Positions 1 to 62,078 of a stretch of DNA of 62,078 nucleotides are shown here, piece by piece. How positions within the stretch are numbered: the first letter of the stretch is position 1; the number at the start of each line of letters is the position of its first letter. The notes below the pieces were generated by a model. That model made no database searches, had not been told where the DNA came from, and saw only the letters and a list, made by a program, of their open reading frames with translations. This DNA comes from a virus, in the IMG/VR virus record IMGVR_UViG_3300034104_006372, positions 1 to 62,078 of that record. The stretch is one strand, 5' to 3'. The position numbers were made by a program, and so were the translations under genes.

Positions 1-550
1 TTATTTCAACTGTAGAATCATGAGCGTATATTAAGTTTGATCTATTATTATTGTCAGTTCCATTACCTACAATAAAAGCTGCAGGTACAGAGGAGGTAGC
101 GTTAAATTGGCCCTGTACGTGTTGATGATTGGCTAATGCTATTGTTTGATAACCTTCGGCATGTGAATATGAGCCTGATGCTATTGTTTCTTGACCTTCA
201 GCATGTGAATAATTTCCTTTTGCTTGGGTATAATCTCCTTCAGCATGCGAGTAGTCTCCTGTTGCTTGAGTAATACTTCCTTCAGCATGTGAGTATTCTC
301 CTGTCGCTATATTTCCCTCTAATCCTTGAATAAGAGAGCCTGTTATTATAACTAGTTGATTTAACGGATTAATATATGATGCAGTTGAAGCAAATGATGA
401 GCTTACTGCGTTTAGTACATAGGAAGCAGTAGTTGCATTTCGAGCCCAACTAGCGGTTCCGTGTAGCGAACCTGTGATTCCATTGGTTACTGTAAGAGCG
501 TTTAAAAAAGCATCGGAGCCCGATACTATAACTTTTTTCCAACTAGGCAT
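1..550 (-). CDS. Tail-fibre-like protein with YadA-type head repeats (3' end outside window)
   Basis: The frame is open from an ATG at 548-550 to the window edge, so only the first 183 codons are seen. The N-terminus (MPSWKKVIVSGSDA) matches that of the neighbouring fibre gene at 909-1934, suggesting a shared attachment module. Residues about 78-133 hold four 14-residue repeats with the core YSHAEG followed by x(1-3)TxAxG, the pattern of the left-handed beta-roll head of YadA-like trimeric adhesins, also seen in phage fibres. The composition is rich in Ser, Thr, Gly and Ala, as in fibrous virion proteins. Role inferred: receptor-binding or distal fibre part. The fibre identity is fairly sure; the receptor is unknown. 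Confidence 0.75.
   Translation of the reverse strand, partial: MPSWKKVIVSGSDAFLNALTVTNGITGSLHGTASWARNATTASYVLNAVSSSFASTASYINPLNQLVIITGSLIQGLEGNIATGEYSHAEGSITQATGDYSHAEGDYTQAKGNYSHAEGQETIASGSYSHAEGYQTIALANHQHVQGQFNATSSVPAAFIVGNGTDNNNRSNLIYAHDSTVEI
153..320 (-). repeat. Four 42-bp in-frame repeats coding YSHAEG units
   Basis: Units begin at 153, 195, 237 and 279 with the plus-strand core CCTTCRGCATGYGARTA. The spacing is exactly 42 bp, or 14 codons, matching the 14-residue period of YadA head repeats. Bases between cores differ, so this is an old protein repeat rather than a fresh DNA duplication. Confidence 0.85.
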
Positions 551-623
551 TTATATCTGTTTATTACGGTTGGTTACAACAAATGTGTGCTGTCCACTTC
601 CCTTACGGGCCTATAATATAGTC

Positions 624-632
624 ATAAATATT
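624..632 (-). promoter_or_regulatory. Weak late-promoter-like element
   Basis: The minus strand reads AATATTTAT here, a partial match to the ATATTTATAA element found upstream of many other genes. It lies about 74 nt before the fibre ATG at 550, in the gap after the 650-934 gene. Spacing is longer than at the other sites, so the call is weak. Confidence 0.25.
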
Positions 633-649
633 GGATACTCTGCCTCTAG

Positions 650-934
650 TTATAATTTGTTATTTTTGTATTTCAAATCTACTAGCTGTTTTTGTAGCTT
701 GAGAGTTAGATTGTATACGGTTTCAACGTATTCTCCTCTAAACAAACCATTTTTAATGGTTAATAGTAACAGTTCAAGTTCCTTGTCTGTTAATTCAATA
801 CTAGTAGAATCGTTTGTGGGGGAAGGAGTGGGGGTTTCCACTTCAATTTTGGAGCCCCCTACTATAATGTTTGCTGCTGAAAATGACATAAACCAATTTT
901 TTAATGTATTAAGAGTAGATCCAAATACCTTCAT
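650..934 (-). CDS. Small hypothetical protein between fibre genes
   Basis: This 94-residue protein overlaps the end of the upstream fibre gene (909-1934) by 26 bp in another frame, a sign of translational coupling. The N-terminal third is mildly hydrophobic (TLNTLKNWFMSFSAANIIVGG). A Pro/Thr/Ser linker follows, then a helical Leu/Lys/Glu C-terminus (residues about 48-94). I do not recognise the family. Position between two fibre genes suggests a fibre chaperone, an assembly factor or a small virion part, but nothing in the sequence proves it. Confidence 0.6.
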   Translation of the reverse strand: MKVFGSTLNTLKNWFMSFSAANIIVGGSKIEVETPTPSPTNDSTSIELTDKELELLLLTIKNGLFRGEYVETVYNLTLKLQKQLVDLKYKNNKL

Positions 935-1934
935 CTGAACCTATAAAAATATTACCTTTTACTTGATATCTAGCTGCTACTACTGTTGGGTCTGTACCTG
1001 CTCCTTCTAAAGTTAAAGCCATGTAAGCATCGGGAACAAATGCGTTTTGAGAAGCATCAAATGAGCTGCTTACTCCCCAACGTGTAGCACCAGAATCGAA
1101 TCCAAATACTTCAGCGTTTAAAGCATTGGTTTGTTGTATTGCAATACCACCGTCTCCTGCTGCATTTGAGCCAGAAGCTAAACGGATAAATCTATCTGCT
1201 ATATCAAGATCTTCAGTGTGTTGGAAAGAAGCAGTACCAAATACTGTTAAATTTCTACTAACTACTAAATCTTGACCAATTGTTACATCATTTGGTAAAC
1301 CAATTGTTAAAGTAGTACCCGCAGCAGAAGTTTCAATTTCGTTTGCAGTTCCCCCAATTGTAAGATCTTGAGTTATTAGATCAATTGTAATCCCTGATCC
1401 GTTAGAACCAGATATGTTTAGGTTAGTAGCTAGTCCTGTTAAACCTGAACCATCACCTTTGAATGAACCAGTAAATGAACCAGTTAAAGAAGAGCTAGCA
1501 CCTGTTAGTTGGATTGAAGTAGCACCCGATACTAATGTACCATTGTCTGTTAAGGAAGAGTTAACAAACGCATTGCCATTCCATTTTGTTACAGCATTAT
1601 TATTTAAAGCTGAAGCTCCAGAAACAGCAACAGTAGCAGTTCCGGAACCATCGTAAGTAAATGGAACGATACCTGAACCTTGTGTTAAGTCTGGTAGGTT
1701 TGTGGTACCAACAAATGAACCACTAAATGAACCCGTTAATACCGAACCAGTACCTGTGGAAATAATAGAGTTAGATCCAATATTTAAATTTCCCCCACTA
1801 AAAGTAAGACCACTATTTTGGAGAGCACCACCCACTCCTGCCATTACCAAATTTCCGTTTGTTAAAACAGAGGATGTGATTTGGGCTAGATGTGCGTTCG
1901 AGCCACTAACAATTATTTTCTTCCAGGTTGCCAT
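909..1934 (-). CDS. Tail-fibre-like structural protein
   Basis: The 341-residue protein is rich in Ser, Gly, Thr, Asn and Ala with repeated beta-type segments (SLTGSFTGSFKGDGSGLTGL and similar), typical of phage fibre shafts. Its start MATWKKIIVSGSNAHLAQIT is nearly the same as that of the next fibre gene (start 550), so the two probably share an attachment or trimerisation module and differ in their distal parts. The C-terminal region (about 245-341) looks like a folded tip (RFIRLASGSNAAGDGGIAI). It is preceded by the ATATTTATAA element at 1959-1968. The fibre class is well supported; the receptor is not known. Confidence 0.75.
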   Translation of the reverse strand: MATWKKIIVSGSNAHLAQITSSVLTNGNLVMAGVGGALQNSGLTFSGGNLNIGSNSIISTGTGSVLTGSFSGSFVGTTNLPDLTQGSGIVPFTYDGSGTATVAVSGASALNNNAVTKWNGNAFVNSSLTDNGTLVSGATSIQLTGASSSLTGSFTGSFKGDGSGLTGLATNLNISGSNGSGITIDLITQDLTIGGTANEIETSAAGTTLTIGLPNDVTIGQDLVVSRNLTVFGTASFQHTEDLDIADRFIRLASGSNAAGDGGIAIQQTNALNAEVFGFDSGATRWGVSSSFDASQNAFVPDAYMALTLEGAGTDPTVVAARYQVKGNIFIGSDEGIWIYS

Positions 1935-1958
1935 TATATATTATAAAAGTATATTTTG

Positions 1959-1968
1959 TTATAAATAT
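1959..1968 (-). promoter_or_regulatory. Putative late promoter ATATTTATAA
   Basis: Exact 10-bp element followed on the minus strand by CAAAATA, 24 nt upstream of the fibre ATG at 1934. It is one of fourteen exact copies placed just before gene starts; the gp55-like factor encoded at 54777-55478 is the probable reader. Confidence 0.55.
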
Positions 1969-1976
1969 GATTATCT

Positions 1977-2375
1977 TTACATTCCTACATAAAACTCATT
2001 GCTCGCATACACAATCCCTCCCTCAACAGGAGAGGGTAAAGAAGCAAATTCTAGTAATTGAAATCGACCTGCACTGTCCACTTTAATACCGGTATTTGTG
2101 CTCGTATTTCGTATTAGCATTAAATCATCAATACTTCCTGTGTGATATACTTCTAGGCGAGTAGTTCCACTAGTAGTACCGCCAATAGCTAAATTTAAAC
2201 CATCGAATTGTAAATTAGGTTCACCTTGTATAATATTAGGATAACCTGTAGCAGTAATTATGTAATTATTAACATTTTCTAATATATTAATACCACTACC
2301 CGAGCCTCCCCCACTACTAATGTCTATAGCATATGCTCCTACATTTAACGAATCTATAAATCTAATATCTGACAT
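1977..2375 (-). CDS. Short fibre-like virion protein
   Basis: This 132-residue protein has a Gly/Ser hinge near residues 20-28 (SSGGGSGSGI) and then beta-rich sequence with motifs common in phage fibre tips (LNLAIGGTTSGTTRLEV, IKVDSAGRFQLLEF). The segment ending in ASLPSPVEGGIVYASNEFYVGM resembles the tip ends of other environmental phage fibres. It starts 2 nt after the stop of the tail-completion gene and is part of the same transcription run. It is probably a virion component at the tail tip or collar; the exact role is unclear. Confidence 0.6.
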   Translation of the reverse strand: MSDIRFIDSLNVGAYAIDISSGGGSGSGINILENVNNYIITATGYPNIIQGEPNLQFDGLNLAIGGTTSGTTRLEVYHTGSIDDLMLIRNTSTNTGIKVDSAGRFQLLEFASLPSPVEGGIVYASNEFYVGM

Positions 2376-2376
2376 C

Positions 2377-3390
2377 TTATGATCTTAATTCTGATCCTGG
2401 ATCGGGTGATTGTGTTTCTCTTCCTGGTGTTACTTCTCCAACACTGTTAATTCTACCATCGGTATCTCTATCTTTTCTAGTTCTACCGTCACTTAGTTTT
2501 TTGATGTTTGGATCAAATATATCGGAGTTGGTTACTGTTTCTACTTGTATAATAATTTTGGATTTAGAGTTTATCTTCTTGATAGAATTCAAATCTTTTT
2601 GTAATGTATCTGGTATAATGTAACCGCGTAATCGAATAGTAAATGTTCCTTTTACTAGTCTATCTTGTCCTGCTGTTAATTCGGTAGCAGTAGTAAATTG
2701 ATCTATAAATGCTCTAAATTTAAAGCGTTCAGGGTCACCCCAATATGCATCAGAAGCATATTCAATGGCTTCAATTATTTTATTTAATTGTTCCATATAA
2801 TATGTTTGCACAATACAGCTGTATTCTAAAGTAACGTAATCAGGAACAGTTACTGCATGAAATGTTTTAACTGGGATTCTATTGTTTAGAGCTGCAAAGT
2901 TGCTATAGAAGTTTTTGGGATTAAATGCTTTCTGGAATGTAGCGTATAAATTTGGTTGGTTAGAATCCAATTTATTTGTTACAGTTCTATCTTTAGATAT
3001 TGTATCTCGTTTTACTGCTATTAGCGGAAGCATTATTGCCCCGTTTTTATCTCTATAGTATCCATCCTTTTGGAATGATTTCCAACTTTCTGGTGAACCA
3101 TATATAACAGGTACTTCGTATCTTTCACCGTTTTGGTATACAAAAGGTCGTATTACATTTTTAAAATAATAGAATACTGCCTCATCTAAATCCTGTATAC
3201 CAATGGTAAATGGCTTGGTTGTATCGTCTTTAAAACTTAATTTAGTAGAACGATTAAACTCTATACCAGTTTCATTCTCGTTTGGATTTAATTTAGCATT
3301 AGGATTACCTCTAACCGGATCAGTTGCTTTTTGGAGATTTTCGCTAATCTCTCGTTGTGATTTGGGTACAGGTTTTCTTGGTCGAGCCAT
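2377..3390 (-). CDS. gp15: Tail completion / sheath-stabiliser protein, gp15-like
   Basis: The 337-residue protein has the layout of T4 gp15 (272 aa): an early VPVIYGSPESW block like gp15 VPITYASKEHF, a central LPLIAVKRD block, then VTLEYSCIVQTYYMEQLNKIIEAI like the gp15 YELSIFTRYEDDMFQIVEQI stretch, and a final FTIRLRGYIIPD like LTFEVNGWMYPP. gp15 caps the tail and joins it to the head. The gene lies directly after the gp14-like gene, the T4 order. N- and C-terminal 50-residue extensions are polar and probably disordered. The assignment rests on remembered motif order, not on an alignment. Confidence 0.6.
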   Translation of the reverse strand: MARPRKPVPKSQREISENLQKATDPVRGNPNAKLNPNENETGIEFNRSTKLSFKDDTTKPFTIGIQDLDEAVFYYFKNVIRPFVYQNGERYEVPVIYGSPESWKSFQKDGYYRDKNGAIMLPLIAVKRDTISKDRTVTNKLDSNQPNLYATFQKAFNPKNFYSNFAALNNRIPVKTFHAVTVPDYVTLEYSCIVQTYYMEQLNKIIEAIEYASDAYWGDPERFKFRAFIDQFTTATELTAGQDRLVKGTFTIRLRGYIIPDTLQKDLNSIKKINSKSKIIIQVETVTNSDIFDPNIKKLSDGRTRKDRDTDGRINSVGEVTPGRETQSPDPGSELRS

Positions 3391-3908
3391 TACATACGTT
3401 CTTTATATGGAGAAATTGCAACTTTATCTGCTGGAATGTAATAAGTATCACATATTATCGATATGTTTGAACCAAAGTTTTCTAATCCTGGATTTAATGG
3501 GTTTTCATTATTTGGATAATCTGGATTTTTGCCCACAAAATATTGGTTAATAACTGTAGATTGTACACCATAGTATGCATCTTGATATAGTATAATATCC
3601 CCTACTTCAGGTACCACATTAGCATCTACTAGATCATCTCTAAAGAAAGAGAATGTAATACCTACTTGATAATTTACACCCAATTCACTTACTGGGTATG
3701 TTTGATCTGCTCTATTTATCAAACAGTTAAATAGAAACGGACCATCATAATATTTTACTCCTGCGGCCTCACCATATAAATTTACTTTGGTTTCTTGCAA
3801 TTTATATTTGTAGAAAGAAGCTTGTTGAGTAATTATATTACCTAACAATTCACGATTCAACTTTCTAATTAAGCTTACGTCTCGTAAGCCCCCAAACATT
3901 GCACACAT
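3390..3908 (-). CDS. gp14: Neck protein, gp14-like
   Basis: The 172-residue protein begins with a helical NRELLGNIITQQ segment and then shows YGEAAGVKYYDGP, a hydrophobic core ITFSFFRDDL, and VPEVGDIILYQDAYYGVQ. The last block resembles the T4 gp14 region EPKEGDLIYFPMDNSLFEI. It is shorter than T4 gp14 (256 aa). Its stop and the start of the gp15-like gene overlap by one base. Known gp14 forms the neck with gp13 and attaches the tail to the filled head. The family call is moderately sure and fits the 13-14-15 gene order. Confidence 0.55.
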   Translation of the reverse strand: MCAMFGGLRDVSLIRKLNRELLGNIITQQASFYKYKLQETKVNLYGEAAGVKYYDGPFLFNCLINRADQTYPVSELGVNYQVGITFSFFRDDLVDANVVPEVGDIILYQDAYYGVQSTVINQYFVGKNPDYPNNENPLNPGLENFGSNISIICDTYYIPADKVAISPYKERM

Positions 3909-3909
3909 A

Positions 3910-5055
3910 TTATCCTACGTAAATTGTAAATGGAACTTCAGCTAATTCATTTTTTCGAGCTACAGCTTCTGCTGCTCTTCGTTCTAAAGCAGCTTGACGA
4001 GAAGTTTGATCAAAATATTCTCGTAATTTTTCAATCAACCTTAATTTATCGGTTGATGCTTGTGTTAACAAATCTTGTTGGTTTAATGTTACCTCAGAAT
4101 TTGGTATAGGTATATTGGTATATTTTCCTCTAACTAAACCTAATATTTCTTTAGCAAGAGCTAAAGTATATTCAAATATCCACTGACGACCTACACTGTT
4201 GATTAAAGCATAAGTGGGGTTTGAGTAAGGAATATTAGATACATTGTTAGCTGATTCTGTGTTAGGAGTAGTAACCGAATCACTTATTCGTTCATTATCC
4301 TTAATATACTCAAAATGCATTTTTGCTTCTGAATTATTAGGGATAGGGAATATTCGTAATACATTATTTTTCATTTCAAAACTATAGTTAGATCTACGAA
4401 CCATGTCGTTTAACTCAATAGCTTGCAATGTTTGGAGATCATAGTTTAGAGGCATCATTAAAAAGTTGATGGCAGGAGAAAATGATCCAAATCCAAAACT
4501 ATCAAATAATGCTTGATATCCATATCCTGTACCTGCATATGGATCAAAATATCTTACTACTGCAGGTGGGGCCTCATAAAATACGCGTTTAATTTCAATA
4601 CTACCAGTTATGCCTTCATCTTCTGCCCATTGTTTTAGATCATAATCTTGTACAGAAGCACTCAAAGGTATAGATCCTTTATAATAAGTTATATTACCAC
4701 CTGTACCAGCTTCAGATCCGTATTGCTGAGATAAACGAATTATAGAACTAAAGTTAGGGGTAACTATAGAATTATTTAAAGGAGTAGCAGTACTTACACC
4801 AATTAGATCTAATTGATTATCTCTAATCTGGTATGCATATAGTTCATTTCCGTATGTAGTAATTGCTTCTTCGAATGCAGCATAAAAGCTAATATCTTGC
4901 AATTCAACATCTACTAAAGGATAGCCTAATCGTCTAGCACAAAAATTTGCTACTTTGTCTGCATCTCTTTGGAAATCCACATCATAGTCATAAAACCCAA
5001 ATGGGGTTTCACCTGGGGAAAAAGTACTAGTACCTGACCATATAGGAATATTCAT
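3910..5055 (-). CDS. Neck / head-tail connector protein, gp13-like position
   Basis: A 381-residue soluble protein. The first 70 residues (FQRDADKVANFCARRLGYPLVDVEL) and the C-terminal helices (LAKEILGLVRGKYTNIPIPN, then REYFDQTSRQAALERRAAEA) resemble neck/connector proteins of marine T4-like phages. It lies one base upstream of the gp14-like gene, so by order it is the gp13 counterpart. T4 gp13 has 309 residues. A virion connector role is likely; direct homology to gp13 could not be shown here. Confidence 0.55.
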   Translation of the reverse strand: MNIPIWSGTSTFSPGETPFGFYDYDVDFQRDADKVANFCARRLGYPLVDVELQDISFYAAFEEAITTYGNELYAYQIRDNQLDLIGVSTATPLNNSIVTPNFSSIIRLSQQYGSEAGTGGNITYYKGSIPLSASVQDYDLKQWAEDEGITGSIEIKRVFYEAPPAVVRYFDPYAGTGYGYQALFDSFGFGSFSPAINFLMMPLNYDLQTLQAIELNDMVRRSNYSFEMKNNVLRIFPIPNNSEAKMHFEYIKDNERISDSVTTPNTESANNVSNIPYSNPTYALINSVGRQWIFEYTLALAKEILGLVRGKYTNIPIPNSEVTLNQQDLLTQASTDKLRLIEKLREYFDQTSRQAALERRAAEAVARKNELAEVPFTIYVG

Positions 5056-5065
5056 AGTATTTTAA

Positions 5066-5494
5066 TTAAGAAGTTGCTACATAGAACTCTACTTTAGCAG
5101 TATTAGTGCTTCCAGATGGTCTTAAGTTTATAGAAGAAATATAATCGTATGAAAAACCTACCAAACTTCCTGTTACCTGTGAACTTGGAAGATAGAAAGA
5201 CTGCTGTGGTTCCATTCTAAAGTTAAATGCTTGTGTAGAGGAAGATACCTCTATATTAACTGGAATACTAGTAGAATGGTTTGTTACACGAGCATATTTT
5301 AGCTTATCTTCTTTAAAAGTACCTGATGTTACCTCGGTGTTAAATTCAAATATGGTAGTTTTAACACCAGCAGGAAGAAGCATAGTTCTATGATCTAGAT
5401 AGTTTATATCTGATACATCAATAGATTGAAGGGTGCTTCTATCATCCCCATCTAAGCTAAGTTGTTCGTTTATAAAAAGTTTTAAAGTTGCCAT
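5066..5494 (-). CDS. Small beta-rich virion protein
   Basis: The 142-residue protein is predicted mostly beta: alternating hydrophobic strands (KTTIFEFNTEV, IPVNIEVSSSTQAFNFRMEP, AKVEFYVATS) and no charged helical parts. It looks like an immunoglobulin-like or jelly-roll fold used in capsid decoration or tail proteins. It follows the PhoH gene and precedes the neck genes; an ATATTTATAA element lies only 7 nt before its ATG. No family recognised. A structural role is inferred from context and composition. Confidence 0.55.
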   Translation of the reverse strand: MATLKLFINEQLSLDGDDRSTLQSIDVSDINYLDHRTMLLPAGVKTTIFEFNTEVTSGTFKEDKLKYARVTNHSTSIPVNIEVSSSTQAFNFRMEPQQSFYLPSSQVTGSLVGFSYDYISSINLRPSGSTNTAKVEFYVATS

Positions 5495-5501
5495 CTTTTT
5501 A

Positions 5502-5511
5502 TTATAAATAT
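5502..5511 (-). promoter_or_regulatory. Putative late promoter ATATTTATAA
   Basis: Exact element, 7 nt before the ATG at 5494 and followed by TAAAAAG on the minus strand. If it is a -10 box the transcript would be nearly leaderless. Confidence 0.5.
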
Positions 5512-5521
5512 TGAAAAAATG

Positions 5522-6208
5522 TTAGTCCCTAAAAAGCTTGTATACCTCTAATATAGGTGCAACTATTTCATGTCTGTGGTTTGTTTCTAGAGAAATTGTT
5601 TTAAATCCTTCAACATTTTCTTCCAATCTGTATAAAAAAGTAAAGCCAGATTCCTTTTTATTTTTTAGATCTATTTGGGCAATGTCGCCACATATTACCA
5701 TTTTGGAATTTTTTCCTAAACGACCAATAACGGTTTCCATTTGGGAATGTGTTACGTTTTGGGCTTCATCTACAATTACAAACGAGTCTACAAATGTTCT
5801 ACCCCGCATAAAAGCAAATGGTACAATTTCAATATCTCCATTTTCTATATGTTTATCTACTTTTTCTTTAGAATATAACATATAAAGATTGTGATATATT
5901 GGGGCCAACCAAGGATCCATTTTTTCACGTATATCACCCGGTAAAAACCCGATTTCTTCCTTGGATACAGTGGGCCGTGATATGACTATTTTTTCAACTT
6001 GTTTATTGAAAAACATGTCAAGAGCACATTGAACTGCTACTAGTGTTTTACCAGAGCCTGCCATACCTTTTATTACGGTAATGGGATTATCTAATATGAG
6101 TGATTTGGCTTGTTTTTGTTCGGCGTTTAAAACTACATTAAACTTAATTGGATTCTTTGGTTTACGCTTTTGGACGAACACGTCGTCCGAATGATGATTT
6201 GATGTCAT
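5522..6208 (-). CDS. phoH: PhoH-like P-loop ATPase
   Basis: A 228-residue PhoH domain with nothing added. The Walker A motif GMAGSGKT is at residues 48-55, Walker B VIVDEAQN at 144-151, and GDIAQIDL near 174; the SRPTVSKEEIGFLPGD segment is typical of the family. PhoH proteins are RNA-helicase-like ATPases common in marine phages; their phage function is not settled. The gene sits between the capsid terminator and the neck genes and has its own late-type element at 6230-6239. Family call is secure. Confidence 0.93.
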   Translation of the reverse strand: MTSNHHSDDVFVQKRKPKNPIKFNVVLNAEQKQAKSLILDNPITVIKGMAGSGKTLVAVQCALDMFFNKQVEKIVISRPTVSKEEIGFLPGDIREKMDPWLAPIYHNLYMLYSKEKVDKHIENGDIEIVPFAFMRGRTFVDSFVIVDEAQNVTHSQMETVIGRLGKNSKMVICGDIAQIDLKNKKESGFTFLYRLEENVEGFKTISLETNHRHEIVAPILEVYKLFRD

Positions 6209-6229
6209 ATAGATAACTTTAAAATTCTG

Positions 6230-6239
6230 TTATAAATAT
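6230..6239 (-). promoter_or_regulatory. Putative late promoter ATATTTATAA
   Basis: Exact element followed by CAGAATTTT on the minus strand, 21 nt before the PhoH ATG and just after the capsid terminator, as expected for a new transcription start. Confidence 0.55.
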
Positions 6240-6244
6240 AACAA

Positions 6245-6274
6245 TAAAAAAGCCCAATCCAAAGGATTGGGCTT
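6245..6274 (-). terminator. Rho-independent terminator of the major capsid gene
   Basis: An 11-bp perfect stem (AAGCCCAATCC with its complement, 6250-6260 and 6264-6274) encloses a 3-nt loop. On the minus strand it is followed by a run of six T. It lies 21 nt past the capsid stop codon. Confidence 0.9.
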
Positions 6275-6294
6275 AATTTACTTTAAATTGTTAA

Positions 6295-7920
6295 TTAAAG
6301 GGTGTTCAATCCGTTAATTTCAATTTTGCCATAGAATTCAGGACGTACCATCTTCTTAGCGTAACGAGTCAATAGACCTTTTCTTGGAGTAAAGGTATCT
6401 GGATCGTACACAAGTGGAGTCATGATCAATGGAATATAAGGAGAGAATACAGCACCAGTCTCAAGGAACTGAGCACCTCTAAATCCTAACAAGATTTGGT
6501 TTTCAAGCATGTAAGGGTTTTTGTAAACCTTAATCTTACCACCGCCTAAAGCACCAATTTTCTGTACTCCGAATGCGTAAGTTGACTTTTCAACATCACC
6601 ATCAACATCACCTGCAAATCCAGGGATAGATTCGATGATTGTAGAAACAGCTGGAGACAATACCATGAAGTTTGCACCACCACGAAGAGTTTTCTGGTGA
6701 ATAATGTTGCTTAACTTCTGGATTTTAGTTCCAAGAGTTTGGAACCACTGACCTTGGCTGTTATAGAAGCCTAAGTTAGAGAACGTTCCGTTAGATCCGT
6801 TATCAACGATAGCAACGTTGTTAACTGCAGACCATACTTCAGTTCCAGCAGCAGCAGAATCCATCAACATATCCAAGATTTCAAGGTCAATTTCCAAAGA
6901 AATGTACTCAGAAAGGATAGAAGTCAATTCAGCTTCAGCATCAAGAGCATGGTAAGCATTAAGATCTTGAGCAAATTCTGGAGTCCATACAGCCTTCAAT
7001 TTACGAGTTTTAGCAACGATAGCAGAAGATTTCATCTGTACGTTGATTTCAGGGATTGAAATTGGGTTGTTATTGCTGTTCAATGCAGTGTTTCCATCTT
7101 CAAAATCACCTCTGTATTGGTCAGTTGGTTGCTTTGAGAAAGTTACAGTTACCAAAGAAGATTGAACTGGAGCTTGAGAACCAGAAACGATAAATACTAA
7201 GTTAGATCCAACAACTTTAGTGAATTGTGGCAATTGAACCGCACCAGTAATAGAACCAGTAGTCAAAGTAAATGCTCTAATACCTTCAGCATCATATCCA
7301 CTTAAGCCAGATAAAGCTACGCTAACGGTCTTGTAACCACCAGCAACTACAGAAGCAGAGTAGTCAGAATCAAATAACATGTCAGACCATGTAGCAGATC
7401 CAGTAGTACCAGTTACTACAGAAGCAGTGTTGTTAATAGAATATCCGAATCGACCAGCACCGTATAAACCACCAGCATTTGTGTTACCAAATGGTTGTTC
7501 TGCTGCGCTAGAAGAACCGTATAAAGAGTTACCAGCAGTAAATGGAGCTTTTGTAGTTCCATACTGGAAGTCAAGATAGAATACTAGACCAGAAGGTAAG
7601 TTCATTGGCTGAACAGAAACGAATTCTTTCGCTGCAATTTGACCAAATACTTTTCTTACCAATGGAAGAGCAACTCCTGCCCATTGTTCACCCACACCTG
7701 CAGTGAATGTACCTTGAGAAGCAGTACCACCACCAGTTTGAGATGTTTCAACTACTAATTGCTTAGCTTGGTTTTCTAAGATGATACTCATGTTGTTCTT
7801 ATGTGTACCAGCCAAACCTTCTAGCAATCCTGTTTTTTCCCACTTGCTAGCTAATCTAGCGGCATCACTCTGTACAGAGTGATATGGGTTTGCGCTTTCT
7901 AAAAGAGATTGTAAGCTCAT
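6295..7920 (-). CDS. gp23: Major capsid protein, gp23-like
   Basis: The 541-residue protein shows the gp23 signature blocks: VRKVFGQIAAKEFVSVQPMN with PSGLVFYLDF near residues 90-120, and near residue 300 KTRKLKAVWTPEFAQDLNAYHALDAEAEL, which matches T4 KSRQLKAAYSIELAQDLRAVHGMDADAEL. It builds the capsid hexamers. The prohead protease cuts gp23 after (I/L)-x-E; here ILE49 and LLE34 are candidate sites. T4 gp23 has 521 residues. It is followed by a strong terminator. The ATG is preceded by an A-rich leader without Shine-Dalgarno. The codon use of this gene seems more even than that of its neighbours, as for a highly made protein. Confidence 0.96.
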   Translation of the reverse strand: MSLQSLLESANPYHSVQSDAARLASKWEKTGLLEGLAGTHKNNMSIILENQAKQLVVETSQTGGGTASQGTFTAGVGEQWAGVALPLVRKVFGQIAAKEFVSVQPMNLPSGLVFYLDFQYGTTKAPFTAGNSLYGSSSAAEQPFGNTNAGGLYGAGRFGYSINNTASVVTGTTGSATWSDMLFDSDYSASVVAGGYKTVSVALSGLSGYDAEGIRAFTLTTGSITGAVQLPQFTKVVGSNLVFIVSGSQAPVQSSLVTVTFSKQPTDQYRGDFEDGNTALNSNNNPISIPEINVQMKSSAIVAKTRKLKAVWTPEFAQDLNAYHALDAEAELTSILSEYISLEIDLEILDMLMDSAAAGTEVWSAVNNVAIVDNGSNGTFSNLGFYNSQGQWFQTLGTKIQKLSNIIHQKTLRGGANFMVLSPAVSTIIESIPGFAGDVDGDVEKSTYAFGVQKIGALGGGKIKVYKNPYMLENQILLGFRGAQFLETGAVFSPYIPLIMTPLVYDPDTFTPRKGLLTRYAKKMVRPEFYGKIEINGLNTL

Positions 7921-7956
7921 TGTTTTTCGATTGTTTGTTTTAAGTTATTATTTTAA

Positions 7957-9264
7957 TTATTTGATACCAGCTAGCTTCTGCCATCTGGCAACCATTGGAT
8001 CAACTTCTACAATTGGTTGTTTGCTTTCGCTAATAAACCCTGTAGCTTTTGAAGCACTACCTTTGATTTCATTCATCATAGAAGTTTTAACAGTTTTAGA
8101 TGTCATTCCTTCGTTCAATGTTTCAAAGATAACTTTAGCTTCTTTTACAGATGAAGCCTTGTCAAAAGCCTTCAATACTCTAAGTTTTTGGCTTTCGTTA
8201 AGGTTTTTGGAATTGAAGATTTTGTTAGTGTACAAAAGTTTAGCGTTCAACAAATTAACTTCTTGAAGTTCTTTCTTAAGTTCTTCAATTTCGTTCATTT
8301 CGTCTTCAACTTCTGATACTCTTTCTGTGTTAATTCCAGATGCTTTAGCTGTATCTTCAATATCGTTTGCTAATTCTGCTCCTTTTGCACCAAGTTTACC
8401 TGATTTAAGTACTCGCATCAGTTTTTCAATAGCAAATCCCGATCCAAAAATTGATGCTACTCCACCAACTATTATTGGTAATGAAATTTCAAAAGGAATA
8501 GCACTAGGGTCAGTTTTTATAATTTGTAAAAGCTGTTGTCCTATATCCTGAAGCATTGCTGCATCAATTTCTTGAAGAGGAGTTTTAGTTTCTTCAACTT
8601 CTTCACCTTCGTTAACGGCATAAGCGGAAGTAGTTTGTCCTACTTTTGTTGGGGCTAACTTCTCTAAAGTAGTACCTCTTGCAGGATTATTTTTCTCATT
8701 CCAACTTACTTCGTCCATTTCGTCTAATTCCTCCATGTCGCCCATTTCTTCTTCAGCTTCCATGTCGCCCATCTCGGCTTCCATTTCTTCTCCAGCTTCC
8801 AATTCACCTGCAGCTACCATGTCGGCAATTACATCCTCGATAAAAGATTTAAGATCATCTTCGGTCATGTCTTCTAGGTCGATTTCTACGTCTTCCATTT
8901 CGCCAGCTTCCATTTCGCCTTCTTCTCCGGCTTCCATTTCATCTTCAGCTTCATACATTTCTTTTTTGTCTTCACCTTCTTCAAGTTCCGCAAGGATTTC
9001 GTTCAAATCGAATTCTTCTTCGATTTCATCCTTCATCTCATTTACTTCAACTTCTTTCATCGTGTCTTCCTCTTTAGCTTTCATGGCTTCTTTAACGTCT
9101 TCGTCTTCGTCTTCGTTATCCATTGCTTCTAATTTAAGGGCCAACATTTCTTTCAGACGTGGAGCAAATGCTTCTTCTAAAGCAGCTTTTGCGTTTGCAA
9201 TAGCAGTTTCTTTAACAGCTTTTGCATCAGCGATTGCCTCTTTAAGCAAGTCTCTGTTTGTCAT
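7957..9264 (-). CDS. gp22: Prohead scaffold/core protein, gp22-like
   Basis: I place the start at 9264 (MTNRDLLKEAIADAKAVKE), giving 435 residues; a longer frame upstream runs through hairpins and is not credible. The protein is very acidic (Glu/Asp/Met-rich, residues about 45-190) with an N-terminal helix and C-terminal coiled coil (LNESQKLRVLKAFDKASS), like T4 gp22, the core scaffold destroyed by gp21. It lies between protease and capsid genes, the T4 order 21-22-23. Unusual: a hydrophobic stretch near 260-285 (LPIIVGGVASIFGSGFAI), and a C-terminus RWQKLAGIK that resembles the RMQKLAGI tag of three proteins at 20380-22078. Confidence 0.85.
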   Translation of the reverse strand: MTNRDLLKEAIADAKAVKETAIANAKAALEEAFAPRLKEMLALKLEAMDNEDEDEDVKEAMKAKEEDTMKEVEVNEMKDEIEEEFDLNEILAELEEGEDKKEMYEAEDEMEAGEEGEMEAGEMEDVEIDLEDMTEDDLKSFIEDVIADMVAAGELEAGEEMEAEMGDMEAEEEMGDMEELDEMDEVSWNEKNNPARGTTLEKLAPTKVGQTTSAYAVNEGEEVEETKTPLQEIDAAMLQDIGQQLLQIIKTDPSAIPFEISLPIIVGGVASIFGSGFAIEKLMRVLKSGKLGAKGAELANDIEDTAKASGINTERVSEVEDEMNEIEELKKELQEVNLLNAKLLYTNKIFNSKNLNESQKLRVLKAFDKASSVKEAKVIFETLNEGMTSKTVKTSMMNEIKGSASKATGFISESKQPIVEVDPMVARWQKLAGIK

Positions 9265-9477
9265 TTGTCCTAAAATTTTGTTTAGTGAAATACGTTTATT
9301 AGATAGTAACGTAATAATATAAATTAAAAATATGGTGCTATATAGCGGGGATAGCACATTTACGATTATACGTATATTAGGATTTTTCAAAACGCGAAAA
9401 GCCCTCCAGAGAGGGCTTTGGTCTTAGGAGACTATCCTAAGAGGGGCACATCCTTCGGTAGCGTCCGTTGGGGAGTA
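9265..9477 (-). other. Structured intergenic region between protease and scaffold genes
   Basis: This 213-nt gap is unusual in a genome with almost no spacers. It holds a hairpin GTGCTAT/ATAGCAC (9335-9341, 9351-9357), a 9-bp stem (9398-9406, 9411-9419), a stem CTTAGGA/TCCTAAG (9423-9429, 9435-9441), and a GC-rich single-stranded-looking stretch at 9441-9477. It may be a terminator plus leader, an RNA-processing site, or a small RNA. No ORF of quality lies in it. Confidence 0.55.
9398..9419 (-). terminator. Terminator-like hairpin after the protease gene
   Basis: A perfect 9-bp stem AAAGCCCTC/GAGGGCTTT with a 4-nt loop. On the minus strand it is followed by TTCGCGTTTTG, a weak T tract, so it may only reduce read-through or act as a processing site between protease and scaffold. 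Confidence 0.6.
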
Positions 9478-10089
9478 TTAAAATATTGGGCAACTGCCTT
9501 TAGAGCAGAGTATTTCGTGTATAATGCTATTTACTTTATTGTAGTTTGCAGTAGGATATTCTTTACCTTCTCGCAATACTGACATAAATGAGCCTGGATT
9601 GGATGGGGTAGAAACAAAATCCCAACATAGTAATTCGAAATCATCTTGTACTTCCATTACATTACCTCTTTGCTCTAATGAACCCATTCCTCGGGAAGAT
9701 ACACCTACAGTGATGTTGTTATGGATTAATGCTTGTAAAATTTGACCAGATGGAGTATCAAGTATTTCAATTTTACCCATTACATTATCTCCATCCCACC
9801 AGTAATCGGAAATGATGTGAGATACATTTTTTAGGTTAATAATTTGGGATTCAGGGTGGTCTAATTCACCTATAGCACGTCTTTGTTTGATTTGCTCGGA
9901 ATATTTTTTCATTTCACGATCCCACAGATCACGAGCATAATATCTACCATTACCATTTTTAACCTCAGCTGTAGCTAGTATACCTACTACTATTAGAGGT
10001 TTCTTTACCCCACCAACATTTTCAGTTAGTGGGGCAGCAGAAATTTTAATAGGATGGGTTTCTATAAGTAATTGCTTATTCATTATCAA
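9478..10089 (-). CDS. gp21: Prohead core serine protease, gp21-like
   Basis: A 203-residue protein (T4 gp21: 212). It has the family blocks NGNGRYYARDLWDREM (46-60), GELDHPE with the catalytic His at 78, and VGVSSRGMGS with the catalytic Ser at 131 or 132. The family matures the prohead by cutting scaffold, capsid and internal proteins after (I/L)-x-E. Its own N-terminus carries LIE10 and LTE23, possible self-cleavage sites as in T4. The start overlaps the upstream gene by 14 bp. Family call is secure; this enzyme is the likely processor of the tagged proteins at 17-33 kb. Confidence 0.93.
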   Translation of the reverse strand: MIMNKQLLIETHPIKISAAPLTENVGGVKKPLIVVGILATAEVKNGNGRYYARDLWDREMKKYSEQIKQRRAIGELDHPESQIINLKNVSHIISDYWWDGDNVMGKIEILDTPSGQILQALIHNNITVGVSSRGMGSLEQRGNVMEVQDDFELLCWDFVSTPSNPGSFMSVLREGKEYPTANYNKVNSIIHEILCSKGSCPIF

Positions 10090-11548
10090 ATGAGGATTCG
10101 TCTACCATTTCTTTGGTATATTTTTTACCACCAGTCATTTTTCCGTACATAGCCTCCATCTTAGCTTTAGTTTTTTCTAAGATTTTGATTTCTTTTTGCA
10201 TTTCTTTTACTTTAACTTTATCTACTAATTCAGCTAGATTAGCATCTTCTTGGATCATGCTTAATCTTTCCATTTTAGCAGAAATCATTTCGCTAACTCT
10301 ATCTAATTTAGCTTCCATAGCAACGATTCCAGCTTGGGTATCGATTTCGGCTAGGTCAGCATCTAAAGATTCTTTTTTAACTTTCTTTTTTTCGGGTTTT
10401 GGTTCAGCTTCTTCAACATTTTCAACTTCAGCTGTTATTTCTACTTCTTCACCAATTGCATTTTCGTTAATAGATTGGATTTTAGTTTCTAGATCGCCAA
10501 TTGAGTTTTCTAAATCATCTAATTGTTCTTGATACCAATCACCTGATGCAGCAAATTCTAGATCTGTTTCTTTTTCCATAGCAGAAATCAAATCAAAATA
10601 TGCCTTTTTAAGCATGTTTAACTTTTGTGTTAAAGTTTGCTTCTTATTAATTACTTTTTGATCAGGAGCAACACCTGCTTTTTTCTGCATTTGAAGCATT
10701 CTGAGTTGAGCCATTTTCTCTTCAAAGTCAGAATCTTCACTTAAACTTTTGCCTCCTTTACCTTTAATTATCTGGTTAGCTGCTGCTTGCAATTCTGCAT
10801 CGTGTTTTTTAAACCATTGAACTACATCTTCGTTTTTCTTCATAGCAACTCTTCTTTGAGCACCACTGTCTATATAATCAGTGTCAAAATCGTACCATCT
10901 CATTATTTTTACAGCTAAATCTTCAGCAGAAGTAGAAAGTGGGTTTGTAATTTCTTCTTTTACCAAAGATTCTTTAACCATTTTCTTTAGCTTATCAGAA
11001 TAGCCAGATGAAGCATATTTTCCAGATACCTCTTCCATTTTTGTTTCTTGATATCCTAATCCTTTAACACCAAATGCAGCATTTTTCATATAGTACTGTC
11101 CGTCTTTAGCTAAGTTTTTTTCTACAATTTTACGAAGCTCGTCTAATGTTTTGTCTGGGTTTTCTCTGCCTTCAAAATATAGACCATTCAATACTTCTTG
11201 ACCAATTTGGTTGTCAAGATTAGTTTTGTTTTTATAGTCGTAGTTATGATCTTGAATGTCTTCTACTTCTTTGGTTGTTTTTTTCTCTACTGCTTTAGCT
11301 TCTTCAGCTAAAAATTGAGCGAATTTATTTTCCCAAGCTGTTTTTGGAGAAGCCTCAATTGTATTGATTGGTTTTAAATCAACATAATTTTCGGAAATCA
11401 CACCACGTGTTTTTAACATTTTAGATGCTTCTTCAAATCCCATTGGATTTGTTAGCATGTTAGGGAATTGCTTTTTAGCCTCAGTAAGGAATATACCCTT
11501 GTGACCTTTTCCCTCTTTAATCAAATTGTATTGTTCTTGTAGAGTCAT
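10076..11548 (-). CDS. Probable prohead core / internal virion protein
   Basis: This 490-residue protein is charged and mostly helical, with coiled-coil segments at about 275-340 and 400-480 (KEMQKEIKILEKTKAKMEAM). It carries several (I/L)-x-E sites, for example LTE22, VISE (52-53 region) and ESLVKEE. It lies in the head operon between the portal and the protease, overlapping the protease start by 14 bp, a place held in T4 by the core genes 67 and 68. No enzymatic motif is visible. Similar long helical proteins exist in environmental T4-like phages. Core role is inferred from position and composition. Confidence 0.6.
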   Translation of the reverse strand: MTLQEQYNLIKEGKGHKGIFLTEAKKQFPNMLTNPMGFEEASKMLKTRGVISENYVDLKPINTIEASPKTAWENKFAQFLAEEAKAVEKKTTKEVEDIQDHNYDYKNKTNLDNQIGQEVLNGLYFEGRENPDKTLDELRKIVEKNLAKDGQYYMKNAAFGVKGLGYQETKMEEVSGKYASSGYSDKLKKMVKESLVKEEITNPLSTSAEDLAVKIMRWYDFDTDYIDSGAQRRVAMKKNEDVVQWFKKHDAELQAAANQIIKGKGGKSLSEDSDFEEKMAQLRMLQMQKKAGVAPDQKVINKKQTLTQKLNMLKKAYFDLISAMEKETDLEFAASGDWYQEQLDDLENSIGDLETKIQSINENAIGEEVEITAEVENVEEAEPKPEKKKVKKESLDADLAEIDTQAGIVAMEAKLDRVSEMISAKMERLSMIQEDANLAELVDKVKVKEMQKEIKILEKTKAKMEAMYGKMTGGKKYTKEMVDESSFDNE

Positions 11549-11793
11549 TATTCTTCTCCTTTTAGTAAAATTTCTATATCGTTTATGTAATCGTTAATTA
11601 AATCCGTTCCTTTTACTACTGTATAACTGGTTGGGTTTTCTCTATAGTATGCTATAGTTTCAATTTTACCTTGTCGCAGTAGTTTTTTTATGTCTTCAAG
11701 TCTAGCTTCTATAGAATCAAATGCCATGATGCGTTGATTATGGAATTTTTTTAAGGTTTCATCCTCTTGTTCTTTAATTCTATACTTATACAT
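11548..11793 (-). CDS. Small hypothetical head-operon protein
   Basis: An 81-residue charged helical protein (EDETLKKFHNQRIMAFDSIEARLEDIKKLL), joined to the next gene by a TAATG stop-start overlap. It has no membrane segment or known motif. Its place among the portal, core and protease genes suggests a prohead core or assembly function like T4 gp67/gp68, but there is no sequence proof. Confidence 0.55.
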   Translation of the reverse strand: MYKYRIKEQEDETLKKFHNQRIMAFDSIEARLEDIKKLLRQGKIETIAYYRENPTSYTVVKGTDLINDYINDIEILLKGEE

Positions 11794-11794
11794 A

Positions 11795-12100
11795 TTAAAA
11801 TAAGTTTTTAACTTCTAGACCAGAGCCTTTCTGCACATAGTTTCCTTTTTTATCTTTAGGAACCAGCTTGTATTGGAATTTCTTAACGTAGTAGTTATCT
11901 TTAACACCTTCGGGTCCTGCTTTAGGGCCTGGTCCTAAAGTAGCACCTACATTTTCTTCAACAGGTGTATATCCTAGTTTTTTTAGCTCTTTGGGCATTT
12001 TAACTTTTTTAGCAAATGCGTATTTAGTTAAATAACCACCTGCTCCACCCGAGGTGGACATTTCTTTTAGCTTATCGGATATTTTATATTTGTACCCCAT
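11795..12100 (-). CDS. Small basic head-operon protein
   Basis: The 101-residue protein is Lys- and Gly-rich with the block STSGGAGGYLTKYAFAKK near residues 15-32 and a Gly/Pro hinge (GATLGPGPKAGPEG). Similar blocks recur in small proteins of marine T4-like phages. It overlaps the previous gene by 17 bp. Function unknown; a DNA- or core-associated head protein is plausible from charge and neighbours. Confidence 0.55.
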   Translation of the reverse strand: MGYKYKISDKLKEMSTSGGAGGYLTKYAFAKKVKMPKELKKLGYTPVEENVGATLGPGPKAGPEGVKDNYYVKKFQYKLVPKDKKGNYVQKGSGLEVKNLF

Positions 12101-12953
12101 TTGCTTTTCTAATTTCTTGAACTAGTTCATAGTATTGCATTAAATCCACTAAATGATCATCATTAACTTTAGCAGTTTTGTCAAGCTCAACTAAATGTTT
12201 AGCTATTTCTTCAACTTTAATTTTGGTAGCTGGATCTTGGATTGTTTTAATGCTCTTGCTTAAATGTTCTTTTAGTTCAGCAATTTTAGTGTTGTAAAAT
12301 TCTCTTAAATGTGGGGCAGAGTCTACAGAATTGATAAATTCTTTTAAGATTTGTTTTTGTTCAATAGAAATAGAATCATATTTCTCGTTGAATTTCTCTA
12401 AAAGAATCTTGTATGTGAGAATTCTTAAATCTTTGTCGTATGCTTGAAATTCTTGTATTACGTTTTCTTTTGAATCTTGTGATTTAAGTTCCTGCTTGGT
12501 TAAAAATTCTAATAATGTAATTTTACAATCAACCATTTGAGCAGGAGCAACATAAGAAGCACCACTTACACCTTCAATCAACATATACAAAGAAGCTAGT
12601 TCTTTATAATTTTTAATTTTAATGTTAAAAAATGTATCTAAATCGTAGTGGGATTTAATTTCTTTGATTAGATTGTATTTCTGTCTCTTTAAAGTACTTT
12701 TATTTAAGTTAACAGAAGATTCTAAAATGGTACTAACGACAGTATTTGCTCTGCTTTCGTTTAATACTTTAGATTTTAGAATAGATTCATATAGTTTATA
12801 TTCTCTACCTAGTTCACTTTTGACAAAATATTTTTTCATAATGTCAATAGCGGGTGAATCTACTCCTTTTAAGGTATCTATAGTTACCTGTCTAACAAGT
12901 AACTCAAATAATATACCCGTGTTTTTGTATTTGCTGTGCTTGATTTTCATCAA
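12084..12953 (-). CDS. Conserved head-operon protein of unknown function
   Basis: A 289-residue all-helical protein starting MKIKHSKYKNTGILFELLVRQV, a beginning I recall from unannotated proteins beside the portal gene in other environmental T4-like phages. Helices dominate (EFINSVDSAPHLREFYNTKIAELKEHL), without signal peptide, metal site or nucleotide motif. It directly follows the portal gene and has its own late element at 12968-12977. It may help portal-initiated prohead assembly (a role filled by gp40 or core proteins in T4); this is inference. Confidence 0.6.
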   Translation of the reverse strand: MMKIKHSKYKNTGILFELLVRQVTIDTLKGVDSPAIDIMKKYFVKSELGREYKLYESILKSKVLNESRANTVVSTILESSVNLNKSTLKRQKYNLIKEIKSHYDLDTFFNIKIKNYKELASLYMLIEGVSGASYVAPAQMVDCKITLLEFLTKQELKSQDSKENVIQEFQAYDKDLRILTYKILLEKFNEKYDSISIEQKQILKEFINSVDSAPHLREFYNTKIAELKEHLSKSIKTIQDPATKIKVEEIAKHLVELDKTAKVNDDHLVDLMQYYELVQEIRKANGVQI

Positions 12954-12967
12954 AGAAATATATTTAT

Positions 12968-12977
12968 TTATAAATAT
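12968..12977 (-). promoter_or_regulatory. Putative late promoter ATATTTATAA
   Basis: Exact element 14 nt before the ATG at 12953, between the portal stop and the next gene. Confidence 0.5.
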
Positions 12978-12987
12978 TAAAGAAATC

Positions 12988-14889
12988 TTATCCCCTCAAC
13001 TGATTTTCATCTAGTAACGAAGTATCATCTTTGTCCTGTTCAAATATCAGTTTCTTCTTGTCTATTTTAGAAAACATATCCTTGTTTCTTAAGAAAGCAA
13101 CTTGGGCATTTTCAAGAGCCATACCACTTTTGTTGGTATCTGTTCGGCTGTCTAAAGAATCGTTTTTATCAGTATCTTTCATTCTCTTAACACCCAAACG
13201 ATCTTTACCAAAATTGCTATCTTGTTTTCCAATGTTGGAGATGGAATCTTTTGGTCTACCTAATGTTTCATCCTCATCGTATCCACGTGGAACGTTTTTA
13301 GGATCTGAATCGTTTCTACCTTTACCGTATAATGAAGCTAGGTCATGTGGTGTACCATAAGATTTACCACTTTCAACTGGGTCATTACCTTCGTTTTCAA
13401 TTTGGGTAACTCGGAATTGACGTTTAGCATCTTCTCTAATTAGATCTCTATATTCATCATACTGGTCTTCAGATAAATGGAATATGTTGTCGTAAATCCA
13501 ATCAGTAGGTAATAGTTTCTGGTCTAGCAATGATTGAGCTAAATCAGCTTTAGATTTCATTAATTCAATTTTCTCTTGTTCAAATATAATAGAAGGAGTT
13601 TGCATAGACAACTCAAAGTTTGTCAAAGCCTCATCTCTATATCCTTGAGAATATAAGTGTACTAAAGCAATTTTGTTAAGTTCTGATACTAGGATGCGTT
13701 GAATACGATCAATTGTACGAGCAAATCTAATATCTTCGGCCGCTAATGTTGCTTTACCTTCTATATTTTCGTCATATCCTAAAAATGCTTTAGGTACTTT
13801 AAGGGCAGCAAATAATTTATTTCTTAAATATTCAACATCTTGAATACCATCATAATCTAAACCTTTAGTGGTATCAATTTTAGTTGTTGTATCATTTCCA
13901 CGAATCGGGATATAAAAATCCTCCATCATGTTTTGCATATTGTATTTCAAATTGTAATCTCCGGTTTGCTTATCAACATATGGAGTACGTTTCATGTTTG
14001 AAATAGTTTTTTGCATAAACGCATCTACCTCATTTGGAGGAATAGAACCTACGTTTACATAGAATATACGTTTTTCTGGAGCACGAGCGATTCTATGGAT
14101 TAACATAGCATCTTCCATCAAAGTATATTGCTTAAATAGTTTACGAGCGGGTTCAATATATGAACGACCATATGGAAGATAATTAGTATCTCCAATTAGT
14201 CTAAAGTGGGCCATCTCATAGTTATCAAACATTATACCACCTGTTTGGTCTGTACCTTGCCCTGTAACCGCATATAGTCCAGAATTGGCATTTACTAGGC
14301 CATCAGGATTATATCTAAATTTAACCTCAGATGGATTTTGACGATTAAATCCTTCTAATCTTTCAATATGGAATGCAGTGTATGGAATTACATTATATAC
14401 ACCATATTTTTCTGCTATTTCTAGTTTTAAGAAAAAATCACCATATTTGGACATTTGTCTAACCCAAGCCCACAAATTAAATTCGATGTTTAAAACATCA
14501 TAAAATAAATTATACAGAATTCTTTGAATATTTTCGTTAGAGGAGCGAATAGATAATACTTCGCCCATATCATTTTTCAAAGTACATTCATCAGCTATAA
14601 TATCCAAAGCAGAAGCTATAATAGCATCTTGATCCATTACATCATATTCTGAATATAATTGGGGTCTTAAGTATTTGTAGTTAAAGTTGAATTGGGAACC
14701 ATATAATGAGCTAGGATTAGTAGAATAGATTCTATTGTACCTATCCATAAGAGAATTTGTTTGAATTGCTCCATTGGATTGGATTTGATTAGTATCCATT
14801 ACACTAATTTGATTACCTCCAACATTTCGGATGATTACATCTGTTGAAAATAATCGTTGTAGTCTACTAAATAAGCCGGTGTTTGCCAT
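12988..14889 (-). CDS. gp20: Portal protein, gp20-like
   Basis: The 633-residue protein has classic gp20 blocks: DQDAIIASALDIIADECTLK near 85, LNIEFNLWAWVRQMSKYGDFF near 135, RAPEKRIFYVNVGSIP near 265, KYNMQNMMEDFYIPI near 310, and LRNKLFAALKVPKAFLGYDE near 355. It forms the dodecameric portal through which DNA enters. T4 gp20 has 524 residues; the extra 100 residues form a charged, Gly/Asp/Lys-rich tail (about 510-620) that is probably disordered. The gene follows the large terminase with a late element between them. Confidence 0.95.
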   Translation of the reverse strand: MANTGLFSRLQRLFSTDVIIRNVGGNQISVMDTNQIQSNGAIQTNSLMDRYNRIYSTNPSSLYGSQFNFNYKYLRPQLYSEYDVMDQDAIIASALDIIADECTLKNDMGEVLSIRSSNENIQRILYNLFYDVLNIEFNLWAWVRQMSKYGDFFLKLEIAEKYGVYNVIPYTAFHIERLEGFNRQNPSEVKFRYNPDGLVNANSGLYAVTGQGTDQTGGIMFDNYEMAHFRLIGDTNYLPYGRSYIEPARKLFKQYTLMEDAMLIHRIARAPEKRIFYVNVGSIPPNEVDAFMQKTISNMKRTPYVDKQTGDYNLKYNMQNMMEDFYIPIRGNDTTTKIDTTKGLDYDGIQDVEYLRNKLFAALKVPKAFLGYDENIEGKATLAAEDIRFARTIDRIQRILVSELNKIALVHLYSQGYRDEALTNFELSMQTPSIIFEQEKIELMKSKADLAQSLLDQKLLPTDWIYDNIFHLSEDQYDEYRDLIREDAKRQFRVTQIENEGNDPVESGKSYGTPHDLASLYGKGRNDSDPKNVPRGYDEDETLGRPKDSISNIGKQDSNFGKDRLGVKRMKDTDKNDSLDSRTDTNKSGMALENAQVAFLRNKDMFSKIDKKKLIFEQDKDDTSLLDENQLRG

Positions 14890-14903
14890 ATTGTTAATTA
14901 TTG

Positions 14904-14913
14904 TTATAAATAT
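14904..14913 (-). promoter_or_regulatory. Putative late promoter ATATTTATAA
   Basis: Exact element followed by CAATAATT, 14 nt before the portal ATG and 3 nt from the terminase stop. Confidence 0.55.
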
Positions 14914-14915
14914 TG

Positions 14916-16490
14916 TTAAAATAGCCAGCTTATATCTTCTTTCCCACCATGTTGGTTTTCAATATAGTATGGGTTATCATTTTTGTTGGCATAATATGCC
15001 CCTTGATATGAAGTTCTATTAACTGTTATGTTGTTTAATGCGCTGCGTGTTAAATCTAATCCTCTTTGTCTATATTTCAAAGCTGTATCTCGAATATACA
15101 TTGCTATTCCAAAAGCCATTACTAAGTCATCGTTATAGCCTTGTTGTGCTTCTGCTCTACCATTTTTCCAGATAAATACTTTCATTTCCTCTATTAATCT
15201 TTTTGATTGAATAGTTACAGATTTTTCGGAAATATATTCTTGGAACTTACCTACCACCATAGGGCGGGTACGAGCTGACATTGTAAATCCTGCTACTGCT
15301 TTTGACGTATCCATATATTTGTCAAAATACGAATCAGCATTTGACTCGGCACGGGGAGAATAATAGAGATTGGAATAATTTCTATCTATTGCTACTTGTA
15401 TAGTTGCCCACCCAATATTAGCATTTTCTATCACTAGTAATGCTTCATTATATTCTGTAGCTATACCTACTAGCAAATGTCCAAATTCTTTAGTTCCAAT
15501 TTGACCTTTATATTCGGCTACCTGTACGTTCGATTCTACATCTATAACGTGGAATGTAGAGTAATCTTTACCATCACCACGAGCTACGTCAGCTACTACT
15601 ATATAACTTCGAGTATAATCTGGTGATTCCCATACCCACAGATTTTGGTCTGCACCTCGTTTTTCTAGTGGTTCTTTAATGTATGTTTTTTCGTAGTATT
15701 CTAAATATTCATTATAGAACACAATATCCCCAGAGGTAGAAAAATCACAGTCACATTCTTGGGCTGCTAATCTAGGATCACCTAACAGTTCATCTTGTCT
15801 ATCTCTCCATGTTTGGTCTCGTTCTGGATGGACCATCCATGGTAATTTAATAGGAATAAAATCGTTTTCTGCAGATTCTGCTTTAACCCATGTTTGATGG
15901 AACCAGTTACCAGTGCCAAAAGGGGTAGATAATACAATAGCACCACCACCCGTTGCTAGGGTTTGTTGAGCGGAAGCCCATGTTTCACCAATATTTTCGA
16001 TGAAGGCTGCCTCATCTATTATTAGCAAAGATACTGCTTCTGATCGTGCGGAATCGGAATTTGAAGATTTAGCTTGTATTTTAGATCCATTAACTAAATG
16101 TAGTGACAGTTTATTGTTTTCTACTGCATCTACTTTTAACCATGATGGTAAATTTTCCCACATGAATTTTACCTTAGATACTATATTACGAGCGGTTGCT
16201 TGAGTAGTTGCTAGAGCTAGTACGTTTTTATCTTTATGAAAAAGCATTAACCACGTAGCATATCCTGCAGCTAAAGTAGAAATACCTAGCTGACGGGATT
16301 TTAGTAGAATAGTGTAGTCGTGTTTTTTAAATAGGGTAAGTACCTTTTCCTGGAATGGATATAGGTTAAATTGTATTCTACCCCTTTGTGGGTGTTGGAT
16401 ATAACAATATTTGCGCATAAAGTGAACCGGATCTTGGGAACACTTTATATATTCTTGTTTTATTATCTCCTTTATATTAGGATTGGACAT
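14916..16490 (-). CDS. gp17: Large terminase subunit, gp17-like
   Basis: A 524-residue packaging motor and nuclease (T4 gp17: 610). The ATPase holds the Walker A variant SRQLGIST at 65-72 and Walker B LLIIDEAAF at 155-163. The C-terminal RNase-H-like nuclease shows VVADVARGDGKDYS with Asp301, then LVIENANIGW, and GYNDDLVMAFGIA as the last acidic site. It pumps DNA through the portal and cuts concatemers. A small terminase (gp16) was not recognised nearby, and the sheath and tube genes that follow gp17 in T4 are absent at this place. Confidence 0.96.
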   Translation of the reverse strand: MSNPNIKEIIKQEYIKCSQDPVHFMRKYCYIQHPQRGRIQFNLYPFQEKVLTLFKKHDYTILLKSRQLGISTLAAGYATWLMLFHKDKNVLALATTQATARNIVSKVKFMWENLPSWLKVDAVENNKLSLHLVNGSKIQAKSSNSDSARSEAVSLLIIDEAAFIENIGETWASAQQTLATGGGAIVLSTPFGTGNWFHQTWVKAESAENDFIPIKLPWMVHPERDQTWRDRQDELLGDPRLAAQECDCDFSTSGDIVFYNEYLEYYEKTYIKEPLEKRGADQNLWVWESPDYTRSYIVVADVARGDGKDYSTFHVIDVESNVQVAEYKGQIGTKEFGHLLVGIATEYNEALLVIENANIGWATIQVAIDRNYSNLYYSPRAESNADSYFDKYMDTSKAVAGFTMSARTRPMVVGKFQEYISEKSVTIQSKRLIEEMKVFIWKNGRAEAQQGYNDDLVMAFGIAMYIRDTALKYRQRGLDLTRSALNNITVNRTSYQGAYYANKNDNPYYIENQHGGKEDISWLF

Positions 16491-16496
16491 ATTATT

Positions 16497-16910
16497 TTAT
16501 TTTAAAATAAATAATACTGCCAATATACCTAAGATTCCTGTACCTGCAACCATTTTTCCTTTTACTTGTTCTTTCTTTAAATCTCGTTGCAATCTACTTG
16601 ATAACTCTTGTGATAAAGCCAATTGTTCAGATCTAGTATCTATAATGGATTTATAGTTGAATATCTGAGTATTTAGATTTGTGATGATGCTATCCTTAAA
16701 TACAATTTTCTGCTCTAGCAATTTAACTTTATCTTGTGTAAGGAATAGTTCTTGTTTTGCCCCATCCCCTACTATAAGATCTTTAATTACTAGACGAGCT
16801 ATTGGCTTTTCTAAGCGAATCAAAGTAATATCGGTAGCGGTTTGTGAAAAACTCTTTGAGCTCATCATCAGTATAGCTATCAACACTACTAACTTTTTCA
16901 TTAACTTCAT
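16497..16910 (-). CDS. Secreted coiled-coil protein with C-terminal membrane segment (spanin-like)
   Basis: The 137-residue protein starts with a signal-peptide-like stretch (KKLVVLIAILMMSSKSFSQ), continues with a charged helical region with heptads (about 50-115), and ends in a membrane segment MVAGTGILGILAVLFILK. No lipobox cysteine is present. Its first 128 bp overlap the end of the next upstream gene in a different frame. Such overlapping membrane-anchored coiled-coil pairs are typical of two-gene spanins, which fuse inner and outer membranes at lysis; the topology here would suit a spanin partner. Alternative: an unrelated envelope protein. Confidence 0.55.
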   Translation of the reverse strand: MKLMKKLVVLIAILMMSSKSFSQTATDITLIRLEKPIARLVIKDLIVGDGAKQELFLTQDKVKLLEQKIVFKDSIITNLNTQIFNYKSIIDTRSEQLALSQELSSRLQRDLKKEQVKGKMVAGTGILGILAVLFILK

Positions 16911-17151
16911 TTCTTAAGGTATTTATACTATTATCTTTTAAATCAAGTTCTTGATCCAATTTAGATATTTGTATGTTTAAGGTATCAATTTTCAAAGACA
17001 AATCATCGTTCACATCTTGGAGTGAATCGACCTTTTCATCTAGTTTTTCGATTTTTAAATTATATTCTTCAACGTAATCTTCTTTTTTATTGAAGAAAAA
17101 TAAAATAAAAATACAAACTATTACTACAACTAATATATTAAAATATTTCAC
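16783..17151 (-). CDS. Membrane-anchored coiled-coil protein, i-spanin-like (Rz-like)
   Basis: A 122-residue protein with an N-terminal membrane segment (YFNILVVVIVCIFILFFF, about residues 3-20) and then a long coiled coil (about 28-90: KIEKLDEKVDSLQDVNDDL). This is the layout of Rz-type inner-membrane spanins. Its 3' end overlaps a second secreted coiled-coil gene by 128 bp in another frame, like lambda Rz/Rz1. It overlaps the stop of the preceding gene by 4 bp. Sequence similarity to known spanins was not visible, so the call rests on topology and gene overlap. Confidence 0.55.
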   Translation of the reverse strand: MKYFNILVVVIVCIFILFFFNKKEDYVEEYNLKIEKLDEKVDSLQDVNDDLSLKIDTLNIQISKLDQELDLKDNSINTLRNEVNEKVSSVDSYTDDELKEFFTNRYRYYFDSLRKANSSSSN

Positions 17152-17654
17152 TTTTCTTTAGGGAATACAATAGCTTCTAGTTCTTTCTTAAGATCAGTTT
17201 TCTTTCTTAAGTCAGCTAACATTTTTTCTTTTTCAGCTCCTTCAGCTTCTTTATATTTTTTACCTAAAGATTTCATTTCTTTAGTTAATCTAGCTAACTC
17301 ATCTTTTGCTTTAGCTATACCTTTAGTGGTTTTAGCAATATTTTTTAACTCAGATTTAGTTGGTCCTTTATCTTTATCTCCATCTTCATCTTCAACCTTA
17401 TAATAATCATCCTTTACTTCTACATCCTCCTCATCCTTTTTAGCTTCTTTGATTTTTTTAGAACCCATAGCTATACTATTTACATTAGGATCAGATTTTA
17501 GCTTATTGATAGTAGCAGTATCTGTGGGGTCAATATCTAATACCTTATCAGACATTGCTGGATTTTTGTAGTCTATAGTAGTTTTTTGAGGGGCTTCAGA
17601 TAACATTTTAACGATTTGCTCCTTAATGTATTCCTTAAGTTCTGATTTTTTCAT
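17148..17654 (-). CDS. Charged protein with KKSELK-type N-terminal tag, probable internal protein
   Basis: This 168-residue protein begins MKKSELKEYIKEQIVKMLSE, an amphipathic helix that ends in an (I/L)-x-E site (LSE19 followed by Ala), and resembles the start of the 22356-22697 protein. The rest is extremely charged (Lys, Glu, Asp) with a coiled-coil end (KDELARLTKEMKSLGKKYKE). That composition recalls T4 prohead core and internal proteins. A late element is located 24 nt upstream. Function unknown; capsid localisation is inferred. Confidence 0.6.
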   Translation of the reverse strand: MKKSELKEYIKEQIVKMLSEAPQKTTIDYKNPAMSDKVLDIDPTDTATINKLKSDPNVNSIAMGSKKIKEAKKDEEDVEVKDDYYKVEDEDGDKDKGPTKSELKNIAKTTKGIAKAKDELARLTKEMKSLGKKYKEAEGAEKEKMLADLRKKTDLKKELEAIVFPKEK

Positions 17655-17678
17655 GATGGTATTAATATTTATATTTTG

Positions 17679-17688
17679 TTATAAATAT
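17679..17688 (-). promoter_or_regulatory. Putative late promoter ATATTTATAA
   Basis: Exact element followed by CAAAATAT, 24 nt before the ATG at 17654. Confidence 0.55.
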
Positions 17689-17689
17689 A

Positions 17690-18220
17690 TTAGGGATTAA
17701 TAACATTCAGAATCTGCTGTATTCGTTCCTCTGTTGAACCACTGATAGTGTGAGCAGATTTAAGTTTATAAGAATATGATTGCAATAAGTTTTGTATACT
17801 TACATCAATAAGATGTCTATATGTTGAATTAGTTTCACGCACACCATTATCCTCTATTGGTAATCCTTCAGAAGAAATATAAAATATGTAATCATATTCT
17901 CCCAAGAAACTAGATGCATATTGTTCGTATTTATCTTTATCTAAAACATTAATAGATTGAGCATTAGCTGTAAATGCCATAACATCTATAATAGTACGAT
18001 CTGTAATTAGATTATCATGCATTAATTCAGCACAACGTTCCGCCAAAAACACTGTTTGACCTTTTAATGTAGAATCCGTATTTAATGGAATACCTAAATC
18101 TCTTAAATATTTTGAACGTTCAGTAGCAAATTTATATTTTTTAAATTGTGGGAGTTTTTGTAAAGCATTTACCAATGTAGTTTTTCCTACACTCATTGTT
18201 CCTGTCAATCCTATCTTCAT
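17690..18220 (-). CDS. NadR-like P-loop nucleoside kinase
   Basis: The 176-residue protein has the P-loop GTMSVGKT at residues 7-14, ERSKYLRDLG, and LITDRTIIDVMAFT, the pattern of the NadR C-terminal kinase (AAA_28-type) family, which phosphorylates nicotinamide riboside or related nucleosides. Length fits the kinase domain alone. The gene lies 4 nt after a cytidylyltransferase-type gene, so the pair mirrors the two domains of NadR split over two genes. A part in NAD salvage is possible, but substrate is not determined by the visible residues. Confidence 0.7.
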   Translation of the reverse strand: MKIGLTGTMSVGKTTLVNALQKLPQFKKYKFATERSKYLRDLGIPLNTDSTLKGQTVFLAERCAELMHDNLITDRTIIDVMAFTANAQSINVLDKDKYEQYASSFLGEYDYIFYISSEGLPIEDNGVRETNSTYRHLIDVSIQNLLQSYSYKLKSAHTISGSTEERIQQILNVINP

Positions 18221-18224
18221 ATTC

Positions 18225-18644
18225 TTATTTGTTTAATAGCCAACTTGATGATTGAACTTTAGCTCCCAATCCATCAATTAATTCTATTTCATTATCAACG
18301 CAAACCTGTGTTTCTGGAATGGTATCATTGTTTTGATCACCCCCATTTGCAAATGCAAGTCTATATTCTCCCCCGTAAATGTCCGAAAGATATTTCAGGG
18401 TAGCACATTGTGTTTTGTCTTTATCTATAGAAATCATACAATTATCTACAATCCTTAAATTACGGATGATCATCAAACGTTCAAGTTCGTCTTGAAATTC
18501 TTTAGATCCCTTTAGTTCCCGTTGGTGATCAGAGTTAATAATCACAAATAGTTTGTGATTATAACCTTTTGCTCTGTGGAAAAGTTCAAGATGACCTTTA
18601 TGGAGCGGGTTAAAATACCCGCTCACTATAACCATTTTTTTCAT
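18225..18644 (-). CDS. Cytidylyl/adenylyltransferase-like nucleotidyltransferase
   Basis: The 139-residue protein has the family start SGYFNPLHKGHLELFHRAK with the HxGH motif near residues 18-21, a central IINSDHQRELKGSKEF, and the C-terminal block LAFANGGDQNNDTIPE followed by VQSSSWLL. This matches small RfaE/TagD-type nucleotidyltransferases common in marine phages. They join CTP or ATP to a phosphorylated sugar, alcohol or NMN-like substrate. Paired with the NadR-like kinase downstream it could act in nucleotide-cofactor synthesis; alternatively it may serve surface-sugar activation. Confidence 0.75.
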   Translation of the reverse strand: MKKMVIVSGYFNPLHKGHLELFHRAKGYNHKLFVIINSDHQRELKGSKEFQDELERLMIIRNLRIVDNCMISIDKDKTQCATLKYLSDIYGGEYRLAFANGGDQNNDTIPETQVCVDNEIELIDGLGAKVQSSSWLLNK

Positions 18645-18648
18645 ACGT

Positions 18649-18912
18649 TTAATTACGATAACCGTCTTCCAATTGGGACTTCATTGATGGATTTTTGTAC
18701 CACGGCAAACCTTCTTGATCTCTATGAGCTTGCTCAAATTGTTCTTTAGTGTACTGGATTCCATGAATATAGTATTCGGCTCGTTTTGTATCGCCTTCAG
18801 GGATTAAAGCAGGACCGTCCCAGTTATGCAATTTACCATCTTTAATGTGAGCGATGGTACCATCAGCTTTCTTTAGTCTTTTAACTACGATTGGTTTTTT
18901 AGTATTGCTCAT
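18649..18912 (-). CDS. Conserved small phage protein (DGPA-type)
   Basis: The 87-residue protein contains GKLHNWDGPALIPEGD and RAEYYIHGIQYTKEQFE, a combination I remember from unannotated proteins in many T4-like marine phages. It has no membrane segment. A Bacteroidetes-type promoter (18936-18966) precedes it, so it may be expressed early with the two enzymes after it. The function is unknown. Confidence 0.65.
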   Translation of the reverse strand: MSNTKKPIVVKRLKKADGTIAHIKDGKLHNWDGPALIPEGDTKRAEYYIHGIQYTKEQFEQAHRDQEGLPWYKNPSMKSQLEDGYRN

Positions 18913-18935
18913 AATTCAATATTTTTATCAATGTT

Positions 18936-18966
18936 AAATATACGAACTCTATTTAGGAGTTCAAAA
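18936..18966 (-). promoter_or_regulatory. Host-type promoter TTTG-N19-TATATTT
   Basis: On the minus strand TTTTG (18962-18966) is followed after 19 bp by TATATTTA (-7 box, 18935-18942). This fits the Bacteroidetes -33/-7 consensus TTTG and TAnnTTTG. It serves the operon starting at 18912 and lies within the end of the FAD gene. Confidence 0.65.
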
Positions 18967-20254
18967 TGTCTTCAGCAACATAAATCCCTTGTGCACCACT
19001 CACCGTTATACCTCTAGCAGATAATGCGTCTCCCACAAAGTGAACATTGGGGAACTCGGTCAAGGCTAGGTTAGTATAATCGACGAGCGGCTCAGGTGAC
19101 AAATATTTTACTTCAGGAACATAAATGCCCCAGTCATGTTCAAGTGTTGGAAACACTTTTTTCATATCTTCAATAAAATCTTCAATATATTTAAAATATC
19201 CTTTAAATGCCGGCTTTATAATATTTTCTAATTCTCTAGAACTAAAGGCAACTGCAGATACTGTTTCGCCTTCAGAAGTTAAAGATGGACGTCTAGAAGG
19301 AGAATAGTATAAACCTGTTCCACTAGTATTTACATTAGATACTAAATTTCTAGACCATTCAAATGGATCTTCAATACCTGGAATTTCCATTAAAATGCCA
19401 AAATTGGTCATGTTGTTGCGGAATTCCTCGCCCTTCTTAGCGTGGCCGTTATAGCTCACATTTCCGTATGTTTCCTCTACTGCTACGTAAGCAGCGTTGT
19501 TATTTGTGCAGAATGAACGAAGCGAAACACCTGTGTCCTCAAACTTACGATACAATTTAAAATCGTAGGATATGTCAATTAGTTTTTGGAAGTGTTTTTG
19601 TGGTGCTTCAAATCGAACACCAATTTGTACTGGCTTTGGCTCATCTGGTAGATTGTATTGTTGAGCTAGTTCTTGAGCAAAATCAATACCTGATTTGCCT
19701 ACTGCAAATATAAGTGTATCGTATTTTAAATCCGCATTGTGGGTATAAATTCTGTTATTGTTAAAGTCAATATCTTCAACTTGAGTTTCCCATTCAAATC
19801 TAACGCCTTTATCAACTAAATATTGATACCATGCTTTAGCAATTTCATGTAGGAAATTAGAACCAATATGCCATACAGGAAACATTCTCAAGCCAAAGTA
19901 TGGTTTGATAAACTCGGGTTCCTCTTGTGGATCCGAACAAAAAATTTCTTCTGGTTTAGGGTGGAAACGTCTAAAGTTAGCAATTACTTGATCCATCAAT
20001 TCCATTGCTTTATCCTCTCCACAATATTTTGATAATTGACCTCCAATAGCAGTGTGATAAGTTAGCTTACCATCACTCCATCCACCTGCTCCTAGCATAC
20101 CTGTCATTACTTCTTCAGGTAAGCGGTTATGTGGATCACTTCCTTTGTCTATAATTGTGATTAATTCTCCAGGATATCCATTGTCTACTAATTTAGTTGC
20201 GGCATTAATTCCTGCTACTCCAGCTCCTACAATTACGATTTTATCTTGTTTCAT
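18953..20254 (-). CDS. FAD-dependent oxidoreductase (COG2509-like)
   Basis: The 433-residue protein has an N-terminal Rossmann dinucleotide site VIVGAGVAGINAA (GxGxxG at 10-15), the block GAGGWSDGKLTYHTAIGG near 55-72, a central IFAVGKSGIDFAQ, GLYYSPSRRPSLT, and a C-terminal FVGDALSARGITVSGAQGIYVAED that closes the FAD site. The GAGxxSDGKL block is characteristic of the poorly known FAD dehydrogenases of COG2509. Substrate unknown. It has its own host-type promoter and follows a terminator, so it is a separate, probably early, unit. It would be an unusual metabolic gene for a phage. Confidence 0.8.
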   Translation of the reverse strand: MKQDKIVIVGAGVAGINAATKLVDNGYPGELITIIDKGSDPHNRLPEEVMTGMLGAGGWSDGKLTYHTAIGGQLSKYCGEDKAMELMDQVIANFRRFHPKPEEIFCSDPQEEPEFIKPYFGLRMFPVWHIGSNFLHEIAKAWYQYLVDKGVRFEWETQVEDIDFNNNRIYTHNADLKYDTLIFAVGKSGIDFAQELAQQYNLPDEPKPVQIGVRFEAPQKHFQKLIDISYDFKLYRKFEDTGVSLRSFCTNNNAAYVAVEETYGNVSYNGHAKKGEEFRNNMTNFGILMEIPGIEDPFEWSRNLVSNVNTSGTGLYYSPSRRPSLTSEGETVSAVAFSSRELENIIKPAFKGYFKYIEDFIEDMKKVFPTLEHDWGIYVPEVKYLSPEPLVDYTNLALTEFPNVHFVGDALSARGITVSGAQGIYVAEDILNS

Positions 20255-20275
20255 GTTGCATTATAAATTATTTGT

Positions 20276-20305
20276 AAATATACGAAAAGAAGTGACGCAA
20301 TCCAA
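20276..20305 (-). promoter_or_regulatory. Host-type promoter TTGG-N19-TATATTT
   Basis: Minus strand TTGG (20302-20305), 19 bp, then TATATTTAC (-7 box at 20276-20282), 21 nt before the FAD gene ATG. The -33 part lies inside the terminator hairpin of the upstream operon. A degenerate late element (minus AATTTATAA, 20261-20269) also lies near the ATG. Confidence 0.65.
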
Positions 20306-20320
20306 GTTGAATTGCGCCAC
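20292..20320 (-). terminator. Terminator of the 20380-22697 operon
   Basis: Stem of ten pairs with one mismatch (GTGACGCAAT at 20292-20301 with ATTGCGCCAC at 20311-20320) and a 9-nt loop; on the minus strand it is followed by TTCTTTTCG. A smaller GACCG/CGGTC hairpin lies at 20349-20367. Confidence 0.7.
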
Positions 20321-20379
20321 AGCTGTATAGTTTTTGTCTCTTTTGAGCGACCGGCTATGAATCGGTCTGTATGTTTATT

Positions 20380-20952
20380 TTAGCTATATATAAATTTAAT
20401 AACATCATCAAGTTTATCTTTAGCTTTTGGATTAGTTTTGGCGTAATTCTTTAGTTTATCTACAATAAAATATCTTTTTACTACATCAGAATCAGCTGCA
20501 TTTTTTACATTTTGAATGAGAGTTTTAGCCATTGGGTCATTGCTATCCATAGCTAAAAAGAAAGATGCGGGGTCAAATTTGTATTCTTCATCTGAAGGTA
20601 ATTCATCCAAAGTTACAGTAGCTCCAAACTTGATATCTCCGTTAGGGAGTAATTCTACGTTAATGTCAGGATTACCTTCCAAAGTATCTTTGCCACCTAC
20701 AGAAGCTAGATATTTTGATAGAGCGTTAAATTCATCAGCATTAGGGTATGCTTCTTCATCTCCATATTCTTCTTTCTCCCATACACCTTCAAAATATTCT
20801 CCTTCTTCCATTTCATCGCTTACACTAGCATCCCACATGCCAGATATATAATCTTCAAATTGTTCAATATTTTCGTTTAATTGTTCTTCAGTTATGATAC
20901 CCGCTAATCTCTGCATTCTGCGGAATTGTTCATTTAAAATTTGCTTTGCCAT
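20380..20952 (-). CDS. Tagged internal-protein candidate (copy 1)
   Basis: A 190-residue acidic protein. Residues 1-28 (MAKQILNEQFRRMQRLAGII then TEEQLNEN) are nearly identical to the starts of the next two genes. The LNE7 and LNE26 triplets fit the (I/L)-x-E site of prohead proteases. The C-terminal 60 residues (FDPASFFLAMDSNDPMAKTL) are shared with the next gene, whereas the middle is unrelated. No enzymatic motif. I infer a capsid-targeted internal protein; the C-terminal domain is a new paralogous helical module. Confidence 0.65.
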   Translation of the reverse strand: MAKQILNEQFRRMQRLAGIITEEQLNENIEQFEDYISGMWDASVSDEMEEGEYFEGVWEKEEYGDEEAYPNADEFNALSKYLASVGGKDTLEGNPDINVELLPNGDIKFGATVTLDELPSDEEYKFDPASFFLAMDSNDPMAKTLIQNVKNAADSDVVKRYFIVDKLKNYAKTNPKAKDKLDDVIKFIYS

Positions 20953-20965
20953 TGTTTTGTTATTT

Positions 20966-21523
20966 TTAGCTATTTATAAACTCAATAGCAGCATCAAGTT
21001 TACCTTTAACTTCTGGATTAGCTTTAGCGTGATCTTTTAGTTTGTTTATAATAGTAGATCTTTTAGATAGATCAGAATCAGCTACTTTCTTTATGTTTTG
21101 GATAAAAGATTTTGCATTTGGATCTTTACTATCCATAGCTGAAAAGTAAGATGCAGCATTGAATTCGTTTTCTTCATTTAATTGTCCAGAAGCTAACTCT
21201 CTGATCATATCAAATAATTCAGACGCATCCATATCATCTTCTAGATCAACACCTAAAGTTCTTTCATTAATAGCATTAATTAACTCTTCAGCAGAAGAAA
21301 CATTCATTTGAGAATTTAAATTGCTATAATCTTCTTCCTCAGCCTCAATATCGTCCAACATTTCTAATTCAGATTGGAGGAAATTAGCTTTGATAGTATC
21401 AAAGTTTTGGCTAACAAACTTAACCATCTCACTTGCTACATTTTCATTTAATTGCTCTTCGGTTATGATACCTGCTAGTTTTTGCATTCTGCGAAATTGT
21501 TCGCTTAAAATTTGCTTTGCCAT
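20966..21523 (-). CDS. Tagged internal-protein candidate (copy 2)
   Basis: This 185-residue protein is a paralogue of the 20380-20952 product: the same 28-residue tag (MAKQILSEQFRRMQKLAGII) and the same C-terminal module (FNAASYFSAMDSKDPNAKSF, then IQNIKKVADSDLSKR), with a different acidic middle (EMLDDIEAEEEDYS). The tag ends in LNE26, a possible prohead-protease site. The two genes are 13 bp apart and arose by tandem duplication. Role unknown. Confidence 0.65.
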   Translation of the reverse strand: MAKQILSEQFRRMQKLAGIITEEQLNENVASEMVKFVSQNFDTIKANFLQSELEMLDDIEAEEEDYSNLNSQMNVSSAEELINAINERTLGVDLEDDMDASELFDMIRELASGQLNEENEFNAASYFSAMDSKDPNAKSFIQNIKKVADSDLSKRSTIINKLKDHAKANPEVKGKLDAAIEFINS

Positions 21524-21535
21524 TATTTTATTAGT

Positions 21536-22078
21536 TTATTTTACTGTTCCGCCTTTAGCTGTTTCTTTAAACTTAAAGGTTAAGATATACCAAAATCCAT
21601 CTTGCTGACTAAAGCCATATATCATATTTGGATATTTTTCAAAAATTTGTTTTAATATTTCATTACCCAAATTATCAACATATTTCTTTATTTCTGGATT
21701 GTTAAACCAATTTCCTTTTGCTGATATTGCGCTTGAAGTGATGTTTTGTCCAAATTTCTCTGCTGCTTTATATGACCAATCATTACCCCCACCTACCATT
21801 ACTTTAGCAACAGATTCTGCAGTTATTGCTACCAATACTCTTTCATCTGGTTGGTCTGTTACTATTATTTGGACTGCTTGATCTCCTTCTCCAATTTTTT
21901 TAGTTTTATCAGTTTCAATCTTACTTCTTAATTCAGGTCGAAATCCCTTACTCTTTAAAAAGGAATAAAGTTGTTTAGACATTTGTTTTAGTTCCAAAAT
22001 ATCCTCATTTAACTGTTCTTCAGTGATAAGACCAGCCAACACCTGCATTCTGCGAAATTGTTCGTTTAGGATTGCCAT
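21536..22078 (-). CDS. Tagged internal-protein candidate with a distinct body
   Basis: The 180-residue protein carries the same N-terminal tag in slightly shorter form (MAILNEQFRRMQVLAGLITE) but its body is unrelated to the other two: a mixed alpha/beta domain (LYSFLKSKGFRPELRSKI, VQIIVTDQPDERVLVAITAE, and GFWYILTFKFKE). The body resembles a small substrate-binding or ADP-ribosyl-type fold but no active-site motif is clear. Reuse of one tag on different bodies is the main evidence that the tag is an address signal. Confidence 0.6.
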   Translation of the reverse strand: MAILNEQFRRMQVLAGLITEEQLNEDILELKQMSKQLYSFLKSKGFRPELRSKIETDKTKKIGEGDQAVQIIVTDQPDERVLVAITAESVAKVMVGGGNDWSYKAAEKFGQNITSSAISAKGNWFNNPEIKKYVDNLGNEILKQIFEKYPNMIYGFSQQDGFWYILTFKFKETAKGGTVK

Positions 22079-22341
22079 TATTTTGTTATTTGTATTTTTA
22101 AATTAGTATTGCCTTTAATTACTCTATGTATTTGGTATTCCGGTATAAATATACTATCTCCTTTTTGAAGCGCCAAGGGCAACTCATTATCTCTTTGAAG
22201 TTGCCAACCTTCTCCCTCTAATATTTCAATAGTACGATCTTCTTCATCTTGGTGCCAAACTAGCTCCATGGGATCTACTTCAGAACTAAATTCTCGTATA
22301 ACTGAAGTTTGGGTAATTGGGGTGTTTGTGTATGGTTGCAT
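22078..22341 (-). CDS. Cupin-like small protein
   Basis: The 87-residue protein has the cupin pattern: DPMELVWHQDEEDRTIEILEGEGWQLQ, then LQKGDSIFIPEYQIHRVIKG. The WHxDxxxRxxxxLEGxGW and PxxxxHR segments are seen in other phage cupins. Metal ligands could be the His and Glu/Asp of the first block and the His of the second. Its stop/start overlap by one base with the tagged gene links them. Reaction unknown. Confidence 0.65.
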   Translation of the reverse strand: MQPYTNTPITQTSVIREFSSEVDPMELVWHQDEEDRTIEILEGEGWQLQRDNELPLALQKGDSIFIPEYQIHRVIKGNTNLKIQITK

Positions 22342-22355
22342 TATTACTCTGCAAT

Positions 22356-22697
22356 TTAATCATTTTCTTTTAAACCATAGGGAATTCCTATTATTCCGTG
22401 GACTGTTTTTCTAAACATTTTTTGGGACTCAACTTGAATAGCTTTCATAAGTAAATTTTGCAAAACTAAATTATCTTTTAGTAAAGCAATTTTACCATTA
22501 TCGCCATTATGAAAAAAATAACTTAATTTAAGAATCATGTTATTATCTTCATCTATGTCTATTTTAACAGTTGGTATATCATCTAATGGGTTAGGATCAA
22601 CTAATTTATTACTTTCTTTAGTATTAAAAATATAGTGATCTTTTCCTACTTTTTGTAATTCTTCTCTAACAAGTTGTTTTAGCTGGGATTTTTTCAT
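22356..22697 (-). CDS. Small protein with KKSQLK-type N-terminal tag
   Basis: A 113-residue protein that begins MKKSQLKQLVREELQKVGKD, similar to the start of the 17148-17654 protein. The rest has beta strands (TVKIDIDEDNNMILKLSYFF) and a helical end. No known domain. It lies between the cupin and the Cys-rich gene in the tagged cluster. Capsid targeting is only inferred from the N-terminal resemblance. Confidence 0.55.
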   Translation of the reverse strand: MKKSQLKQLVREELQKVGKDHYIFNTKESNKLVDPNPLDDIPTVKIDIDEDNNMILKLSYFFHNGDNGKIALLKDNLVLQNLLMKAIQVESQKMFRKTVHGIIGIPYGLKEND

Positions 22698-22726
22698 GTT
22701 ATTTTGTTTTAAACTATAGGTAGAAG

Positions 22727-23140
22727 TTAGTTATCTGTTAAAGGACCGCCAACAACCCAAGCATCGCATGTTCGAGCCGCAGCGCATTTGAATTTCAAAA
22801 ACCGACAATACCCTAATTTTCCGGCATCAATTACATCAAATGGATCTTCTGTTCCACCATCACTGCCTATTCCTTTAGCAATGCAATCTAGTGTTTTGGT
22901 TGTAATGTCGAAAGCAGCACAATTGGCACATAGTGATTTTTTAGCTTCTTCGGCAGAATCTAACTTCCACATATCCACTTTGGCCTGCCAAAACTTTTCG
23001 TTTGGTTCGTTTGGATTTAGAGGTCCGTATCCATACTCGTTAATAGCTTTTTGTCTGTTCTCAAGATTAAGTGCTATATTTTGGGTTGGAGCAGGACATT
23101 CGTTTAGCTCTACCTCGTTTAATATGTCAAGTAGTTTCAT
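22727..23140 (-). CDS. Cysteine-rich protein with capsid-targeting-like N-terminus
   Basis: The 137-residue protein starts MKLLDILNEVELNE, close to the T4 internal protein signal MKTYQEFIAE with (I/L)-x-E at LNE9. The C-terminal half has cysteines at CANCAAF, then TLDCIAKG, LGYCRFLKFKCAA and RTCDAW. Six or more Cys in this order recall small iron-sulphur (HiPIP-like) proteins, also noted in other marine phages. It might bind a metal or an Fe-S cluster. Its start overlaps the next gene by 4 bp. Confidence 0.6.
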   Translation of the reverse strand: MKLLDILNEVELNECPAPTQNIALNLENRQKAINEYGYGPLNPNEPNEKFWQAKVDMWKLDSAEEAKKSLCANCAAFDITTKTLDCIAKGIGSDGGTEDPFDVIDAGKLGYCRFLKFKCAAARTCDAWVVGGPLTDN

Positions 23141-23460
23141 TGTTTTTTATCTCGTATAAGTAATTCACCTAGTACCTCTAATCGACCTACCTCCCTCTGG
23201 AATTCAACAGCGGTCATATTCAATGAAATACTTTTTAATGTGCTATCAAATTCTTTTTTAGCTGCTTCTTCGTCAAATTTACCAGCAGTTGCTTTTTTGT
23301 AATATGGAGCCTTTACTTTAAAGTGATGCCATGTTAACAAAGCTAATCCACCTTTTTCCTCAGCTGTAGCTGCTATTTTAGCAGCACCTTCACCTCGTGT
23401 AGCAGCAAATTCTTCAAAGCTTTCTTTAGCTTCGGTTAGTAGTTGAAGTAGTTTTATCAT
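23137..23460 (-). CDS. Small internal-protein candidate
   Basis: A 107-residue helical protein beginning MIKLLQLLTEAKESFEEF; LTE10 followed by Ala is exactly the form of the T4 internal-protein cleavage site (FIAE|A). The body is helical and basic/acidic mixed (KKEFDSTLKSISLNMTAVEF). ATGA overlaps tie it to both neighbours. No known domain. The most economical idea is a capsid-targeted internal protein. Confidence 0.6.
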   Translation of the reverse strand: MIKLLQLLTEAKESFEEFAATRGEGAAKIAATAEEKGGLALLTWHHFKVKAPYYKKATAGKFDEEAAKKEFDSTLKSISLNMTAVEFQREVGRLEVLGELLIRDKKQ

Positions 23461-23963
23461 GATTTTTTATTTTTTATAGGAGCATATCCGGAACCATAGG
23501 GTGCTGCTTTACCAGATTGTGGATCTGATGTTTCTTTTAATTTATTTAAACGTTGTGTTTTTGCTTTAGAAGATTCTTTGCGAGATTCAATATAGTCTAG
23601 AGCACGTTTTAAACGAGATTTTACCTCAGCATCTTTAGCTTTACCGTATGCAGCTCTAACACGTTGGTGTATTAAATTAATAATTTGTGACTGGCGAGCG
23701 TGAGATTTAGCTTTAAATGAATCTTTATTTAACGTATCAACTATGTCTTCCTTAGTTTTAAATTTAATAGATACAGTATCGCTTGGATTTTCGTCTGTGT
23801 ATAGGCGACGACCCGATCCTTTAGGTTTTTTGCCAGTACCAATTTTAGGATCTGCTTCTTCTAAACCACCAGGTGTATTTAATTTTTTACCAGTTTTGGT
23901 ATCAGTAGTATACCCACAAGTTCCTTCAATAATTTCTTGTAATATATCAAGTAGCTTTATCAT
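23457..23963 (-). CDS. Basic DUF5872-like protein with capsid-targeting-like N-terminus
   Basis: I choose the start at 23963 (MIKLLDILQEI) because this ATG overlaps the upstream stop as ATGA; an ATG 15 bp earlier is less likely. LQE10 is a possible protease site. The body (168 aa in total) contains GSGRRLYTDENPSDTVSIKF and SHARQSQIINLIHQRVRAAY, a domain I remember as DUF5872, found in phages and large viruses of algae. It is highly basic, so DNA binding inside the head is plausible. The DUF number is from memory. Confidence 0.65.
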   Translation of the reverse strand: MIKLLDILQEIIEGTCGYTTDTKTGKKLNTPGGLEEADPKIGTGKKPKGSGRRLYTDENPSDTVSIKFKTKEDIVDTLNKDSFKAKSHARQSQIINLIHQRVRAAYGKAKDAEVKSRLKRALDYIESRKESSKAKTQRLNKLKETSDPQSGKAAPYGSGYAPIKNKKS

Positions 23964-25138
23964 TTGGTTTTGCCCCATGTTTTGCCTTTACCTGAATCTT
24001 TACATCTAGCAGCTGTTGGTCTACAAGATGGATATTTTGCTCGTTCTTCACCTTTTTGGCGTCCACAAGGTTTGTATCCTGTTATTTTTCCATCTTTACG
24101 AATAGGAGAATTACAATCTACCCAACCACCTGTTTTACCTGGGGCTCCTTGGCGTTTAAACCATTTACGGAGAGATTCATCTTCTTTCAGAATTTCTTTT
24201 AATTGTGAAGTATTTAATATTTTAACTTTCATACTCTTATTAGCAGCTAAACCAGCATATAATCTAGTTCTTCCACCAATAACATATAAAGTTCCATTAA
24301 TATTAATTAACACAGGAGGTTCATAATTCCCTTTTACTACATTATCATAGTTTTGTACTGGGTTGTATCCTCTGTTTCTGTTTTCTTTTTCATCTCTTTT
24401 TTTCATGTAATCAGCATATTCTTGACGAGAATCTGGTGATTTACTAACACTGATCATATCTTTTATAAGAGATTCTTCTCCAGGTTTGTTATTAAAATTT
24501 TTGAGATTAGATATCTGAGAAGGAGATATGGTAGTTTCAGGAGTATTATCTATAATAGGAATTAGTCTATTTACTGATTCTTCATCATTTTTAAAACCTG
24601 CGTTGTTTATTACTTTAGATATGTTTAGGTCTTTTTGTCCTACCAATTCCCATGCTTCTTCATCACTTCCTTCTTTAATACCTTTCCATATTTTACCTTG
24701 ACGGCATCGTACTACTGCTCCAGATTTGTAAGCGGAAGGTTTATCAAATTTGCGATCTGCTATGCGCAAGCATCTATCTCTTTTGGTTTTTTTTTCCAAA
24801 AGCATTTCTTTAACTAACGACTTTAATCGAGTTTCTAATACATTTACTTGACCTGCTCTAAAGAAATTTACAGCAGGTATTTTGCGTATTTTTTCGATTA
24901 AACTATTGATTTGAGTATCTTTATCAAATTCAGTGAATGGGAAAGTGTCAAATTTTAAGCTTAATATACCAACGTGGTTTGGATTGCTTGCCGCACTTTC
25001 TTCCTCGTTTTTAGGGGTAAATGTTACAATCGTTATTCCCTCAATTGAGCGAATATCTGAGATAAGATCTGCTTGGGGGGTGATTGTGGTATTTAAACCT
25101 GCTTCTCCGCTTATTTGATATGTTCTATTGTATGACAT
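23960..25138 (-). CDS. Multidomain protein with ParB-like domain and Cys-rich C-terminus
   Basis: The 392-residue protein joins several modules. Residues 1-110 are a beta/alpha domain (ITIVTFTPKNEE). About 110-155 hold KKTKRDRCLRIADRKF and PSAYKSGAVVRCRQGK, a repeated Cys motif of virus proteins. About 195-315 is ParB/Srx-like (VLININGTLYVIGGRTRLYA, equal to the VDGxHRxxA step). The last 75 residues (GGWVDCNSPIRKDGKITGYK, then PCGRQKGEERAKYPSCRPTA) form a basic domain common in environmental phages. ParB-like folds can be CTPases or nucleases. It may be an injected DNA-acting protein; this is inference. Confidence 0.65.
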   Translation of the reverse strand: MSYNRTYQISGEAGLNTTITPQADLISDIRSIEGITIVTFTPKNEEESAASNPNHVGILSLKFDTFPFTEFDKDTQINSLIEKIRKIPAVNFFRAGQVNVLETRLKSLVKEMLLEKKTKRDRCLRIADRKFDKPSAYKSGAVVRCRQGKIWKGIKEGSDEEAWELVGQKDLNISKVINNAGFKNDEESVNRLIPIIDNTPETTISPSQISNLKNFNNKPGEESLIKDMISVSKSPDSRQEYADYMKKRDEKENRNRGYNPVQNYDNVVKGNYEPPVLININGTLYVIGGRTRLYAGLAANKSMKVKILNTSQLKEILKEDESLRKWFKRQGAPGKTGGWVDCNSPIRKDGKITGYKPCGRQKGEERAKYPSCRPTAARCKDSGKGKTWGKTK

Positions 25139-25139
25139 T

Positions 25140-25763
25140 TTACCAGAAAGTATTCATGTTTGCACCTAATCCTAAAGCTTGAGCGTATCTTGGTAGATTA
25201 CAGCTCCAGTATCCTGCTTTTGTTCTATCTTTTTTGCTTGAACATCTATGACGGTCAGCAAATGCTTTTCGTATTTTTGAGTTCTTAAACTTTACTCTTA
25301 AATTTTGACCACCACCTGCGGCACCAAAAGATACTTTTTTAACGCGTTTGGTTTTGGGATCTTTTACGTAAACATAGAATTTTTTACTTCCACCACGCTT
25401 TGGTTTATTCAGTTGAACATCCTTGCCCTTAAATTCTGCTTCAGTTACTTCAGCTTCTTCTAGCATCGGTAGATCTAAAGGTACGCTTTCTCCTTCATAT
25501 AGGCCAAATTCTCCTAAATGAGTTTTGATTAAATGCTCATCATCTTCACATAAATCAATGATGCCGCGAGAGTACATCTTGCGTGCTTCTTTAATTAGCG
25601 ATAAATGTTTTTCTGAACCTATGCGATATACAGTTTCAAATAAAGGTATTTGTTTATCTATATGGTATTGTAGACCTTCGGATAGCAAAGATTTTACCTT
25701 GCCTTCTGTGAGTAAAGGTCCTGTTATTTTTGTTTCGCAAGTATTACATCCGCAGCTGCACAT
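25140..25763 (-). CDS. Conserved phage protein with basic Cys-containing C-terminal domain
   Basis: A 207-residue protein starting MCSCGCNTCETK, a tight cysteine cluster that could bind metal, followed by LLTEGKVKSLLSEGLQYHID with LTE and LSE sites. The C-terminal 85 residues (KKFYVYVKDPKTKRVKKVSF, then HRCSSKKDRTKAGYWSCNLPRY) form a domain often seen in marine T4-like phages and large viruses. Function unknown. One base separates it from the ParB-like gene, with which it is probably co-expressed. Confidence 0.65.
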   Translation of the reverse strand: MCSCGCNTCETKITGPLLTEGKVKSLLSEGLQYHIDKQIPLFETVYRIGSEKHLSLIKEARKMYSRGIIDLCEDDEHLIKTHLGEFGLYEGESVPLDLPMLEEAEVTEAEFKGKDVQLNKPKRGGSKKFYVYVKDPKTKRVKKVSFGAAGGGQNLRVKFKNSKIRKAFADRHRCSSKKDRTKAGYWSCNLPRYAQALGLGANMNTFW

Positions 25764-25766
25764 AAT

Positions 25767-26930
25767 TTATTTCATTACATCATTATAAAGTATTTTTCTA
25801 GCATTAGCTGATATATTGCCCATTTTAGATGGTACAATCCTAAAATCTAGGCCTGTAGAAGTACCAACGTGTTGGGCAATATAGAACACAGGATCCATAC
25901 CATCTATTTTAAGATCTTCTAGATTCTTATAGATATGAGAAGCTTGAACTGTGATAGTATCTCCACTTATGGAAAAATCACTTTCTTTCCATGTTCTACT
26001 TACTACAATTACTTTTGGAGTTTCAGGACCAAATACCCAGCCTTCAATATCATCCATTGGGAAATCAGGTACAATTACTTTTGTTACTCTATCACCGGTT
26101 GTTGGATCAAACATTAAATATTTACCCGAAGAATTTGGGTTTGGTTCTAGTGATAGTTTGGGAAGTTGTTTATCTATTCCTTTTTGGATAAATTTGTTAA
26201 TAAAATTTTTATAGGTACTAGCTACTGAAGCCCATCTAAATCCTCCATCTTGTTTTAGAGAAATATTAGCTACTACTTTCCCAGTATCTGAACCAGGTTG
26301 GCCCGATAAGAATTGAGCATCTGATTTGTCACCTTTACTAGCACCAGCTTTAGAGGAATCTCTTACGTGAGTTACATTATTAGATACTTCAGTATGTTCG
26401 GGAGAGATGATTTTTATTGTCGCAGTTCCTTCAGCTTCTCCAATTAATCTATTTAACGTGTCAATAAACATTGCCTCGTTAGATTTGCCAGCTCCTCCAG
26501 GTTCACTTCGGCTTACAATTATATTTACTTCACCTAAATCCCCAGCTGTAAACTGGTACATATTAAAGGAATTACTAGGATTTGGGGATTGTTTTGGTGG
26601 AAATACCTTTATGTCTATATCGTCACCAAATGTATCTTTAAATGCTTGTATAAAAACACTTTCGGGTTGTTTACCCCTAGAACCAATACGGTTTGGTTTG
26701 CTTTTCATAGCAAACAAATCATATTGGGTTCCTACAGTATCTATAATTTTTTGTACTGCTTGGATTGATTCTTTTTTGTTGTTTATTTTATCTTCCTTTA
26801 GTTCTACTTCTACATCTAATTTTTCAAATAACGATTCTAATAACAAAACATCCTGACTATTGTTCATGTCAGGATATCCTTTGTCAAATTTGTATGCAAA
26901 TTTTTTGAAGAATTTGTCAAATATATCCAT
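25767..26930 (-). CDS. Large conserved phage protein, possible PD-(D/E)XK-type nuclease
   Basis: The 387-residue protein opens with MDIFDKFFKKFAYKFDKGYP, a start shared by unannotated proteins in related phages. Near residues 195-235 it has KGDKSDAQFLSGQPG and VVANISLKQDGGFRWASV; the Asp ... ISLK spacing resembles nucleases in which Ser-x-Lys replaces Glu-x-Lys. The C-terminus is beta-rich (VPDFPMDDIEGWVFGPETPK). Nuclease function is a hypothesis. It shares a one-base stop/start junction with the next gene. Confidence 0.55.
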   Translation of the reverse strand: MDIFDKFFKKFAYKFDKGYPDMNNSQDVLLLESLFEKLDVEVELKEDKINNKKESIQAVQKIIDTVGTQYDLFAMKSKPNRIGSRGKQPESVFIQAFKDTFGDDIDIKVFPPKQSPNPSNSFNMYQFTAGDLGEVNIIVSRSEPGGAGKSNEAMFIDTLNRLIGEAEGTATIKIISPEHTEVSNNVTHVRDSSKAGASKGDKSDAQFLSGQPGSDTGKVVANISLKQDGGFRWASVASTYKNFINKFIQKGIDKQLPKLSLEPNPNSSGKYLMFDPTTGDRVTKVIVPDFPMDDIEGWVFGPETPKVIVVSRTWKESDFSISGDTITVQASHIYKNLEDLKIDGMDPVFYIAQHVGTSTGLDFRIVPSKMGNISANARKILYNDVMK

Positions 26931-27577
26931 TACCTGTATTTGGTGTTAAAGACTTTTACAGCTTCTTTAAATTGAGATCCTTCAACAAATTCAGGATTAC
27001 TTTCTTTCATTTTAGCTACTATACCATCTAAAAATTTTACCATTCCATCTTTAGTAGTAAATTGCTTAAAATTTCCAGTTTGATCAGCTAAGTCTTTTAA
27101 AATAGCTGCCACGTTAGGAGGAATTTGACCTTCAACTTCATTTACTTTTTTTACGAGTCTATATTTCATCTTTTTTTCAGTTATACCAGTTACTGTTCTA
27201 CCACTATATTCACTTTTTAAATAATCAACCATTTTAGCATTCATATTAAAATCCGATTCTAATGGTTTAGTATCGGATTCGGCTTCAATAGTATCAGCCA
27301 TAATTTTAAGAAATCCATTTTCTACAGTATCATCTATAATAGCAGACATTTCATCGTCAATGTCTAATTTGTCTAGCCAGGTTTGAGTTTTTTTAGTATC
27401 AGGTTTTTCAAAAGCAGCTCTTAAAAACTCAAATGTAGTTTTAGCATTTGAAGCACCAGGAATAAGTCCTAATACTTGATCTAAAACAAATGATTTACCT
27501 TGAGAGACTATTTTTTCACCCTTTTGTTTTAATTTAATATTTCTGATTACTTTTTTTAAATCGCCGTACGTTTCCAT
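26930..27577 (-). CDS. Conserved virus protein of unknown function
   Basis: The 215-residue protein contains LGLIPGASNAKTTFEFLRAA, KKTQTWLDKLDIDDEMSAII and DFNMNAKMVDYLKSEYSGRT, blocks I remember from environmental T4-like phages and algal viruses. The C-terminal 70 residues are a separate helical part (PPNVAAILKDLADQTGNFKQ). The PGASNAKTTFEF stretch is hydrophobic and may touch membranes. No enzyme motif is visible. Neighbours suggest the same internal or core group. Confidence 0.6.
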   Translation of the reverse strand: METYGDLKKVIRNIKLKQKGEKIVSQGKSFVLDQVLGLIPGASNAKTTFEFLRAAFEKPDTKKTQTWLDKLDIDDEMSAIIDDTVENGFLKIMADTIEAESDTKPLESDFNMNAKMVDYLKSEYSGRTVTGITEKKMKYRLVKKVNEVEGQIPPNVAAILKDLADQTGNFKQFTTKDGMVKFLDGIVAKMKESNPEFVEGSQFKEAVKVFNTKYR

Positions 27578-27579
27578 AA

Positions 27580-28035
27580 TTATGCTTCTGCTGGGGTTTC
27601 TTCTGGGGTTGGTTCTTCTGTGGGTGGTATTTCTTCTGCTCCCTCTACATCTGCTCCTGCTCCTGTTGCGGTTTTACCTCCGTAAGTCAAGATACGAGAC
27701 ACAGCTTTGGATGCCATTTCTTCTTCATCTAAGTTTAGTAGGTAGTATTTTTTACCTTCTACTTGAGCTATCCAACTTCTTGGATCATAGAATAGTACAA
27801 AATTTTCACCGTTTAAAAGATTTACTCGAAATGTTGAAGGACGAGGTGCTACCCAATCTACAGATTCTAGAAATTTATCAAAATCCGTGGTCATCAAATT
27901 TACAATAACAGCTTTAAGTTCAGGGAATTTAACCAACTCATCGTATGCTAAAGCAGCATCATCGGATTTGGCTTTTTCCTTGTATACTTGTTTTACAAGC
28001 AATTTTATTCTATCTCGTAATTCTGATGCTGTCAT
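27580..28035 (-). CDS. Conserved phage protein of unknown function
   Basis: A 151-residue protein with a helical start ([20 protein letters not shown]), a compact domain (FPELKAVIVNLMTTDFDKFL, then VDWVAPRPSTFRVNLLNGEN and VEGKKYYLLNLDEEEMASKA), and a Pro/Glu-rich tail (EEIPPTEEPTPEETPAEA) that must be disordered. The VAPRPSTF...VEGKKYYLLNL core recurs in related phages. Its start shares one base with the upstream stop. Function unknown. Confidence 0.6.
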   Translation of the reverse strand: MTASELRDRIKLLVKQVYKEKAKSDDAALAYDELVKFPELKAVIVNLMTTDFDKFLESVDWVAPRPSTFRVNLLNGENFVLFYDPRSWIAQVEGKKYYLLNLDEEEMASKAVSRILTYGGKTATGAGADVEGAEEIPPTEEPTPEETPAEA

Positions 28036-29198
28036 TATTTAGATAATTTAGCAGCTATTGCCATTTCATGTTTTTTTTCTTTAGATTTGCCTTGGAATTG
28101 CGAAGCATCACTTTTAGCAAAGTCTTCAATGTATTTCTTCATTGGTGTTTTTGCGGTAAGTTTTTCTCTAATTAACTCTTCAAGTTTTTTTAGTTTAGAG
28201 TTTGGATTTGGGATTAGGGAGATTTTTTCCACAGTAGGATCTGTAAATTCTCCTTTTTCACTTGGAGCTCTTTGAACTAAAGCTTGGGTTGGTTCATCAC
28301 CTACTTTAGTTTTAATTAATTTCTTGATTACTTTTTCTATATTGTTGTGGGATATTTTATCTCCTACTTCAAATTCTATAGGTGATTTTTCTTCCATCAT
28401 GGTGTCCATCATAGCATCGATTTGAGCTACTTTTTCTTCACCATCTAGATAATCAAAAGCACTATCTAACATAGCATTGGCTTTAATGATTTTTTTCTGC
28501 CACCACTGTGGAAAATCAACTTCACCACCCATTCTATCGTACTTATCTATTTTTTGATACAACATTTGTATCATTTTTCCTGCTCTAACTAGTTCAGATT
28601 TTAACATATGTGGCTCATCATCTTGATGTCCTACATCTAGGTCTTCTTCTAAACCACGTTCTTGACGGTATTTTTTTACATCCTCCTGGATTTCATCATC
28701 TGTAGGTGGGATTAGTGTATCATAATCTTCCATAGATAAGATACCTCTTTGTTTGCTTAAAGCAATAGTTTTGGTAGCTAATTCGTGTAAGTCCATGTCA
28801 TCTGCTGCATCTTCTTTAGCATATTCTAGCATACGGATAAATAAAGGAACATCTAATGTTACAATATCGATTGCATCTTGTTGTTCTTCTTCTTTAACCA
28901 TATTTTTTTTCTTCATTGCTCTTAAAGCTTCAAAGTCAGATGCTTCGATTTCCCCATTATCATTTACATCCAACTGTTTTTGTTTTGTAGTAAGAGCGGC
29001 TTCTATCATGCCTTTAAGATTTTCTAAATTCATGGTTTCTTGTTTCTTTTTTGCTTGCTTTATTGCTGTACCATACATAACTTTTTCTGCGTCCTTACCA
29101 TATTTTTTAACCAATGAACGTTTGCTTTTAAGTAGACCCTTAAGAGAAATATCTCTTTGTTCTAGTTCATTTTCAGTAAGTTTACGCTCGTTAAGCAT
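28035..29198 (-). CDS. Large acidic core-type protein with an EF-hand-like loop
   Basis: The 387-residue helical protein begins [15 protein letters not shown] with LNE4 and LTE9 sites. It has [20 protein letters not shown], an EF-hand-like loop [13 protein letters not shown] near residues 77-89, then [20 protein letters not shown] and [16 protein letters not shown] ... [14 protein letters not shown]. These blocks recur in marine T4-like phages but are not assigned. The EF-hand loop could bind calcium. It is probably an internal or prohead core protein. Confidence 0.6.
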
Positions 29199-29199
29199 A

Positions 29200-29760
29200 T
29201 TATCTTTCTACTACATGGGTTCTAGTAAAGAAAGTAATAGAGTTGCCAATTTGATCAGCTAATTTTTGATCGCCAACTGCCATGGCATTGTCATAAGCAA
29301 TTTTTAAGCTATTTTGGATTTCTTGTTCTTCAGCTGATAAGCCTTGAGCAGGAGCTGCTTCAACGTCAACATCTACTTCAGCATCCATTTCTTCTTCTTC
29401 TGCTGGTGCTTCTTCTTCGTCTTTTTTAGCTTCATCAAGAGGCATGTCTTCCATATCTTCGAATTCTTCATTATCAAGCATGTCAAAGATATCTTGCATA
29501 GATAATTCATCCTCATCGTATTCAGGGCGAATGCCATAAAATTCCATTTTACGCCCCTCTCGTTCCTCTGCATCGTAATTCTCGTCTTCACTTAAAGTAG
29601 AAAGAATTTCTTCACGAATTTTGGCTTTAAGCTCAGACATTTTCATCTTAGCAGTCTTAGGAGCCTCTTGTGCTTCAGTGATTAGTTTTGTGGATTGAGT
29701 TTTTTCACCCTTGAATAATGGGTTATTTTTTAAATACTCAATATAGTTAAAATCGCTCAT
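29200..29760 (-). CDS. Glu-rich core-type protein
   Basis: The 186-residue protein is dominated by Glu, Asp and Ala (about 95-140), like T4 core proteins. Near residues 25-62 it carries [20 protein letters not shown] and [19 protein letters not shown] (followed by Ala) and LSE are possible prohead-protease sites. The C-terminus ([20 protein letters not shown]) is a helical module. A late element lies 13 nt before its ATG, so it heads the transcript running down to 20380. The core role is inferred from composition. Confidence 0.6.
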
Positions 29761-29773
29761 GGTTATATTTTAT

Positions 29774-29783
29774 TTATAAATAT
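29774..29783 (-). promoter_or_regulatory. Putative late promoter ATATTTATAA
   Basis: Exact element, 13 nt before the ATG at 29760, in the gap after the 43-residue gene. Confidence 0.55.
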
Positions 29784-29789
29784 TAAAAA

Positions 29790-29921
29790 TTAGTCTTTGG
29801 ATCCTTTAGGTTGTGGAGTTACTTCTTTATCCTTAGTAGATTCTTTTACTTGTTGTTCACCTAAATAATGTTTTAAGTAACGCTCTAAATTCCACTTATG
29901 GATGTCAAAATTATCTTTCAT
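29790..29921 (-). CDS. 43-residue charged small protein
   Basis: A short frame (MKDNFDIHKWNLERYLKHYL, then GEQQVKESTKDKE) from an ATG at 29919-29921 to TAA at 29790-29792. The N-terminal helix FDIHKWNLERYLKHYL looks like small helical peptides found beside structural genes in related phages, and the tail is polar. An exact late element stands 16 nt upstream and another follows the stop, so it is framed as its own gene. Function unknown. Confidence 0.6.
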   Translation of the reverse strand: MKDNFDIHKWNLERYLKHYLGEQQVKESTKDKEVTPQPKGSKD

Positions 29922-29937
29922 AATATTAGTGTATATG

Positions 29938-29947
29938 TTATAAATAT
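29938..29947 (-). promoter_or_regulatory. Putative late promoter ATATTTATAA
   Basis: Exact element followed by CATATACAC, 16 nt before the ATG of the 43-residue gene. Confidence 0.55.
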
Positions 29948-29953
29948 GCAGAA

Positions 29954-30529
29954 CTACCTTTTAAGCGATTCTAAATATTTAACCACTTCTTCTACGCTAT
30001 TATTTACTAGTTCTACATTTATTTTACCTCTCCATTTTTCAACATCCCCGTCTTCGGAAACAAAAGAATTGTTGCTTTCGCTTAATTTTTCTTCAATCCA
30101 CAATTTATATTCAATAATTTTATTCTCTATTTCATTGTTATGGATTCTGTTTTCGTATTCTTCCCACTTGCCTTCTTTTCTTAGGTTTGCCTCCATATCA
30201 ATAACGCAGTTAAAACACATTTTATGTATGTTATAAAATGGTTTATCGTTACGATTTTTCATTACTTTGCTGCAAACTGGACATAACAAAGGCATTACAT
30301 GGTATTTTTTAGCTTTATCAAATTTAGTTACATTTTGTTTAATACCACCTTTAATAGTCCAAGTTCTACCATCTATTTCCCATATATCTCCTTCAGTATG
30401 AAATTCTTCTTTTTTGGAAAATCCAACGCTTGAACGTGATTTTTCTCCATACTTACCTTGTACAAGATTACGAAGACGTTGTACATCTTTTTCTTTAAAG
30501 TCTTTCTTTAAAACTGATTCTTTACTCAT
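29954..30529 (-). CDS. Zinc-ribbon protein of unknown function
   Basis: A 191-residue protein with KEKDVQRLRNLVQGKYGEK, then GDIWEIDGRTWTIKGGIKQN and a probable zinc site CPVC (about residue 83) with CFNC (about 105). The zinc part and the following NCVIDMEANLRKEGKWEEYE helix recur in marine T4-like phages. It starts by a 4-bp overlap with the four-domain gene. A nucleic-acid or assembly role is possible; T4 has zinc-containing hub proteins, but no homology was established. Confidence 0.6.
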   Translation of the reverse strand: MSKESVLKKDFKEKDVQRLRNLVQGKYGEKSRSSVGFSKKEEFHTEGDIWEIDGRTWTIKGGIKQNVTKFDKAKKYHVMPLLCPVCSKVMKNRNDKPFYNIHKMCFNCVIDMEANLRKEGKWEEYENRIHNNEIENKIIEYKLWIEEKLSESNNSFVSEDGDVEKWRGKINVELVNNSVEEVVKYLESLKR

Positions 30530-32532
30530 AAACCTAATTGTTTTAATTGTTTAATGGTATTAGCAGTATTGGTATGAAGTATACCTATACCACCTGCTGC
30601 TTTCCATTGGTCTATATTTTTTTGTCTATCATCTATTAAAATAGAAGTTGGAGAAGCATATTCCTGTTTTTGAGAGGCATATTTTAAAATAAGCTTTACA
30701 CCAGGTAATTCTCGCTTTACCCAAACTCTTTTACCTAATTTAGAGGATTCTTCGCGTGATGGGGCAGACAATAGTATTGGATTATATTTTTTAATATAGT
30801 CCCATAGTTGTTTTCCGTCTGACATCCATTGCAGCGTAATCCAAAATTTGGCTCCTGCTTTAGAAAGTGGATCCCAAAATGCTTCTACCCCGTTAGCATC
30901 TGCTTGTTGGCTAGTCATACCTGTTAATTCTTGGTATCCACGATCAAAATCAACTAATACACTATCCATATCACAGTATATTGTATATTCTGTTTCTTCT
31001 TCCCTTAAACGGGCTAATTCCATAGCGTATGCGTTTAAGCCAAATGGATCTTTAGATTTCTTTTCCCTTAAACTATCGGACCAATTTCTAAAAGTAATGT
31101 TACCTTCCTCGTATGCTTCTCTTTCAATACCTTCTAAATAATCATCCTCGTTTGTATTAGTAGTTTTAATATCTCCGGTTCCAATTCTACCCTCTAGATT
31201 TTGGATGTGGTGAATCATTTCATGAGAAAATGATCGTACTATATCTTTAGGATGGCGTCCTTCAGTATATAATACAATTTCCATAGTTTTGGGTTTGTAA
31301 TACGCAGTTTTGCCTAAAAATTGTTTAGCATTTTCTGCATCTCCATGTTTGAATATTACTTTAGGTAAAGGAACAATATTCATCCCTTTATCTATCATAT
31401 GTTGAGTTAGCTCTTTAATTTTTTGCTTTATATCTATGTGCTGTGAATATGAAGCATTTTCGTTTAAAGAGTTGGATTTAGGTATATTTAAATCCTTAGT
31501 ATTAAAATAAGTTTTTAAATCAATACCTTTATTTTTAGCATCTTTTAAATCAATAGTTTCAGGAACTATACCTTCTTCCCATTCAGTTTCAGGAGTTGCT
31601 AAAACAACATCACTATCATTTAAAATAATAGCCTTTATTTCAGGTACATTTCCTATTTTAAAGGCACCTAAACGGTGATTACCATCCACAACTAAATATT
31701 TTCCAGGTAATAGTGGGTGTTTTAAAGCCACAACTGGGGAGAATGATTCTATACCTTTTTCTTTAACAGACTTTATCATTTTTTCAATATAAGATTTTTT
31801 TTCTGTATTGAAATAATTAAAATCTTTACCGGGTTCATTTCCAATGCTATCGCTAACTTTTAAAACTTTTACTTCTCCTTTTGGATTTTCAGCAATATCA
31901 CTTCCTTGAAAATTTGGATATATAATAGTTTTATCAGAAGGTTGATCTAAATTTTCTTGCATTTTACCAGATACTATTTGGTATACTTCCTTTTTTTCTT
32001 CGGGTGTTAAAACACTAGGTAGAAAGGGTTCAAACTTTTCAAATGATACTTTAGAAGCATTTCTAGCAGCTGTACCTGATACTCCACCTTTAGTTATAAT
32101 AGTTCTAGCCTCAATATTTGGGTAGTTGGTTATAGATTTGGTACGTGAACCAATATCTGTAAAATCTTGTTCATTGTCTTCTCTAGCACCTAAAATCCAT
32201 AATATTTCTCTTGTGGGGTGATTTTTTGCAAAATCATATACTGCTTTAATTGGGGGTAAAGAACTAAGTTCTATTTTAACCTTAAATGGTAGATACTTGT
32301 TGTATATTTCCCAAATTAATAAAGATTCCTCTTGCGATACACCATCACGTTCTTTGGAACCTACAAAAATTATAAATTCATCTATTTCTGGGTTTTGCTT
32401 AAGTGCTTCTTGCACAACAGCAAAATGACCTGCTGTAGGGGGTTTAAATCCACCTGCATATAAGGCAGTGGTTTGTTTTTTTTCTTCCTCGGGTAAGAAG
32501 TTTTTAATTATTTCTTGTACTAATCTATTCAT
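30526..32532 (-). CDS. Four-domain protein: nucleotidyltransferase, ParB-like, HExxH, HAD-like
   Basis: The 668-residue protein joins four enzyme-like modules. Residues 24-190: nucleotidyltransferase with YAGGFKPPTAGH (25-36), ending IITKGGVSGTAAR. Residues 245-310: ParB/Srx-like core GKYLVVDGNHRLGAFKIG. Residues 370-485: metallopeptidase-like with HEMIH (437-441) and REAYEEG as possible third ligand. Residues 514-668: HAD phosphatase with YCDMDSVLVDFD (519-530) and ILIDDRQKN (631-639), like 5'(3')-deoxyribonucleotidases. The N-terminus (MNRLVQEIIKNFLPEE) has an LPE15 site. No frameshift breaks it. Joint function unknown; processing by the prohead protease could separate it from a capsid tag. 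Confidence 0.75.
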   Translation of the reverse strand: MNRLVQEIIKNFLPEEEKKQTTALYAGGFKPPTAGHFAVVQEALKQNPEIDEFIIFVGSKERDGVSQEESLLIWEIYNKYLPFKVKIELSSLPPIKAVYDFAKNHPTREILWILGAREDNEQDFTDIGSRTKSITNYPNIEARTIITKGGVSGTAARNASKVSFEKFEPFLPSVLTPEEKKEVYQIVSGKMQENLDQPSDKTIIYPNFQGSDIAENPKGEVKVLKVSDSIGNEPGKDFNYFNTEKKSYIEKMIKSVKEKGIESFSPVVALKHPLLPGKYLVVDGNHRLGAFKIGNVPEIKAIILNDSDVVLATPETEWEEGIVPETIDLKDAKNKGIDLKTYFNTKDLNIPKSNSLNENASYSQHIDIKQKIKELTQHMIDKGMNIVPLPKVIFKHGDAENAKQFLGKTAYYKPKTMEIVLYTEGRHPKDIVRSFSHEMIHHIQNLEGRIGTGDIKTTNTNEDDYLEGIEREAYEEGNITFRNWSDSLREKKSKDPFGLNAYAMELARLREEETEYTIYCDMDSVLVDFDRGYQELTGMTSQQADANGVEAFWDPLSKAGAKFWITLQWMSDGKQLWDYIKKYNPILLSAPSREESSKLGKRVWVKRELPGVKLILKYASQKQEYASPTSILIDDRQKNIDQWKAAGGIGILHTNTANTIKQLKQLGL

Positions 32533-33332
32533 TTAGATAAGAATTGTTGTATTTTAGATTGTGCTTCTTCCTTAGAAACAGAATTGTTGATTATATTAGC
32601 TACCCCTTCGTCTTGCAGTAAAGTAGATACTTCTTGGCTTAATTGTTCTCTTGCTTTTTTAGCTCGAGCTTGCGCTTTAGGATTTTTTTCTTTAGTATCT
32701 TGTGGGGAAAATGGTTTAAGATATTTGTCTACAATAGATTCTAAATCTTTTAACTTTTCATCCTTTAAAGTATTAGATATAGATACAAAATTATTACCAA
32801 ACATTGATTTGTAAATATTATAATTTTTAGTTACCTCCGCCCAAGTACGTAATACAATAGCTGGGGCTAGACTTCTGTCGGTACCTCCAGATTTCTCAAA
32901 TCTATCTTGGTTTTGTTGCAATGCACGTTCTAAATCAGTATAAACGTATAACATAAATACTTCATACCCTGCATTTTCTAATTCGGATTTTAGCTCACTC
33001 GTTTGTTTAACAGATGAAGCTGTACCATCTAATATAAATGATTCTTGATTAGCTATAGCTTGTGGGATAGTTTCTTTCTTTAATTTAGAAGTTGCTTGAA
33101 CCATTGCTTGGGCAGCTGCACTTCTGTCCTCAGGACCAAGAGATTTTAAATCTAAAGAAATATTAGCCTGTTTTAGTAAGTCTATAAAGGTATTATCTAG
33201 ATTAAAGATTTTTAAACCACCTAAATCTAGACCCTTTAAAATAAATCCCTTCCCAGCTCCAGGAGCTCCAGCTAATATGATAGCTTTGGGGGTTCCTTGT
33301 ACTTCTTTTAACAGCTGCATTAAACTAATCAT
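32529..33332 (-). CDS. Zeta-toxin-like P-loop kinase with capsid-targeting-like N-terminus
   Basis: I set the start at 33332 (MISLMQLLKEVQGTPKAIIL), just after a late element at 33346-33355; a longer frame crosses that element and a hairpin. The 267-residue protein has Walker A GAPGAGKG (22-29), FNLDNTFIDL, FILDGTA, and DRSLAPAIVLRTWAEV, as in zeta-toxin/AAA_33 kinases, which phosphorylate small molecules or sugar nucleotides. The first ten residues end in LKE10, like T4 internal proteins. The C-terminus is a long charged helix. Possibly an injected effector; the substrate is unknown. Confidence 0.75.
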   Translation of the reverse strand: MISLMQLLKEVQGTPKAIILAGAPGAGKGFILKGLDLGGLKIFNLDNTFIDLLKQANISLDLKSLGPEDRSAAAQAMVQATSKLKKETIPQAIANQESFILDGTASSVKQTSELKSELENAGYEVFMLYVYTDLERALQQNQDRFEKSGGTDRSLAPAIVLRTWAEVTKNYNIYKSMFGNNFVSISNTLKDEKLKDLESIVDKYLKPFSPQDTKEKNPKAQARAKKAREQLSQEVSTLLQDEGVANIINNSVSKEEAQSKIQQFLSK

Positions 33333-33345
33333 AAAAAGTAGTTTA

Positions 33346-33355
33346 TTATAAATAT
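33346..33355 (-). promoter_or_regulatory. Putative late promoter ATATTTATAA (sets kinase start)
   Basis: Exact element followed by TAAACTAC, 13 nt before the kinase ATG at 33332. A related minus-strand ATATTTATAT lies at 33379-33388. Confidence 0.55.
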
Positions 33356-33391
33356 AACCTTTATTTAAAATTTGACGATATAAATATATGA

Positions 33392-33407
33392 AGGAACTTT
33401 CGTTCCT
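33392..33407 (-). terminator. Weak terminator-like hairpin after the exonuclease gene
   Basis: Stem AGGAAC/GTTCCT (6 bp, loop 4 nt) located 8 nt after the stop at 33415. The T tract after it is weak (TCATATATTT), so this is tentative. Confidence 0.35.
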
Positions 33408-33414
33408 CCACATT

Positions 33415-34185
33415 TTATCCTATATTTCTTTTTATAGTTGTTACAAAACTTTCGCTAGCTGGTTTGTGTTTTGGATTTTCTAAACTAAATATTTTATATA
33501 CTGATTTGAATATATCTAGGTTTTCCTCTTGTGTTCTTTCAGATTCGTGAATTTCCCAATTTTTACCTTTAATTTTATTGCCACTTTTATCTTCACCTCG
33601 TGAAGATGATTTGAGCCAAAGTATACCTACTCGATCAATTTTCTTTTCAAAACATTCTTCATAGCATTTAGCATAAACTGCTCCTTGCAAATCGTAGGTG
33701 GTTTGTAAATGGTTAGATGTTTTTAAATCTATAATCCATCTTTCACCCCCAAATTCACATACCAAATCACAAGTACCTGCTACTTTTAATTCATCTGAAA
33801 ATAGATGAACTTCAGTTTCAATTAAAGTTGGTGTGTGTGTTTCCCAAAAATCTACAAAGCGCAAAACCATTTTCCAGATTTCAATATCCATTGTAGGGTA
33901 TCCTTTAGAATCTAAATAATTAATTTCTTCACCATTTAGGTATGATTCTATAAGTTCGTGGGTTAATGTACCAGCTTCAGCAGATTTTTTCACAATATAA
34001 TCCGCAGTATAACCATGTCGCTTCAACCATTCTTCAAAATGTTTACCTTTGGGGTAAGAATTTAGAATATATGTAATTGAAGGATAATATTCTCCATTAC
34101 GTCTGTAGTATCTTGAATCTGGGAGGGTGATTTGTTTGTGATCCTTAGATACCTCTAGGATACGATTATATGATTTTTTGATCAT
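33415..34185 (-). CDS. RecB/Cas4-like PD-(D/E)XK exonuclease
   Basis: The 256-residue protein has the family order: AGTLTHELIESYLNG with the His of motif I near 75, EVHLFSDELKVAGTCDLVCE with the first Asp near 138, then WIIDLKTS with the Asp-x-Lys near 150, and a following LQGAVYAKCYEE (Q/Y motif). This fits stand-alone RecB-family nucleases used in phage DNA replication or recombination. No iron-sulphur cysteines typical of Cas4 are present. Overlaps the primase gene by 4 bp. Confidence 0.82.
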   Translation of the reverse strand: MIKKSYNRILEVSKDHKQITLPDSRYYRRNGEYYPSITYILNSYPKGKHFEEWLKRHGYTADYIVKKSAEAGTLTHELIESYLNGEEINYLDSKGYPTMDIEIWKMVLRFVDFWETHTPTLIETEVHLFSDELKVAGTCDLVCEFGGERWIIDLKTSNHLQTTYDLQGAVYAKCYEECFEKKIDRVGILWLKSSSRGEDKSGNKIKGKNWEIHESERTQEENLDIFKSVYKIFSLENPKHKPASESFVTTIKRNIG

Positions 34186-35114
34186 AATGTTAGTTTTTTC
34201 TCCATTAAACCATAGTAGGTTAAAGGGATTGTGTTTTGGATTAATTTAGTAAAATTTCTGAAGCCAAGTTCAGATGGGTCTTTGCTGGTTAGTTCAACTA
34301 GATAAACTTCTTTACCTTCGTTTATTAACATTTCACAAAATTTTAATGCCTGTTTAATGGCGTCTTTATCTAAAGCTATATAAATTTTATCTATTGCTGA
34401 TGTTACTATTCGTTTCATCAAATTAGGTTCAATGCTTTTACCTAATAAAGGAATAGCATTTCGTTTAATTGCAATAGCATCAAATAGTCCCTCACATAGT
34501 ACTATTGGAAGATTCCAATTGATCAAATGTTCATTTGGGATTATGTCTCGACTAACGGAAGGATTTCTATATTTTACGTAGGGATTTTTTTCAAAGGAAC
34601 GAGCTGTAAAGTAGTTTAAATTACCATCTTTATCATAAGTTGGCAATATAATCATGTTAGCATACAGTCCTTTAGAACAGTATCCAATATTATATTTTAT
34701 AACATCGTGTTGACTAATATTACGTTTTTTTAGGTAGATTAGCGCGTGTTTAGCCATGATATCATTTGGATCAGGACACGCTAAGCTAATATATTCCTCA
34801 GGTAAAGACACGGTATTTACCGTTTGAGTATTTTTAATTGAGTAGGTAGAAGAGGACACTAAAGCCTTAACCTTAGATATGTTTTCAGGGGTGGTTTTAC
34901 ACTGCTTAAATAAAGTATAAATGCTATTTCCTCGCGTATCGCAAGACCAGCAATGCCATGGGTTTTTACCTTCTTTGTTTTCCGTTAAGTTAACCTCTAG
35001 TTTAGGTTTAACGTGATGACAAAAAGGACAATGGTAGGCATAGTTGTTTCGGGCTGTTGATTTGCCCACTCCTAAAACCGAGTTTACTAATGCTAATAGC
35101 AGTTGATTCACCAT
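34182..35114 (-). CDS. gp61: DNA primase, gp61/DnaG-like
   Basis: A 310-residue protein (T4 gp61: 342). It has an N-terminal zinc site HCPFCHH (about 28-34) with WHCWSC (53-58), and a Toprim domain with VLCEGLFDAIAI (about 206-217) and KIYIALDKDAIKQ (about 244-256). The middle has IILPTYDKDGNLNYFTARSF typical of DnaG-type primases. It makes RNA primers for lagging-strand synthesis together with a helicase not seen here. Location next to the RecB-like nuclease suggests a small replication block within the late-gene strand. Confidence 0.88.
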   Translation of the reverse strand: MVNQLLLALVNSVLGVGKSTARNNYAYHCPFCHHVKPKLEVNLTENKEGKNPWHCWSCDTRGNSIYTLFKQCKTTPENISKVKALVSSSTYSIKNTQTVNTVSLPEEYISLACPDPNDIMAKHALIYLKKRNISQHDVIKYNIGYCSKGLYANMIILPTYDKDGNLNYFTARSFEKNPYVKYRNPSVSRDIIPNEHLINWNLPIVLCEGLFDAIAIKRNAIPLLGKSIEPNLMKRIVTSAIDKIYIALDKDAIKQALKFCEMLINEGKEVYLVELTSKDPSELGFRNFTKLIQNTIPLTYYGLMEKKLTL

Positions 35115-35138
35115 AACCCTTAATATAATATATGGGGT

Positions 35139-35588
35139 TTAGGAAGACAAAAAATCCTTGGAGAAAAATTTTCCTAAAATATTGTTGTTAAACCAGTCAT
35201 TGGGGTGTTCCAAAACCTCGTATATGAATTGATATTTAACCTCAAAATACGTAAGCAATTTTTTATTATCAACTAATTTTAAAATAACTCGTTCAAACTC
35301 GTTGTGTTTACCTTCAGCTAGTAACTTTTTAATTTCTATTTCAGATCCATAATATGTTTTCCAATCTGATTCTTTAGTTACTATTTTGGTAGTAGATTTT
35401 CTACCTGGACCTGTTTGTGTAGCTATTTCCTTTTTTCCTAATTTAGTTTTTTTATTGTGGTAAAGTACTTTTTTACCAATATAGGATTTATTTGTAGGGG
35501 TATGTGTTACTATGTAAACAAAACCGTACGTGTTTTCTGGAAATTGAGAAATATCCTCAATTGTACTACCTTTATATAACCAATTCAT
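35139..35588 (-). CDS. GIY-YIG-like endonuclease protein
   Basis: The 149-residue protein has the GIY-YIG form near its start: GFVYIVTHTPTNKSYIGKK (residues about 22-40), with the later SDWKTYYGSEIEIKKLLAEG and FERVILKLVDNKKLLTYFE (Glu as a possible metal ligand). Such small GIY-YIG proteins are common in T4-like marine phages; they are not always homing enzymes. No recognisable DNA-binding module is added. Role may be DNA repair, host DNA breakdown or intron-less homing. Confidence 0.75.
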   Translation of the reverse strand: MNWLYKGSTIEDISQFPENTYGFVYIVTHTPTNKSYIGKKVLYHNKKTKLGKKEIATQTGPGRKSTTKIVTKESDWKTYYGSEIEIKKLLAEGKHNEFERVILKLVDNKKLLTYFEVKYQFIYEVLEHPNDWFNNNILGKFFSKDFLSS

Positions 35589-35594
35589 ATTTAA

Positions 35595-35924
35595 TTATTT
35601 ATCAAAGTTTACTAATATTGTAGTATCTGTAGTACGAGAGGTAGGTAATGGTTTAGCTAGTTTAGCTACTGCTAATAAATTATAAGAATTATCATATAAA
35701 CCTACTGTTGTAACATAAGGTGCAAAGAAAGAACCTGTTGCAAAATCGTACAATTGTCCTTCACTACCTGAAATTAGGGATGGGTTTAGGGAATAATTAA
35801 ATTCATCTGCTCCAATAGTACATTTATATTGTGTTTCATATAACGTATATGAACTTGAGAATGAACAAGTTACATTAGAACCGGTTACAAATGCTAATAT
35901 AAAATCCGTGTGTAATGAAGGCAT
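35595..35924 (-). CDS. Stand-alone copy of a virion protein C-terminal domain
   Basis: The 109-residue protein resembles the C-terminal part of the 38835-39854 virion protein: both have EFNYSxNPSxISGSxG, then TTVGLYxxxxxLLAVAKLxxPL and a final LVNFD/VKLDF. It thus seems a duplicated domain made as a separate small virion protein. It has a late element 15 nt upstream. Between the two paralogues lie the three glycosyltransferase genes and the 38254-38829 gene, so an insertion or rearrangement at this place is likely. Confidence 0.65.
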   Translation of the reverse strand: MPSLHTDFILAFVTGSNVTCSFSSSYTLYETQYKCTIGADEFNYSLNPSLISGSEGQLYDFATGSFFAPYVTTVGLYDNSYNLLAVAKLAKPLPTSRTTDTTILVNFDK

Positions 35925-35939
35925 TATTTAATATATTTG

Positions 35940-35949
35940 TTATAAATAT
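35940..35949 (-). promoter_or_regulatory. Putative late promoter ATATTTATAA
   Basis: Exact element followed by CAAATATA, 15 nt before the ATG at 35924; it overlaps the stop codon of the glycosyltransferase gene. Confidence 0.5.
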
Positions 35950-36551
35950 TTATCTAAATGATCTTTCCATAAAAATTTAGTTACGGGCGTATTATAATTA
36001 TCTTGATAAAAATACAGTCCATCTTTAGGAGTTAGATAAATATATTCTTTACTATGCATAGCAATAATAATATCGCAAAATTCGCTAGATTGAAGGGATT
36101 GATTTAAAAAATTTAACATTAATTGGGCCGATTCTAAGCTAGGGATAAGACAAGGAGTTAAAGATAACATATAATAAGATCTATAAAAATGATCATTATA
36201 ATCTGTTATGTACATATTGGGTTTAATTCCCCCACAATCATATAAACTTCCCCCTAAAAATATAAAAGTAGCTTCTTCAGGTATATCAATAACCTCAGGT
36301 ATATTACTTATGGGTTTAATATCATCATCTAATGTTATAAATGGAAATATATCATTATTAATAGCTTGTTCCATTAATTTAATATGTCCTAAGGTTATTC
36401 GGTTTTGTCTTAAAGATGATTCGGCATTATTAAGAATTTGGGTATAAGGCACTCCCCAATTACTTAACATATTATCCATATTTATTTTTCTATCAGGATA
36501 ACCTTCATAGTTAAGATAATAAAAATGAATATCTTTGAAATTTACAACCAT
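35940..36551 (-). CDS. GT25-like glycosyltransferase
   Basis: The 203-residue protein begins with a GT25-type start (FYYLNYEGYPDRKINMDNML) and has LGHIKLMEQAINNDIFPFIT followed by LDDDIKP, the LxxH ... LEDD block of LPS beta-galactosyltransferases. A Cys/Gly-rich middle (FLGGSLYDCGGIKPN) follows. It lies first from the left in a block of three glycosyltransferases and overlaps the next by 10 bp. Probably modifies sugars on the virion or host surface; the acceptor is unknown. Confidence 0.7.
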   Translation of the reverse strand: MVVNFKDIHFYYLNYEGYPDRKINMDNMLSNWGVPYTQILNNAESSLRQNRITLGHIKLMEQAINNDIFPFITLDDDIKPISNIPEVIDIPEEATFIFLGGSLYDCGGIKPNMYITDYNDHFYRSYYMLSLTPCLIPSLESAQLMLNFLNQSLQSSEFCDIIIAMHSKEYIYLTPKDGLYFYQDNYNTPVTKFLWKDHLDKYL

Positions 36552-37297
36552 ATAATGGTATTATTACTTATATTAAATAATTTATCTCTATTTTCTAATA
36601 AATTTTTCTTGTGTTCATTTATATCTAAATCTGAGCGTCTAGTTTCACCTATTCCTCCCTTATCGCTTATATCAAATGCAAATTGTTCACAGGGAACAGT
36701 ATAAGGAGGGTTATAATGAAAATATGTGTTAATATAACTTTCGTCATTTACTCCTGGTTCATATGGTATTTTTTTATCTTCTAGTTGCCACTCTCGAAGT
36801 GTAGTACAAAAATCAATTATTTTATCTTTTTTTCCACCAAAAAAGGCACCATAATGATAAGTATAGGGTAGAGGAGAATCATATGGCACATAAGCTTTGG
36901 ATTGGGGGAATCTATCAAACCCTTTGCCATCAGATAAAAATGATCTATTTCCAAAATGTTCACCTCCAACTAAATCACCTAAAAACCATTCTTCAGTAAA
37001 ATCCCTAGAAATATTAGTATCGGCATCAAAATAAAATAGATAATCACTTTTACAATTAGATAAACTAACTATATTTTTAAACTTTGAATTAGTACCATCT
37101 AACCAATTAGTATGAGAATCAAAATGATATTCTACATCAATATTATCAGATAGATATGGTTTAGGGTCTGTATCTGAAAAGAAATAGAATGTAATATTTT
37201 TATTTCCTTTATAATAATGAATAAATCTTTTTACAAACCTAATTCCTAAAACAAAATAAGCATTTGTTGCTATTACAACAATTCCTATATTAGACAT
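36542..37297 (-). CDS. GT6-family-like glycosyltransferase (ABO type)
   Basis: I set the start at 37297 (MSNIGIVVIATNAYFVLG), 251 residues. The GT6 marks are: IATNAYFVLGIRFVKRFIHY, FYFFSDTDP, FYFDADTNI with DAD at 91-93 (nucleotide sugar/metal site), HYGAFFGG at 148-155, and NDESYINTYF near 184-193. GT6 enzymes are retaining alpha-1,3-galactosyl- or N-acetylgalactosaminyl-transferases of histo-blood-group kind; bacterial and phage members exist. It has no membrane anchor. Acceptor unknown. It overlaps its upstream neighbour by 13 bp. Confidence 0.8.
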   Translation of the reverse strand: MSNIGIVVIATNAYFVLGIRFVKRFIHYYKGNKNITFYFFSDTDPKPYLSDNIDVEYHFDSHTNWLDGTNSKFKNIVSLSNCKSDYLFYFDADTNISRDFTEEWFLGDLVGGEHFGNRSFLSDGKGFDRFPQSKAYVPYDSPLPYTYHYGAFFGGKKDKIIDFCTTLREWQLEDKKIPYEPGVNDESYINTYFHYNPPYTVPCEQFAFDISDKGGIGETRRSDLDINEHKKNLLENRDKLFNISNNTIIWL

Positions 37298-38226
37298 GAT
37301 TTTTCTGCAGTTTTTTGAACCCAATCCCAATAGTGCCAATTAGCTACATTCTTTCCAGGTTCTGGGGAATTATTATATGGTAATTCATTTATATATTTTG
37401 CTTTATAAAATAATCCAGATGAGTCATCAGTTACTCCTGCATTATGCATGATATTCATTTTATGGTAATCTGCTTCAGAAGAGGTAGACCAGCTAAATTC
37501 AAAATTAGAGTGAGTAATTGTATTTTTACCCATTAACCATCCTTTCCAAAGAACAGCCCACATATCAGAACACCATATTTGAAGTTCGTGGTATTGGGGA
37601 TTTTCGGCTTTTTTTAGATTGTTTAGTTCAGTTATTTCTTTGAACATTTTATCGCATTTTACTTCTACCCAATTCCAGTATTCATATGATAAATCTTTCA
37701 TTAAATATTGGGCTCCGATACAATTAAGCTCGTTATCTTTAATTACTTGTTTATCTATTTCCATTATAGAACACATTTGTTCTAGTACATCTTCACCTTT
37801 AGATGTAATATAATTATGTGAAATATACCATCTTACATCTGATCCATACCAGTTATCATCTTGCAACATTTCATCTGTAATCCATTCTTTGGGTGGTTTG
37901 GTAAAGATAATGTCACAATCGTGATAAAAGATTGCATCATCTTGTAGATATGGATGTTGTTGAAAGTGTTGTTTTAGGATATTAGGGCGAATAGAAGAGA
38001 TATAGTGTTTATTTTCTCTTGTATCATCATAGAAAAAAAATCTTGCAGAATAGACACTAGCTAATTTTTTCCAATCCTCAGGAATAATGCCATCTATCTT
38101 CCAACACACAATATCTATATCGTTAGGATTTACACCCATAGATATAAAATTGTTTAACATAACTTCTATTTGCCATACATAATAGTTGTTAGCAGGTTGG
38201 GCGCAAACATAACGTAATTTTTTCAT
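37285..38226 (-). CDS. Glycosyltransferase-like protein with DxD motif
   Basis: The 313-residue protein starts MKKLRYVCAQPANNYYVWQI and has a GT-A-like layout: a nucleotide-binding first half (DIDIVCWKIDGIIPEDWKKL), the acidic motif FYHDCDIIFTKPP near 103-115, and Trp-rich acceptor-side segments (EYWNWVEVKCDKMF, SDMWAVLWKGWLM). A closing ANWHYWDW block is near the end. It is first in the transcript of the glycosyltransferase block. The enzyme class is likely; family and acceptor are not clear. Confidence 0.65.
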   Translation of the reverse strand: MKKLRYVCAQPANNYYVWQIEVMLNNFISMGVNPNDIDIVCWKIDGIIPEDWKKLASVYSARFFFYDDTRENKHYISSIRPNILKQHFQQHPYLQDDAIFYHDCDIIFTKPPKEWITDEMLQDDNWYGSDVRWYISHNYITSKGEDVLEQMCSIMEIDKQVIKDNELNCIGAQYLMKDLSYEYWNWVEVKCDKMFKEITELNNLKKAENPQYHELQIWCSDMWAVLWKGWLMGKNTITHSNFEFSWSTSSEADYHKMNIMHNAGVTDDSSGLFYKAKYINELPYNNSPEPGKNVANWHYWDWVQKTAEKSCLI

Positions 38227-38253
38227 TTAATATAACTTTATTTTTATGATATT

Positions 38254-38829
38254 TTAATTAGTTATAACTACAATACCATGTTCATATATAATATTACCCA
38301 CGTAATTGGAACCAGATTTTATTCTACCTTCACCATCATCATATAAAGTACCACTTACTGGGCTTATTATTTTGAAGGAGTTAGGTCTGATATAGTCACC
38401 AAATAATTTAGTAGGAATAGATACAACCCCTATACTTTCAGTTGGGAATGTTTTTTGTGGATTTAAAGTGGTAGTCTCAAAGTTATCATATAAAGTATTA
38501 TATGTTTGAGATGAACCAGATGGAGGAGTAATAGTACCATCAGGATTAAAACTAGGAACTACAGCATTTGATACTTCGCCAAAACTACCTGAAATATAGT
38601 TAGTGTAATATAATTGTTTAGCTGAATTATATATTGTAACTTGGTATTCTTGGGTTACTTGGCCTGTAAGTGATTTATCGGTTAAAAAATTACTGTTTGT
38701 ACCTAAAAATCTATCTATACCTACATTAGAGGCAGTTAAAGCACTTGCCCCCTCAAAGTAAAAGTTTTTACTTACCTTGAGAGGGGATATTATTACATCT
38801 TGGGAATTTAATGTTTTGAAAACAGCCAT
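38254..38829 (-). CDS. Conserved virion protein of tail region
   Basis: The 191-residue protein begins MAVFKTLNSQDVIISPLKVS, a start common in proteins of the baseplate region of environmental T4-like phages. It is beta-rich and Gly/Ser/Thr-rich, ending in GNIIYEHGIVVITN. It lies 6 bp after the 38835-39854 gene. No enzymatic motif. Probably a tail or baseplate component; exact place unknown. Confidence 0.6.
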   Translation of the reverse strand: MAVFKTLNSQDVIISPLKVSKNFYFEGASALTASNVGIDRFLGTNSNFLTDKSLTGQVTQEYQVTIYNSAKQLYYTNYISGSFGEVSNAVVPSFNPDGTITPPSGSSQTYNTLYDNFETTTLNPQKTFPTESIGVVSIPTKLFGDYIRPNSFKIISPVSGTLYDDGEGRIKSGSNYVGNIIYEHGIVVITN

Positions 38830-38834
38830 TCATC

Positions 38835-39854
38835 TTAGAAATCTAACTTTACTCTAACTAGTGCTTCTTTGGTAAAATTCTTTTGAAGTGGTCTTGATAA
38901 TTTAGCTACAGCAAGTAATTCGTTAGCATCATTGTATAAACCTACAGTTGTAGGATAAACTTGGGGGCTATTAATAAAATATGGATAAATTACTTCGCCA
39001 GTTGATCCGGAAATGAAACTAGGATTAGTAGAATAGTTAAATTCAGCATTTCTAGATCTAACAAACACAAAATCTGAAGTAATTGTTTCTTCAGAATTTA
39101 ATTCAAATGAACTACCACTAACTAAAGTTTTATACAATTTTAATACATTTTGACCATCTGTATTAGGGGTTAGGTTAGTATTTAATCCAAGACCACCAGC
39201 AGATCCGGTTGAATCTAATGCTATACCGTTTAATAAAATTACAGAAGTATCAGGAAAAAATAAACCATAAGATCCAGAAGATGGAGTAAATCCTGTTCCT
39301 CCTAAAGAAAAATTATAGGGTAAACCACTAGATCCACTTACTACTTGATATGCTCTTTGTGTCCCATAATAAAGAGGAAGATTACCATTTTGGGAATTAT
39401 CCGTTAAAGATAGAGTAGTAGAACCATTTCTTAAAACAAGATTTAAAGAACCAGGTAATAATTTTTCTTTGTATCTTGCTCTAGATACATTTATTGCATA
39501 AAAATAACTACTAGTTACACTACCAAATAAAAATTGAGAATTTTCATCTTCTAACATTAAACTTCTATATTGCCCAAAAATAGTAGAAGAAGGAGATATT
39601 CCAGGAACTGATGCATTATAATACAAAGATCCACTTCCATATCTATTGCCATAGGCTATATCAAATTGTACTTCTGCACTTGGGTTAGTAGAGGCAGTTT
39701 GATAAATAGACAAATAATAATCTCCAGCTTGAGCAAATTGGGCAGTAGAATAATAAAATTCAGTTAATTCAGGGCTGTTACCTGACCATACCGTAGATGA
39801 TACAGCATCAGCACTTACTAAAAAATCTTCGGGGTCAAATCGTTTAAATCCCAT
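38835..39854 (-). CDS. Virion protein with duplicated C-terminal domain
   Basis: The 339-residue protein is beta-rich. It starts MGFKRFDPEDFLVSADAVSS and has repeated short strands. Its C-terminal 85 residues (FNYSTNPSFISGSTGEVIYP, then YPTTVGLYNDANELLAVAKL) also occur as a separate gene at 35595-35924. Such proteins are found near wedge genes in environmental T4-like phages. Structural role is fairly sure; exact position in the tail is not. Confidence 0.62.
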   Translation of the reverse strand: MGFKRFDPEDFLVSADAVSSTVWSGNSPELTEFYYSTAQFAQAGDYYLSIYQTASTNPSAEVQFDIAYGNRYGSGSLYYNASVPGISPSSTIFGQYRSLMLEDENSQFLFGSVTSSYFYAINVSRARYKEKLLPGSLNLVLRNGSTTLSLTDNSQNGNLPLYYGTQRAYQVVSGSSGLPYNFSLGGTGFTPSSGSYGLFFPDTSVILLNGIALDSTGSAGGLGLNTNLTPNTDGQNVLKLYKTLVSGSSFELNSEETITSDFVFVRSRNAEFNYSTNPSFISGSTGEVIYPYFINSPQVYPTTVGLYNDANELLAVAKLSRPLQKNFTKEALVRVKLDF

Positions 39855-39862
39855 ATCTTATA

Positions 39863-40522
39863 TTAGGTTGTAGTTTTGTTAATTGTAACAGGAATTGTAA
39901 TTCTAGCTCCACTATCTAATCCTACTACAGTTAAAGTAGTTCTTAGTTGAGAATTAGTTCCAAATAATGTGTTAACTGTTGTAGCTCTTAAATTAAGTTG
40001 AGTTCCAATAACAGTTTTAGATACGTTAGTGCCAATAGTAGAAGTAGAATTTTGATCAATAGCAGTTTGTGTATTAATACCTAATCCTTCAAATGAAGAC
40101 ATTAATCTAACGTCTGCAATTGTAGCTACATATCCACTAGTTTCAAATGTAGAAACGTTGTCTAAATAATTTAGAGTTTGTGGAGTAATAGAAAGAGATG
40201 CACCTTGTTTTAAAGTAATAGCATCATATCCTAGATTCAAGATAGGGAGTTTAGCAGTACCTCTAGGTAAAGTAGCTAACTTATATTTCATAATTTGCTG
40301 ATCATCAGGGAATGCTTCAAGTAAAGGCATTCCTTCAATTGCTTCTCCATAAAAAGCAGATCCTGATGGGTGAGTAGGGTTATATAGAGTATAATCTATT
40401 TCATCATCAGAGAGAGCAAATTGTGTAATACGAAAAGAACCATCATTTCGAGCTAGGGCTTCTCTCCCTTTTTTAGTTAATATAGCATCAACTGTAATTA
40501 CGGTATTATTTAAATATCCCAT
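39863..40522 (-). CDS. Conserved virion protein, probable baseplate or tail
   Basis: The 219-residue protein begins MGYLNNTVITVDAILTKKGR with EALARNDGSFRITQFALSDD, a start I recall from structural proteins of marine T4-like phages. The sequence then turns beta-rich (LNLGYDAITLKQGASLSITP). A late element lies 21 nt upstream. No catalytic motif. It is probably part of the baseplate or tail fibre attachment. Confidence 0.62.
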   Translation of the reverse strand: MGYLNNTVITVDAILTKKGREALARNDGSFRITQFALSDDEIDYTLYNPTHPSGSAFYGEAIEGMPLLEAFPDDQQIMKYKLATLPRGTAKLPILNLGYDAITLKQGASLSITPQTLNYLDNVSTFETSGYVATIADVRLMSSFEGLGINTQTAIDQNSTSTIGTNVSKTVIGTQLNLRATTVNTLFGTNSQLRTTLTVVGLDSGARITIPVTINKTTT

Positions 40523-40543
40523 TTTATTTAAGTATATATTTTG

Positions 40544-40553
40544 TTATAAATAT
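40544..40553 (-). promoter_or_regulatory. Putative late promoter ATATTTATAA
   Basis: Exact element followed by CAAAATATA, 21 nt before the ATG at 40522. Confidence 0.55.
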
Positions 40554-40555
40554 GT

Positions 40556-43537
40556 TTATATTATTCTTTTTTCAATAAGATCCTTAAGTACTAAATCAGG
40601 ATTTTTATTAAATATCTCTATTCGATGTTCTGGTAAAAGAATACCTGGGGAAGATGATGGGCTAACTGGTTCTACTCCTACAAATCCATCTTCAGCTGAA
40701 AATGCTACTTCACCTTTTCCAGTAGATATTACACCATACGGCATTTGTTGATTTAAAATTATAAAGTTTTTATTTTCTTTATATCTTCTAACAACAAAAA
40801 AATCAAAATTAGAGGGTCGATTAACTATAATTTCACCATTAGATCCTGTATATTCAAATGGGGGAGAAATAACTACTCTTAATTTATCTTCAGGAAGTTC
40901 ACTATTTACATTTGAGGGTGGTTTTATAGCATCTCTACCCTCAGTTGCTGTAATAGTATAAACATAATTTTCACTGTTTTCAAATCTAATTTCATCTCCA
41001 GGTTGTAATTCCCAATAATCTGTCACAGGATCAAATTCAATAAAATCTGGTTCTACAGTTAATGGAAAATCTGTACTTGCAGCTCCTACATATGGAAGAT
41101 TAGCTTGAATAAAAGATTTACCATAAGTTTGATTTAGAATAGAAGATGACATATAAAGTACATCTGTTGTAGGATTTGTAGAATTTGGGTATCTTCTCCA
41201 GAAAGGACCTGATGCTTGGTTTTTAACTGCATTCTCAGATAATGGAGAAGTTACTGATAGTTTTAGGGTAGGTCTTGGAATAGGAAGATTAGCAAAAGTA
41301 GGGGTAAATGTTCTTTTCCATTTTAAATCACTTCTTCTTGATCCATTTTCTCCTATAAATAAAAATATATCTCGAGGGCGGGTATTTTTACCATCATCAT
41401 TTTGTACATCTAAACTTCCATTACATTCTAAAAAGAATCCTGTACCTTGAACGACATTATTAAATTCAAATTCTACAGTCCAATCATATTTTACAGGTAT
41501 TCCTCCCCAACCAAAATTTATACCACTACCATTTGTAAACCACCCTCCTGCTATTAAAGGTAAGGCATTTATTCTATCTTGACTATTGTTTGGGTTTCTA
41601 CCAAGCAGATTTCTTATAATTAATTCTTCCAAATATAAGCTATCAGGAGTTAAATTTAAACTTGTTTTTGTTAATTCCCATTGTCTAGTAGATACCACTT
41701 CAGGTTCCTCTTCAATTACAAGTGGAGGGTATACTACAGGATTAGTACCTCCAGGATTTACAGTTATTACTAGTTTAACTCCATCTTTTTTAACTTTAAA
41801 TCCTTTAGTAGTGTTTACATAATCTGATTTGTTACTTCCTGCGGAACTTGGTGGTTTTACATAAGGGGATAAAGTAACAGTCATTAAATTTTGATCATTA
41901 ACTTTTTGTCTATCTTTATACCATTTAACCGAACTATCTAAATTTTCAGCATCACCACCTGTATATTTAGCAGGCATAGTTGAAGTAGTAAAAGTAAAAC
42001 TACCTTTTATTATATAATTATCTGAAAGTATTTTTCCTGCTCCATTTCCTTCAATAGATTCAGTATCATTAGTTGGAAATACAATAGCATAAGATGGAAA
42101 GAAGCTACTAGTAGGAGTGGTTGTAGGTGTATTACTTTTAAAAGGAGTAATATTAATAGGTAACCAGTCTAATTCATTTAAACTACTTAAATCTACAGGG
42201 GTTTCAGCTGATGTAGCAACAGAAGCATCAGATTGAGTAGAAAAAATATCTATACCTAATTTAATAAAATCTTTATTTATATCTCCTAAAGCGGTATAAA
42301 ATAAACTTCCAGATAGTGATATTTCACTAGCATAGCCTATACTAGAAGTTTGAGTGTATAAAATAGGGACAGGGTATTCTCCAACTCTAAATACAGGAGA
42401 CATACCTTCATTTAATTTTAATAATTCTTTTCCTTGATCTATATTTGATACAGCAGTATTTACTCGAGTTGGAAGATTATCATAATCTTTTAATTGAAAA
42501 GTACCTTGTAGAATAGAAAAGTTTATGTTAGATACACTAGGATCTAATATATTCCCCCCTTCATCTATTAAATATTTAGTATAATATGCTACTTTATTAT
42601 TTAATATTGGGTATGGATCTATAACTTTATTAAAGTATGCTATATAGGCATTATTTAATTCTACATTAGGAATTTTACCTAAAGATGGACCTTTTCCTTT
42701 ATCTACAAGTTCTGGGGATTGTTCATCGTATACTACTTTATTAAGAGAATCAGATTTACCATTAGGATTATATTCATTAATTTTATCACGAGTAGTAGAA
42801 CTACCAACATATCTAGAATGAACAAACCCTAGTTGTGTGTAATTAGATTGAGGAACTGCAGCTTTAGTAGCAGTAAAATTTATTAACTGATTAAAATTAA
42901 TAGGTATAATTGCATTTACTGAGTAATCAACATCTTGCAGCCATTCATTAGTTCTAGGTTCAGTAGCATTATTTAGTAAAGGATCACAATCTGAGTCTAT
43001 GCTAAATTGTGAATCAATATATGAAAATCCAGTTTCAGCACTTGAAGTATTAGCGGCAACTGCTATTGAAGTTTCGGGAGAAGAATCGTTTATAATAATA
43101 GAATTATATGTTCCTTTATCATTTGCATTTCCAATAATATATCTTTCTACTATAGCAGAATTAGTGGCTGTTGGGTATAAAAGGGATCCATTTTTATCTC
43201 TAGCTTGAAGCATTGAAAACTCAATCCATTCTGCTTTGTTTATAGTAGAACTAATGTTAGATCCAGTTTTGGGGGTATTTGATATTTTAATATATTGTAC
43301 TTTTTCCCCATTATTCCACAACCATGCAGAACCACTTGGTGGAATATAAGCATCCGACACAAAAGTATCTTCAGGTACTCCTGTAACATCTTGTGTAGGA
43401 GTATATGAAGAAGAAGCATTAAAAACTATGGTACCAAAACCTCCTACACTAATTTTATGATAGGCCGAAGCGCTAAAATATGTAAAAGTTTTAGCGTTAG
43501 CAGATTGATTAACAATAGTATATTGTAGTAAACTCAT
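40556..43537 (-). CDS. Large virion protein (993 aa), baseplate/tail
   Basis: The 993-residue protein is rich in Ser, Thr, Asn and Pro and mostly beta. The first 70 residues (YTIVNQSANAKTFTYFSASA) look like a small beta-sandwich; a Pro-rich linker lies near 600-625 (KLVITVNPGGTNPVVYPPLV). No enzyme motif is seen. It comes directly after the 1275-residue wedge-like protein, the place of T4 genes 8-10. It could be a baseplate-peripheral or fibre-connecting protein. A late element is 9 nt before its ATG. Confidence 0.6.
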   Translation of the reverse strand: MSLLQYTIVNQSANAKTFTYFSASAYHKISVGGFGTIVFNASSSYTPTQDVTGVPEDTFVSDAYIPPSGSAWLWNNGEKVQYIKISNTPKTGSNISSTINKAEWIEFSMLQARDKNGSLLYPTATNSAIVERYIIGNANDKGTYNSIIINDSSPETSIAVAANTSSAETGFSYIDSQFSIDSDCDPLLNNATEPRTNEWLQDVDYSVNAIIPINFNQLINFTATKAAVPQSNYTQLGFVHSRYVGSSTTRDKINEYNPNGKSDSLNKVVYDEQSPELVDKGKGPSLGKIPNVELNNAYIAYFNKVIDPYPILNNKVAYYTKYLIDEGGNILDPSVSNINFSILQGTFQLKDYDNLPTRVNTAVSNIDQGKELLKLNEGMSPVFRVGEYPVPILYTQTSSIGYASEISLSGSLFYTALGDINKDFIKLGIDIFSTQSDASVATSAETPVDLSSLNELDWLPINITPFKSNTPTTTPTSSFFPSYAIVFPTNDTESIEGNGAGKILSDNYIIKGSFTFTTSTMPAKYTGGDAENLDSSVKWYKDRQKVNDQNLMTVTLSPYVKPPSSAGSNKSDYVNTTKGFKVKKDGVKLVITVNPGGTNPVVYPPLVIEEEPEVVSTRQWELTKTSLNLTPDSLYLEELIIRNLLGRNPNNSQDRINALPLIAGGWFTNGSGINFGWGGIPVKYDWTVEFEFNNVVQGTGFFLECNGSLDVQNDDGKNTRPRDIFLFIGENGSRRSDLKWKRTFTPTFANLPIPRPTLKLSVTSPLSENAVKNQASGPFWRRYPNSTNPTTDVLYMSSSILNQTYGKSFIQANLPYVGAASTDFPLTVEPDFIEFDPVTDYWELQPGDEIRFENSENYVYTITATEGRDAIKPPSNVNSELPEDKLRVVISPPFEYTGSNGEIIVNRPSNFDFFVVRRYKENKNFIILNQQMPYGVISTGKGEVAFSAEDGFVGVEPVSPSSSPGILLPEHRIEIFNKNPDLVLKDLIEKRII

Positions 43538-43546
43538 TTATTTTTA

Positions 43547-43556
43547 TTATAAATAT
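43547..43556 (-). promoter_or_regulatory. Putative late promoter ATATTTATAA
   Basis: Exact element followed by TAAAAATA, 9 nt before the ATG at 43537. Confidence 0.5.
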
Positions 43557-46500
43557 TAAGGGCCGCATCCACTTTGACCTGATACTATTTGGAGTGAAGC
43601 ATTAACTGTTTGTTGAGGAGAAGTTGTACCAGCTGCATTATCCCAAACCCAGAAATTACCAGATATTGGATCTACATATCTTTGATTAGTTAATGCAGGA
43701 GTAATTGTAGTATCAAATAAAGGATCTCCACCATTACATGGATTTAAAGTATAGTATAAAGTAGGAGCAATAGTAGTAGTAGTGGTTGTTGTTGTTGGGC
43801 CTGCAGTTGTAGTTGTTGTAGTTGTTGTGGTAGTTGGGGTAGGAATTGAACCTGATGTTATAGTATAGTCATCATCTGATCCACTAAAAAATTGTAATTG
43901 ATATACATAAAAATTATTAGGGTTAATTTTTAAAGTAGAAGCACACGGATCATCAGCATTACCTAATCCCCTCTGTAGTTTAACATAAGGATCTGATCCA
44001 CTAAATTCACCGTTATAAAATTCACGTTGATCATCTCTATCATAGGTTACTACACCTAATGTGGTAGAGAATGATTCATCCCAACTTTGAGTAACATTAT
44101 GTATATTGTCTACTGTAGTTGGGTAAAATTCAGTACCATTAAATTGATCAAGAGTACCACCTGTACCCCCACTAAATCTGTAGATAGAGGAACCACTTAT
44201 ATATTCATATTGACCTGTATCTCCAGATCCTGTATCGTATCCCCTAGAGAAGGGTTTAATTAAACCTTCAAGCAATTCATTACTTGAAGTAACTTGTGCT
44301 GGTCTTACTCTATTTCTTTCTAGTATGTGTTGTTTTACTACTACACCTGCAGATAAACTTGTTCTAGCAGGAGTGAAATCCTTGATCATTCTGAATAGTG
44401 AATTATCAAAGAATTTAATTAAACGAATAAAATCAACAACATCATAGCTGTGAATATATTTTTCAAAGTATGCATTTCTTAATCTATCTAGATCTGGATA
44501 GTTAACAGCTGAGGATGATATTTGTCTAGGATCACCAATGTAATCACCTAGATTGAAATTACCTAATTGGGCAATTATATCATCATTAATTTGATCTTGT
44601 GGAGAAAATGCTACTTCTAGATAGTTAACATCTTCAGAAAAACTACCAGATACATCAGAAGCTTGTTGTATAGATCTTAATGGAGATAAAACATTGATGT
44701 CAGTATTAGAACCAGATACATTAGCTGCTAATATATTAGATCTAATTTGTATTTTATCAGTTACTCTATCTTTAATACCAGATATAAGTTGATTTTCATT
44801 TATTATCTCCTTATTGGTAACAAAATTACTACTGCTTAAATAAAAATTACTATTAGAAGCAAATGAAGAAGTTATGTAAATTGTTGAACCCGATACTTTA
44901 GGGTGAATTGATTGTCTACTACCTGTATTAGATAAAGTGCCTAAATCTGCTCTAAATATTAATTCATTAGGAGAAGAATTAATTCCATTTCCTTCACTTG
45001 AATATGGGTTTAAAACATAATCATAAAATACACTAGCACTTAAATTAGGGATATAATACCTAATTTCTTGTAATGAACCAGAGAATGGTAAATAGGTATT
45101 TGAACCATATGTTATACTACTAGAGTTAGGAAATCTTATAACAGTTCCATTATTATAGTTAGTAGCACTATATCCAGTAACACTACTCGAAGATGTAAAT
45201 CCTAGTGTATTATTTATAGAATTAGCAACATGCAAACTAGCAGTAGTACCATTTTGAGTAGTCATTACAGACCACCATCCTTCGTTAAAGAATGGTAGGT
45301 ATATACTAGCACTTATAGAAGGAGAAGAAGAATCAGGTATAAATTTTAAAGTACCATACTCATTATAGGGATCTGGAATTGATCCTGAATATGAGCCACT
45401 AATTAGTTTTGAGCCTGTGTATTCTAATACTAATGAAGAATTACCATTATCTATAGACCATAATGATTGGGAAACTCTAGTTGGCAATCCCCCTGCATTA
45501 AATCTAAATTGGATGGTATTTGGTCTGCCACTATCAAAGTTTGGATTTGGAACAAATGAAGATGAGAAATGATACTTTCCTTCAGTATTAAAAGCATAAT
45601 TAAATTCACGTTGCTTTAAGTTTCTATCATCTAAAAAACCTATAATATTTCCACCAAATTCATTTATTCTTAATATTGTATCAGGGATACCATATGAGGT
45701 AACAAGTGCTCTTAAGCCCGCAATTGTACCTTTAGTTTTAAGTAAATATGGTAAATTATGGTATATTCTCTTATATAATCTTTTATTAGCATCATCTAAT
45801 GGTATAACATCACTAGAGGCAGATATTAAAGTATCAATGTACTCATACCCACTAGGAGTAGGTAATGTTGAAGTTTGATTAGGATAAGGGAATAAACTAC
45901 CTGAAGGAGTTATACCTAAAAAAGCAGTATATAAATCATTAATACTAAAATTATTAGCATATAATTTTACACCAAAATCTTTAATAGCATCTGCTACTAA
46001 ATCTTTAGATATACCATAATCTAATCTATTATCTGCTGAAAATTTATTTGTTACATCTTTAGTATAAGTCCAAATATTATCAAAATGTTGACCAATCATA
46101 TCTACAAATAGCAGATATTGATCATTATCAGGATCATCTCTTAAATATTCAGGTGTTGCCCAATATAACCAATCTTGATTATCTTGATCATAGTTTGAAG
46201 CAGATAATGCTAACCCACCATAATAAGGATTAGTAGTATTAGCACTACCTATCCAATTAAGAACCTGAGAACTTCCAGTAGAATATAAAGCATATGGGGG
46301 TTCTGAATTAGATTTAGGCCAAGAATATTGGGAACCACTATTATAGTATAAAAAATATTCGTAATTGTCAAAATTTTTAATTATATTTTGAATTGAAGCA
46401 GTTACAGTAGCTGTACTTGAAGTAGCAGCTATTAATTCTTGAGCTAAATTATTATACCCTTCAATTAAGCTAACTTTATAGTAAAAATTTTCTAGTCTAG

Positions 46501-47383
46501 TTTTAGCAGAAGAAAAATGAATAAATTCATTAAAATCTTCATAGTTAACATTAATCTTTAGTCCTTTTTCATTTAATAATGATTGAAGTTGATTATATGA
46601 ACTTGTAATATTGCTTGATAATAGAGTATCAAGTGAAAATTCTTGGTTAGTAGAACCAACTTCTTCTTTAATATTTAAGTTAAAGTTTGGACCTGAAAGA
46701 TATTGAAAGTCCTGTATTATAAATGGGGTAGTAGGAAATTGAACTTGATAAGCTTGGGAAGTAGATAACTGTTCTACTACCCAAACTTGAGACTTTAAAT
46801 TAAACTCTGATGGTAATGGTTCGTATAATTTGATTAATATAGTAGGATCACTAGCAATACTATTATCTAATTGTATATTATTAGCTATAACTAAATTATT
46901 TGACCCAAAATTAAGATAAAAATCAACAAAATAGGGGGAAGAATTTCGATATTGAACAAATGCATTAGTTGAAGATACAATATCTTCATTTGAAATTGTA
47001 GTAGAATCTAATCTAATTTCAGTTCTATCTGAGCTTATGCTTGAAATGTAGTAAAGACTAGAAATTGAAGAGGCTAATCTTTTTCTATAAAAATTATAGG
47101 ATATAAAATACACACCTTCATCAAATCCTAATCTTGATAGATCTTGATCAGGAGAAAGTAATACATTTCCATCTTTTATGGTATATGTTAATAATTCTTG
47201 TGTAGTACTAGGAAATATTAAATTTTGATTTTCGTCAAAAATAAAATATTCTATATAATCTATGGATTGAGAAAATACAGTATCTACCTCAAATTGAGCT
47301 ATAATATTAGTATCTTGAACCGAATAATCTTGCAGCTCAAAAGTAATTGGATCTACAGGTGTTATTAATATTTGTTCTTCCAT
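43556..47383 (-). CDS. Very large baseplate-type protein with poly-Thr linker and Cys-containing tail
   Basis: The 1275-residue protein follows gp25/gp6 in the position of T4 gp7 (1032 aa). The middle part has DDANKRLYKRIYHNLPYLLK then TKGTIAGLRALVTSYGIPDT, a segment resembling P2 gpI-type wedge proteins. The region of about 560-900 is beta-rich and may be a carbohydrate or concanavalin-like fold. Near 1178-1208 is a poly-Thr linker of two T8-T10 runs split by AGP. The last 65 residues hold a compact domain with two Cys (LYYTLNPCNGG ... SGQSGCGP). The linker may display the end domain outside the virion. Confidence 0.65.
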   Translation of the reverse strand: MEEQILITPVDPITFELQDYSVQDTNIIAQFEVDTVFSQSIDYIEYFIFDENQNLIFPSTTQELLTYTIKDGNVLLSPDQDLSRLGFDEGVYFISYNFYRKRLASSISSLYYISSISSDRTEIRLDSTTISNEDIVSSTNAFVQYRNSSPYFVDFYLNFGSNNLVIANNIQLDNSIASDPTILIKLYEPLPSEFNLKSQVWVVEQLSTSQAYQVQFPTTPFIIQDFQYLSGPNFNLNIKEEVGSTNQEFSLDTLLSSNITSSYNQLQSLLNEKGLKINVNYEDFNEFIHFSSAKTRLENFYYKVSLIEGYNNLAQELIAATSSTATVTASIQNIIKNFDNYEYFLYYNSGSQYSWPKSNSEPPYALYSTGSSQVLNWIGSANTTNPYYGGLALSASNYDQDNQDWLYWATPEYLRDDPDNDQYLLFVDMIGQHFDNIWTYTKDVTNKFSADNRLDYGISKDLVADAIKDFGVKLYANNFSINDLYTAFLGITPSGSLFPYPNQTSTLPTPSGYEYIDTLISASSDVIPLDDANKRLYKRIYHNLPYLLKTKGTIAGLRALVTSYGIPDTILRINEFGGNIIGFLDDRNLKQREFNYAFNTEGKYHFSSSFVPNPNFDSGRPNTIQFRFNAGGLPTRVSQSLWSIDNGNSSLVLEYTGSKLISGSYSGSIPDPYNEYGTLKFIPDSSSPSISASIYLPFFNEGWWSVMTTQNGTTASLHVANSINNTLGFTSSSSVTGYSATNYNNGTVIRFPNSSSITYGSNTYLPFSGSLQEIRYYIPNLSASVFYDYVLNPYSSEGNGINSSPNELIFRADLGTLSNTGSRQSIHPKVSGSTIYITSSFASNSNFYLSSSNFVTNKEIINENQLISGIKDRVTDKIQIRSNILAANVSGSNTDINVLSPLRSIQQASDVSGSFSEDVNYLEVAFSPQDQINDDIIAQLGNFNLGDYIGDPRQISSSAVNYPDLDRLRNAYFEKYIHSYDVVDFIRLIKFFDNSLFRMIKDFTPARTSLSAGVVVKQHILERNRVRPAQVTSSNELLEGLIKPFSRGYDTGSGDTGQYEYISGSSIYRFSGGTGGTLDQFNGTEFYPTTVDNIHNVTQSWDESFSTTLGVVTYDRDDQREFYNGEFSGSDPYVKLQRGLGNADDPCASTLKINPNNFYVYQLQFFSGSDDDYTITSGSIPTPTTTTTTTTTTAGPTTTTTTTTIAPTLYYTLNPCNGGDPLFDTTITPALTNQRYVDPISGNFWVWDNAAGTTSPQQTVNASLQIVSGQSGCGP

Positions 47384-47385
47384 TT

Positions 47386-47751
47386 TTATGTAAGTGAACT
47401 AGTAATTTGTATCCCACTAGTAGCTTGAGCAATTTGAATTTGAGTATTTAAAAGTTCTTCTCTTAAATTAGCTATTTCATCTTGTAGTGCTCTAATTTCT
47501 TCGGAATTAGCTTCAAAATTTATATATTCACCACTTTGTTGAACTAAAAATTCATGAGAATTGGTTTCACCATTGGGTGGTATATCATAAAACAATTGAT
47601 TATATAACTCAAAAAATTGTTCTACAGTAGGTTGGGATTGAAGGTCATCAGAAATAGTTGTAACTCCAAATTCTCTAAAACTAGTATCTATAGTTTTTGA
47701 ATATTGGTTTTTATCAAATACACTTTTTTTAGTATCTATCTTTTGTTCCAT
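47386..47751 (-). CDS. Small coiled-coil baseplate-operon protein
   Basis: The 121-residue protein has PTVEQFFELYNQLFYDIPPN and ETNSHEFLVQQSGEYINFEA, then a coiled coil (EEIRALQDEIANLREELLNT). These blocks recur beside baseplate genes in environmental phages. It sits between the 1275-residue protein and the 47751-48902 gene with a one-base overlap. A connector or chaperone role in the baseplate is possible; not proven. Confidence 0.62.
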   Translation of the reverse strand: MEQKIDTKKSVFDKNQYSKTIDTSFREFGVTTISDDLQSQPTVEQFFELYNQLFYDIPPNGETNSHEFLVQQSGEYINFEANSEEIRALQDEIANLREELLNTQIQIAQATSGIQITSSLT

Positions 47752-48902
47752 TATCCATTAACTATTTTAAAGTAATAATTATCGTCTTTTATCATAGTAC
47801 TACCACTTATAGTAGTTTGGATTAATATTTTATAATATCTTTCAGGTTCTAACCCATTCATATAAACATCAAAATAATTTCCTTTAATAGGATCACAACT
47901 TATTTTTGTAAATTTAGAATCAAAATCTATTACAAATTCATTAGTATCTAAATCTTTTATAGCATATAAAGAATCACTATTTAAAACTTTATTATTAGTA
48001 TATACTGAAGTGGTTTGGAAAGTTCTAGTAGGAAATTCTTCTCTAACATTTATACCAAATCTATTTACACTATCTGTATAAAATATACCTGGGTTATTAT
48101 CTAATGAAGCATAAAAATTACTAGTAGTAATAGGGGATAAACTTCCAGAATCATATATTTGATCATTCCATTTTATTTCTAAACATGGAGGATATATTGT
48201 ATTAGTATCTATTGAATAGAATTGCATTATAGGTTGAACAGCATCACTAGTACTAAATTCAACAGCTTTTTCCCATTTAACTATAAATCCATTATTTTGT
48301 ATATTAGTGTAACCCCCAATAGAATTTGAACTAGAATACCATACTTTTACAATATCAGATACATCTACATTTAAATCTTTAGTTGTTCTATAATCAAAAC
48401 TTTGGGTAGGAGTTAACTTAGTATGATTAGGATCATTAGATCCAGTATACCATGTTCCACCTCCTACAAAACTCCCAGAATAAGATCCAGTTACATATGT
48501 TGGATAATTCCCACTATCCCAAAGTGCTCCATTTTCATATGTTCTATATCTCCAGCTTACACCATTAGTAGTAAAAGGAGAATCTAAATAAGTACCAGAT
48601 CCATTATTCCAGGAAACAGACACAGGATATACTTCTAAATCTGTTTGTGCAACTACTCCTTGGGCAGTAGCTATAAAGCATTTTAAACTACTAGAAAAAT
48701 TAGTACCTCCAACTTTGTTATCTATAACATCCTCAATTTCGGATTGATCAAATTGAACTAAAAATCTAAATACCTGTGGTACAGGATCGTAGTTAACGTT
48801 TAAATTTCCTATCTCAATAATAGAGTCAATCCCAGTATTCATAGTGGGATAAAAAGAATATATACTAGCGTCCTTTGAAGGAAATAATTTGTATACTGCC
48901 AT
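47751..48902 (-). CDS. Virion protein with CBM96/DNRLRE-like start, baseplate region
   Basis: A 383-residue beta-rich protein beginning with KLFPSKDASIYSFYPTMNTG then DSIIEIGNLN, the pattern of DNRLRE-type (CBM96-like) beta-sandwiches, which have KDxxIxxxYPxxNxGxxxxLxIG. The rest is also beta (RFLVQFDQSEIEDV, NGFIVKWEKAVEF) with a final small domain (EPERYYKILIQTTISGS). Gene order places it with the wedge genes. It may bind sugar or simply be structural. Confidence 0.62.
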   Translation of the reverse strand: MAVYKLFPSKDASIYSFYPTMNTGIDSIIEIGNLNVNYDPVPQVFRFLVQFDQSEIEDVIDNKVGGTNFSSSLKCFIATAQGVVAQTDLEVYPVSVSWNNGSGTYLDSPFTTNGVSWRYRTYENGALWDSGNYPTYVTGSYSGSFVGGGTWYTGSNDPNHTKLTPTQSFDYRTTKDLNVDVSDIVKVWYSSSNSIGGYTNIQNNGFIVKWEKAVEFSTSDAVQPIMQFYSIDTNTIYPPCLEIKWNDQIYDSGSLSPITTSNFYASLDNNPGIFYTDSVNRFGINVREEFPTRTFQTTSVYTNNKVLNSDSLYAIKDLDTNEFVIDFDSKFTKISCDPIKGNYFDVYMNGLEPERYYKILIQTTISGSTMIKDDNYYFKIVNG

Positions 48903-48905
48903 TTT

Positions 48906-50747
48906 TTATATAGTTACTACTCTTCCTTTAATATCTGTATTTGGGTATTTTAATTCAAATATAGAAGGATCAAGTGAAGGGTATATAATACCTTTTTGTG
49001 TAGCTCCTGCTATATCATAAGCATATTGTGAATATCCAGAGGTTGTCCCTGCTTTATTTGTAATATTTACTTTATTTATAGTTTGAACACCTTCAATATT
49101 ATCTAATAAAATATTTATATCTCTTAACACTATAGGTTGATTAATCTGCCAATTATTTATATTAAAATAATTTTGCAATGAAGAAATACATCTAAATATC
49201 ACCTCATTACTATTATAATTAGGTAAAGTTATTATCTCAAAATCACATGCTATATTAATAACAAACGCATCTTTAATAGAAATTGTATCACCAATCATCC
49301 TATATTGATTAATATAGGTTTTTAAATTATTTTTTAATGTAGTAGAAGTATTTACTAAATTACCAGATGAATTGTAAGTTAAAACATATAAATCTAATGT
49401 AGTGTTAGCATCATTTGCTTTTGGTTTTTCTGTGTATGCTTTAGCTACTATTCCATATCTTGGAGACATACTTAAAGCTCTAACCAAATAATCATCAGCA
49501 GTTACATTTCGTAACTGGGTAGAGAAGTTTGATATAGAATTTTGTCTTATTTCTTCTATACTATCTCCATCTTGACCCCCACTAGCTGCTGATTCATTAT
49601 TAGAGGCAACAGAATTAAATATATATTGTGCTGTAGTAGAGTTTAAGTTATTTTTTAAAAATCTAATAGTACCAGTATTAAGTGTAGTTAAATCATTAGC
49701 ATTAACATTAGATCCAACTCCCCCACCTGTTAAGTATCTTACAGTTAAAGTAGTATTAGATGGAGCAATCCCATAAGTATTTGTAAATATAAAATTAGTA
49801 GGAGAATATGCAGTTGTTAATTTATTTTTTTCAAATGGTAAACCTAATCCTACATTTGAAGGATTAGGAATTACATTCTCATCATTATCATTTGGGTTAC
49901 CAGATCCAAACTGTAATTGTAAAGTGGTAGGATTTAAAAATCTAGTTGTAAATCTACGTTGTACTTGTTTAGTTTGTAAAATGTAAGGAGTATTATCACT
50001 ATTTTGGTAATTATTGGGATCATTTATATTAGTATTTTTTATACCATCAAACACCAATTCCTGTGCTAAATGATCAACTTCATACCATATATTACCGTCA
50101 GAATCCACGATATCTAATATACCAGCAATATCTGCCCCGTTAATAGTTACTGTGGAAAATTCCACAGGAGATCCAAATGAAAAACTAATAGTATTAATTG
50201 TCCCGGATGTTGCCTTACGAGTTTTTTTAAGTAGATAATAGGTAGGACTTCCACCAGATACTTGAGCTACACTGATTGTAGTAGGATCTAAGGAACTAGA
50301 TATAGTAAAATCTATAGGATCTTCAATTATAAATTTAGTATTAGAAGATCTAGAAGATACTTGAGTATTTGTATCTACATAAAGAGCATAATCATAATCA
50401 GGTACTACATTTAACCCAACAGTTTTAGAAGGTATTAATTGATAAAAATCAATGTCTACTGTAGCTAATCCTGTTGTTTTAGGTTTATATCCAAACATAT
50501 ATGCTAATTCATATAAATTATTAGATTGTCTTGCATATTGTAAAAAGTTTTCCTGTATCTGGTTATCTAGATAAAATGATAAAACATCACCTACATAAGA
50601 GGCCATTTCCATAAACATTACCCCTGGGGAGGATGGAGTAAAGTCTGTATATGTGTTTGGGAAATAGGTTTGTGCGTAATTTAGAAGTTGGGATCTAAAT
50701 TCGTTAAAATTTTTATTTATGTATTTTATATCTCTATTTACTGCCAT
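48906..50747 (-). CDS. gp6: Baseplate wedge protein, gp6-like
   Basis: The 613-residue protein (T4 gp6: 660) has the gp6/gpJ start: FRSQLLNYAQTYFPNTYTDF and TPSSPGVMFMEMASYVGDVL, then FYLDNQIQENFLQYARQSNN and LYELAYMFGYKPK. gp6 forms the inner ring of the baseplate. The middle is beta-rich; the end is a small helix/strand domain (FRCISSLQNYFNINNWQINQ, RDINILLDNIEGVQTIN) as in the family. It shares one base with the gp25 gene stop. Confidence 0.92.
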   Translation of the reverse strand: MAVNRDIKYINKNFNEFRSQLLNYAQTYFPNTYTDFTPSSPGVMFMEMASYVGDVLSFYLDNQIQENFLQYARQSNNLYELAYMFGYKPKTTGLATVDIDFYQLIPSKTVGLNVVPDYDYALYVDTNTQVSSRSSNTKFIIEDPIDFTISSSLDPTTISVAQVSGGSPTYYLLKKTRKATSGTINTISFSFGSPVEFSTVTINGADIAGILDIVDSDGNIWYEVDHLAQELVFDGIKNTNINDPNNYQNSDNTPYILQTKQVQRRFTTRFLNPTTLQLQFGSGNPNDNDENVIPNPSNVGLGLPFEKNKLTTAYSPTNFIFTNTYGIAPSNTTLTVRYLTGGGVGSNVNANDLTTLNTGTIRFLKNNLNSTTAQYIFNSVASNNESAASGGQDGDSIEEIRQNSISNFSTQLRNVTADDYLVRALSMSPRYGIVAKAYTEKPKANDANTTLDLYVLTYNSSGNLVNTSTTLKNNLKTYINQYRMIGDTISIKDAFVINIACDFEIITLPNYNSNEVIFRCISSLQNYFNINNWQINQPIVLRDINILLDNIEGVQTINKVNITNKAGTTSGYSQYAYDIAGATQKGIIYPSLDPSIFELKYPNTDIKGRVVTI

Positions 50748-51154
50748 TATGTAAATGTTAATTGTAATTTATCGTTTATTCCTGTATTACTAATGCTATA
50801 CTTGATAATTATATTGATTGTGTTATAATCTTCTTGACTTAGAACTTCCACGGAATTTACAATAACGTTAGGAAAGTTATTTGTCAATTTTTGTTGAATA
50901 TCTTCTTTTATAAAATCAAGATTACCATTATTAATCTGGTTGAAAATATATCTTCTTAATCCTGCTCCAAATGTTGGATTAGCAGGCCTTTCACCAGGAT
51001 TAGTTAAAAAATAATTAATCAGGTTATTTTTAATAGCATCTTTAGTTGTATAGTTTAAAACAAAAACACCCGCTCCATTAAATGGAAGATCTACACCTAT
51101 AGCAGTTCTAGGTTTTAAATCATTAGGGAATATCTGTTTTGCACCAAATGCCAT
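50747..51154 (-). CDS. gp25: Baseplate wedge protein, gp25-like
   Basis: The 135-residue protein (T4 gp25: 132) holds the family centre: INYFLTNPGERPANPTFGAG followed by LRRYIFNQI, including the conserved Pro-Gly-Glu-Arg-Pro. gp25 is the key part of the wedge that starts sheath polymerisation. It overlaps both the gp6 gene and the preceding small gene by one base, and lies in the T4-type order 25-6. Confident call. Confidence 0.93.
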   Translation of the reverse strand: MAFGAKQIFPNDLKPRTAIGVDLPFNGAGVFVLNYTTKDAIKNNLINYFLTNPGERPANPTFGAGLRRYIFNQINNGNLDFIKEDIQQKLTNNFPNVIVNSVEVLSQEDYNTINIIIKYSISNTGINDKLQLTFT

Positions 51155-51522
51155 TATTTTTTATTCATTAAACCCATGATCATATTCATTGGTACTTCTC
51201 CTTCAGGTAATCTACCATTTGGAGAAGCTGTGTCCATAGAACCATTTAATTGTAATGGCTTTCCTACTTGAGAAGTGTTAAATGAAGCTGCAGTTTCACC
51301 TAATATATTTCTATAGTTTTCTCTAAGTTGTTCTTTTGAAACTGTAGATGTAGATGGAGGAGAAGGTGGAAGATAATTAGCTGTAGGTGATGGATTGTAA
51401 ATTTGGGTTTCTACAACAGGTTTAGGGGTACGAATAGCTTCAAGTAAAAGATCTTTTAGCTCTTCTTGTATCGCACCTTTTACTTCTTCTCTAATGATTT
51501 TTCTTAATATGTCTAATTTCAT
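51154..51522 (-). CDS. Small protein with amphipathic N-terminus, baseplate operon
   Basis: The 122-residue protein opens with MKLDILRKIIREEVKGAIQE then ELKDLLLEAI, a long amphipathic helix that resembles the KKSELK-type tags of the 17-33 kb proteins. A Pro/Ser/Thr linker follows (SPTANYLPPSPPSTSTVS) and a helix near YRNILGETAASF. The MKLDILRKIIREEV start recurs in related phages. It heads the gp25-gp6 transcript and has a late element 14 nt upstream. Function unknown. Confidence 0.6.
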   Translation of the reverse strand: MKLDILRKIIREEVKGAIQEELKDLLLEAIRTPKPVVETQIYNPSPTANYLPPSPPSTSTVSKEQLRENYRNILGETAASFNTSQVGKPLQLNGSMDTASPNGRLPEGEVPMNMIMGLMNKK

Positions 51523-51536
51523 AATATTAGTATATG

Positions 51537-51546
51537 TTATAAATAT
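51537..51546 (-). promoter_or_regulatory. Putative late promoter ATATTTATAA
   Basis: Exact element followed by CATATACTA, 14 nt before the ATG at 51522. Confidence 0.55.
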
Positions 51547-51550
51547 GGTT

Positions 51551-53131
51551 TTAGAATGCTTTTAAATTATTTGATTGAATATAAAACGCTAGTTCGTTAA
51601 TTAGTATTTGATCACTAGAACTGAATGATGGGTCTCCTTTAACTAGCACAATACCTTGTGAATTTTTACCAACTGCTTGTCTTCTTTTTAAATTTCCTAC
51701 AGTATTTTGGTCCATAGCTTGTACTTCTAGAGTAAATCCATTTATGGTAGTTGGAGAGGATACTCCCTCTTCATTAGCTTCATTTGATAAATCTATTAAT
51801 TCTTGAGATAAAGCTTCGGGTTGCACATTGAGTTCAGTAGCACATTCTTGAGTTAATTCATCTAATAATTTTAATAGAACTAATATTGTGGCAACGGCAG
51901 CTGTTAATAAAACTAAACCATTTACAATTTGTTTATTTAATTCAGTATTATCACTTTCTAATTCTGTTAATACTTGTTCTACTTCTTGTAATTTGGCAAC
52001 CGCACTATATGGAACTCCTACTCCTATTGGAGCACCTAAAGGTAAAGGTAAATTTAAAATAATACTTTTATTAGACTTTAATAAGGCAGCTATAGCAGTA
52101 AGAGCTGCAGCTATAGCAGTATTTAAAGTAATTTGTTTAAATATTTGATTTAACTGTCTAACAACTCTATTTCGACGTTCAGTATTAGTATTTAGGGTAG
52201 AAGCTGAAGGGCATACTTTTTGGTTTTTTTCACTTAATTTAGTAATACCAAAAGCTAACAATAATTCAATAGCTAAAGGAAGTAATCGGGTTTGAATAAT
52301 ATTAATACTTTTTAATATTTGTTGTTTTCTAAAAACTAAAACTTTTTCTTTAGGAGCTAGGAGAACTTCTCTTGTAGTTTTATATATAGGATAATATTCA
52401 CCTAAATATTCAGGGAGAGCATCACTTGCGGCTTGAGCTAAGCTTACTAAAGAAAAAATAGGCAAAACTTCTTTAACTTCCCTTTCTCCTGTTGATAAAG
52501 ATTGTGGGAGAGGAAGATATGATTCTTTAGTATATAAAACATATGCTTCAATTAATAATTTGTTATTAAATGGAAGATAGGGTAAACGGTAGTTAATTTT
52601 AAAAGAACCTTTATTATCAGTATAAATATCTCTTTGTGTAATATTTCCTTCTTCATCTTTAATTCTTTCTCCAGAAATAGGAATAACTCCCCCAGTATTA
52701 GGATCTTTAATAGCTATTTGAACTTTAACTCCTTCTAAGGGTTGTTTTGTAAATTGATCAAATACTCTTCCTGAAGTAGTATATGCTTTAAATTTAGGAA
52801 TGAATTGACCTAATGTTCCACCTCTTTCTTTTCTTTCTTCTGCTCGTTTTTCTCTTTCTTTTCTTCTTTCTTCTATCCTTTTTTCTCTTTCTTCACGATT
52901 TTTAGCTCTTTCGTCTTGACGAGCTGTTTTTCTTTCTTCTCGAGATAAAGTTGGTTTTTGGGTTGTATCATTTCCATTAACTCTAGATTGTGATTCTAGT
53001 GCTCTAGATTGTATTTCAGATTTAATTTGATTTTCGAGTGAACTCAAATCAATATCTTTACCTATCAGTTTTTTGCCTGCATCTGAAAAAAGAAATTCTT
53101 GAGCTAATTGTAATAATTGTTCTTCTCCCAT
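51551..53131 (-). CDS. Baseplate/hub-region protein with Ig-like regulatory domain and hydrophobic helices
   Basis: The 526-residue protein has three parts. Residues 1-105 end in an extremely charged Arg/Glu helix (REERKTARQDERAKNREERE). Residues about 115-200 form a carboxypeptidase-regulatory-like Ig domain (SGRVFDQFTKQPLEGVKVQI, then TDNKGSFKINYRLP), the kind found at the starts of TonB receptors of Bacteroidetes. Residues about 280-430 have hydrophobic helices (LNTAIAAALTAIAALL, VNGLVLLTAAVATILVLLKL). It could be a tape-measure-like or membrane-contacting hub protein. No exact homologue recognised. Confidence 0.55.
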   Translation of the reverse strand: MGEEQLLQLAQEFLFSDAGKKLIGKDIDLSSLENQIKSEIQSRALESQSRVNGNDTTQKPTLSREERKTARQDERAKNREEREKRIEERRKEREKRAEERKERGGTLGQFIPKFKAYTTSGRVFDQFTKQPLEGVKVQIAIKDPNTGGVIPISGERIKDEEGNITQRDIYTDNKGSFKINYRLPYLPFNNKLLIEAYVLYTKESYLPLPQSLSTGEREVKEVLPIFSLVSLAQAASDALPEYLGEYYPIYKTTREVLLAPKEKVLVFRKQQILKSINIIQTRLLPLAIELLLAFGITKLSEKNQKVCPSASTLNTNTERRNRVVRQLNQIFKQITLNTAIAAALTAIAALLKSNKSIILNLPLPLGAPIGVGVPYSAVAKLQEVEQVLTELESDNTELNKQIVNGLVLLTAAVATILVLLKLLDELTQECATELNVQPEALSQELIDLSNEANEEGVSSPTTINGFTLEVQAMDQNTVGNLKRRQAVGKNSQGIVLVKGDPSFSSSDQILINELAFYIQSNNLKAF

Positions 53132-54397
53132 TTAAATAGTTTTAGAAAATCTAGATAGATAATTTTTATCTTTTATAAGATTAATTATAGTTTTCAACTG
53201 AGAGGCAGCAGCAGGTGCTCCACCTTTTAATGCCGGTTCTGCAACTAAGGCATCGCAAAGTAAATTCATAGCTTCCAATAAAACCTTAAATTGTTTTATA
53301 AAGCTATCCCCTAAAAGTAGAGACTCCCCAGCATTAATTCCTCCCAATTTAATCAAATCTCCAGTTAAAGTAACATTTTTTCTAGTACTAATTCCTATAT
53401 CTTCGTTAGCAGATAATGATATAACTTTTTGGGAAGATAAAAGAATACTATCAGTTGATGAGTTGAATAAAATTCTCCCTGAATTTAGTATTATTTGATT
53501 TTGATTATATGAAATAGGATATAATGGGATTTGGTCTGTAGAAATACCTGAATAGTTTTTGCTAGAAATATTTATAGGAATTCTTTGAGTAGAGGTGATA
53601 TAAATAGAAGATAAATCATTGTTTATACTTTCTACTAAAGGTAACCATCCTTCCTCTGAAGAATTTATTGGTTGACCATTTCTTATTATAATAATGGGAT
53701 CACCTTCATTTCCTATAGTAGACCAATTATTTTGATATAAACTGTTAGATTTAACAGTACTCCCTAATCTAATACTATTACCAAATCTTCCCTCAAATAT
53801 ATTATCTCCAGTAAAAGGTAAAATAGGGTGGATGTTAATTCGTTCAACAAATTTTCCTCCACTATTATTAGTAGAATTTAAATTTATTTCTGTAGAATTA
53901 TCAGTTACTCTTCGTACATTCCCACTTTCTATAGATTTATAATCTTTTCTTTGAGCTTCAGGTATAGTACTACTATTTTGAGGATTAGGAAAAGCATTGT
54001 GATGGGGATGATTCCATAATGATATTACATTTAAATAATAAAAAACTTCATTATCAGTTAAATTATTTAATGAATCTGTATCTGGAAGGCTTATTAAAAA
54101 TACAATTTCGTTTTTTAAAGGGAAGGTTTTAGTATTAGCTAATAAAGGTTTAGCTATACTTTTTTCTGCTCTTTCACCTTCAGGAGAGAGAATTAATTCA
54201 TATTTTATAGTGCCAATCCCATTCCATTCCCCTAAATTTACAAAATCAGGGTGAGTTTCATCGAGTATAATATCAACTACACGGGCCGGAACAAGTTTAT
54301 TATTTAAACTTTCAATTTGTTTGCTTATAGCACTAATTGAATTATCCGGTTTGTAGGGTTGATTTATTCCTGCAAATCCAAATTTACTGCCTATCAT
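53132..54397 (-). CDS. gp5-like baseplate hub/spike protein
   Basis: The 421-residue protein has an OB-fold-like first part (VPARVVDIILDETHPDFVNL and IGTIKYELILSP), the block HPILPFTGDNIFEGRFGNSI then RLGST typical of gp5/VgrG-type spikes, and a repetitive beta-helix-like section (QIILNSGRILFNSSTDSILL, SSQKVISLSANEDIGIS) followed by helical ends. No lysozyme domain is inserted, unlike T4 gp5. It overlaps the preceding gene by 4 bp. Cell-puncturing spike or hub is the best call. Confidence 0.65.
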   Translation of the reverse strand: MIGSKFGFAGINQPYKPDNSISAISKQIESLNNKLVPARVVDIILDETHPDFVNLGEWNGIGTIKYELILSPEGERAEKSIAKPLLANTKTFPLKNEIVFLISLPDTDSLNNLTDNEVFYYLNVISLWNHPHHNAFPNPQNSSTIPEAQRKDYKSIESGNVRRVTDNSTEINLNSTNNSGGKFVERINIHPILPFTGDNIFEGRFGNSIRLGSTVKSNSLYQNNWSTIGNEGDPIIIIRNGQPINSSEEGWLPLVESINNDLSSIYITSTQRIPINISSKNYSGISTDQIPLYPISYNQNQIILNSGRILFNSSTDSILLSSQKVISLSANEDIGISTRKNVTLTGDLIKLGGINAGESLLLGDSFIKQFKVLLEAMNLLCDALVAEPALKGGAPAAASQLKTIINLIKDKNYLSRFSKTI

Positions 54398-54738
54398 TTT
54401 TTATTCTTATCAGAATTAATTTTTTCTAATTCTTCCATTAATTGTTGTTTTTCTTCCTCGGTAATCCCCAACGATTCTTCACCACTACTACTATTCATCG
54501 CACGCTGTATGATAGTAGCCATTTTAATTAATTGTTCGTCGTTTTTAACGCCAATTTCTAAATATTCTTTAATGAGTGGAACAATTAAGGTAGCATCTCC
54601 TATATCACTAATAAGAGGCTTTAATTCAGCAATCAATCCTGATATTTGTTTTTCTTTTCTTTTCTGGTTATCGTATATTTCACCTAGTATATCCGAGAAT
54701 TTTTTCTTCCCAAATACTACACTATCTAATGATCCCAT
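54394..54738 (-). CDS. Conserved helical protein before the hub gene
   Basis: The 114-residue protein has GKKKFSDILGEIYDNQKRKE and ISDIGDATLIVPLIKEYLEI then GVKNDEQLIKMATIIQRAM, a set I recall in many marine T4-like phages next to gp5 genes. All-helical, no membrane segment. Probably a baseplate assembly helper or hub part. A late element is 13 nt before its ATG, so it starts the tail transcript. Confidence 0.65.
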   Translation of the reverse strand: MGSLDSVVFGKKKFSDILGEIYDNQKRKEKQISGLIAELKPLISDIGDATLIVPLIKEYLEIGVKNDEQLIKMATIIQRAMNSSSGEESLGITEEEKQQLMEELEKINSDKNKK

Positions 54739-54751
54739 AATATTTATTTTG

Positions 54752-54761
54752 TTATAAATAT
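54752..54761 (-). promoter_or_regulatory. Putative late promoter ATATTTATAA
   Basis: Exact element followed by CAAAATAA, 13 nt before the ATG at 54738 and just after the late sigma gene. Confidence 0.55.
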
Positions 54762-54776
54762 AGATATAAAAAAAAC

Positions 54777-55478
54777 TTAAAATTTAGCGTATCCGTTTTC
54801 AAGATAAAAAACATAATTGGTTTTAAAAATATCGTATAGTTGATTAGATATTTTAGTTATTTTAGGGGTTTTAACATCAATTATTTCTCTGATGTAGATA
54901 TAAAGTGCTTTTTTATTAAAAATCTCTAAATTTTCTCTATTTCTAAAAATTTCAAGTATTGCATCTGCTACTTGAGCATCATTCTTTTTAGGAAATAATT
55001 CAAATATATTTTTAGTGCAGTGTTCAACATACAAATCTAAATACTTATCTAGTTCGTTTTTAGAATTATCTTCTAAAGTATAAAAATGTGTAGTACCTTC
55101 TTTGTCTAATTCACCAATTTCCGTTTTATTTACTTTTTTATTATAATTTTTGGTATTATACAATATAAGCCATCTTTTAACAATAGTTCCAAAATAAGAA
55201 TAAGCTTTAGCTCCTCTGGATGGGTCAAATAAATGGATTTTAGATAGAAGGAAAGTAATTATTTCATGTTGCAGATGTTCTAATTCCTCTACTTCGGTAT
55301 GATAAAATTTAAAAGTATGAATTATATTTTGGGTTAATTTGAAAAAAGCATAGTGAATATGTCTTTCATATATTCTACTTCTTTCTTCAAAATCTTTTGA
55401 ATTATTATATAATACAATATAATCTTCGGTTTCTTGAGTAAAATAGTTTTTACTCTTAGGTTTTCTTTTTTTTATCAT
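54777..55478 (-). CDS. gp55: Late transcription sigma factor, gp55-like
   Basis: The 233-residue protein (T4 gp55: 185) has the region-2 type centre HLFDPSRGAKAYSYFGTIVK then RWLILYNTKNYNK (residues about 82-113), typical of gp55, which directs host RNA polymerase to late promoters with only a -10 box. Extended -35 recognition is not expected. The C-terminus has a helical part (FKTNYVFYLENGYAKF). The gene sits immediately before the late structural block. Fourteen copies of ATATTTATAA without a visible -35 partner in this window are consistent with such a factor. Confidence 0.82.
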   Translation of the reverse strand: MIKKRKPKSKNYFTQETEDYIVLYNNSKDFEERSRIYERHIHYAFFKLTQNIIHTFKFYHTEVEELEHLQHEIITFLLSKIHLFDPSRGAKAYSYFGTIVKRWLILYNTKNYNKKVNKTEIGELDKEGTTHFYTLEDNSKNELDKYLDLYVEHCTKNIFELFPKKNDAQVADAILEIFRNRENLEIFNKKALYIYIREIIDVKTPKITKISNQLYDIFKTNYVFYLENGYAKF

Positions 55479-55484
55479 AAAAAA

Positions 55485-55751
55485 TTAGTTTTTGTACTGA
55501 GAGAGAATGTTTTGGATTTTTTTAAGTTCGTTGAAAAACCAACCAATTTCGTCATCAGATTTAAAAATTTCTTTTTCGTCTATCTCCTTTATTCTCTTTT
55601 CAGAATTTTTAATTATTTCTGAAATTGATGAGATATAGTTTTGTTGAGAGACAATTATATCTTCGGCTTTTTCGTTTTTGATTAGAAGGTTGATGGTCGT
55701 GTATCCTAAGACCACGACCATTATTCCTAAAATTATTATAGTTTCTATCAT
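55485..55751 (-). CDS. Small membrane protein with coiled coil
   Basis: The 88-residue protein has an N-terminal membrane segment (IETIIILGIMVVVLGYTTIN, residues 2-21) and a charged coiled coil (ISSISEIIKNSEKRIKEIDE). The start codes through an 8-bp inverted repeat at 55672-55710. It lies between the HD hydrolase and the sigma factor, one base after the former. No family is recognised. A membrane role such as lysis control or superinfection exclusion is possible. Confidence 0.6.
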   Translation of the reverse strand: MIETIIILGIMVVVLGYTTINLLIKNEKAEDIIVSQQNYISSISEIIKNSEKRIKEIDEKEIFKSDDEIGWFFNELKKIQNILSQYKN

Positions 55752-55752
55752 A

Positions 55753-56538
55753 TTACAAATCGTCTAACATATTTTTTAAACCTACGCTAGATAAACTACC
55801 TAGAGCTTTGGTTTTTACATTAGTTTTAGTTTTATTATTCAATGTAAAACTCTTCTTTGACTCCTCCAAATTATCTTGTTTTTTTTCTTTAAATTTAGGC
55901 AACCATTCTTTTTCAAATTCTACTCTTGCAGCCAATAAGTCTGCCTGGTGTAGAATGTATGGTAGACAAGTTCTAGGTTTCTGTTCGGGCATAAAGTTCA
56001 ATAAGTACTTTTTATTTCCTTCATCATATAATCCATCATGTGTCTGAATAGCTACCATCTCATTAAAGGTATATTGGATACCATGAGACTGAAGTAGGAA
56101 TAATCCTCTATCTGGAACGGAGGAAAATGGAAGTTGATTATTAAACATGTAATCTTCTCCTAATTTATCTTTTCTCCATTGATCTGTCTGGGGGATATAC
56201 GATTCATGATTTTCATCACCCATTTTGCCGAGGTCATGATTAATAGCGGAAAATACCAACTCTTCTACCGTAAAAGTTGACATATTTGCATCGAATTTCT
56301 CCCATACTAAATATAACTTGATAGCAGCTTGTACTACTCTATTAACATGTTCTACATACCCTCCAGGAAATGCATTGTGATATTCTTTTTTATGAGCAGC
56401 AGGCATCAAAATAAGCCTGTCTTCATATTTTTTATAGAACGCCAATAATTTTTCTTTTCTAGGAGAAGAAATATGTAAATCAATATTCTTCAAAAATTCA
56501 TTCCAATTACCTTGGATTTGTTCAGCTGTTAGTTTCAT
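55753..56538 (-). CDS. HD-domain phosphohydrolase
   Basis: The 261-residue protein has the HD pattern: HNAFPGGYVEHVNRVVQAA with His64, FSAINHDLGKMGDENHESY with His101-Asp102, a later HGIQYTFNEMVAIQTHDGLY, and HQADLLAARVEFEKEW with the final Asp near 208. HD enzymes hydrolyse phosphate esters of nucleotides; phage ones can act on dNTPs, ppGpp or cyclic signals. The substrate is unknown. The C-terminal 40 residues are Lys/Asn/Ser-rich and disordered. Confidence 0.82.
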   Translation of the reverse strand: MKLTAEQIQGNWNEFLKNIDLHISSPRKEKLLAFYKKYEDRLILMPAAHKKEYHNAFPGGYVEHVNRVVQAAIKLYLVWEKFDANMSTFTVEELVFSAINHDLGKMGDENHESYIPQTDQWRKDKLGEDYMFNNQLPFSSVPDRGLFLLQSHGIQYTFNEMVAIQTHDGLYDEGNKKYLLNFMPEQKPRTCLPYILHQADLLAARVEFEKEWLPKFKEKKQDNLEESKKSFTLNNKTKTNVKTKALGSLSSVGLKNMLDDL

Positions 56539-56554
56539 AACCCTTTATATTAAT

Positions 56555-56752
56555 TTAAAATTTATTTACTTCATTAGGCGATAAAGGTTCGGCCTCTATC
56601 ATACTCTTTAAATCTTCAATAACATCTAATCCTTTTTCTATGTTTTGAAGATAAACTTCTACAGGTTCTTTAGTTTTAACAATACGTTGTAGATTGATTA
56701 AAGTAGATTCAAGATATTCTACTTTCTTTTGCATTAAGCTTCGATTTCTCAT
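56555..56752 (-). CDS. Small coiled-coil protein
   Basis: A 65-residue protein that is almost one coiled coil (KVEYLESTLINLQRIVKTKE, then VYLQNIEKGLDVIEDLKSMI). A purine-rich leader precedes it (56773-56834). Its start MRNRSLMQKKVE has an inner ATG at residue 7 as a possible alternative. No known family. Confidence 0.55.
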   Translation of the reverse strand: MRNRSLMQKKVEYLESTLINLQRIVKTKEPVEVYLQNIEKGLDVIEDLKSMIEAEPLSPNEVNKF

Positions 56753-56772
56753 TTTTATTTTATTTATTTATA

Positions 56773-56834
56773 TTTCCTTCCCCCCGGGTTCTATTCCCTT
56801 TCCTTCCCTTCTTCTCCCTTTCTCTCATTTCTTT
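56773..56834 (-). other. Polypurine/polypyrimidine tract upstream of the 56752 gene
   Basis: Over about 60 bp the plus strand is almost all C/T, broken only by GGG and two single A; the minus (transcribed) strand is thus almost all G/A. It is in the 122-bp gap between 56752 and 56875. It may be an unstructured leader, a strong ribosome entry region, or a triplex-prone site. Confidence 0.6.
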
Positions 56835-56874
56835 AAATCCCGTGATATAAAGTTAATCAAGAGAGATGGGGGAA

Positions 56875-57294
56875 TCAAGTCGTTTGTAAAGACTCTTCGA
56901 TAAGTTTTTTTATTTTAAACAAGTGACTACATTTCTCGTATTCTTCTCTTTCTTCAAAAAAAGATATAGATGTATTTACATTTAACATTAAATCTTCAAA
57001 ATCATAACATTTTAAAGCATCAATGTGCTGTTGATTCTCTACATTAATATCTTTAATATAAAAAAATGCTCTATTAAATGTTATAAATCTAGAAGAAGAA
57101 TCTATATAATCCTTATCATAATTCAGATCAGCACTATCAAGAAATTTTTTAAATTTTATATTGAATATAGTATTATTTCTAATAATTTTATTAAACATTC
57201 CTATTTTAACATAAGGATTATCCATAAAGTTTTCATAAACTTCTATAGTATCCTCATTTTGAAATAGACTAAATATATTATCTTTAGGAATCAT
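56875..57294 (-). CDS. Conserved phage protein of unknown function
   Basis: The 139-residue protein has FITFNRAFFYIKDINVENQQ, HIDALKCYDFEDLMLNVNTS and ISFFEEREEYEKCSHLFKIK, blocks I recall in environmental T4-like phages. Helical, soluble, with three Cys but no metal pattern. Its function is unknown. A polypurine leader follows it. It is in the early/middle-looking part of the genome next to the sigma factor and HD genes. Confidence 0.6.
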   Translation of the reverse strand: MIPKDNIFSLFQNEDTIEVYENFMDNPYVKIGMFNKIIRNNTIFNIKFKKFLDSADLNYDKDYIDSSSRFITFNRAFFYIKDINVENQQHIDALKCYDFEDLMLNVNTSISFFEEREEYEKCSHLFKIKKLIEESLQTT

Positions 57295-57329
57295 TTAAAA
57301 GATTGTCATATTTGCAATCATAAATACCA

Positions 57330-57812
57330 TCAGGTATATTTTTCCCCAATTAATATAATAATATTTTTAGCTTCCTCCAAATCTACCTGGAAGAATTCTC
57401 TTTGATTACTTATTCTATATTCTTTTAAAGCAGTATGTACTTCATTTTCCATCAAACTCCCATCAAAACATCTAAAAGCCCATTCTACTTTAAAAGGTAC
57501 TACTACTCCTGTAGAAGATGATATTTGTTTTGCTCTTAATTCTGGGGATAAATTAGTGTATCCTATTTTTAAAGCATCAGGAATAGTAGGATTAGAGAGG
57601 ACATAAATCCATTGGTTACCTTCTCCTCTATTAATGTAAATATCATTTCTTTTAGATAAATAATAAGTAACTTTTTCCCAACCTCTACTAGCCATTTCAG
57701 GATTAGGATGTGGGCCTATAGTATAATATGAAGCTCTATGAATATTTCTATTTACAGTATCATCATCCAACGGGATGTATTTTTCGGCCTGTTCAAGAGT
57801 AATTTTTTTCAT
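57330..57812 (-). CDS. T5orf172/GIY-YIG-like protein
   Basis: The 160-residue protein has the T5orf172 (MUG113) pattern: WIYVLSNPTIPDALKIGYTN (about residues 68-87), LRAKQISSSTGVVVPFKVEW, and MENEVHTALKEYRISNQREF followed by FQVDLEEAKNII. These are GIY-YIG-superfamily domains (IYVxxN ... KIGxT) in phages and phage-derived genes. The His and Glu of NEVHTAL are likely catalytic. A terminator hairpin stands just before it. Confidence 0.8.
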   Translation of the reverse strand: MKKITLEQAEKYIPLDDDTVNRNIHRASYYTIGPHPNPEMASRGWEKVTYYLSKRNDIYINRGEGNQWIYVLSNPTIPDALKIGYTNLSPELRAKQISSSTGVVVPFKVEWAFRCFDGSLMENEVHTALKEYRISNQREFFQVDLEEAKNIIILIGEKYT

Positions 57813-57825
57813 AAAATTTAAATAG

Positions 57826-57844
57826 AGGGGGGTTTAACCCCCCT
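57826..57844 (-). terminator. Terminator of the DUF932-like gene
   Basis: A 6-bp GGGGGG/CCCCCC stem extended by an A-T pair with a 5-nt loop, 6 nt past the stop at 57850. On the minus strand it is followed by CTATTTAAATTTTATG, moderately T-rich. Confidence 0.65.
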
Positions 57845-57849
57845 TCTTT

Positions 57850-58653
57850 TTAATTAGCATACTCTAAAGCCTTAGAAAACATTCTTTTATTAAGATCCAT
57901 ATCTTGTTGGAAATTCTTAATTTTACGAGCACTTCTAGTTTTACCTTTCAAGGTAGAATACATGAAATTTCCTTCAAGAATATTTTCTTGGATTCGGTTA
58001 AATACCTTCCACAAATTATTTCCTTCATCTTCTTTTCTTTGAGGAGCTAATACTTGCTCAATTGAAACATAAGAAAAAGTATTTTCGGTATTTTCAACTC
58101 TAGTTTCGAGCAAATCCTTAGCTAGTGAAAGAATTTGTTCTTGTTCCAATTCAATACTAACCATTTTATTCATAGCCTCAACTGTTAAAGGAAGTGTTTC
58201 AACCATTTTTTTAATAGTATTTTCAAGTTCCTCAAAGTTATAACCCATATGGCGGATTTTAACATCAGCAAACTGGTCAGTGCAAGCCACTAATCCATTT
58301 TCACAAATCATTCTAAACAATCCCGCTGTGAAAGTAAATGCATTTTTACCATCATGTGAATTAGTCAATAGAATCTGTGGGAAAACTACATCACCATCTT
58401 CTCCATTAATAGAGATATCATTGTTTCTAAACACCACTAAGTGTTTTTGAAAGCCTACATTTTTACGGGCTCTAACCTGCTTAGCATCAACAACACCCCA
58501 ACCCAATATTTCCATATCTCTGATTACTCTATCAGTTGGAATGTGTGAGTACTTTTCGGAGGTATTACCTGAACCGTGCTGTGTAAAGATTGAAGGAGCA
58601 ATAGATCTAAGTTGCTCAACTGTTTTAAACTCGGAATTTTGTAGATTTAGCAT
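57850..58653 (-). CDS. DUF932-like phage/plasmid protein
   Basis: The 267-residue protein has SIFTQHGSGNTSEKYSHIPT then RVIRDMEILGWGVVDAKQVR, HLVVFRNNDIS, PQILLTNSHDGKNAFTFTAG and LFRMICENGLV, the marks of DUF932 proteins present on many phages and plasmids. Their function is unknown; they are often expressed early. A Bacteroidetes-type promoter (58698-58727) is upstream and a hairpin terminator downstream, so it is a one-gene unit. Confidence 0.8.
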   Translation of the reverse strand: MLNLQNSEFKTVEQLRSIAPSIFTQHGSGNTSEKYSHIPTDRVIRDMEILGWGVVDAKQVRARKNVGFQKHLVVFRNNDISINGEDGDVVFPQILLTNSHDGKNAFTFTAGLFRMICENGLVACTDQFADVKIRHMGYNFEELENTIKKMVETLPLTVEAMNKMVSIELEQEQILSLAKDLLETRVENTENTFSYVSIEQVLAPQRKEDEGNNLWKVFNRIQENILEGNFMYSTLKGKTRSARKIKNFQQDMDLNKRMFSKALEYAN

Positions 58654-58697
58654 AACTTTTATTTGTTTTTTATTGTTGTAACCATTAACAACACCGT

Positions 58698-58727
58698 AAA
58701 TATACGACAGACCTCCTGTGGAGCCAA
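58698..58727 (-). promoter_or_regulatory. Host-type promoter TTGG-N19-TATATTTAC
   Basis: Minus strand TTGG (58724-58727), 19 bp, then TATATTT (58698-58704), followed by ACGGTGTTG. Both boxes, GC just before TTGG and ACGGTGTTG after the -7 recur at 60724-60753. It serves the DUF932-like gene. Confidence 0.7.
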
Positions 58728-58824
58728 GCTACCTGTGGAGTACTTTTGAAAGCTTTTTAATAGCAATGCCAGCTTTACCACACCACTCCCTCTTATCCGT
58801 ATATACAATATTTTCAAAAATAAC

Positions 58825-58854
58825 TTGCCATCCGTAAAAAACATTATTATATTT
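58825..58854 (+). promoter_or_regulatory. Plus-strand host-type promoter TTGC-N19-TATATTT
   Basis: TTGC (58825-58828), 19 bp, then TATATTT (58848-58854), 31 nt before the first plus-strand ATG at 58886. It shares the spacing and -7 box of the minus-strand promoters, and is divergent from the promoter at 58698-58727. Confidence 0.6.
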
Positions 58855-58885
58855 AAATCAAAAAACATATAAACAAAAAACAGTT

Positions 58886-59053
58886 ATGAATCCATTATTA
58901 TTTATTTTAATTGTAGGATGGTCAATGTTAATATCCTTTACAGTTCCAAAATTTATTAAAAATGAAGAGCTAAAATACGGGGTAACACTAATGTTAAATT
59001 CAATGTCTTTAGGGGTATATCTTGGGGTAACTATTGGGGCTTTATTTTTTTAG
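58886..59053 (+). CDS. 55-residue membrane protein
   Basis: A short frame from ATG 58886 to TAG 59053. It has two hydrophobic stretches (LLFILIVGWSMLISFTV and LGVYLGVTIGALFF) split by a short charged loop (PKFIKNEELKY), so a two-pass inner-membrane protein. First gene of the only plus-strand operon. No family recognised. Confidence 0.65.
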   Translation: MNPLLFILIVGWSMLISFTVPKFIKNEELKYGVTLMLNSMSLGVYLGVTIGALFF

Positions 59054-59069
59054 CTATAAAAAATATTTT

Positions 59070-59372
59070 ATGATACACGTAAAAAGTTTTCCACTACAAA
59101 ACTATACACGGCAAGTAGAAAAAGCTGTTGTAATTTTTGGTTCCCCAACATGCTCAGCATGTAAAAAATTAACCGAAATTATTGTTCCGTTACTCGAACA
59201 AGTTCACACGGATGTAGAATTTATGTTTCTGGATGGTGATCGATTTGAAAGTACAGCTGACTATTACGATATTGAATATTACCCCACCTTGGTTTATTTT
59301 GTGGGGGGGAAAGAAAGAGAAAGAATCCAATCTACGAATATAAAAGAAATTGAATCGGCATTATTTAAATAA
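59070..59372 (+). CDS. Thioredoxin-like protein
   Basis: The start at 59070 (MIHVKSFPLQNYTRQVEKAV) gives 100 residues. It has FGSPTCSACKKLTEIIVPLL with the active Cys-x-x-Cys (about residues 28-31), DVEFMFLDGDRFESTADYYD, and the cis-Pro segment IEYYPTLVYFVGGKE. This is a compact thioredoxin, giving electrons to a reductase or acting in assembly of polymerase, as T4 nrdC or T7 host thioredoxin do. Second gene in the plus-strand operon, 16 nt after the membrane gene. Confidence 0.82.
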   Translation: MIHVKSFPLQNYTRQVEKAVVIFGSPTCSACKKLTEIIVPLLEQVHTDVEFMFLDGDRFESTADYYDIEYYPTLVYFVGGKERERIQSTNIKEIESALFK

Positions 59373-59379
59373 AAAAATT

Positions 59380-59775
59380 ATGGAATTATTTGCATTAGGC
59401 GTTGTCATTGGGGGTTTAGTTACCCTGGGTATTTGTGTTTTTGAGTTATGGAAATCTAGAAAAAGTGCTTTTAAAGATGATGAGTATGAACGAACGTTGA
59501 TTGAATATCATGCTTTGATTAAAGATTTAGATTCAAAATATTTGGATTTGTACGTGGAAATTGAACAAATGCGAACTATTCTTAAAAACAATGGTTTTGA
59601 AAAAGACGTGGATATCCCCTCTACCTTACGTACCTTGAATGAAAAGGTAGAAACCGTAAGATCAAATCAAGATTTTGATAGAAGAATACAAACCAAAGCT
59701 ATTGGTAGCTTAGTTGATGATATGAATAGAGTTAAAAAATATGTAACACGTATTGCCTCTGGTAATGAATATTAA
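59380..59775 (+). CDS. Membrane-anchored coiled-coil protein
   Basis: The start at 59380 (MELFALGVVIGGLVTLGICV), 7 nt after the thioredoxin stop, gives 131 residues. A single membrane segment (about 4-22) is followed by a long charged helix (ERTLIEYHALIKDLDSKYLD, then NEKVETVRSNQDFDRRIQTK). Last gene of the plus operon before a terminator. It may organise a complex at the membrane. No family recognised. Confidence 0.62.
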   Translation: MELFALGVVIGGLVTLGICVFELWKSRKSAFKDDEYERTLIEYHALIKDLDSKYLDLYVEIEQMRTILKNNGFEKDVDIPSTLRTLNEKVETVRSNQDFDRRIQTKAIGSLVDDMNRVKKYVTRIASGNEY

Positions 59776-59872
59776 TTTTTAGGTTTGTATATATTTTCCA
59801 TGCCCAAAAAGGTTTTTTAAAAAAGAAGGTTGCCGCTTTATGTTTTTTTTCCAAAATGGGTAAAATGGAAAA

Positions 59873-59902
59873 AGGCCCCCTTTATGGGGGGGCCTATTTT
59901 TT
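59873..59902 (+). terminator. Bidirectional terminator ending the plus-strand operon
   Basis: An 8-bp stem AGGCCCCC/GGGGGCCT (59873-59880, 59888-59895), 7-nt loop, followed on the plus strand by ATTTTTTG. On the minus strand the stem is followed by TTTTTCC, so it can also stop transcription from the right. Confidence 0.8.
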
Positions 59903-59939
59903 GTTTAAGATATTTGTATATACTTGGTCGGGGTGGAAA

Positions 59940-60130
59940 GTTTTAGAAGTTATATTTGTACGCCTACAATCCTTTTTCCGGCACCCACGCATATATGGAT
60001 ACCTACGCGTATGGGCGTAACTACGTAATATATACGGCATACCGGCCAAGGCGTATACGCGCACGTACGGACACAGGTAGGGGGTACCCCATATGGAATA
60101 CCCCAATTTAAGAACAACATGCATGTTGTT
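59940..60130. other. GC-richer, palindrome-dense island
   Basis: About 190 bp between opposed genes with base composition unlike the surroundings and many perfect palindromes: CATATATG (59990-59997), TACGCGTA (60005-60012), TACGTA (60023-60028), GTATAC, CGTACG, GGGGTACCCC (60081-60090) and the 18-bp AACAACATGCATGTTGTT (60113-60130). CpG steps are frequent. An ORF passes on the minus strand but has no credible composition. Possible origin, binding array or acquired DNA. Confidence 0.55.
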
Positions 60131-60157
60131 TCAAAAATTATGGTTATGTATGTTTAT

Positions 60158-60349
60158 TTATGTCAATTCATTGGTATACTTTAATTCCGACACTGCGTGT
60201 CTAATGACACCCCTCAAATACCCAACCTCATAAGCCAATTTGAATGTTGGCTCATCAGCATTTTCATTACCATGCTTTTCAGCCTCCATAATACCATTTT
60301 CCATTAGGGTGATCAATCGATCAATGTTTTCGTTTTTATACTTTTTCAT
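60158..60349 (-). CDS. Small hypothetical protein
   Basis: A 63-residue helical, charged protein (KNENIDRLITLMENGIMEAE, then LAYEVGYLRGVIRHAVSELK). Start preceded by an A/T-rich leader. No motif. It is the last gene of a short transcript beginning at the 60724-60753 promoter, 21 bp after its neighbour. Confidence 0.6.
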   Translation of the reverse strand: MKKYKNENIDRLITLMENGIMEAEKHGNENADEPTFKLAYEVGYLRGVIRHAVSELKYTNELT

Positions 60350-60370
60350 AACTTATTATTATATATTATT

Positions 60371-60661
60371 CTATTCTACGTTGAATACCATTTCTGATAA
60401 AGCCATTTTATAATTGGTTCTTTGACCCATCATATCATAGGTGTATAAACTAATATAACGTTTAGTTGTTTTTCCAATATTCATAGAACTTCCAAACAAT
60501 TCTGCTCTACCAATAGACCAAGATATATTATCAGAATAGGTGAACTTATATAATGTATATTTTTCACCTTTATATGTGAATGGGGTTTTTTCTTCCAACC
60601 ATCCAGCTTTCATTTTATTTACTACTTGAAACTCTACTCCATTAAATACGAACATAACCAT
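60371..60661 (-). CDS. Small hypothetical protein under a host-type promoter
   Basis: I place the start at 60661 (MVMFVFNGVEFQVVNKMKAG; ATG three codons later is also possible) since the longer frame starts inside a palindrome. The 96-residue protein is beta-rich (EKYTLYKFTYSDNISWSIGR, TKRYISLYTYDMMG). No family recognised. It is preceded by a 17-bp palindrome (60681-60697) and a strong Bacteroidetes-type promoter, so it is probably regulated and early. Confidence 0.6.
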   Translation of the reverse strand: MVMFVFNGVEFQVVNKMKAGWLEEKTPFTYKGEKYTLYKFTYSDNISWSIGRAELFGSSMNIGKTTKRYISLYTYDMMGQRTNYKMALSEMVFNVE

Positions 60662-60680
60662 TATTTTTATTATATTATCA

Positions 60681-60697
60681 TATAACACCGTGTTATA
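60681..60697. promoter_or_regulatory. Operator-like palindrome TATAACAC-C-GTGTTATA
   Basis: Perfect 8-bp inverted repeats with a single central base, lying between the host-type promoter (-7 at 60724) and the ATG at 60661. This is where a repressor could block transcription; it would also form a small hairpin in the leader. Confidence 0.6.
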
Positions 60698-60723
60698 TAA
60701 TCGTTAACCTAAATCAACACCGT

Positions 60724-60753
60724 AAATTTACGAACAGATCCTCGGGTCTCCAA
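60724..60753 (-). promoter_or_regulatory. Host-type promoter TTGG-N19-TAAATTT
   Basis: Minus strand TTGG (60750-60753), 19 bp, then TAAATTT (60724-60730), followed by ACGGTGTTG. Nearly the same as the promoter at 58698-58727, with the same GC before and ACGGTGTTG after, so both are likely read at the same time. Confidence 0.7.
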
Positions 60754-61106
60754 GCGTTTCACATGAGGCTTTCAACAAATGGTTAATAATTTTTTTAAAA
60801 ATTTAACAAAAAAATTTTAAATTTAAATTAAACTTTGCAAATTTAACAATTGGTATAAGTGAGCTTTCTTCTTATTTGCAATTTTTATATGTGTTTTTTG
60901 CAAATAGTGCAATTGGTGTATATATTTTAGAAGAGGTTTAGAATAGGTTGGCTAGCGATGTGAGTAGGTTAATATTTGCCTTCCCCTATCCCCAACACCA
61001 CATCCACCCCGTTCCACATACTATACCATTACTTTTAGATTAATCGAAACTTCTACCATTCATACCCCCACTTATATTCCGTTGTCCACACTTGTGTTAC
61101 CATATA
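60754..61106. other. Non-coding stretch with an AT-only core
   Basis: No credible gene in this stretch. At 60790-60830 it is almost pure A/T with runs of A and T (a DNA-unwinding-like element), then two related GCAAATTTAACAATTGGT / GCAAATAGTGCAATTGGT segments at about 60837 and 60902, and a C-rich part at 60980-61020. No terminator or tRNA seen. Confidence 0.5.
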
Positions 61107-61172
61107 CCTAAATATTAGTTGTGTTGGATCTAAATGTCAGTTCCGTTATATCTAAATAGGAGTTTCGATGCA
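61107..61172. repeat. Three 22-bp tandem repeats (iteron-like)
   Basis: Head-to-tail units at 61107-61128, 61129-61150 and 61151-61172 share YCTAAAT-N3-AGTT-N-YG. The last runs into TTTCG-ATGCAC-CGAAA (61163-61178), a 5-bp inverted repeat. They lie in the non-coding gap next to the AT-only core, the layout of initiator or repressor binding sites. Confidence 0.65.
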
Positions 61173-61185
61173 CCGAAATTGTTAA

Positions 61186-61425
61186 TTACACACCCTCATT
61201 AAACGCATCATATAGCTCCACCCAATTAACATTATCAATATCAATTCCATCATTCACCCGTATAATATAATTTTCCATTGTTTCATATAGGTGATTAGCA
61301 TCTGTTGAACGAGTAGCTCGACGATACATTAGCTCATCATCCGTTATCCAATTGTAGGTATTCCACGTGTCCCAATTGCTCCATCCGTTATATGTTTCTA
61401 TGTTGGCGGTAGTAAAATTATTCAT
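61186..61425 (-). CDS. Small conserved phage protein (GWSNWDTW family)
   Basis: The 79-residue protein contains YNGWSNWDTWNTYNWITDDE, the NGW(S/T)NxxTWxxxxW pattern of a small protein family widely found in phages. Acidic, soluble. Function unknown; such genes are usually in early regions full of small ORFs. Confidence 0.7.
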   Translation of the reverse strand: MNNFTTANIETYNGWSNWDTWNTYNWITDDELMYRRATRSTDANHLYETMENYIIRVNDGIDIDNVNWVELYDAFNEGV

Positions 61426-61436
61426 ATGCTGGATTG

Positions 61437-61613
61437 TTATTTATTTTTATTTTTATACACGATTATTCCTGAATAGTAACTCACGATTATCCCTACCATT
61501 ATATCCCACATTGTTATATCACGTCCCGGGGAGCTAAATGCAATTATTACTCCCACACATAGTAGAATAGGGAGTATATTTAGAATGATTGTATTATATT
61601 GTCGTTTGTTCAT
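61437..61613 (-). CDS. 58-residue membrane protein
   Basis: A frame from ATG at 61611-61613 to TAA at 61437-61439. It has two hydrophobic segments (TIILNILPILLCVGVIIAF and WDIMVGIIVSYYSGIIVY) with a short loop, so a two-pass membrane protein with a Lys/Asn tail. It lies 4 nt after the upstream gene stop. No family. Confidence 0.6.
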   Translation of the reverse strand: MNKRQYNTIILNILPILLCVGVIIAFSSPGRDITMWDIMVGIIVSYYSGIIVYKNKNK

Positions 61614-61617
61614 AACC

Positions 61618-61926
61618 TTATTTTTGAATTACTTTAAGAAATGGTTTAAAATCAGTTTTATATTCATTACTTAGATTAGCCATATTAATCATAGTATCAA
61701 TAAACGATTTTTTAGCAAATGTCATATCTGAACTACCAAATCCCTGATCTTCAGGCCAATCTTCAAAATCTGACATAACATCACTTAGTGCCACATATAT
61801 AGCATCTGTTATTGTAACTTCTCTTCCACTCCACTTACTGGTAACTGGGAATGCTTTTTCGATAATATCGTATCCTTCAATTTCTCTAGCAGATAAAACT
61901 GAGGTTAAATTGAATGGTAATGCCAT
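61618..61926 (-). CDS. Small hypothetical protein
   Basis: The 102-residue soluble protein (MALPFNLTSVLSAREIEGYD) has acidic middle helices (YVALSDVMSDFEDWPEDQGF) and a Lys-rich end. No motif recognised. It is in the cluster of small genes at the right edge and begins 8 nt after the neighbouring stop. Confidence 0.6.
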   Translation of the reverse strand: MALPFNLTSVLSAREIEGYDIIEKAFPVTSKWSGREVTITDAIYVALSDVMSDFEDWPEDQGFGSSDMTFAKKSFIDTMINMANLSNEYKTDFKPFLKVIQK

Positions 61927-61934
61927 AACTTTTA

Positions 61935-62078
61935 TTATTTATTTAAGGTTGAATTATTCATTACTGTATCTAAAATGATATTGTATGCATCTACTGTATC
62001 ATATCCTTGTCTATCATAAAATGAAATAATGGCTCCTATACTATTACACTCGTTAATTTCATTTGTAGCACCCTTAAC
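61935..62078 (-). CDS. C-terminal part of a small protein (start outside window)
   Basis: The minus frame is open from the window edge to TAA at 61935-61937 and gives at least 47 residues (ATNEINECNSIGAIISFYDR, then YDTVDAYNIILDTV). Pattern is helical and similar in kind to the other small genes here. The family is not recognisable from this piece. Confidence 0.5.
   Translation of the reverse strand, partial: VKGATNEINECNSIGAIISFYDRQGYDTVDAYNIILDTVMNNSTLNK

Follow-up and report, generated by a model that had tools for sequence, protein, structure and literature searches.

In phage T4, N-terminal capsid-targeting (CTS) propeptides are well established, and the prohead protease gp21 cleaves after L/I-x-E (PMC9026906). 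The passages of the T4 review that deal with CTS peptides describe an affinity for the core and name no binding site (PMC9026906). They are short peptides that can be exchanged between the unrelated small proteins on which they stand, IPI, IPII, IPIII and Alt; IPII and IPIII both start MKTYQEFIAE. Comparable head propeptides, N-terminal, removable and cut after glutamate, occur in phiKZ and SPN3US; they exceed 100 residues in several cases, SPN3US cuts at A-x-E, and the sections of the report that treat these propeptides mention no likeness to the scaffold (PMC5694885).

Here we analyze a window of 62,078 nucleotides (the whole of IMG/VR record IMGVR_UViG_3300034104_006372), a 62 kb fragment of a T4-like phage in which three adjacent minus-strand open reading frames have an N-terminal peptide in common, ILNEQFRRMQxLAG[IL]ITEEQLNE. 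Like the T4 CTS, this tag is a short N-terminal peptide found on unrelated small proteins, is swappable between bodies and ends in the L/I-x-E consensus, and the phage has both a gp21-like protease and a gp22-like scaffold. Unlike the T4 CTS, which is about 10 residues long (MKTYQEFIAE), it spans about 26 residues of a different sequence, has cleavage-type sites flanking its core, and repeats in that core the C-terminus of the scaffold. From the phiKZ and SPN3US propeptides it differs in length and in the SPN3US cleavage motif. Short peptides also dock cargo inside the HK97-fold shell of encapsulins, and in P22 cargo fused to the scaffold gets enclosed; these bind the shell protein and, unlike what we propose for the tag, are not known to be removed by a prohead protease.

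Results

Head genes and tagged proteins of the window

The features on which the analysis rests are collected in Table 1. Capsid and protease genes were identified with PHROG profiles, as was a portal gene, and the capsid protein shares 57.9% identity with its counterpart in Flavobacterium phage immuto. PHROG profiles gave no match to the scaffold of the window, which was recognized by the place of its gene, between the capsid and protease genes and directly before the former, and by likeness to proteins of immuto and Microcystis phage Mel-JY01 found with tblastn. The RWQKLAGIK reported earlier for its C-terminus is confirmed by the end of the open reading frame, ...PIVEVDPMVARWQKLAGIK (ARWQKLAGIK).

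Table 1. Head genes, tagged proteins and tag peptides in the window
Feature	Position	Strand	Basis or remark
Major capsid protein, gp23-like	6295..7920	-	PHROG 138, E 4e-62
gp22-like scaffold, ATG form, 435 aa	7957..9264	-	Position and similarity to immuto gp067 and a Mel-JY01 protein
Scaffold C-terminal peptide, VDPMVARWQKLAGIK	7960..8004	-	After cleavage-like site IVE
Prohead protease, gp21-like	9478..10083	-	PHROG 207, E 2e-57
Probable core protein of the prohead, encoded between the portal and protease genes	10076..11548	-	Relative of immuto gp071; a relative holds an inserted cargo module
Tagged protein 1, 190 aa	20380..20952	-	ORF; tag, body and C-terminal module
Tag of protein 1, MAKQILNEQFRRMQRLAGIITEEQLNE	20872..20952	-	Predicted cut after LNE
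Tagged protein 2, 185 aa	20966..21523	-	ORF
Tag of protein 2, MAKQILSEQFRRMQKLAGIITEEQLNE	21443..21523	-	
Tagged protein 3, 180 aa	21536..22078	-	ORF
Tag of protein 3, MAILNEQFRRMQVLAGLITEEQLNE	22004..22078	-	

The original prediction described a 28-residue tag on three proteins, two with a common C-terminal module and the third with an unrelated body. The tag is indeed common to all three, but counted to the LNE that ends it in each, its length is 27, 27 and 25 residues. Proteins 1 and 2 do have a C-terminal module in common, about 65 aa long, and the body of protein 3 is unrelated to either. In the tag of protein 1, [ILM]xE sites end at residues 8, 22 and 27, and additional predicted cuts possibly fall after ILNE and IITE; an 88% relative in L302 bears the same tag. 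In protein 2 a second LNE immediately precedes the module held in common with protein 1, and the middle part of the protein appears dispensable, since L079 fuses the tag directly to this C-terminal module. The AlphaFold model of protein 3 (mean pLDDT 68.5) was compared with the PDB by Foldseek, and nothing scored below E 0.067.

The pattern [KR][MW]Q.LAG[IL] matched four times in the 19,501 aa of minus-strand open reading frames, against a mean of 0.0 in 2000 shuffles. Among the three window tags pN is 0.03–0.09 and pS 0.54–0.93: synonymous sites have diverged while amino acids are kept, so that the peptide and not the DNA is conserved, and the tag peptide is under strong protein-level selection. 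These values contradict the idea that the tag is repeated DNA or a translation leader, hitch-hiking after a recent duplication or recombination with no role for the peptide. Its presence on neighbouring genes would suit such an origin, as would a fused gene with two tandem tags (L322), yet the motif is also found at C-termini and inside proteins and is tied to scaffold tails, and we find this explanation scarcely credible.

Two other features of the window were recorded. A T4 late-promoter-like sequence, TATAAATA, occurs 31 times against 20 expected; as a promoter of the tagged genes it was rejected, since the plus strand holds most copies and these show no tie to the genes in question. The protein at 30526-32532 has by eye a nucleotidyltransferase-like motif, GGFKPPTAGHF, and in the same genome region immuto has a protein annotated NadR.

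Distribution of the tag

Searches of IMG/VR found the pattern RMQxLAG[IL]IT in 118 stretches and RWQKLAGI in at least 119. In 98 mutually dissimilar proteins from viral contigs the motif lies at residues 5–24, within the first 25, and the exact pattern RMQKLAGIIT, the one pattern searched there, was absent from 84,980 prokaryote genomes; the tag is thus modular, as had been proposed, recurring on unrelated bodies and specific to these phages. RWQKLAGI in viral contigs stands, among the matches listed, almost always within 0–7 residues of the stop, for the most part in gp22-like scaffolds encoded next to the capsid gene, and 108 of 119 such loci, again among the matches listed, also hold capsid, protease or portal genes. 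The position and partners of the motif, which it had been suggested should be recorded, divide into N-terminal copies on diverse bodies and C-terminal copies mostly on gp22-like scaffolds. Several C-terminal tags of other lineages, outside the main scaffold family, are likewise placed in head gene clusters among the matches listed; in L183, L210 and L218, for instance, the tag directly adjoins the protease gene.

The family consists of T4-like phages of Bacteroidetes, in which many unrelated small proteins start with a probably removable peptide of about 26 residues. In the isolate immuto two proteins carry the tag, gp083 (MKKQILSEQFRRMQKLAGIITESQFNE) and another encoded at 25 kb; the scaffold of this phage, gp067, is encoded next to the capsid gene and ends VSRWQKLAGIIK. 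When 110 tagged proteins were scanned against Pfam and PHROG, only scattered single matches resulted, including one exonuclease-like member. Most bodies match no known family, and the tag is not one found mostly on cytoplasmic enzymes.

Two unusual tagged proteins were also noted. In L322 (G003, ~67.9-68.1 kb) a 444-aa protein has two tandem internal tag copies and looks as if two tagged genes had fused and the second start had been kept (MKKQILNEEFKRMQKLAGIINE). In L102 (1886-2359) and L222 a tagged protein with YHSTDLQNASNILKSGEI resembles, by eye, ADP-ribosyltransferase-like domains; PHROG profiles gave no match to the L102 protein. T4 Alt is a packaged ADP-ribosyltransferase.

Cleavage-like sites and exchange of tags and bodies

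Among 117 distinct N-terminal tags, an [ILM]xE site has its E 3–4 residues ahead of the motif in 80 and 3 residues past it in 107; the DNA pattern that defined this set fixed I/L-I-T after the motif and left the E and the upstream residues free. For the C-terminal cases, among the matches listed, such an E precedes the motif by 7 residues in 56/84. Since [LI]xE sites are common in these acidic proteins, being present in 57% of 22-residue windows in scaffold bodies and 21% in cargo bodies, the fixed spacing alone is informative.

A motif near [IL]xE at fixed spacing, whether N- or C-terminal, would also be expected of a dock that recruits the gp21-like protease to nearby LxE sites, with packaging a by-product or the work of another signal. 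We hold this to be distinctly unlikely, since the tag profile misses the major capsid protein, which is the main protease substrate, and the T4 experiments recounted in the relevant part of the review tell targeting and processing apart within the CTS (PMC9026906).

Evidence for a junction between tag and body at a protease-type site is strongest for the body of protein 3, which is joined to at least three different N-termini at [LI][NK]E|DILELKQMSKQ. The cut at LNE put forward in the original prediction coincides, in this one family, with a junction that reads LNE|D, LKE|D or IKE|D. Relatives of protein 3 elsewhere start MRRQDKxxVIxEANQRLE..., MKHIKLFENFNYE... and in other ways, and in L292 SLNEN occupies the junction position behind a longer N-terminus. 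Further tag swaps, involving KLLDIL-type and FDLKKFL-type starts, came from an all-against-all search rerun with composition filters, the unfiltered search having been swamped by acidic low-complexity scaffolds.

Other repeated starts were observed as well. A second N-terminal tag, MRR[QFY]DKxxxIxEANQRLE (L296/L313, L298/L315 and L300), is carried, in larger relatives, by two or three genes that lie side by side downstream of the capsid gene. In the window itself, minus-strand 17148-17654, 22356-22697, 22727-23140, 23137-23460 and 23457-23978 have other short, group-typical N-terminal starts (MKKSELKEYIKEQIVKMLSE, MKKSQLKQLVREELQ, MKLLDILNE, MIKLLQLLTE and MIKLLDILQE), several ending in LxE; these look like further classes of targeting tag.

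The tag core and the scaffold tail

An HMM made from N-terminal tags only gave the scaffold C-terminus as the next-best match after the tagged proteins in the window (E 4e-4), in immuto (E 6e-6) and in Mel-JY01 (E 0.008), where the scaffold tail (VERMKKLAGIVK) is the sole match to the tag profile and no N-terminal cargo tag was detected; with reversed proteins as a control the best match had E 0.24. Circularity was avoided by picking phages through their N-terminal tag, with a search pattern that the scaffold is unable to match, and then reading the gene before the capsid gene. Among the 18 distinct phages so obtained, counted by eye with near-identical tails merged, the scaffold ends R-[MWF]-x-x-[LI]-A-[GN] in 17 and RMRALAFYNSKH in the remaining one. 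The tie between tag and scaffold that the window had suggested thus holds in 17 of 18 independent phages.

The scaffold tail is more widely distributed than the cargo tag. A C-terminal R-[MWI]-x-x-LAG-[IL], encoded by the gene before the capsid gene, is found in immuto, Mel-JY01 and RM378; the RM378 scaffold ends LERIKRLAGL and gave no tag-profile match. The motif is absent from T4 gp22, which ends SVYAKVASRF, and from HTVC008M gp22, which ends VKSRDIYNN. We had predicted that, in the clade where the protein 3 body bears the MRRQDKxxxIxEANQRLE tag, the scaffold tail would match that tag. This prediction failed: the scaffold there ends EKMKQLWEYEYKN, which differs from the tag, and a copied scaffold tail is thus not a general rule. 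A likeness of the tag to KWxKTGLLEG, a conserved motif towards the N-terminus of the capsid protein, was dropped because the tag profile missed it. The open-licence literature, searched by peptide letters, gave no match, and we found in it no description of a likeness between a cargo tag and a scaffold terminus.

The suggestion that the tag pairs with the scaffold tail does not survive in its original form, as tag and tail are identical in sequence, not complementary, and no co-variation of the two within one phage was seen by eye in L220, L116 and L099 (in L220 the cargo has RWQKLAGI and the scaffold RMQKLANI). Identity of sequence and lack of co-variation make a shared docking site, or scaffold-like co-assembly, likelier than tag-tail pairing. 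Direct binding between the tag and the RWQKLAGI tail of the scaffold could nonetheless occur as a homotypic contact, for example a short helix pair, given that both partners bear the same motif and that AlphaFold places a helix at tag residues 2–14, with low confidence (pLDDT 44–49). Partners with the same motif more often compete for a single site, however, and the presence in Mel-JY01 of a scaffold tail with no detected N-terminal cargo tag also speaks against such binding, which we regard as unlikely though by no means negligible.

Cargo modules inside prohead core proteins

In L104 a tagged protein has a body that shares 54% identity with a segment of a 361-aa L136 protein; the segment is inserted close to the C-terminus there, with MDE on both sides. 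The L136 protein, encoded between portal and protease, shares 70% identity with immuto gp071. A tagged module of L058 is likewise contained in an L064 protein between portal and protease, and the two cases are independent indications that such modules belong to the prohead core.

They bear on a further explanation, in which the tag is a signal for a non-virion site, at the membrane or in replication, and resembles the scaffold tail through a membrane-bound site of assembly common to both. T4 proheads are attached to the membrane while they assemble, according to the parts of two accounts that treat this step (PMC9026906, PMC5694885), and a scaffold tail might on that ground bind a membrane initiator. 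Protease-consensus junctions and a cargo module within a core protein point to the prohead interior, however, and we judge a non-virion destination very unlikely.

Discussion

We consider it likely that the tag is a cleavable capsid-targeting propeptide of the T4 type, docking at the site used by the identical scaffold tail. During head assembly the core RMQxLAG[IL] would dock the tagged protein in the prohead core, at the site otherwise used by the C-terminal peptide of the gp22-like scaffold, and docking would enclose the cargo in the head. The gp21-like protease, which is presumed to be the enzyme that removes the tag, would then cut after [LI]xE, at LNE in the window tags and at IVE before the scaffold tail, so as to free the mature cargo inside the head and release the tag and tail peptides. 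The sequences show the tag, its modularity, selection on its amino acids, the [LI]xE sites on either side, the tag/body junction at [LI]xE|D in one family and the match to the scaffold tail across many phages; from these features we infer packaging, cleavage and the docking site, and with them presence of the cargo in the virion and a later role for it. Candidate common receptors are the scaffold body, the inner face of the capsid, the portal or the protease.

The tag profile gave no match at E <= 1 in the T4 record, and homology to the T4 CTS is not indicated. CTSs are defined by function and site, so the missing match counts against homology and not against CTS-like working; the tag system appears to work like a T4-type CTS and should be called CTS-like. 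In T4, gp22 starts MLKEQLIAEA (L276, 8118-8927) and IPIII starts MKTYQEFIAEA (L291, 10835-11416). In T4, too, the CTS may thus resemble a scaffold terminus, there the N-terminus of gp22 (IAEA).

We further propose, while thinking it slightly more apt to be wrong than right, that cargo genes captured the terminal docking peptide of the scaffold. One code would then serve both head building and the choice of cargo, codes would differ by clade, and any gene with the peptide of its clade would be packaged and injected. Because the tag core equals the scaffold tail, it offers a concrete candidate docking site, testable in the isolated phage immuto on Flavobacterium, and the tag provides a simple means of picking out, by sequence, candidate packaged proteins from the small unannotated genes of environmental T4-like phages.

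What the first reader, a model, noticed from the sequence alone, without database searches (positions are those of the whole stretch)
30526..32532. Four-domain fusion: nucleotidyltransferase + ParB-like + HExxH + HAD phosphatase
Seen: one unbroken 668-residue frame holds YAGGFKPPTAGH, VVDGNHRLGAF, HEMIH with downstream REAYEEG, and YCDMDSVLVDFD ... ILIDDRQ. Each is a known enzyme signature, but I do not know this combination. Inference: a multifunctional effector or nucleotide/cofactor remodeller, possibly with self-processing by the protease part.
Basis: partly seen in the sequence, partly recalled or inferred. Interest (0 to 1): 0.78.

Follow-up and report, generated by a model that had tools for sequence, protein, structure and literature searches.

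The report
Phage enzyme polyprotein cut in capsid
An uncultured relative of phage T4 encodes four unrelated enzyme domains in one chain, separated by what look like cutting sites of the phage's own capsid protease; it is probably packed into the virus head, cut into separate enzymes and injected with the DNA, and related phages swap enzyme modules at those same joints.

Summary
The 668-residue ORF (30526-32532, minus strand) is real, under purifying selection, and all four motifs lie in their expected folds: HxGH nucleotidylyltransferase (Z 17 to CoaD/PPAT), ParB/sulfiredoxin (Z 11), zincin metallopeptidase (Z 7.6 to Wss1 and IrrE), HAD 5'(3')-deoxyribonucleotidase (Z 15). It resembles the known 'polyvalent proteins' of phages. 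Relatives in metagenomic phages keep the first, third and last domains, but the ParB slot is exchangeable: sequences over 90% identical in the first domain carry nothing, another ParB-like module or a basic module there. Domain joints carry [L/I]-x-E, the T4 prohead-protease (gp21) consensus: 35 of 41 joints after redundancy reduction versus 17 expected. The window encodes a gp21-family protease (PF03420, E=4e-30). The upstream P-loop kinase gene begins with a 10-residue T4-type capsid-targeting sequence; that pattern picks exactly three of 189 T4 ORFs, all known gp21 substrates. Best reading: a head-packaged polyprotein, cut by the prohead protease into separate enzymes and injected with DNA. 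Cleavage and packaging are inferred, not shown. New variant of a known kind.

The parts
30526..32532 (-). 668-aa polyprotein ORF (NT - ParB - zincin - peptide - HAD)
32488..32496 (-). L-P-E (residues 13-15) ending a 15-residue amphipathic N-terminus; capsid-targeting-like propeptide
   Evidence: [LI]xE in this stretch in 23/23 relatives; pLDDT <50 at residues 10-16
31963..32475 (-). HxGH nucleotidylyltransferase domain, residues 20-190 (GGFKPPTAGH; VSGTAAR)
   Evidence: VIA Z 17.3 to E. coli PPAT/CoaD, Foldseek PPAT/NadD; weak Pfam PF01467 below its cut-off
31954..31962 (-). M-Q-E (191-193; I-Q-E in relatives), predicted prohead-protease site 1
31501..31932 (-). ParB/sulfiredoxin-fold domain, residues 201-344 (DGNHR); exchangeable module
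   Evidence: Z 10.8 to Caulobacter ParB, 9.9 to sulfiredoxin; phrog_4715 E=7.7e-5; absent or replaced in L003, L005, L006
31459..31467 (-). L-N-E (356-358), predicted site 2
   Evidence: linker pLDDT <50
31075..31449 (-). Zincin metallopeptidase domain, residues 362-486; H437-E-x-x-H441, E470/E472
   Evidence: Z 7.6 to Wss1 and IrrE, 7.4 to a DPC-repair protease (6mdx), 6.8 to ArdC
31063..31071 (-). L-R-E (488-490), predicted site 3
31000..31062 (-). 21-residue peptide KKSKDPFGLNAYAMELARLRE, reused as a unit in 14 distinct contexts, ends in predicted site 4 (L-R-E 509-511)
30529..30990 (-). HAD 5'(3')-deoxyribonucleotidase domain, residues 515-668
   Evidence: phrog_2643 E=2e-28; Z 15.1 to 3bwv, 14.6 to human cdN 4yih
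32529..33332 (-). P-loop kinase (zeta-toxin-like) with N-terminal MISLMQLLKE, a T4-type 10-residue capsid-targeting sequence
   Evidence: PF06414 E=4e-16; CTS conserved in relatives; start chosen at the internal Met28
9478..10089 (-). Prohead protease of the T4 gp21 family (candidate processing enzyme)
   Evidence: PF03420 E=3.6e-30, phrog_207 E=2e-57
6295..7920 (-). Major capsid protein; N-terminal 58 residues hold LLE, LLE, ILE, VVE
   Evidence: phrog_138 E=4e-62; sites
23457..23978 (-). Small gene: MIKLLDILQE targeting sequence + modules (GTCGY, GTGKK, PYGSGY) that fill the variable slots of P0001 relatives

Best explanation
The protein is a virion-delivered polyprotein of a T4-like phage. 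Its N-terminus takes it into the prohead core, as T4 capsid-targeting sequences do. The phage's gp21-type protease then cuts it after [L/I]-x-E at the joints, giving a nucleotidylyltransferase, a ParB-fold protein, a zincin metallopeptidase, a short peptide and a HAD nucleotidase. These sit in the head and are ejected with the DNA to act at the start of infection. Because each module is bounded by its own protease sites, modules can be added, lost or swapped without breaking the others. Shown here: the ORF, four folds, conserved catalytic residues, module exchange, conserved LxE at joints, presence of the protease, and CTS-bearing partner genes. Inferred: packaging, cleavage, ejection, and the substrates of each enzyme.
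For: 1) gp21-family protease in the window (PF03420 E=3.6e-30) and in 5 of 8 long relatives' contigs; gp21 cuts after L/I-X-E (PMC9026906). 2) LxE within 28 aa of each domain joint: 23/23, 22/27, 29/31, 22/26, 28/30; with one representative per cluster (50-60% identity), 35 of 41 against 16.6 expected from within-window shuffles (four of five joints p<0.01). Outside the folded cores LxE is 255 vs 177+-12 expected, inside cores 112 vs 149+-11; reversed or shifted motifs depart much less outside the cores. 3) Without any motif search, alignment columns show E193 17/20, E358 17/20, E511 13/16, with mostly hydrophobic P3 and variable P2. 4) A 10-residue CTS pattern hits exactly ipII, ipIII and gp24 among 189 T4 ORFs; here it is at N-terminal Met in 41/612 ORFs vs internal Met 6/2663, including the adjacent kinase gene, a cassette-only gene in the window and standalone HAD genes of relatives. 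5) The same modules recur in different positions and in other LxE/CTS genes. 6) Head-core genes between portal and protease are among the most LxE-rich of the window (14 vs 5.2 and 14 vs 7.7), as expected if this protease shares gp21's specificity.
Against: No proteomic or cleavage data. LxE is a short motif; total LxE count in this one protein is not raised (8 vs 9.8 expected), and four LxE fall within domains (residues 50, 73, 213, 372). Its N-terminus is 15 residues and does not match the strict 10-residue CTS pattern. Relatives led by a Pol-beta-type domain (immuto gp088, L018, L034, L037, L048) have no N-terminal CTS. Immediate neighbours include primase and exonuclease, not head genes; the exonuclease also has ILE near its N-terminus in one clade. 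The joint after the zincin is only weakly enriched among independent representatives (4/6, p=0.12).
Confidence: 0.68

Rival explanations
1. Polyvalent protein that processes itself: the zincin domain cleaves the linkers, before packaging or in the new host, as Iyer et al. 2017 propose for phage P1 DdrB.
For: Zincin is present in every complete relative that has the nucleotidyltransferase; zincin self-processing is the published proposal; fold matches include ArdC.
Against: LxE joints also occur in a cassette gene without any zincin (23457-23978) and at N-termini of standalone HAD and kinase genes. LxE is the consensus of the S77 protease family that the phage carries.
Confidence: 0.15
2. Uncut multifunctional cytoplasmic enzyme made during infection; the linkers are just flexible joins and LNE is a scar of module recombination.
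For: Neighbours are DNA-metabolism genes (primase, exonuclease). The Cr30 relative of the HAD is a lone enzyme in a nucleotide-metabolism operon with no N-terminal extension. Modules clearly recombine.
Against: A conserved Leu/Ile at P3 in low-confidence linkers is odd for a mere linker. P2 and P1' vary while P3 and P1 are kept, and codons at the joint vary, so selection seems to be on the peptide. CTS-type N-termini occur on partner genes and on standalone HADs.
Confidence: 0.14
3. A structural/scaffold role: enzyme folds repurposed as head-core filler, activity lost.
For: T4 core proteins are also LxE-cut; the basic modules look like DNA-binding internal proteins (inference from composition).
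Against: Catalytic motifs of NT, zincin, ParB and HAD are kept across the relatives that have them and evolve under purifying selection.
Confidence: 0.03

Closest known systems
Polyvalent proteins of phages and conjugative elements (Iyer et al. 2017, PMC5512222)
   Same: Several unrelated enzyme domains in one chain; zincin MPTase and ParB/Srx-fold domains; variable architecture; encoded by a phage with portal/terminase; thought to be injected.
   Different: HxGH nucleotidylyltransferase and HAD deoxyribonucleotidase were not found named in the parts of that paper read or searched here; joints here carry L/I-x-E of a trans-acting prohead protease instead of relying on self-cleavage; modules also occur as separate capsid-targeted genes.
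T4 internal head proteins (IPI-III, Alt) with capsid-targeting sequence, cut by gp21 (PMC9026906)
   Same: Short N-terminal peptide ending in L/I-x-E; gp21-family protease in the genome; cargo ejected with DNA (in T4).
   Different: T4 cargo has one functional protein per gene, trimmed at its ends; here several domains in one chain are separated by internal sites.
Giant-phage inner-body / ejection proteins (phiKZ, SPN3US; PMC5694885)
   Same: Packaged proteins with propeptides removed by an S80 prohead protease after x-x-E.
   Different: Removal of propeptides; release of several enzymes from one precursor was not found described in the papers searched here.
Flavobacterium phage immuto gp089-gp087 locus
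   Same: Same gene order: primase, exonuclease, gene at the kinase position, NT+zincin polyprotein, HAD, then the 191-aa protein.
   Different: HAD is a separate gene and the polyprotein begins with a Pol-beta-type nucleotidyltransferase.

Membership tests
Polyvalent protein | Two or more domains with disparate biochemical activity in one chain | tested here: met
   Four distinct folds
Polyvalent protein | Zincin-like MPTase domain (commonest, not obligatory) | tested here: met
   HEMIH + conserved E470/E472, zincin fold incl. ArdC
Polyvalent protein | Carried by phage near virion genes, portal/terminase type | tested here: met
   Co-directional with MCP, portal, terminase and baseplate genes; the closest neighbours are primase and exonuclease
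Polyvalent protein | DdrB-like ParB subfamily marks (extra helix with Tyr, D/N at strand 2) | tested here: inconclusive
   ParB/Srx fold shown, subfamily marks not compared
Polyvalent protein | Packaged and injected | not testable with these tools
   needs virion proteomics
T4 gp21-type substrate / internal protein | gp21-family (S77) protease in the genome | tested here: met
   PF03420 E=3.6e-30
T4 gp21-type substrate / internal protein | L/I-x-E at exposed boundaries | tested here: met
   residue 191 is M in this copy (I in close relatives)
T4 gp21-type substrate / internal protein | N-terminal 10-20 residue capsid-targeting sequence | tested here: inconclusive
   15-residue helix ending LPE, LxE kept in 23/23 relatives, but not the strict T4-like 10-mer that the neighbouring kinase has
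T4 gp21-type substrate / internal protein | Cleavage observed | not testable with these tools
   needs biochemistry or virion proteomics
HxGH nucleotidylyltransferase superfamily (PPAT/NMNAT) | Rossmann-like fold with (H/T)xGH and SxTxxR-type motifs | tested here: met
   Z 17.3; TAGH and VSGTAAR in the sequence
Phosphopantetheine adenylyltransferase (CoaD) proper | Substrate specificity | not testable with these tools
   Fold closest to PPAT but NadD also matched
NT5C 5'(3')-deoxyribonucleotidase | HAD core with DxDxV and the NT5C fold | tested here: met
   phrog_2643 E=2e-28, Z 15.1 and 14.6 to deoxyribonucleotidases; Pfam NT5C below cut-off

The most novel reading that the evidence does not exclude
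Aquatic T4-like phages run a modular cargo system: prohead-protease sites act as standard connectors, so that effector modules can be strung into one capsid-targeted precursor or carried as separate capsid-targeted genes, exchanged freely, and released as independent proteins inside the head before injection.
Probability: 0.55. Interest if true: 0.78.

Novelty: new variant of a known kind. Interest (0 to 1): 0.62.

Why it matters
Polyvalent phage proteins have had no settled answer to how disparate domains in one chain become separate actors; zincin self-cleavage is the standing proposal. A simple sequence rule (L/I-x-E at each joint, plus a T4-type targeting peptide) gives a concrete alternative, lets one predict the injected cargo of uncultured phages from sequence, and is testable on a cultured phage (immuto) by virion mass spectrometry.

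Tried and rejected
Whole-protein Pfam gave only sub-threshold hits, so domains were tested by structure. A first mixed alignment of domain fragments (A1) was misaligned and dropped. Foldseek on the 668-residue model listed no zincin or ParB in the rows shown, because the HAD and NT domains fill the list and the ParB part was poorly modelled; folding residues 193-491 alone solved this. Total LxE count in this protein was considered as evidence and rejected: it is not raised. A DNA recombination site at LNE was considered: codons vary at the joint, so there is no support, though it is not excluded. Exonuclease ILE near the N-terminus: not kept in divergent relatives, treated as a false positive. 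Literature searches for virion proteomics of immuto and for LxE-bounded phage polyproteins found nothing in the held library.

Full report
OBSERVATION. The frame 30526-32532 is a 668-codon ORF on the minus strand with all quoted motifs. The window is a 62,078-base IMG/VR virus record with T4-like head and tail genes: major capsid protein, portal, terminase, prohead protease, PhoH, baseplate wedge. The gene overlaps a zeta-toxin-like P-loop kinase gene upstream and a 191-aa gene downstream, and follows exonuclease and DnaG-like primase genes; the same order is seen in Flavobacterium phage immuto.

FOLDS. AlphaFold2 on a 22-sequence alignment gave confident NT and HAD domains and low-confidence linkers. 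VIA-align: NT Z 17.3 to E. coli PPAT (rmsd 2.4, 152 residues), HAD Z 15.1 to a staphylococcal deoxyribonucleotidase-like protein (rmsd 2.6, 139 residues) and 14.6 to the human cytosolic enzyme. A second model of residues 193-491 (mean pLDDT 80) gave ParB Z 10.8 (Caulobacter ParB, rmsd 1.8, 76 residues), sulfiredoxin 9.9, and zincin Z 7.6 to Wss1 (rmsd 4.1, 102 residues) and to IrrE (rmsd 3.0, 85 residues), 7.4 to a DPC-repair protease, 6.8 to the antirestriction protein ArdC. The zincin Z values are moderate, but the rows for that part are mostly HExxH metalloproteins, and the two His and the downstream Glu residues are invariant. So none of the four motifs falls outside its expected fold.

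RELATIVES AND MODULES. 54 viral loci were fetched. NT, zincin and HAD recur in nearly all complete members; what lies between differs. L005 (NT 91% identical) has nothing between NT and zincin; L003 has another ParB-like module there; L006 has a basic module there and a Zn-ribbon after the zincin. In immuto, L023, L026, L053 and others HAD is a separate gene; L039 and L042 have HAD-zincin order. Modules (Zn-ribbon, GTGKK basic module, PYGSGY, DPFGLNAY, GTCGY) recur in different positions. The ParB module itself, 66-81% identical, occurs in two other proteins of ~170-kb phages next to basic modules.

JOINTS. Reading the linkers suggested [L/I]-x-E, the T4 gp21 consensus (PMC9026906). In windows of up to 28 residues at each joint it occurs in 124 of 137 cases. 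Since members are related, I kept one sequence per 50-60% identity cluster: 10/10, 8/11, 7/7, 4/6, 6/7, i.e. 35 of 41 against 16.6 expected from shuffling each window's own residues. LxE is in excess outside the folded cores and depleted inside them; control motifs depart far less outside the cores (E.[LI] 205 vs 177, [LI]..E 195 vs 175, against [LI].E 255 vs 177). Alignment columns taken without any motif search show the pattern P3 mostly hydrophobic, P2 free, P1 Glu. In this single protein the total LxE count is not raised; the signal is positional and family-wide.

PROTEASE AND TARGETING. The window encodes a Peptidase_S77 protein (E=3.6e-30); 5 of 8 long relatives' contigs do too. T4 internal protein III enters the head by a 10-residue CTS with targeting residues 4 and 7 and processing residues 8 and 10 (PMC9026906). 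The kinase gene upstream starts MISLMQLLKE in that register, kept as M-x-x-L-x-x-L-[LI]-x-E in most relatives, while primase and the 191-aa protein lack it. A pattern built on this hits exactly three of 189 T4 ORFs, ipII, ipIII and gp24, all gp21 substrates; it misses T4 substrates with longer or shorter propeptides. In the fetched phage DNA it lies at N-terminal Met 41/612 times and at internal Met 6/2663 (relatives are not independent). Hits include a window gene made only of the exchange modules (23457-23978). Standalone HAD genes of relatives have CTS-like starts (L053 MYKLLDILKE, L039 MINLKELIEE, immuto MGNLADLLLE), and so does cultured phage Melnitz (MKSIVEVTSINE), whereas the HAD of Cr30, set among nucleotide-metabolism genes, has no extension. 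P0001 itself has a 15-residue start ending LPE, not the strict 10-mer.

MECHANISM. Shown: folds, catalytic residues, selection (dN/dS 0.015-0.15 in nearly all close pairs), module exchange, LxE joints, protease gene, CTS-bearing partners. Inferred: entry into the prohead core, cleavage to about five products, ejection, action early in infection on nucleotides/cofactors (NT, HAD), on proteins (zincin) and on DNA/NTP (ParB fold). I put 0.68 on the packaged-and-cut polyprotein, 0.15 on zincin self-processing, 0.14 on an uncut enzyme.

KNOWN OR NEW. It works like, and in architecture is, a polyvalent protein (PMC5512222); it is also built like a chain of T4 internal proteins. The held literature searched here did not describe protease-site-bounded, exchangeable modules in such proteins, but that search covers only open-licence papers. 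Hence: new variant of a known kind.

Noticed in passing
window 17690-20254 (minus): P-loop kinase gene that looks NadR-kinase-like by eye (17690-18220), a second, standalone HxGH nucleotidyltransferase (18225-18644) and an FAD oxidoreductase (18953-20254) in a row: possible cofactor (NAD-type) gene set.
   Followed up: no
window 12084-12953 and 10076-11548 (minus): Genes between portal and prohead protease with excess of L/I-x-E (14 vs 5.2, 14 vs 7.7 expected): probable prohead core proteins shredded on maturation, in the T4 gp67/68 position.
   Followed up: partly
window 20380-22078 (minus): Three paralogous-looking small genes starting ..FRRMQ[RKV]LAG[IL]ITEEQLNE..; the scaffold candidate (7957-9390) ends ..ARWQKLAGIK. 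Possibly a second kind of targeting sequence.
   Followed up: no
window 23960-25138 (minus): Protein with a DRCLRIADRK..KPSAYKSGAVVRCR basic module, a ParB-like GGRTRL motif and a Cys-rich basic tail; modules again bounded by LxE.
   Followed up: partly
L018, L034, L037, L048 and immuto gp088 (L001:7125-9848): Relatives led by a Pol-beta-type nucleotidyltransferase domain (about 300 aa, MSG[AV]AGG start in several) without an N-terminal targeting sequence; how they would reach the head is unclear.
   Followed up: no
L021:4995-7817: A variable slot holds an ADP-ribosyltransferase-like module (weak PF15633 Tox-ART-HYD1 match, E=0.004); a related module is in L015: another kind of possible effector.
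   Followed up: no
immuto genome (L057): Phage carries genes annotated QueC/D/E/F, FolE and DpdA: 7-deazaguanine DNA modification.
   Followed up: no
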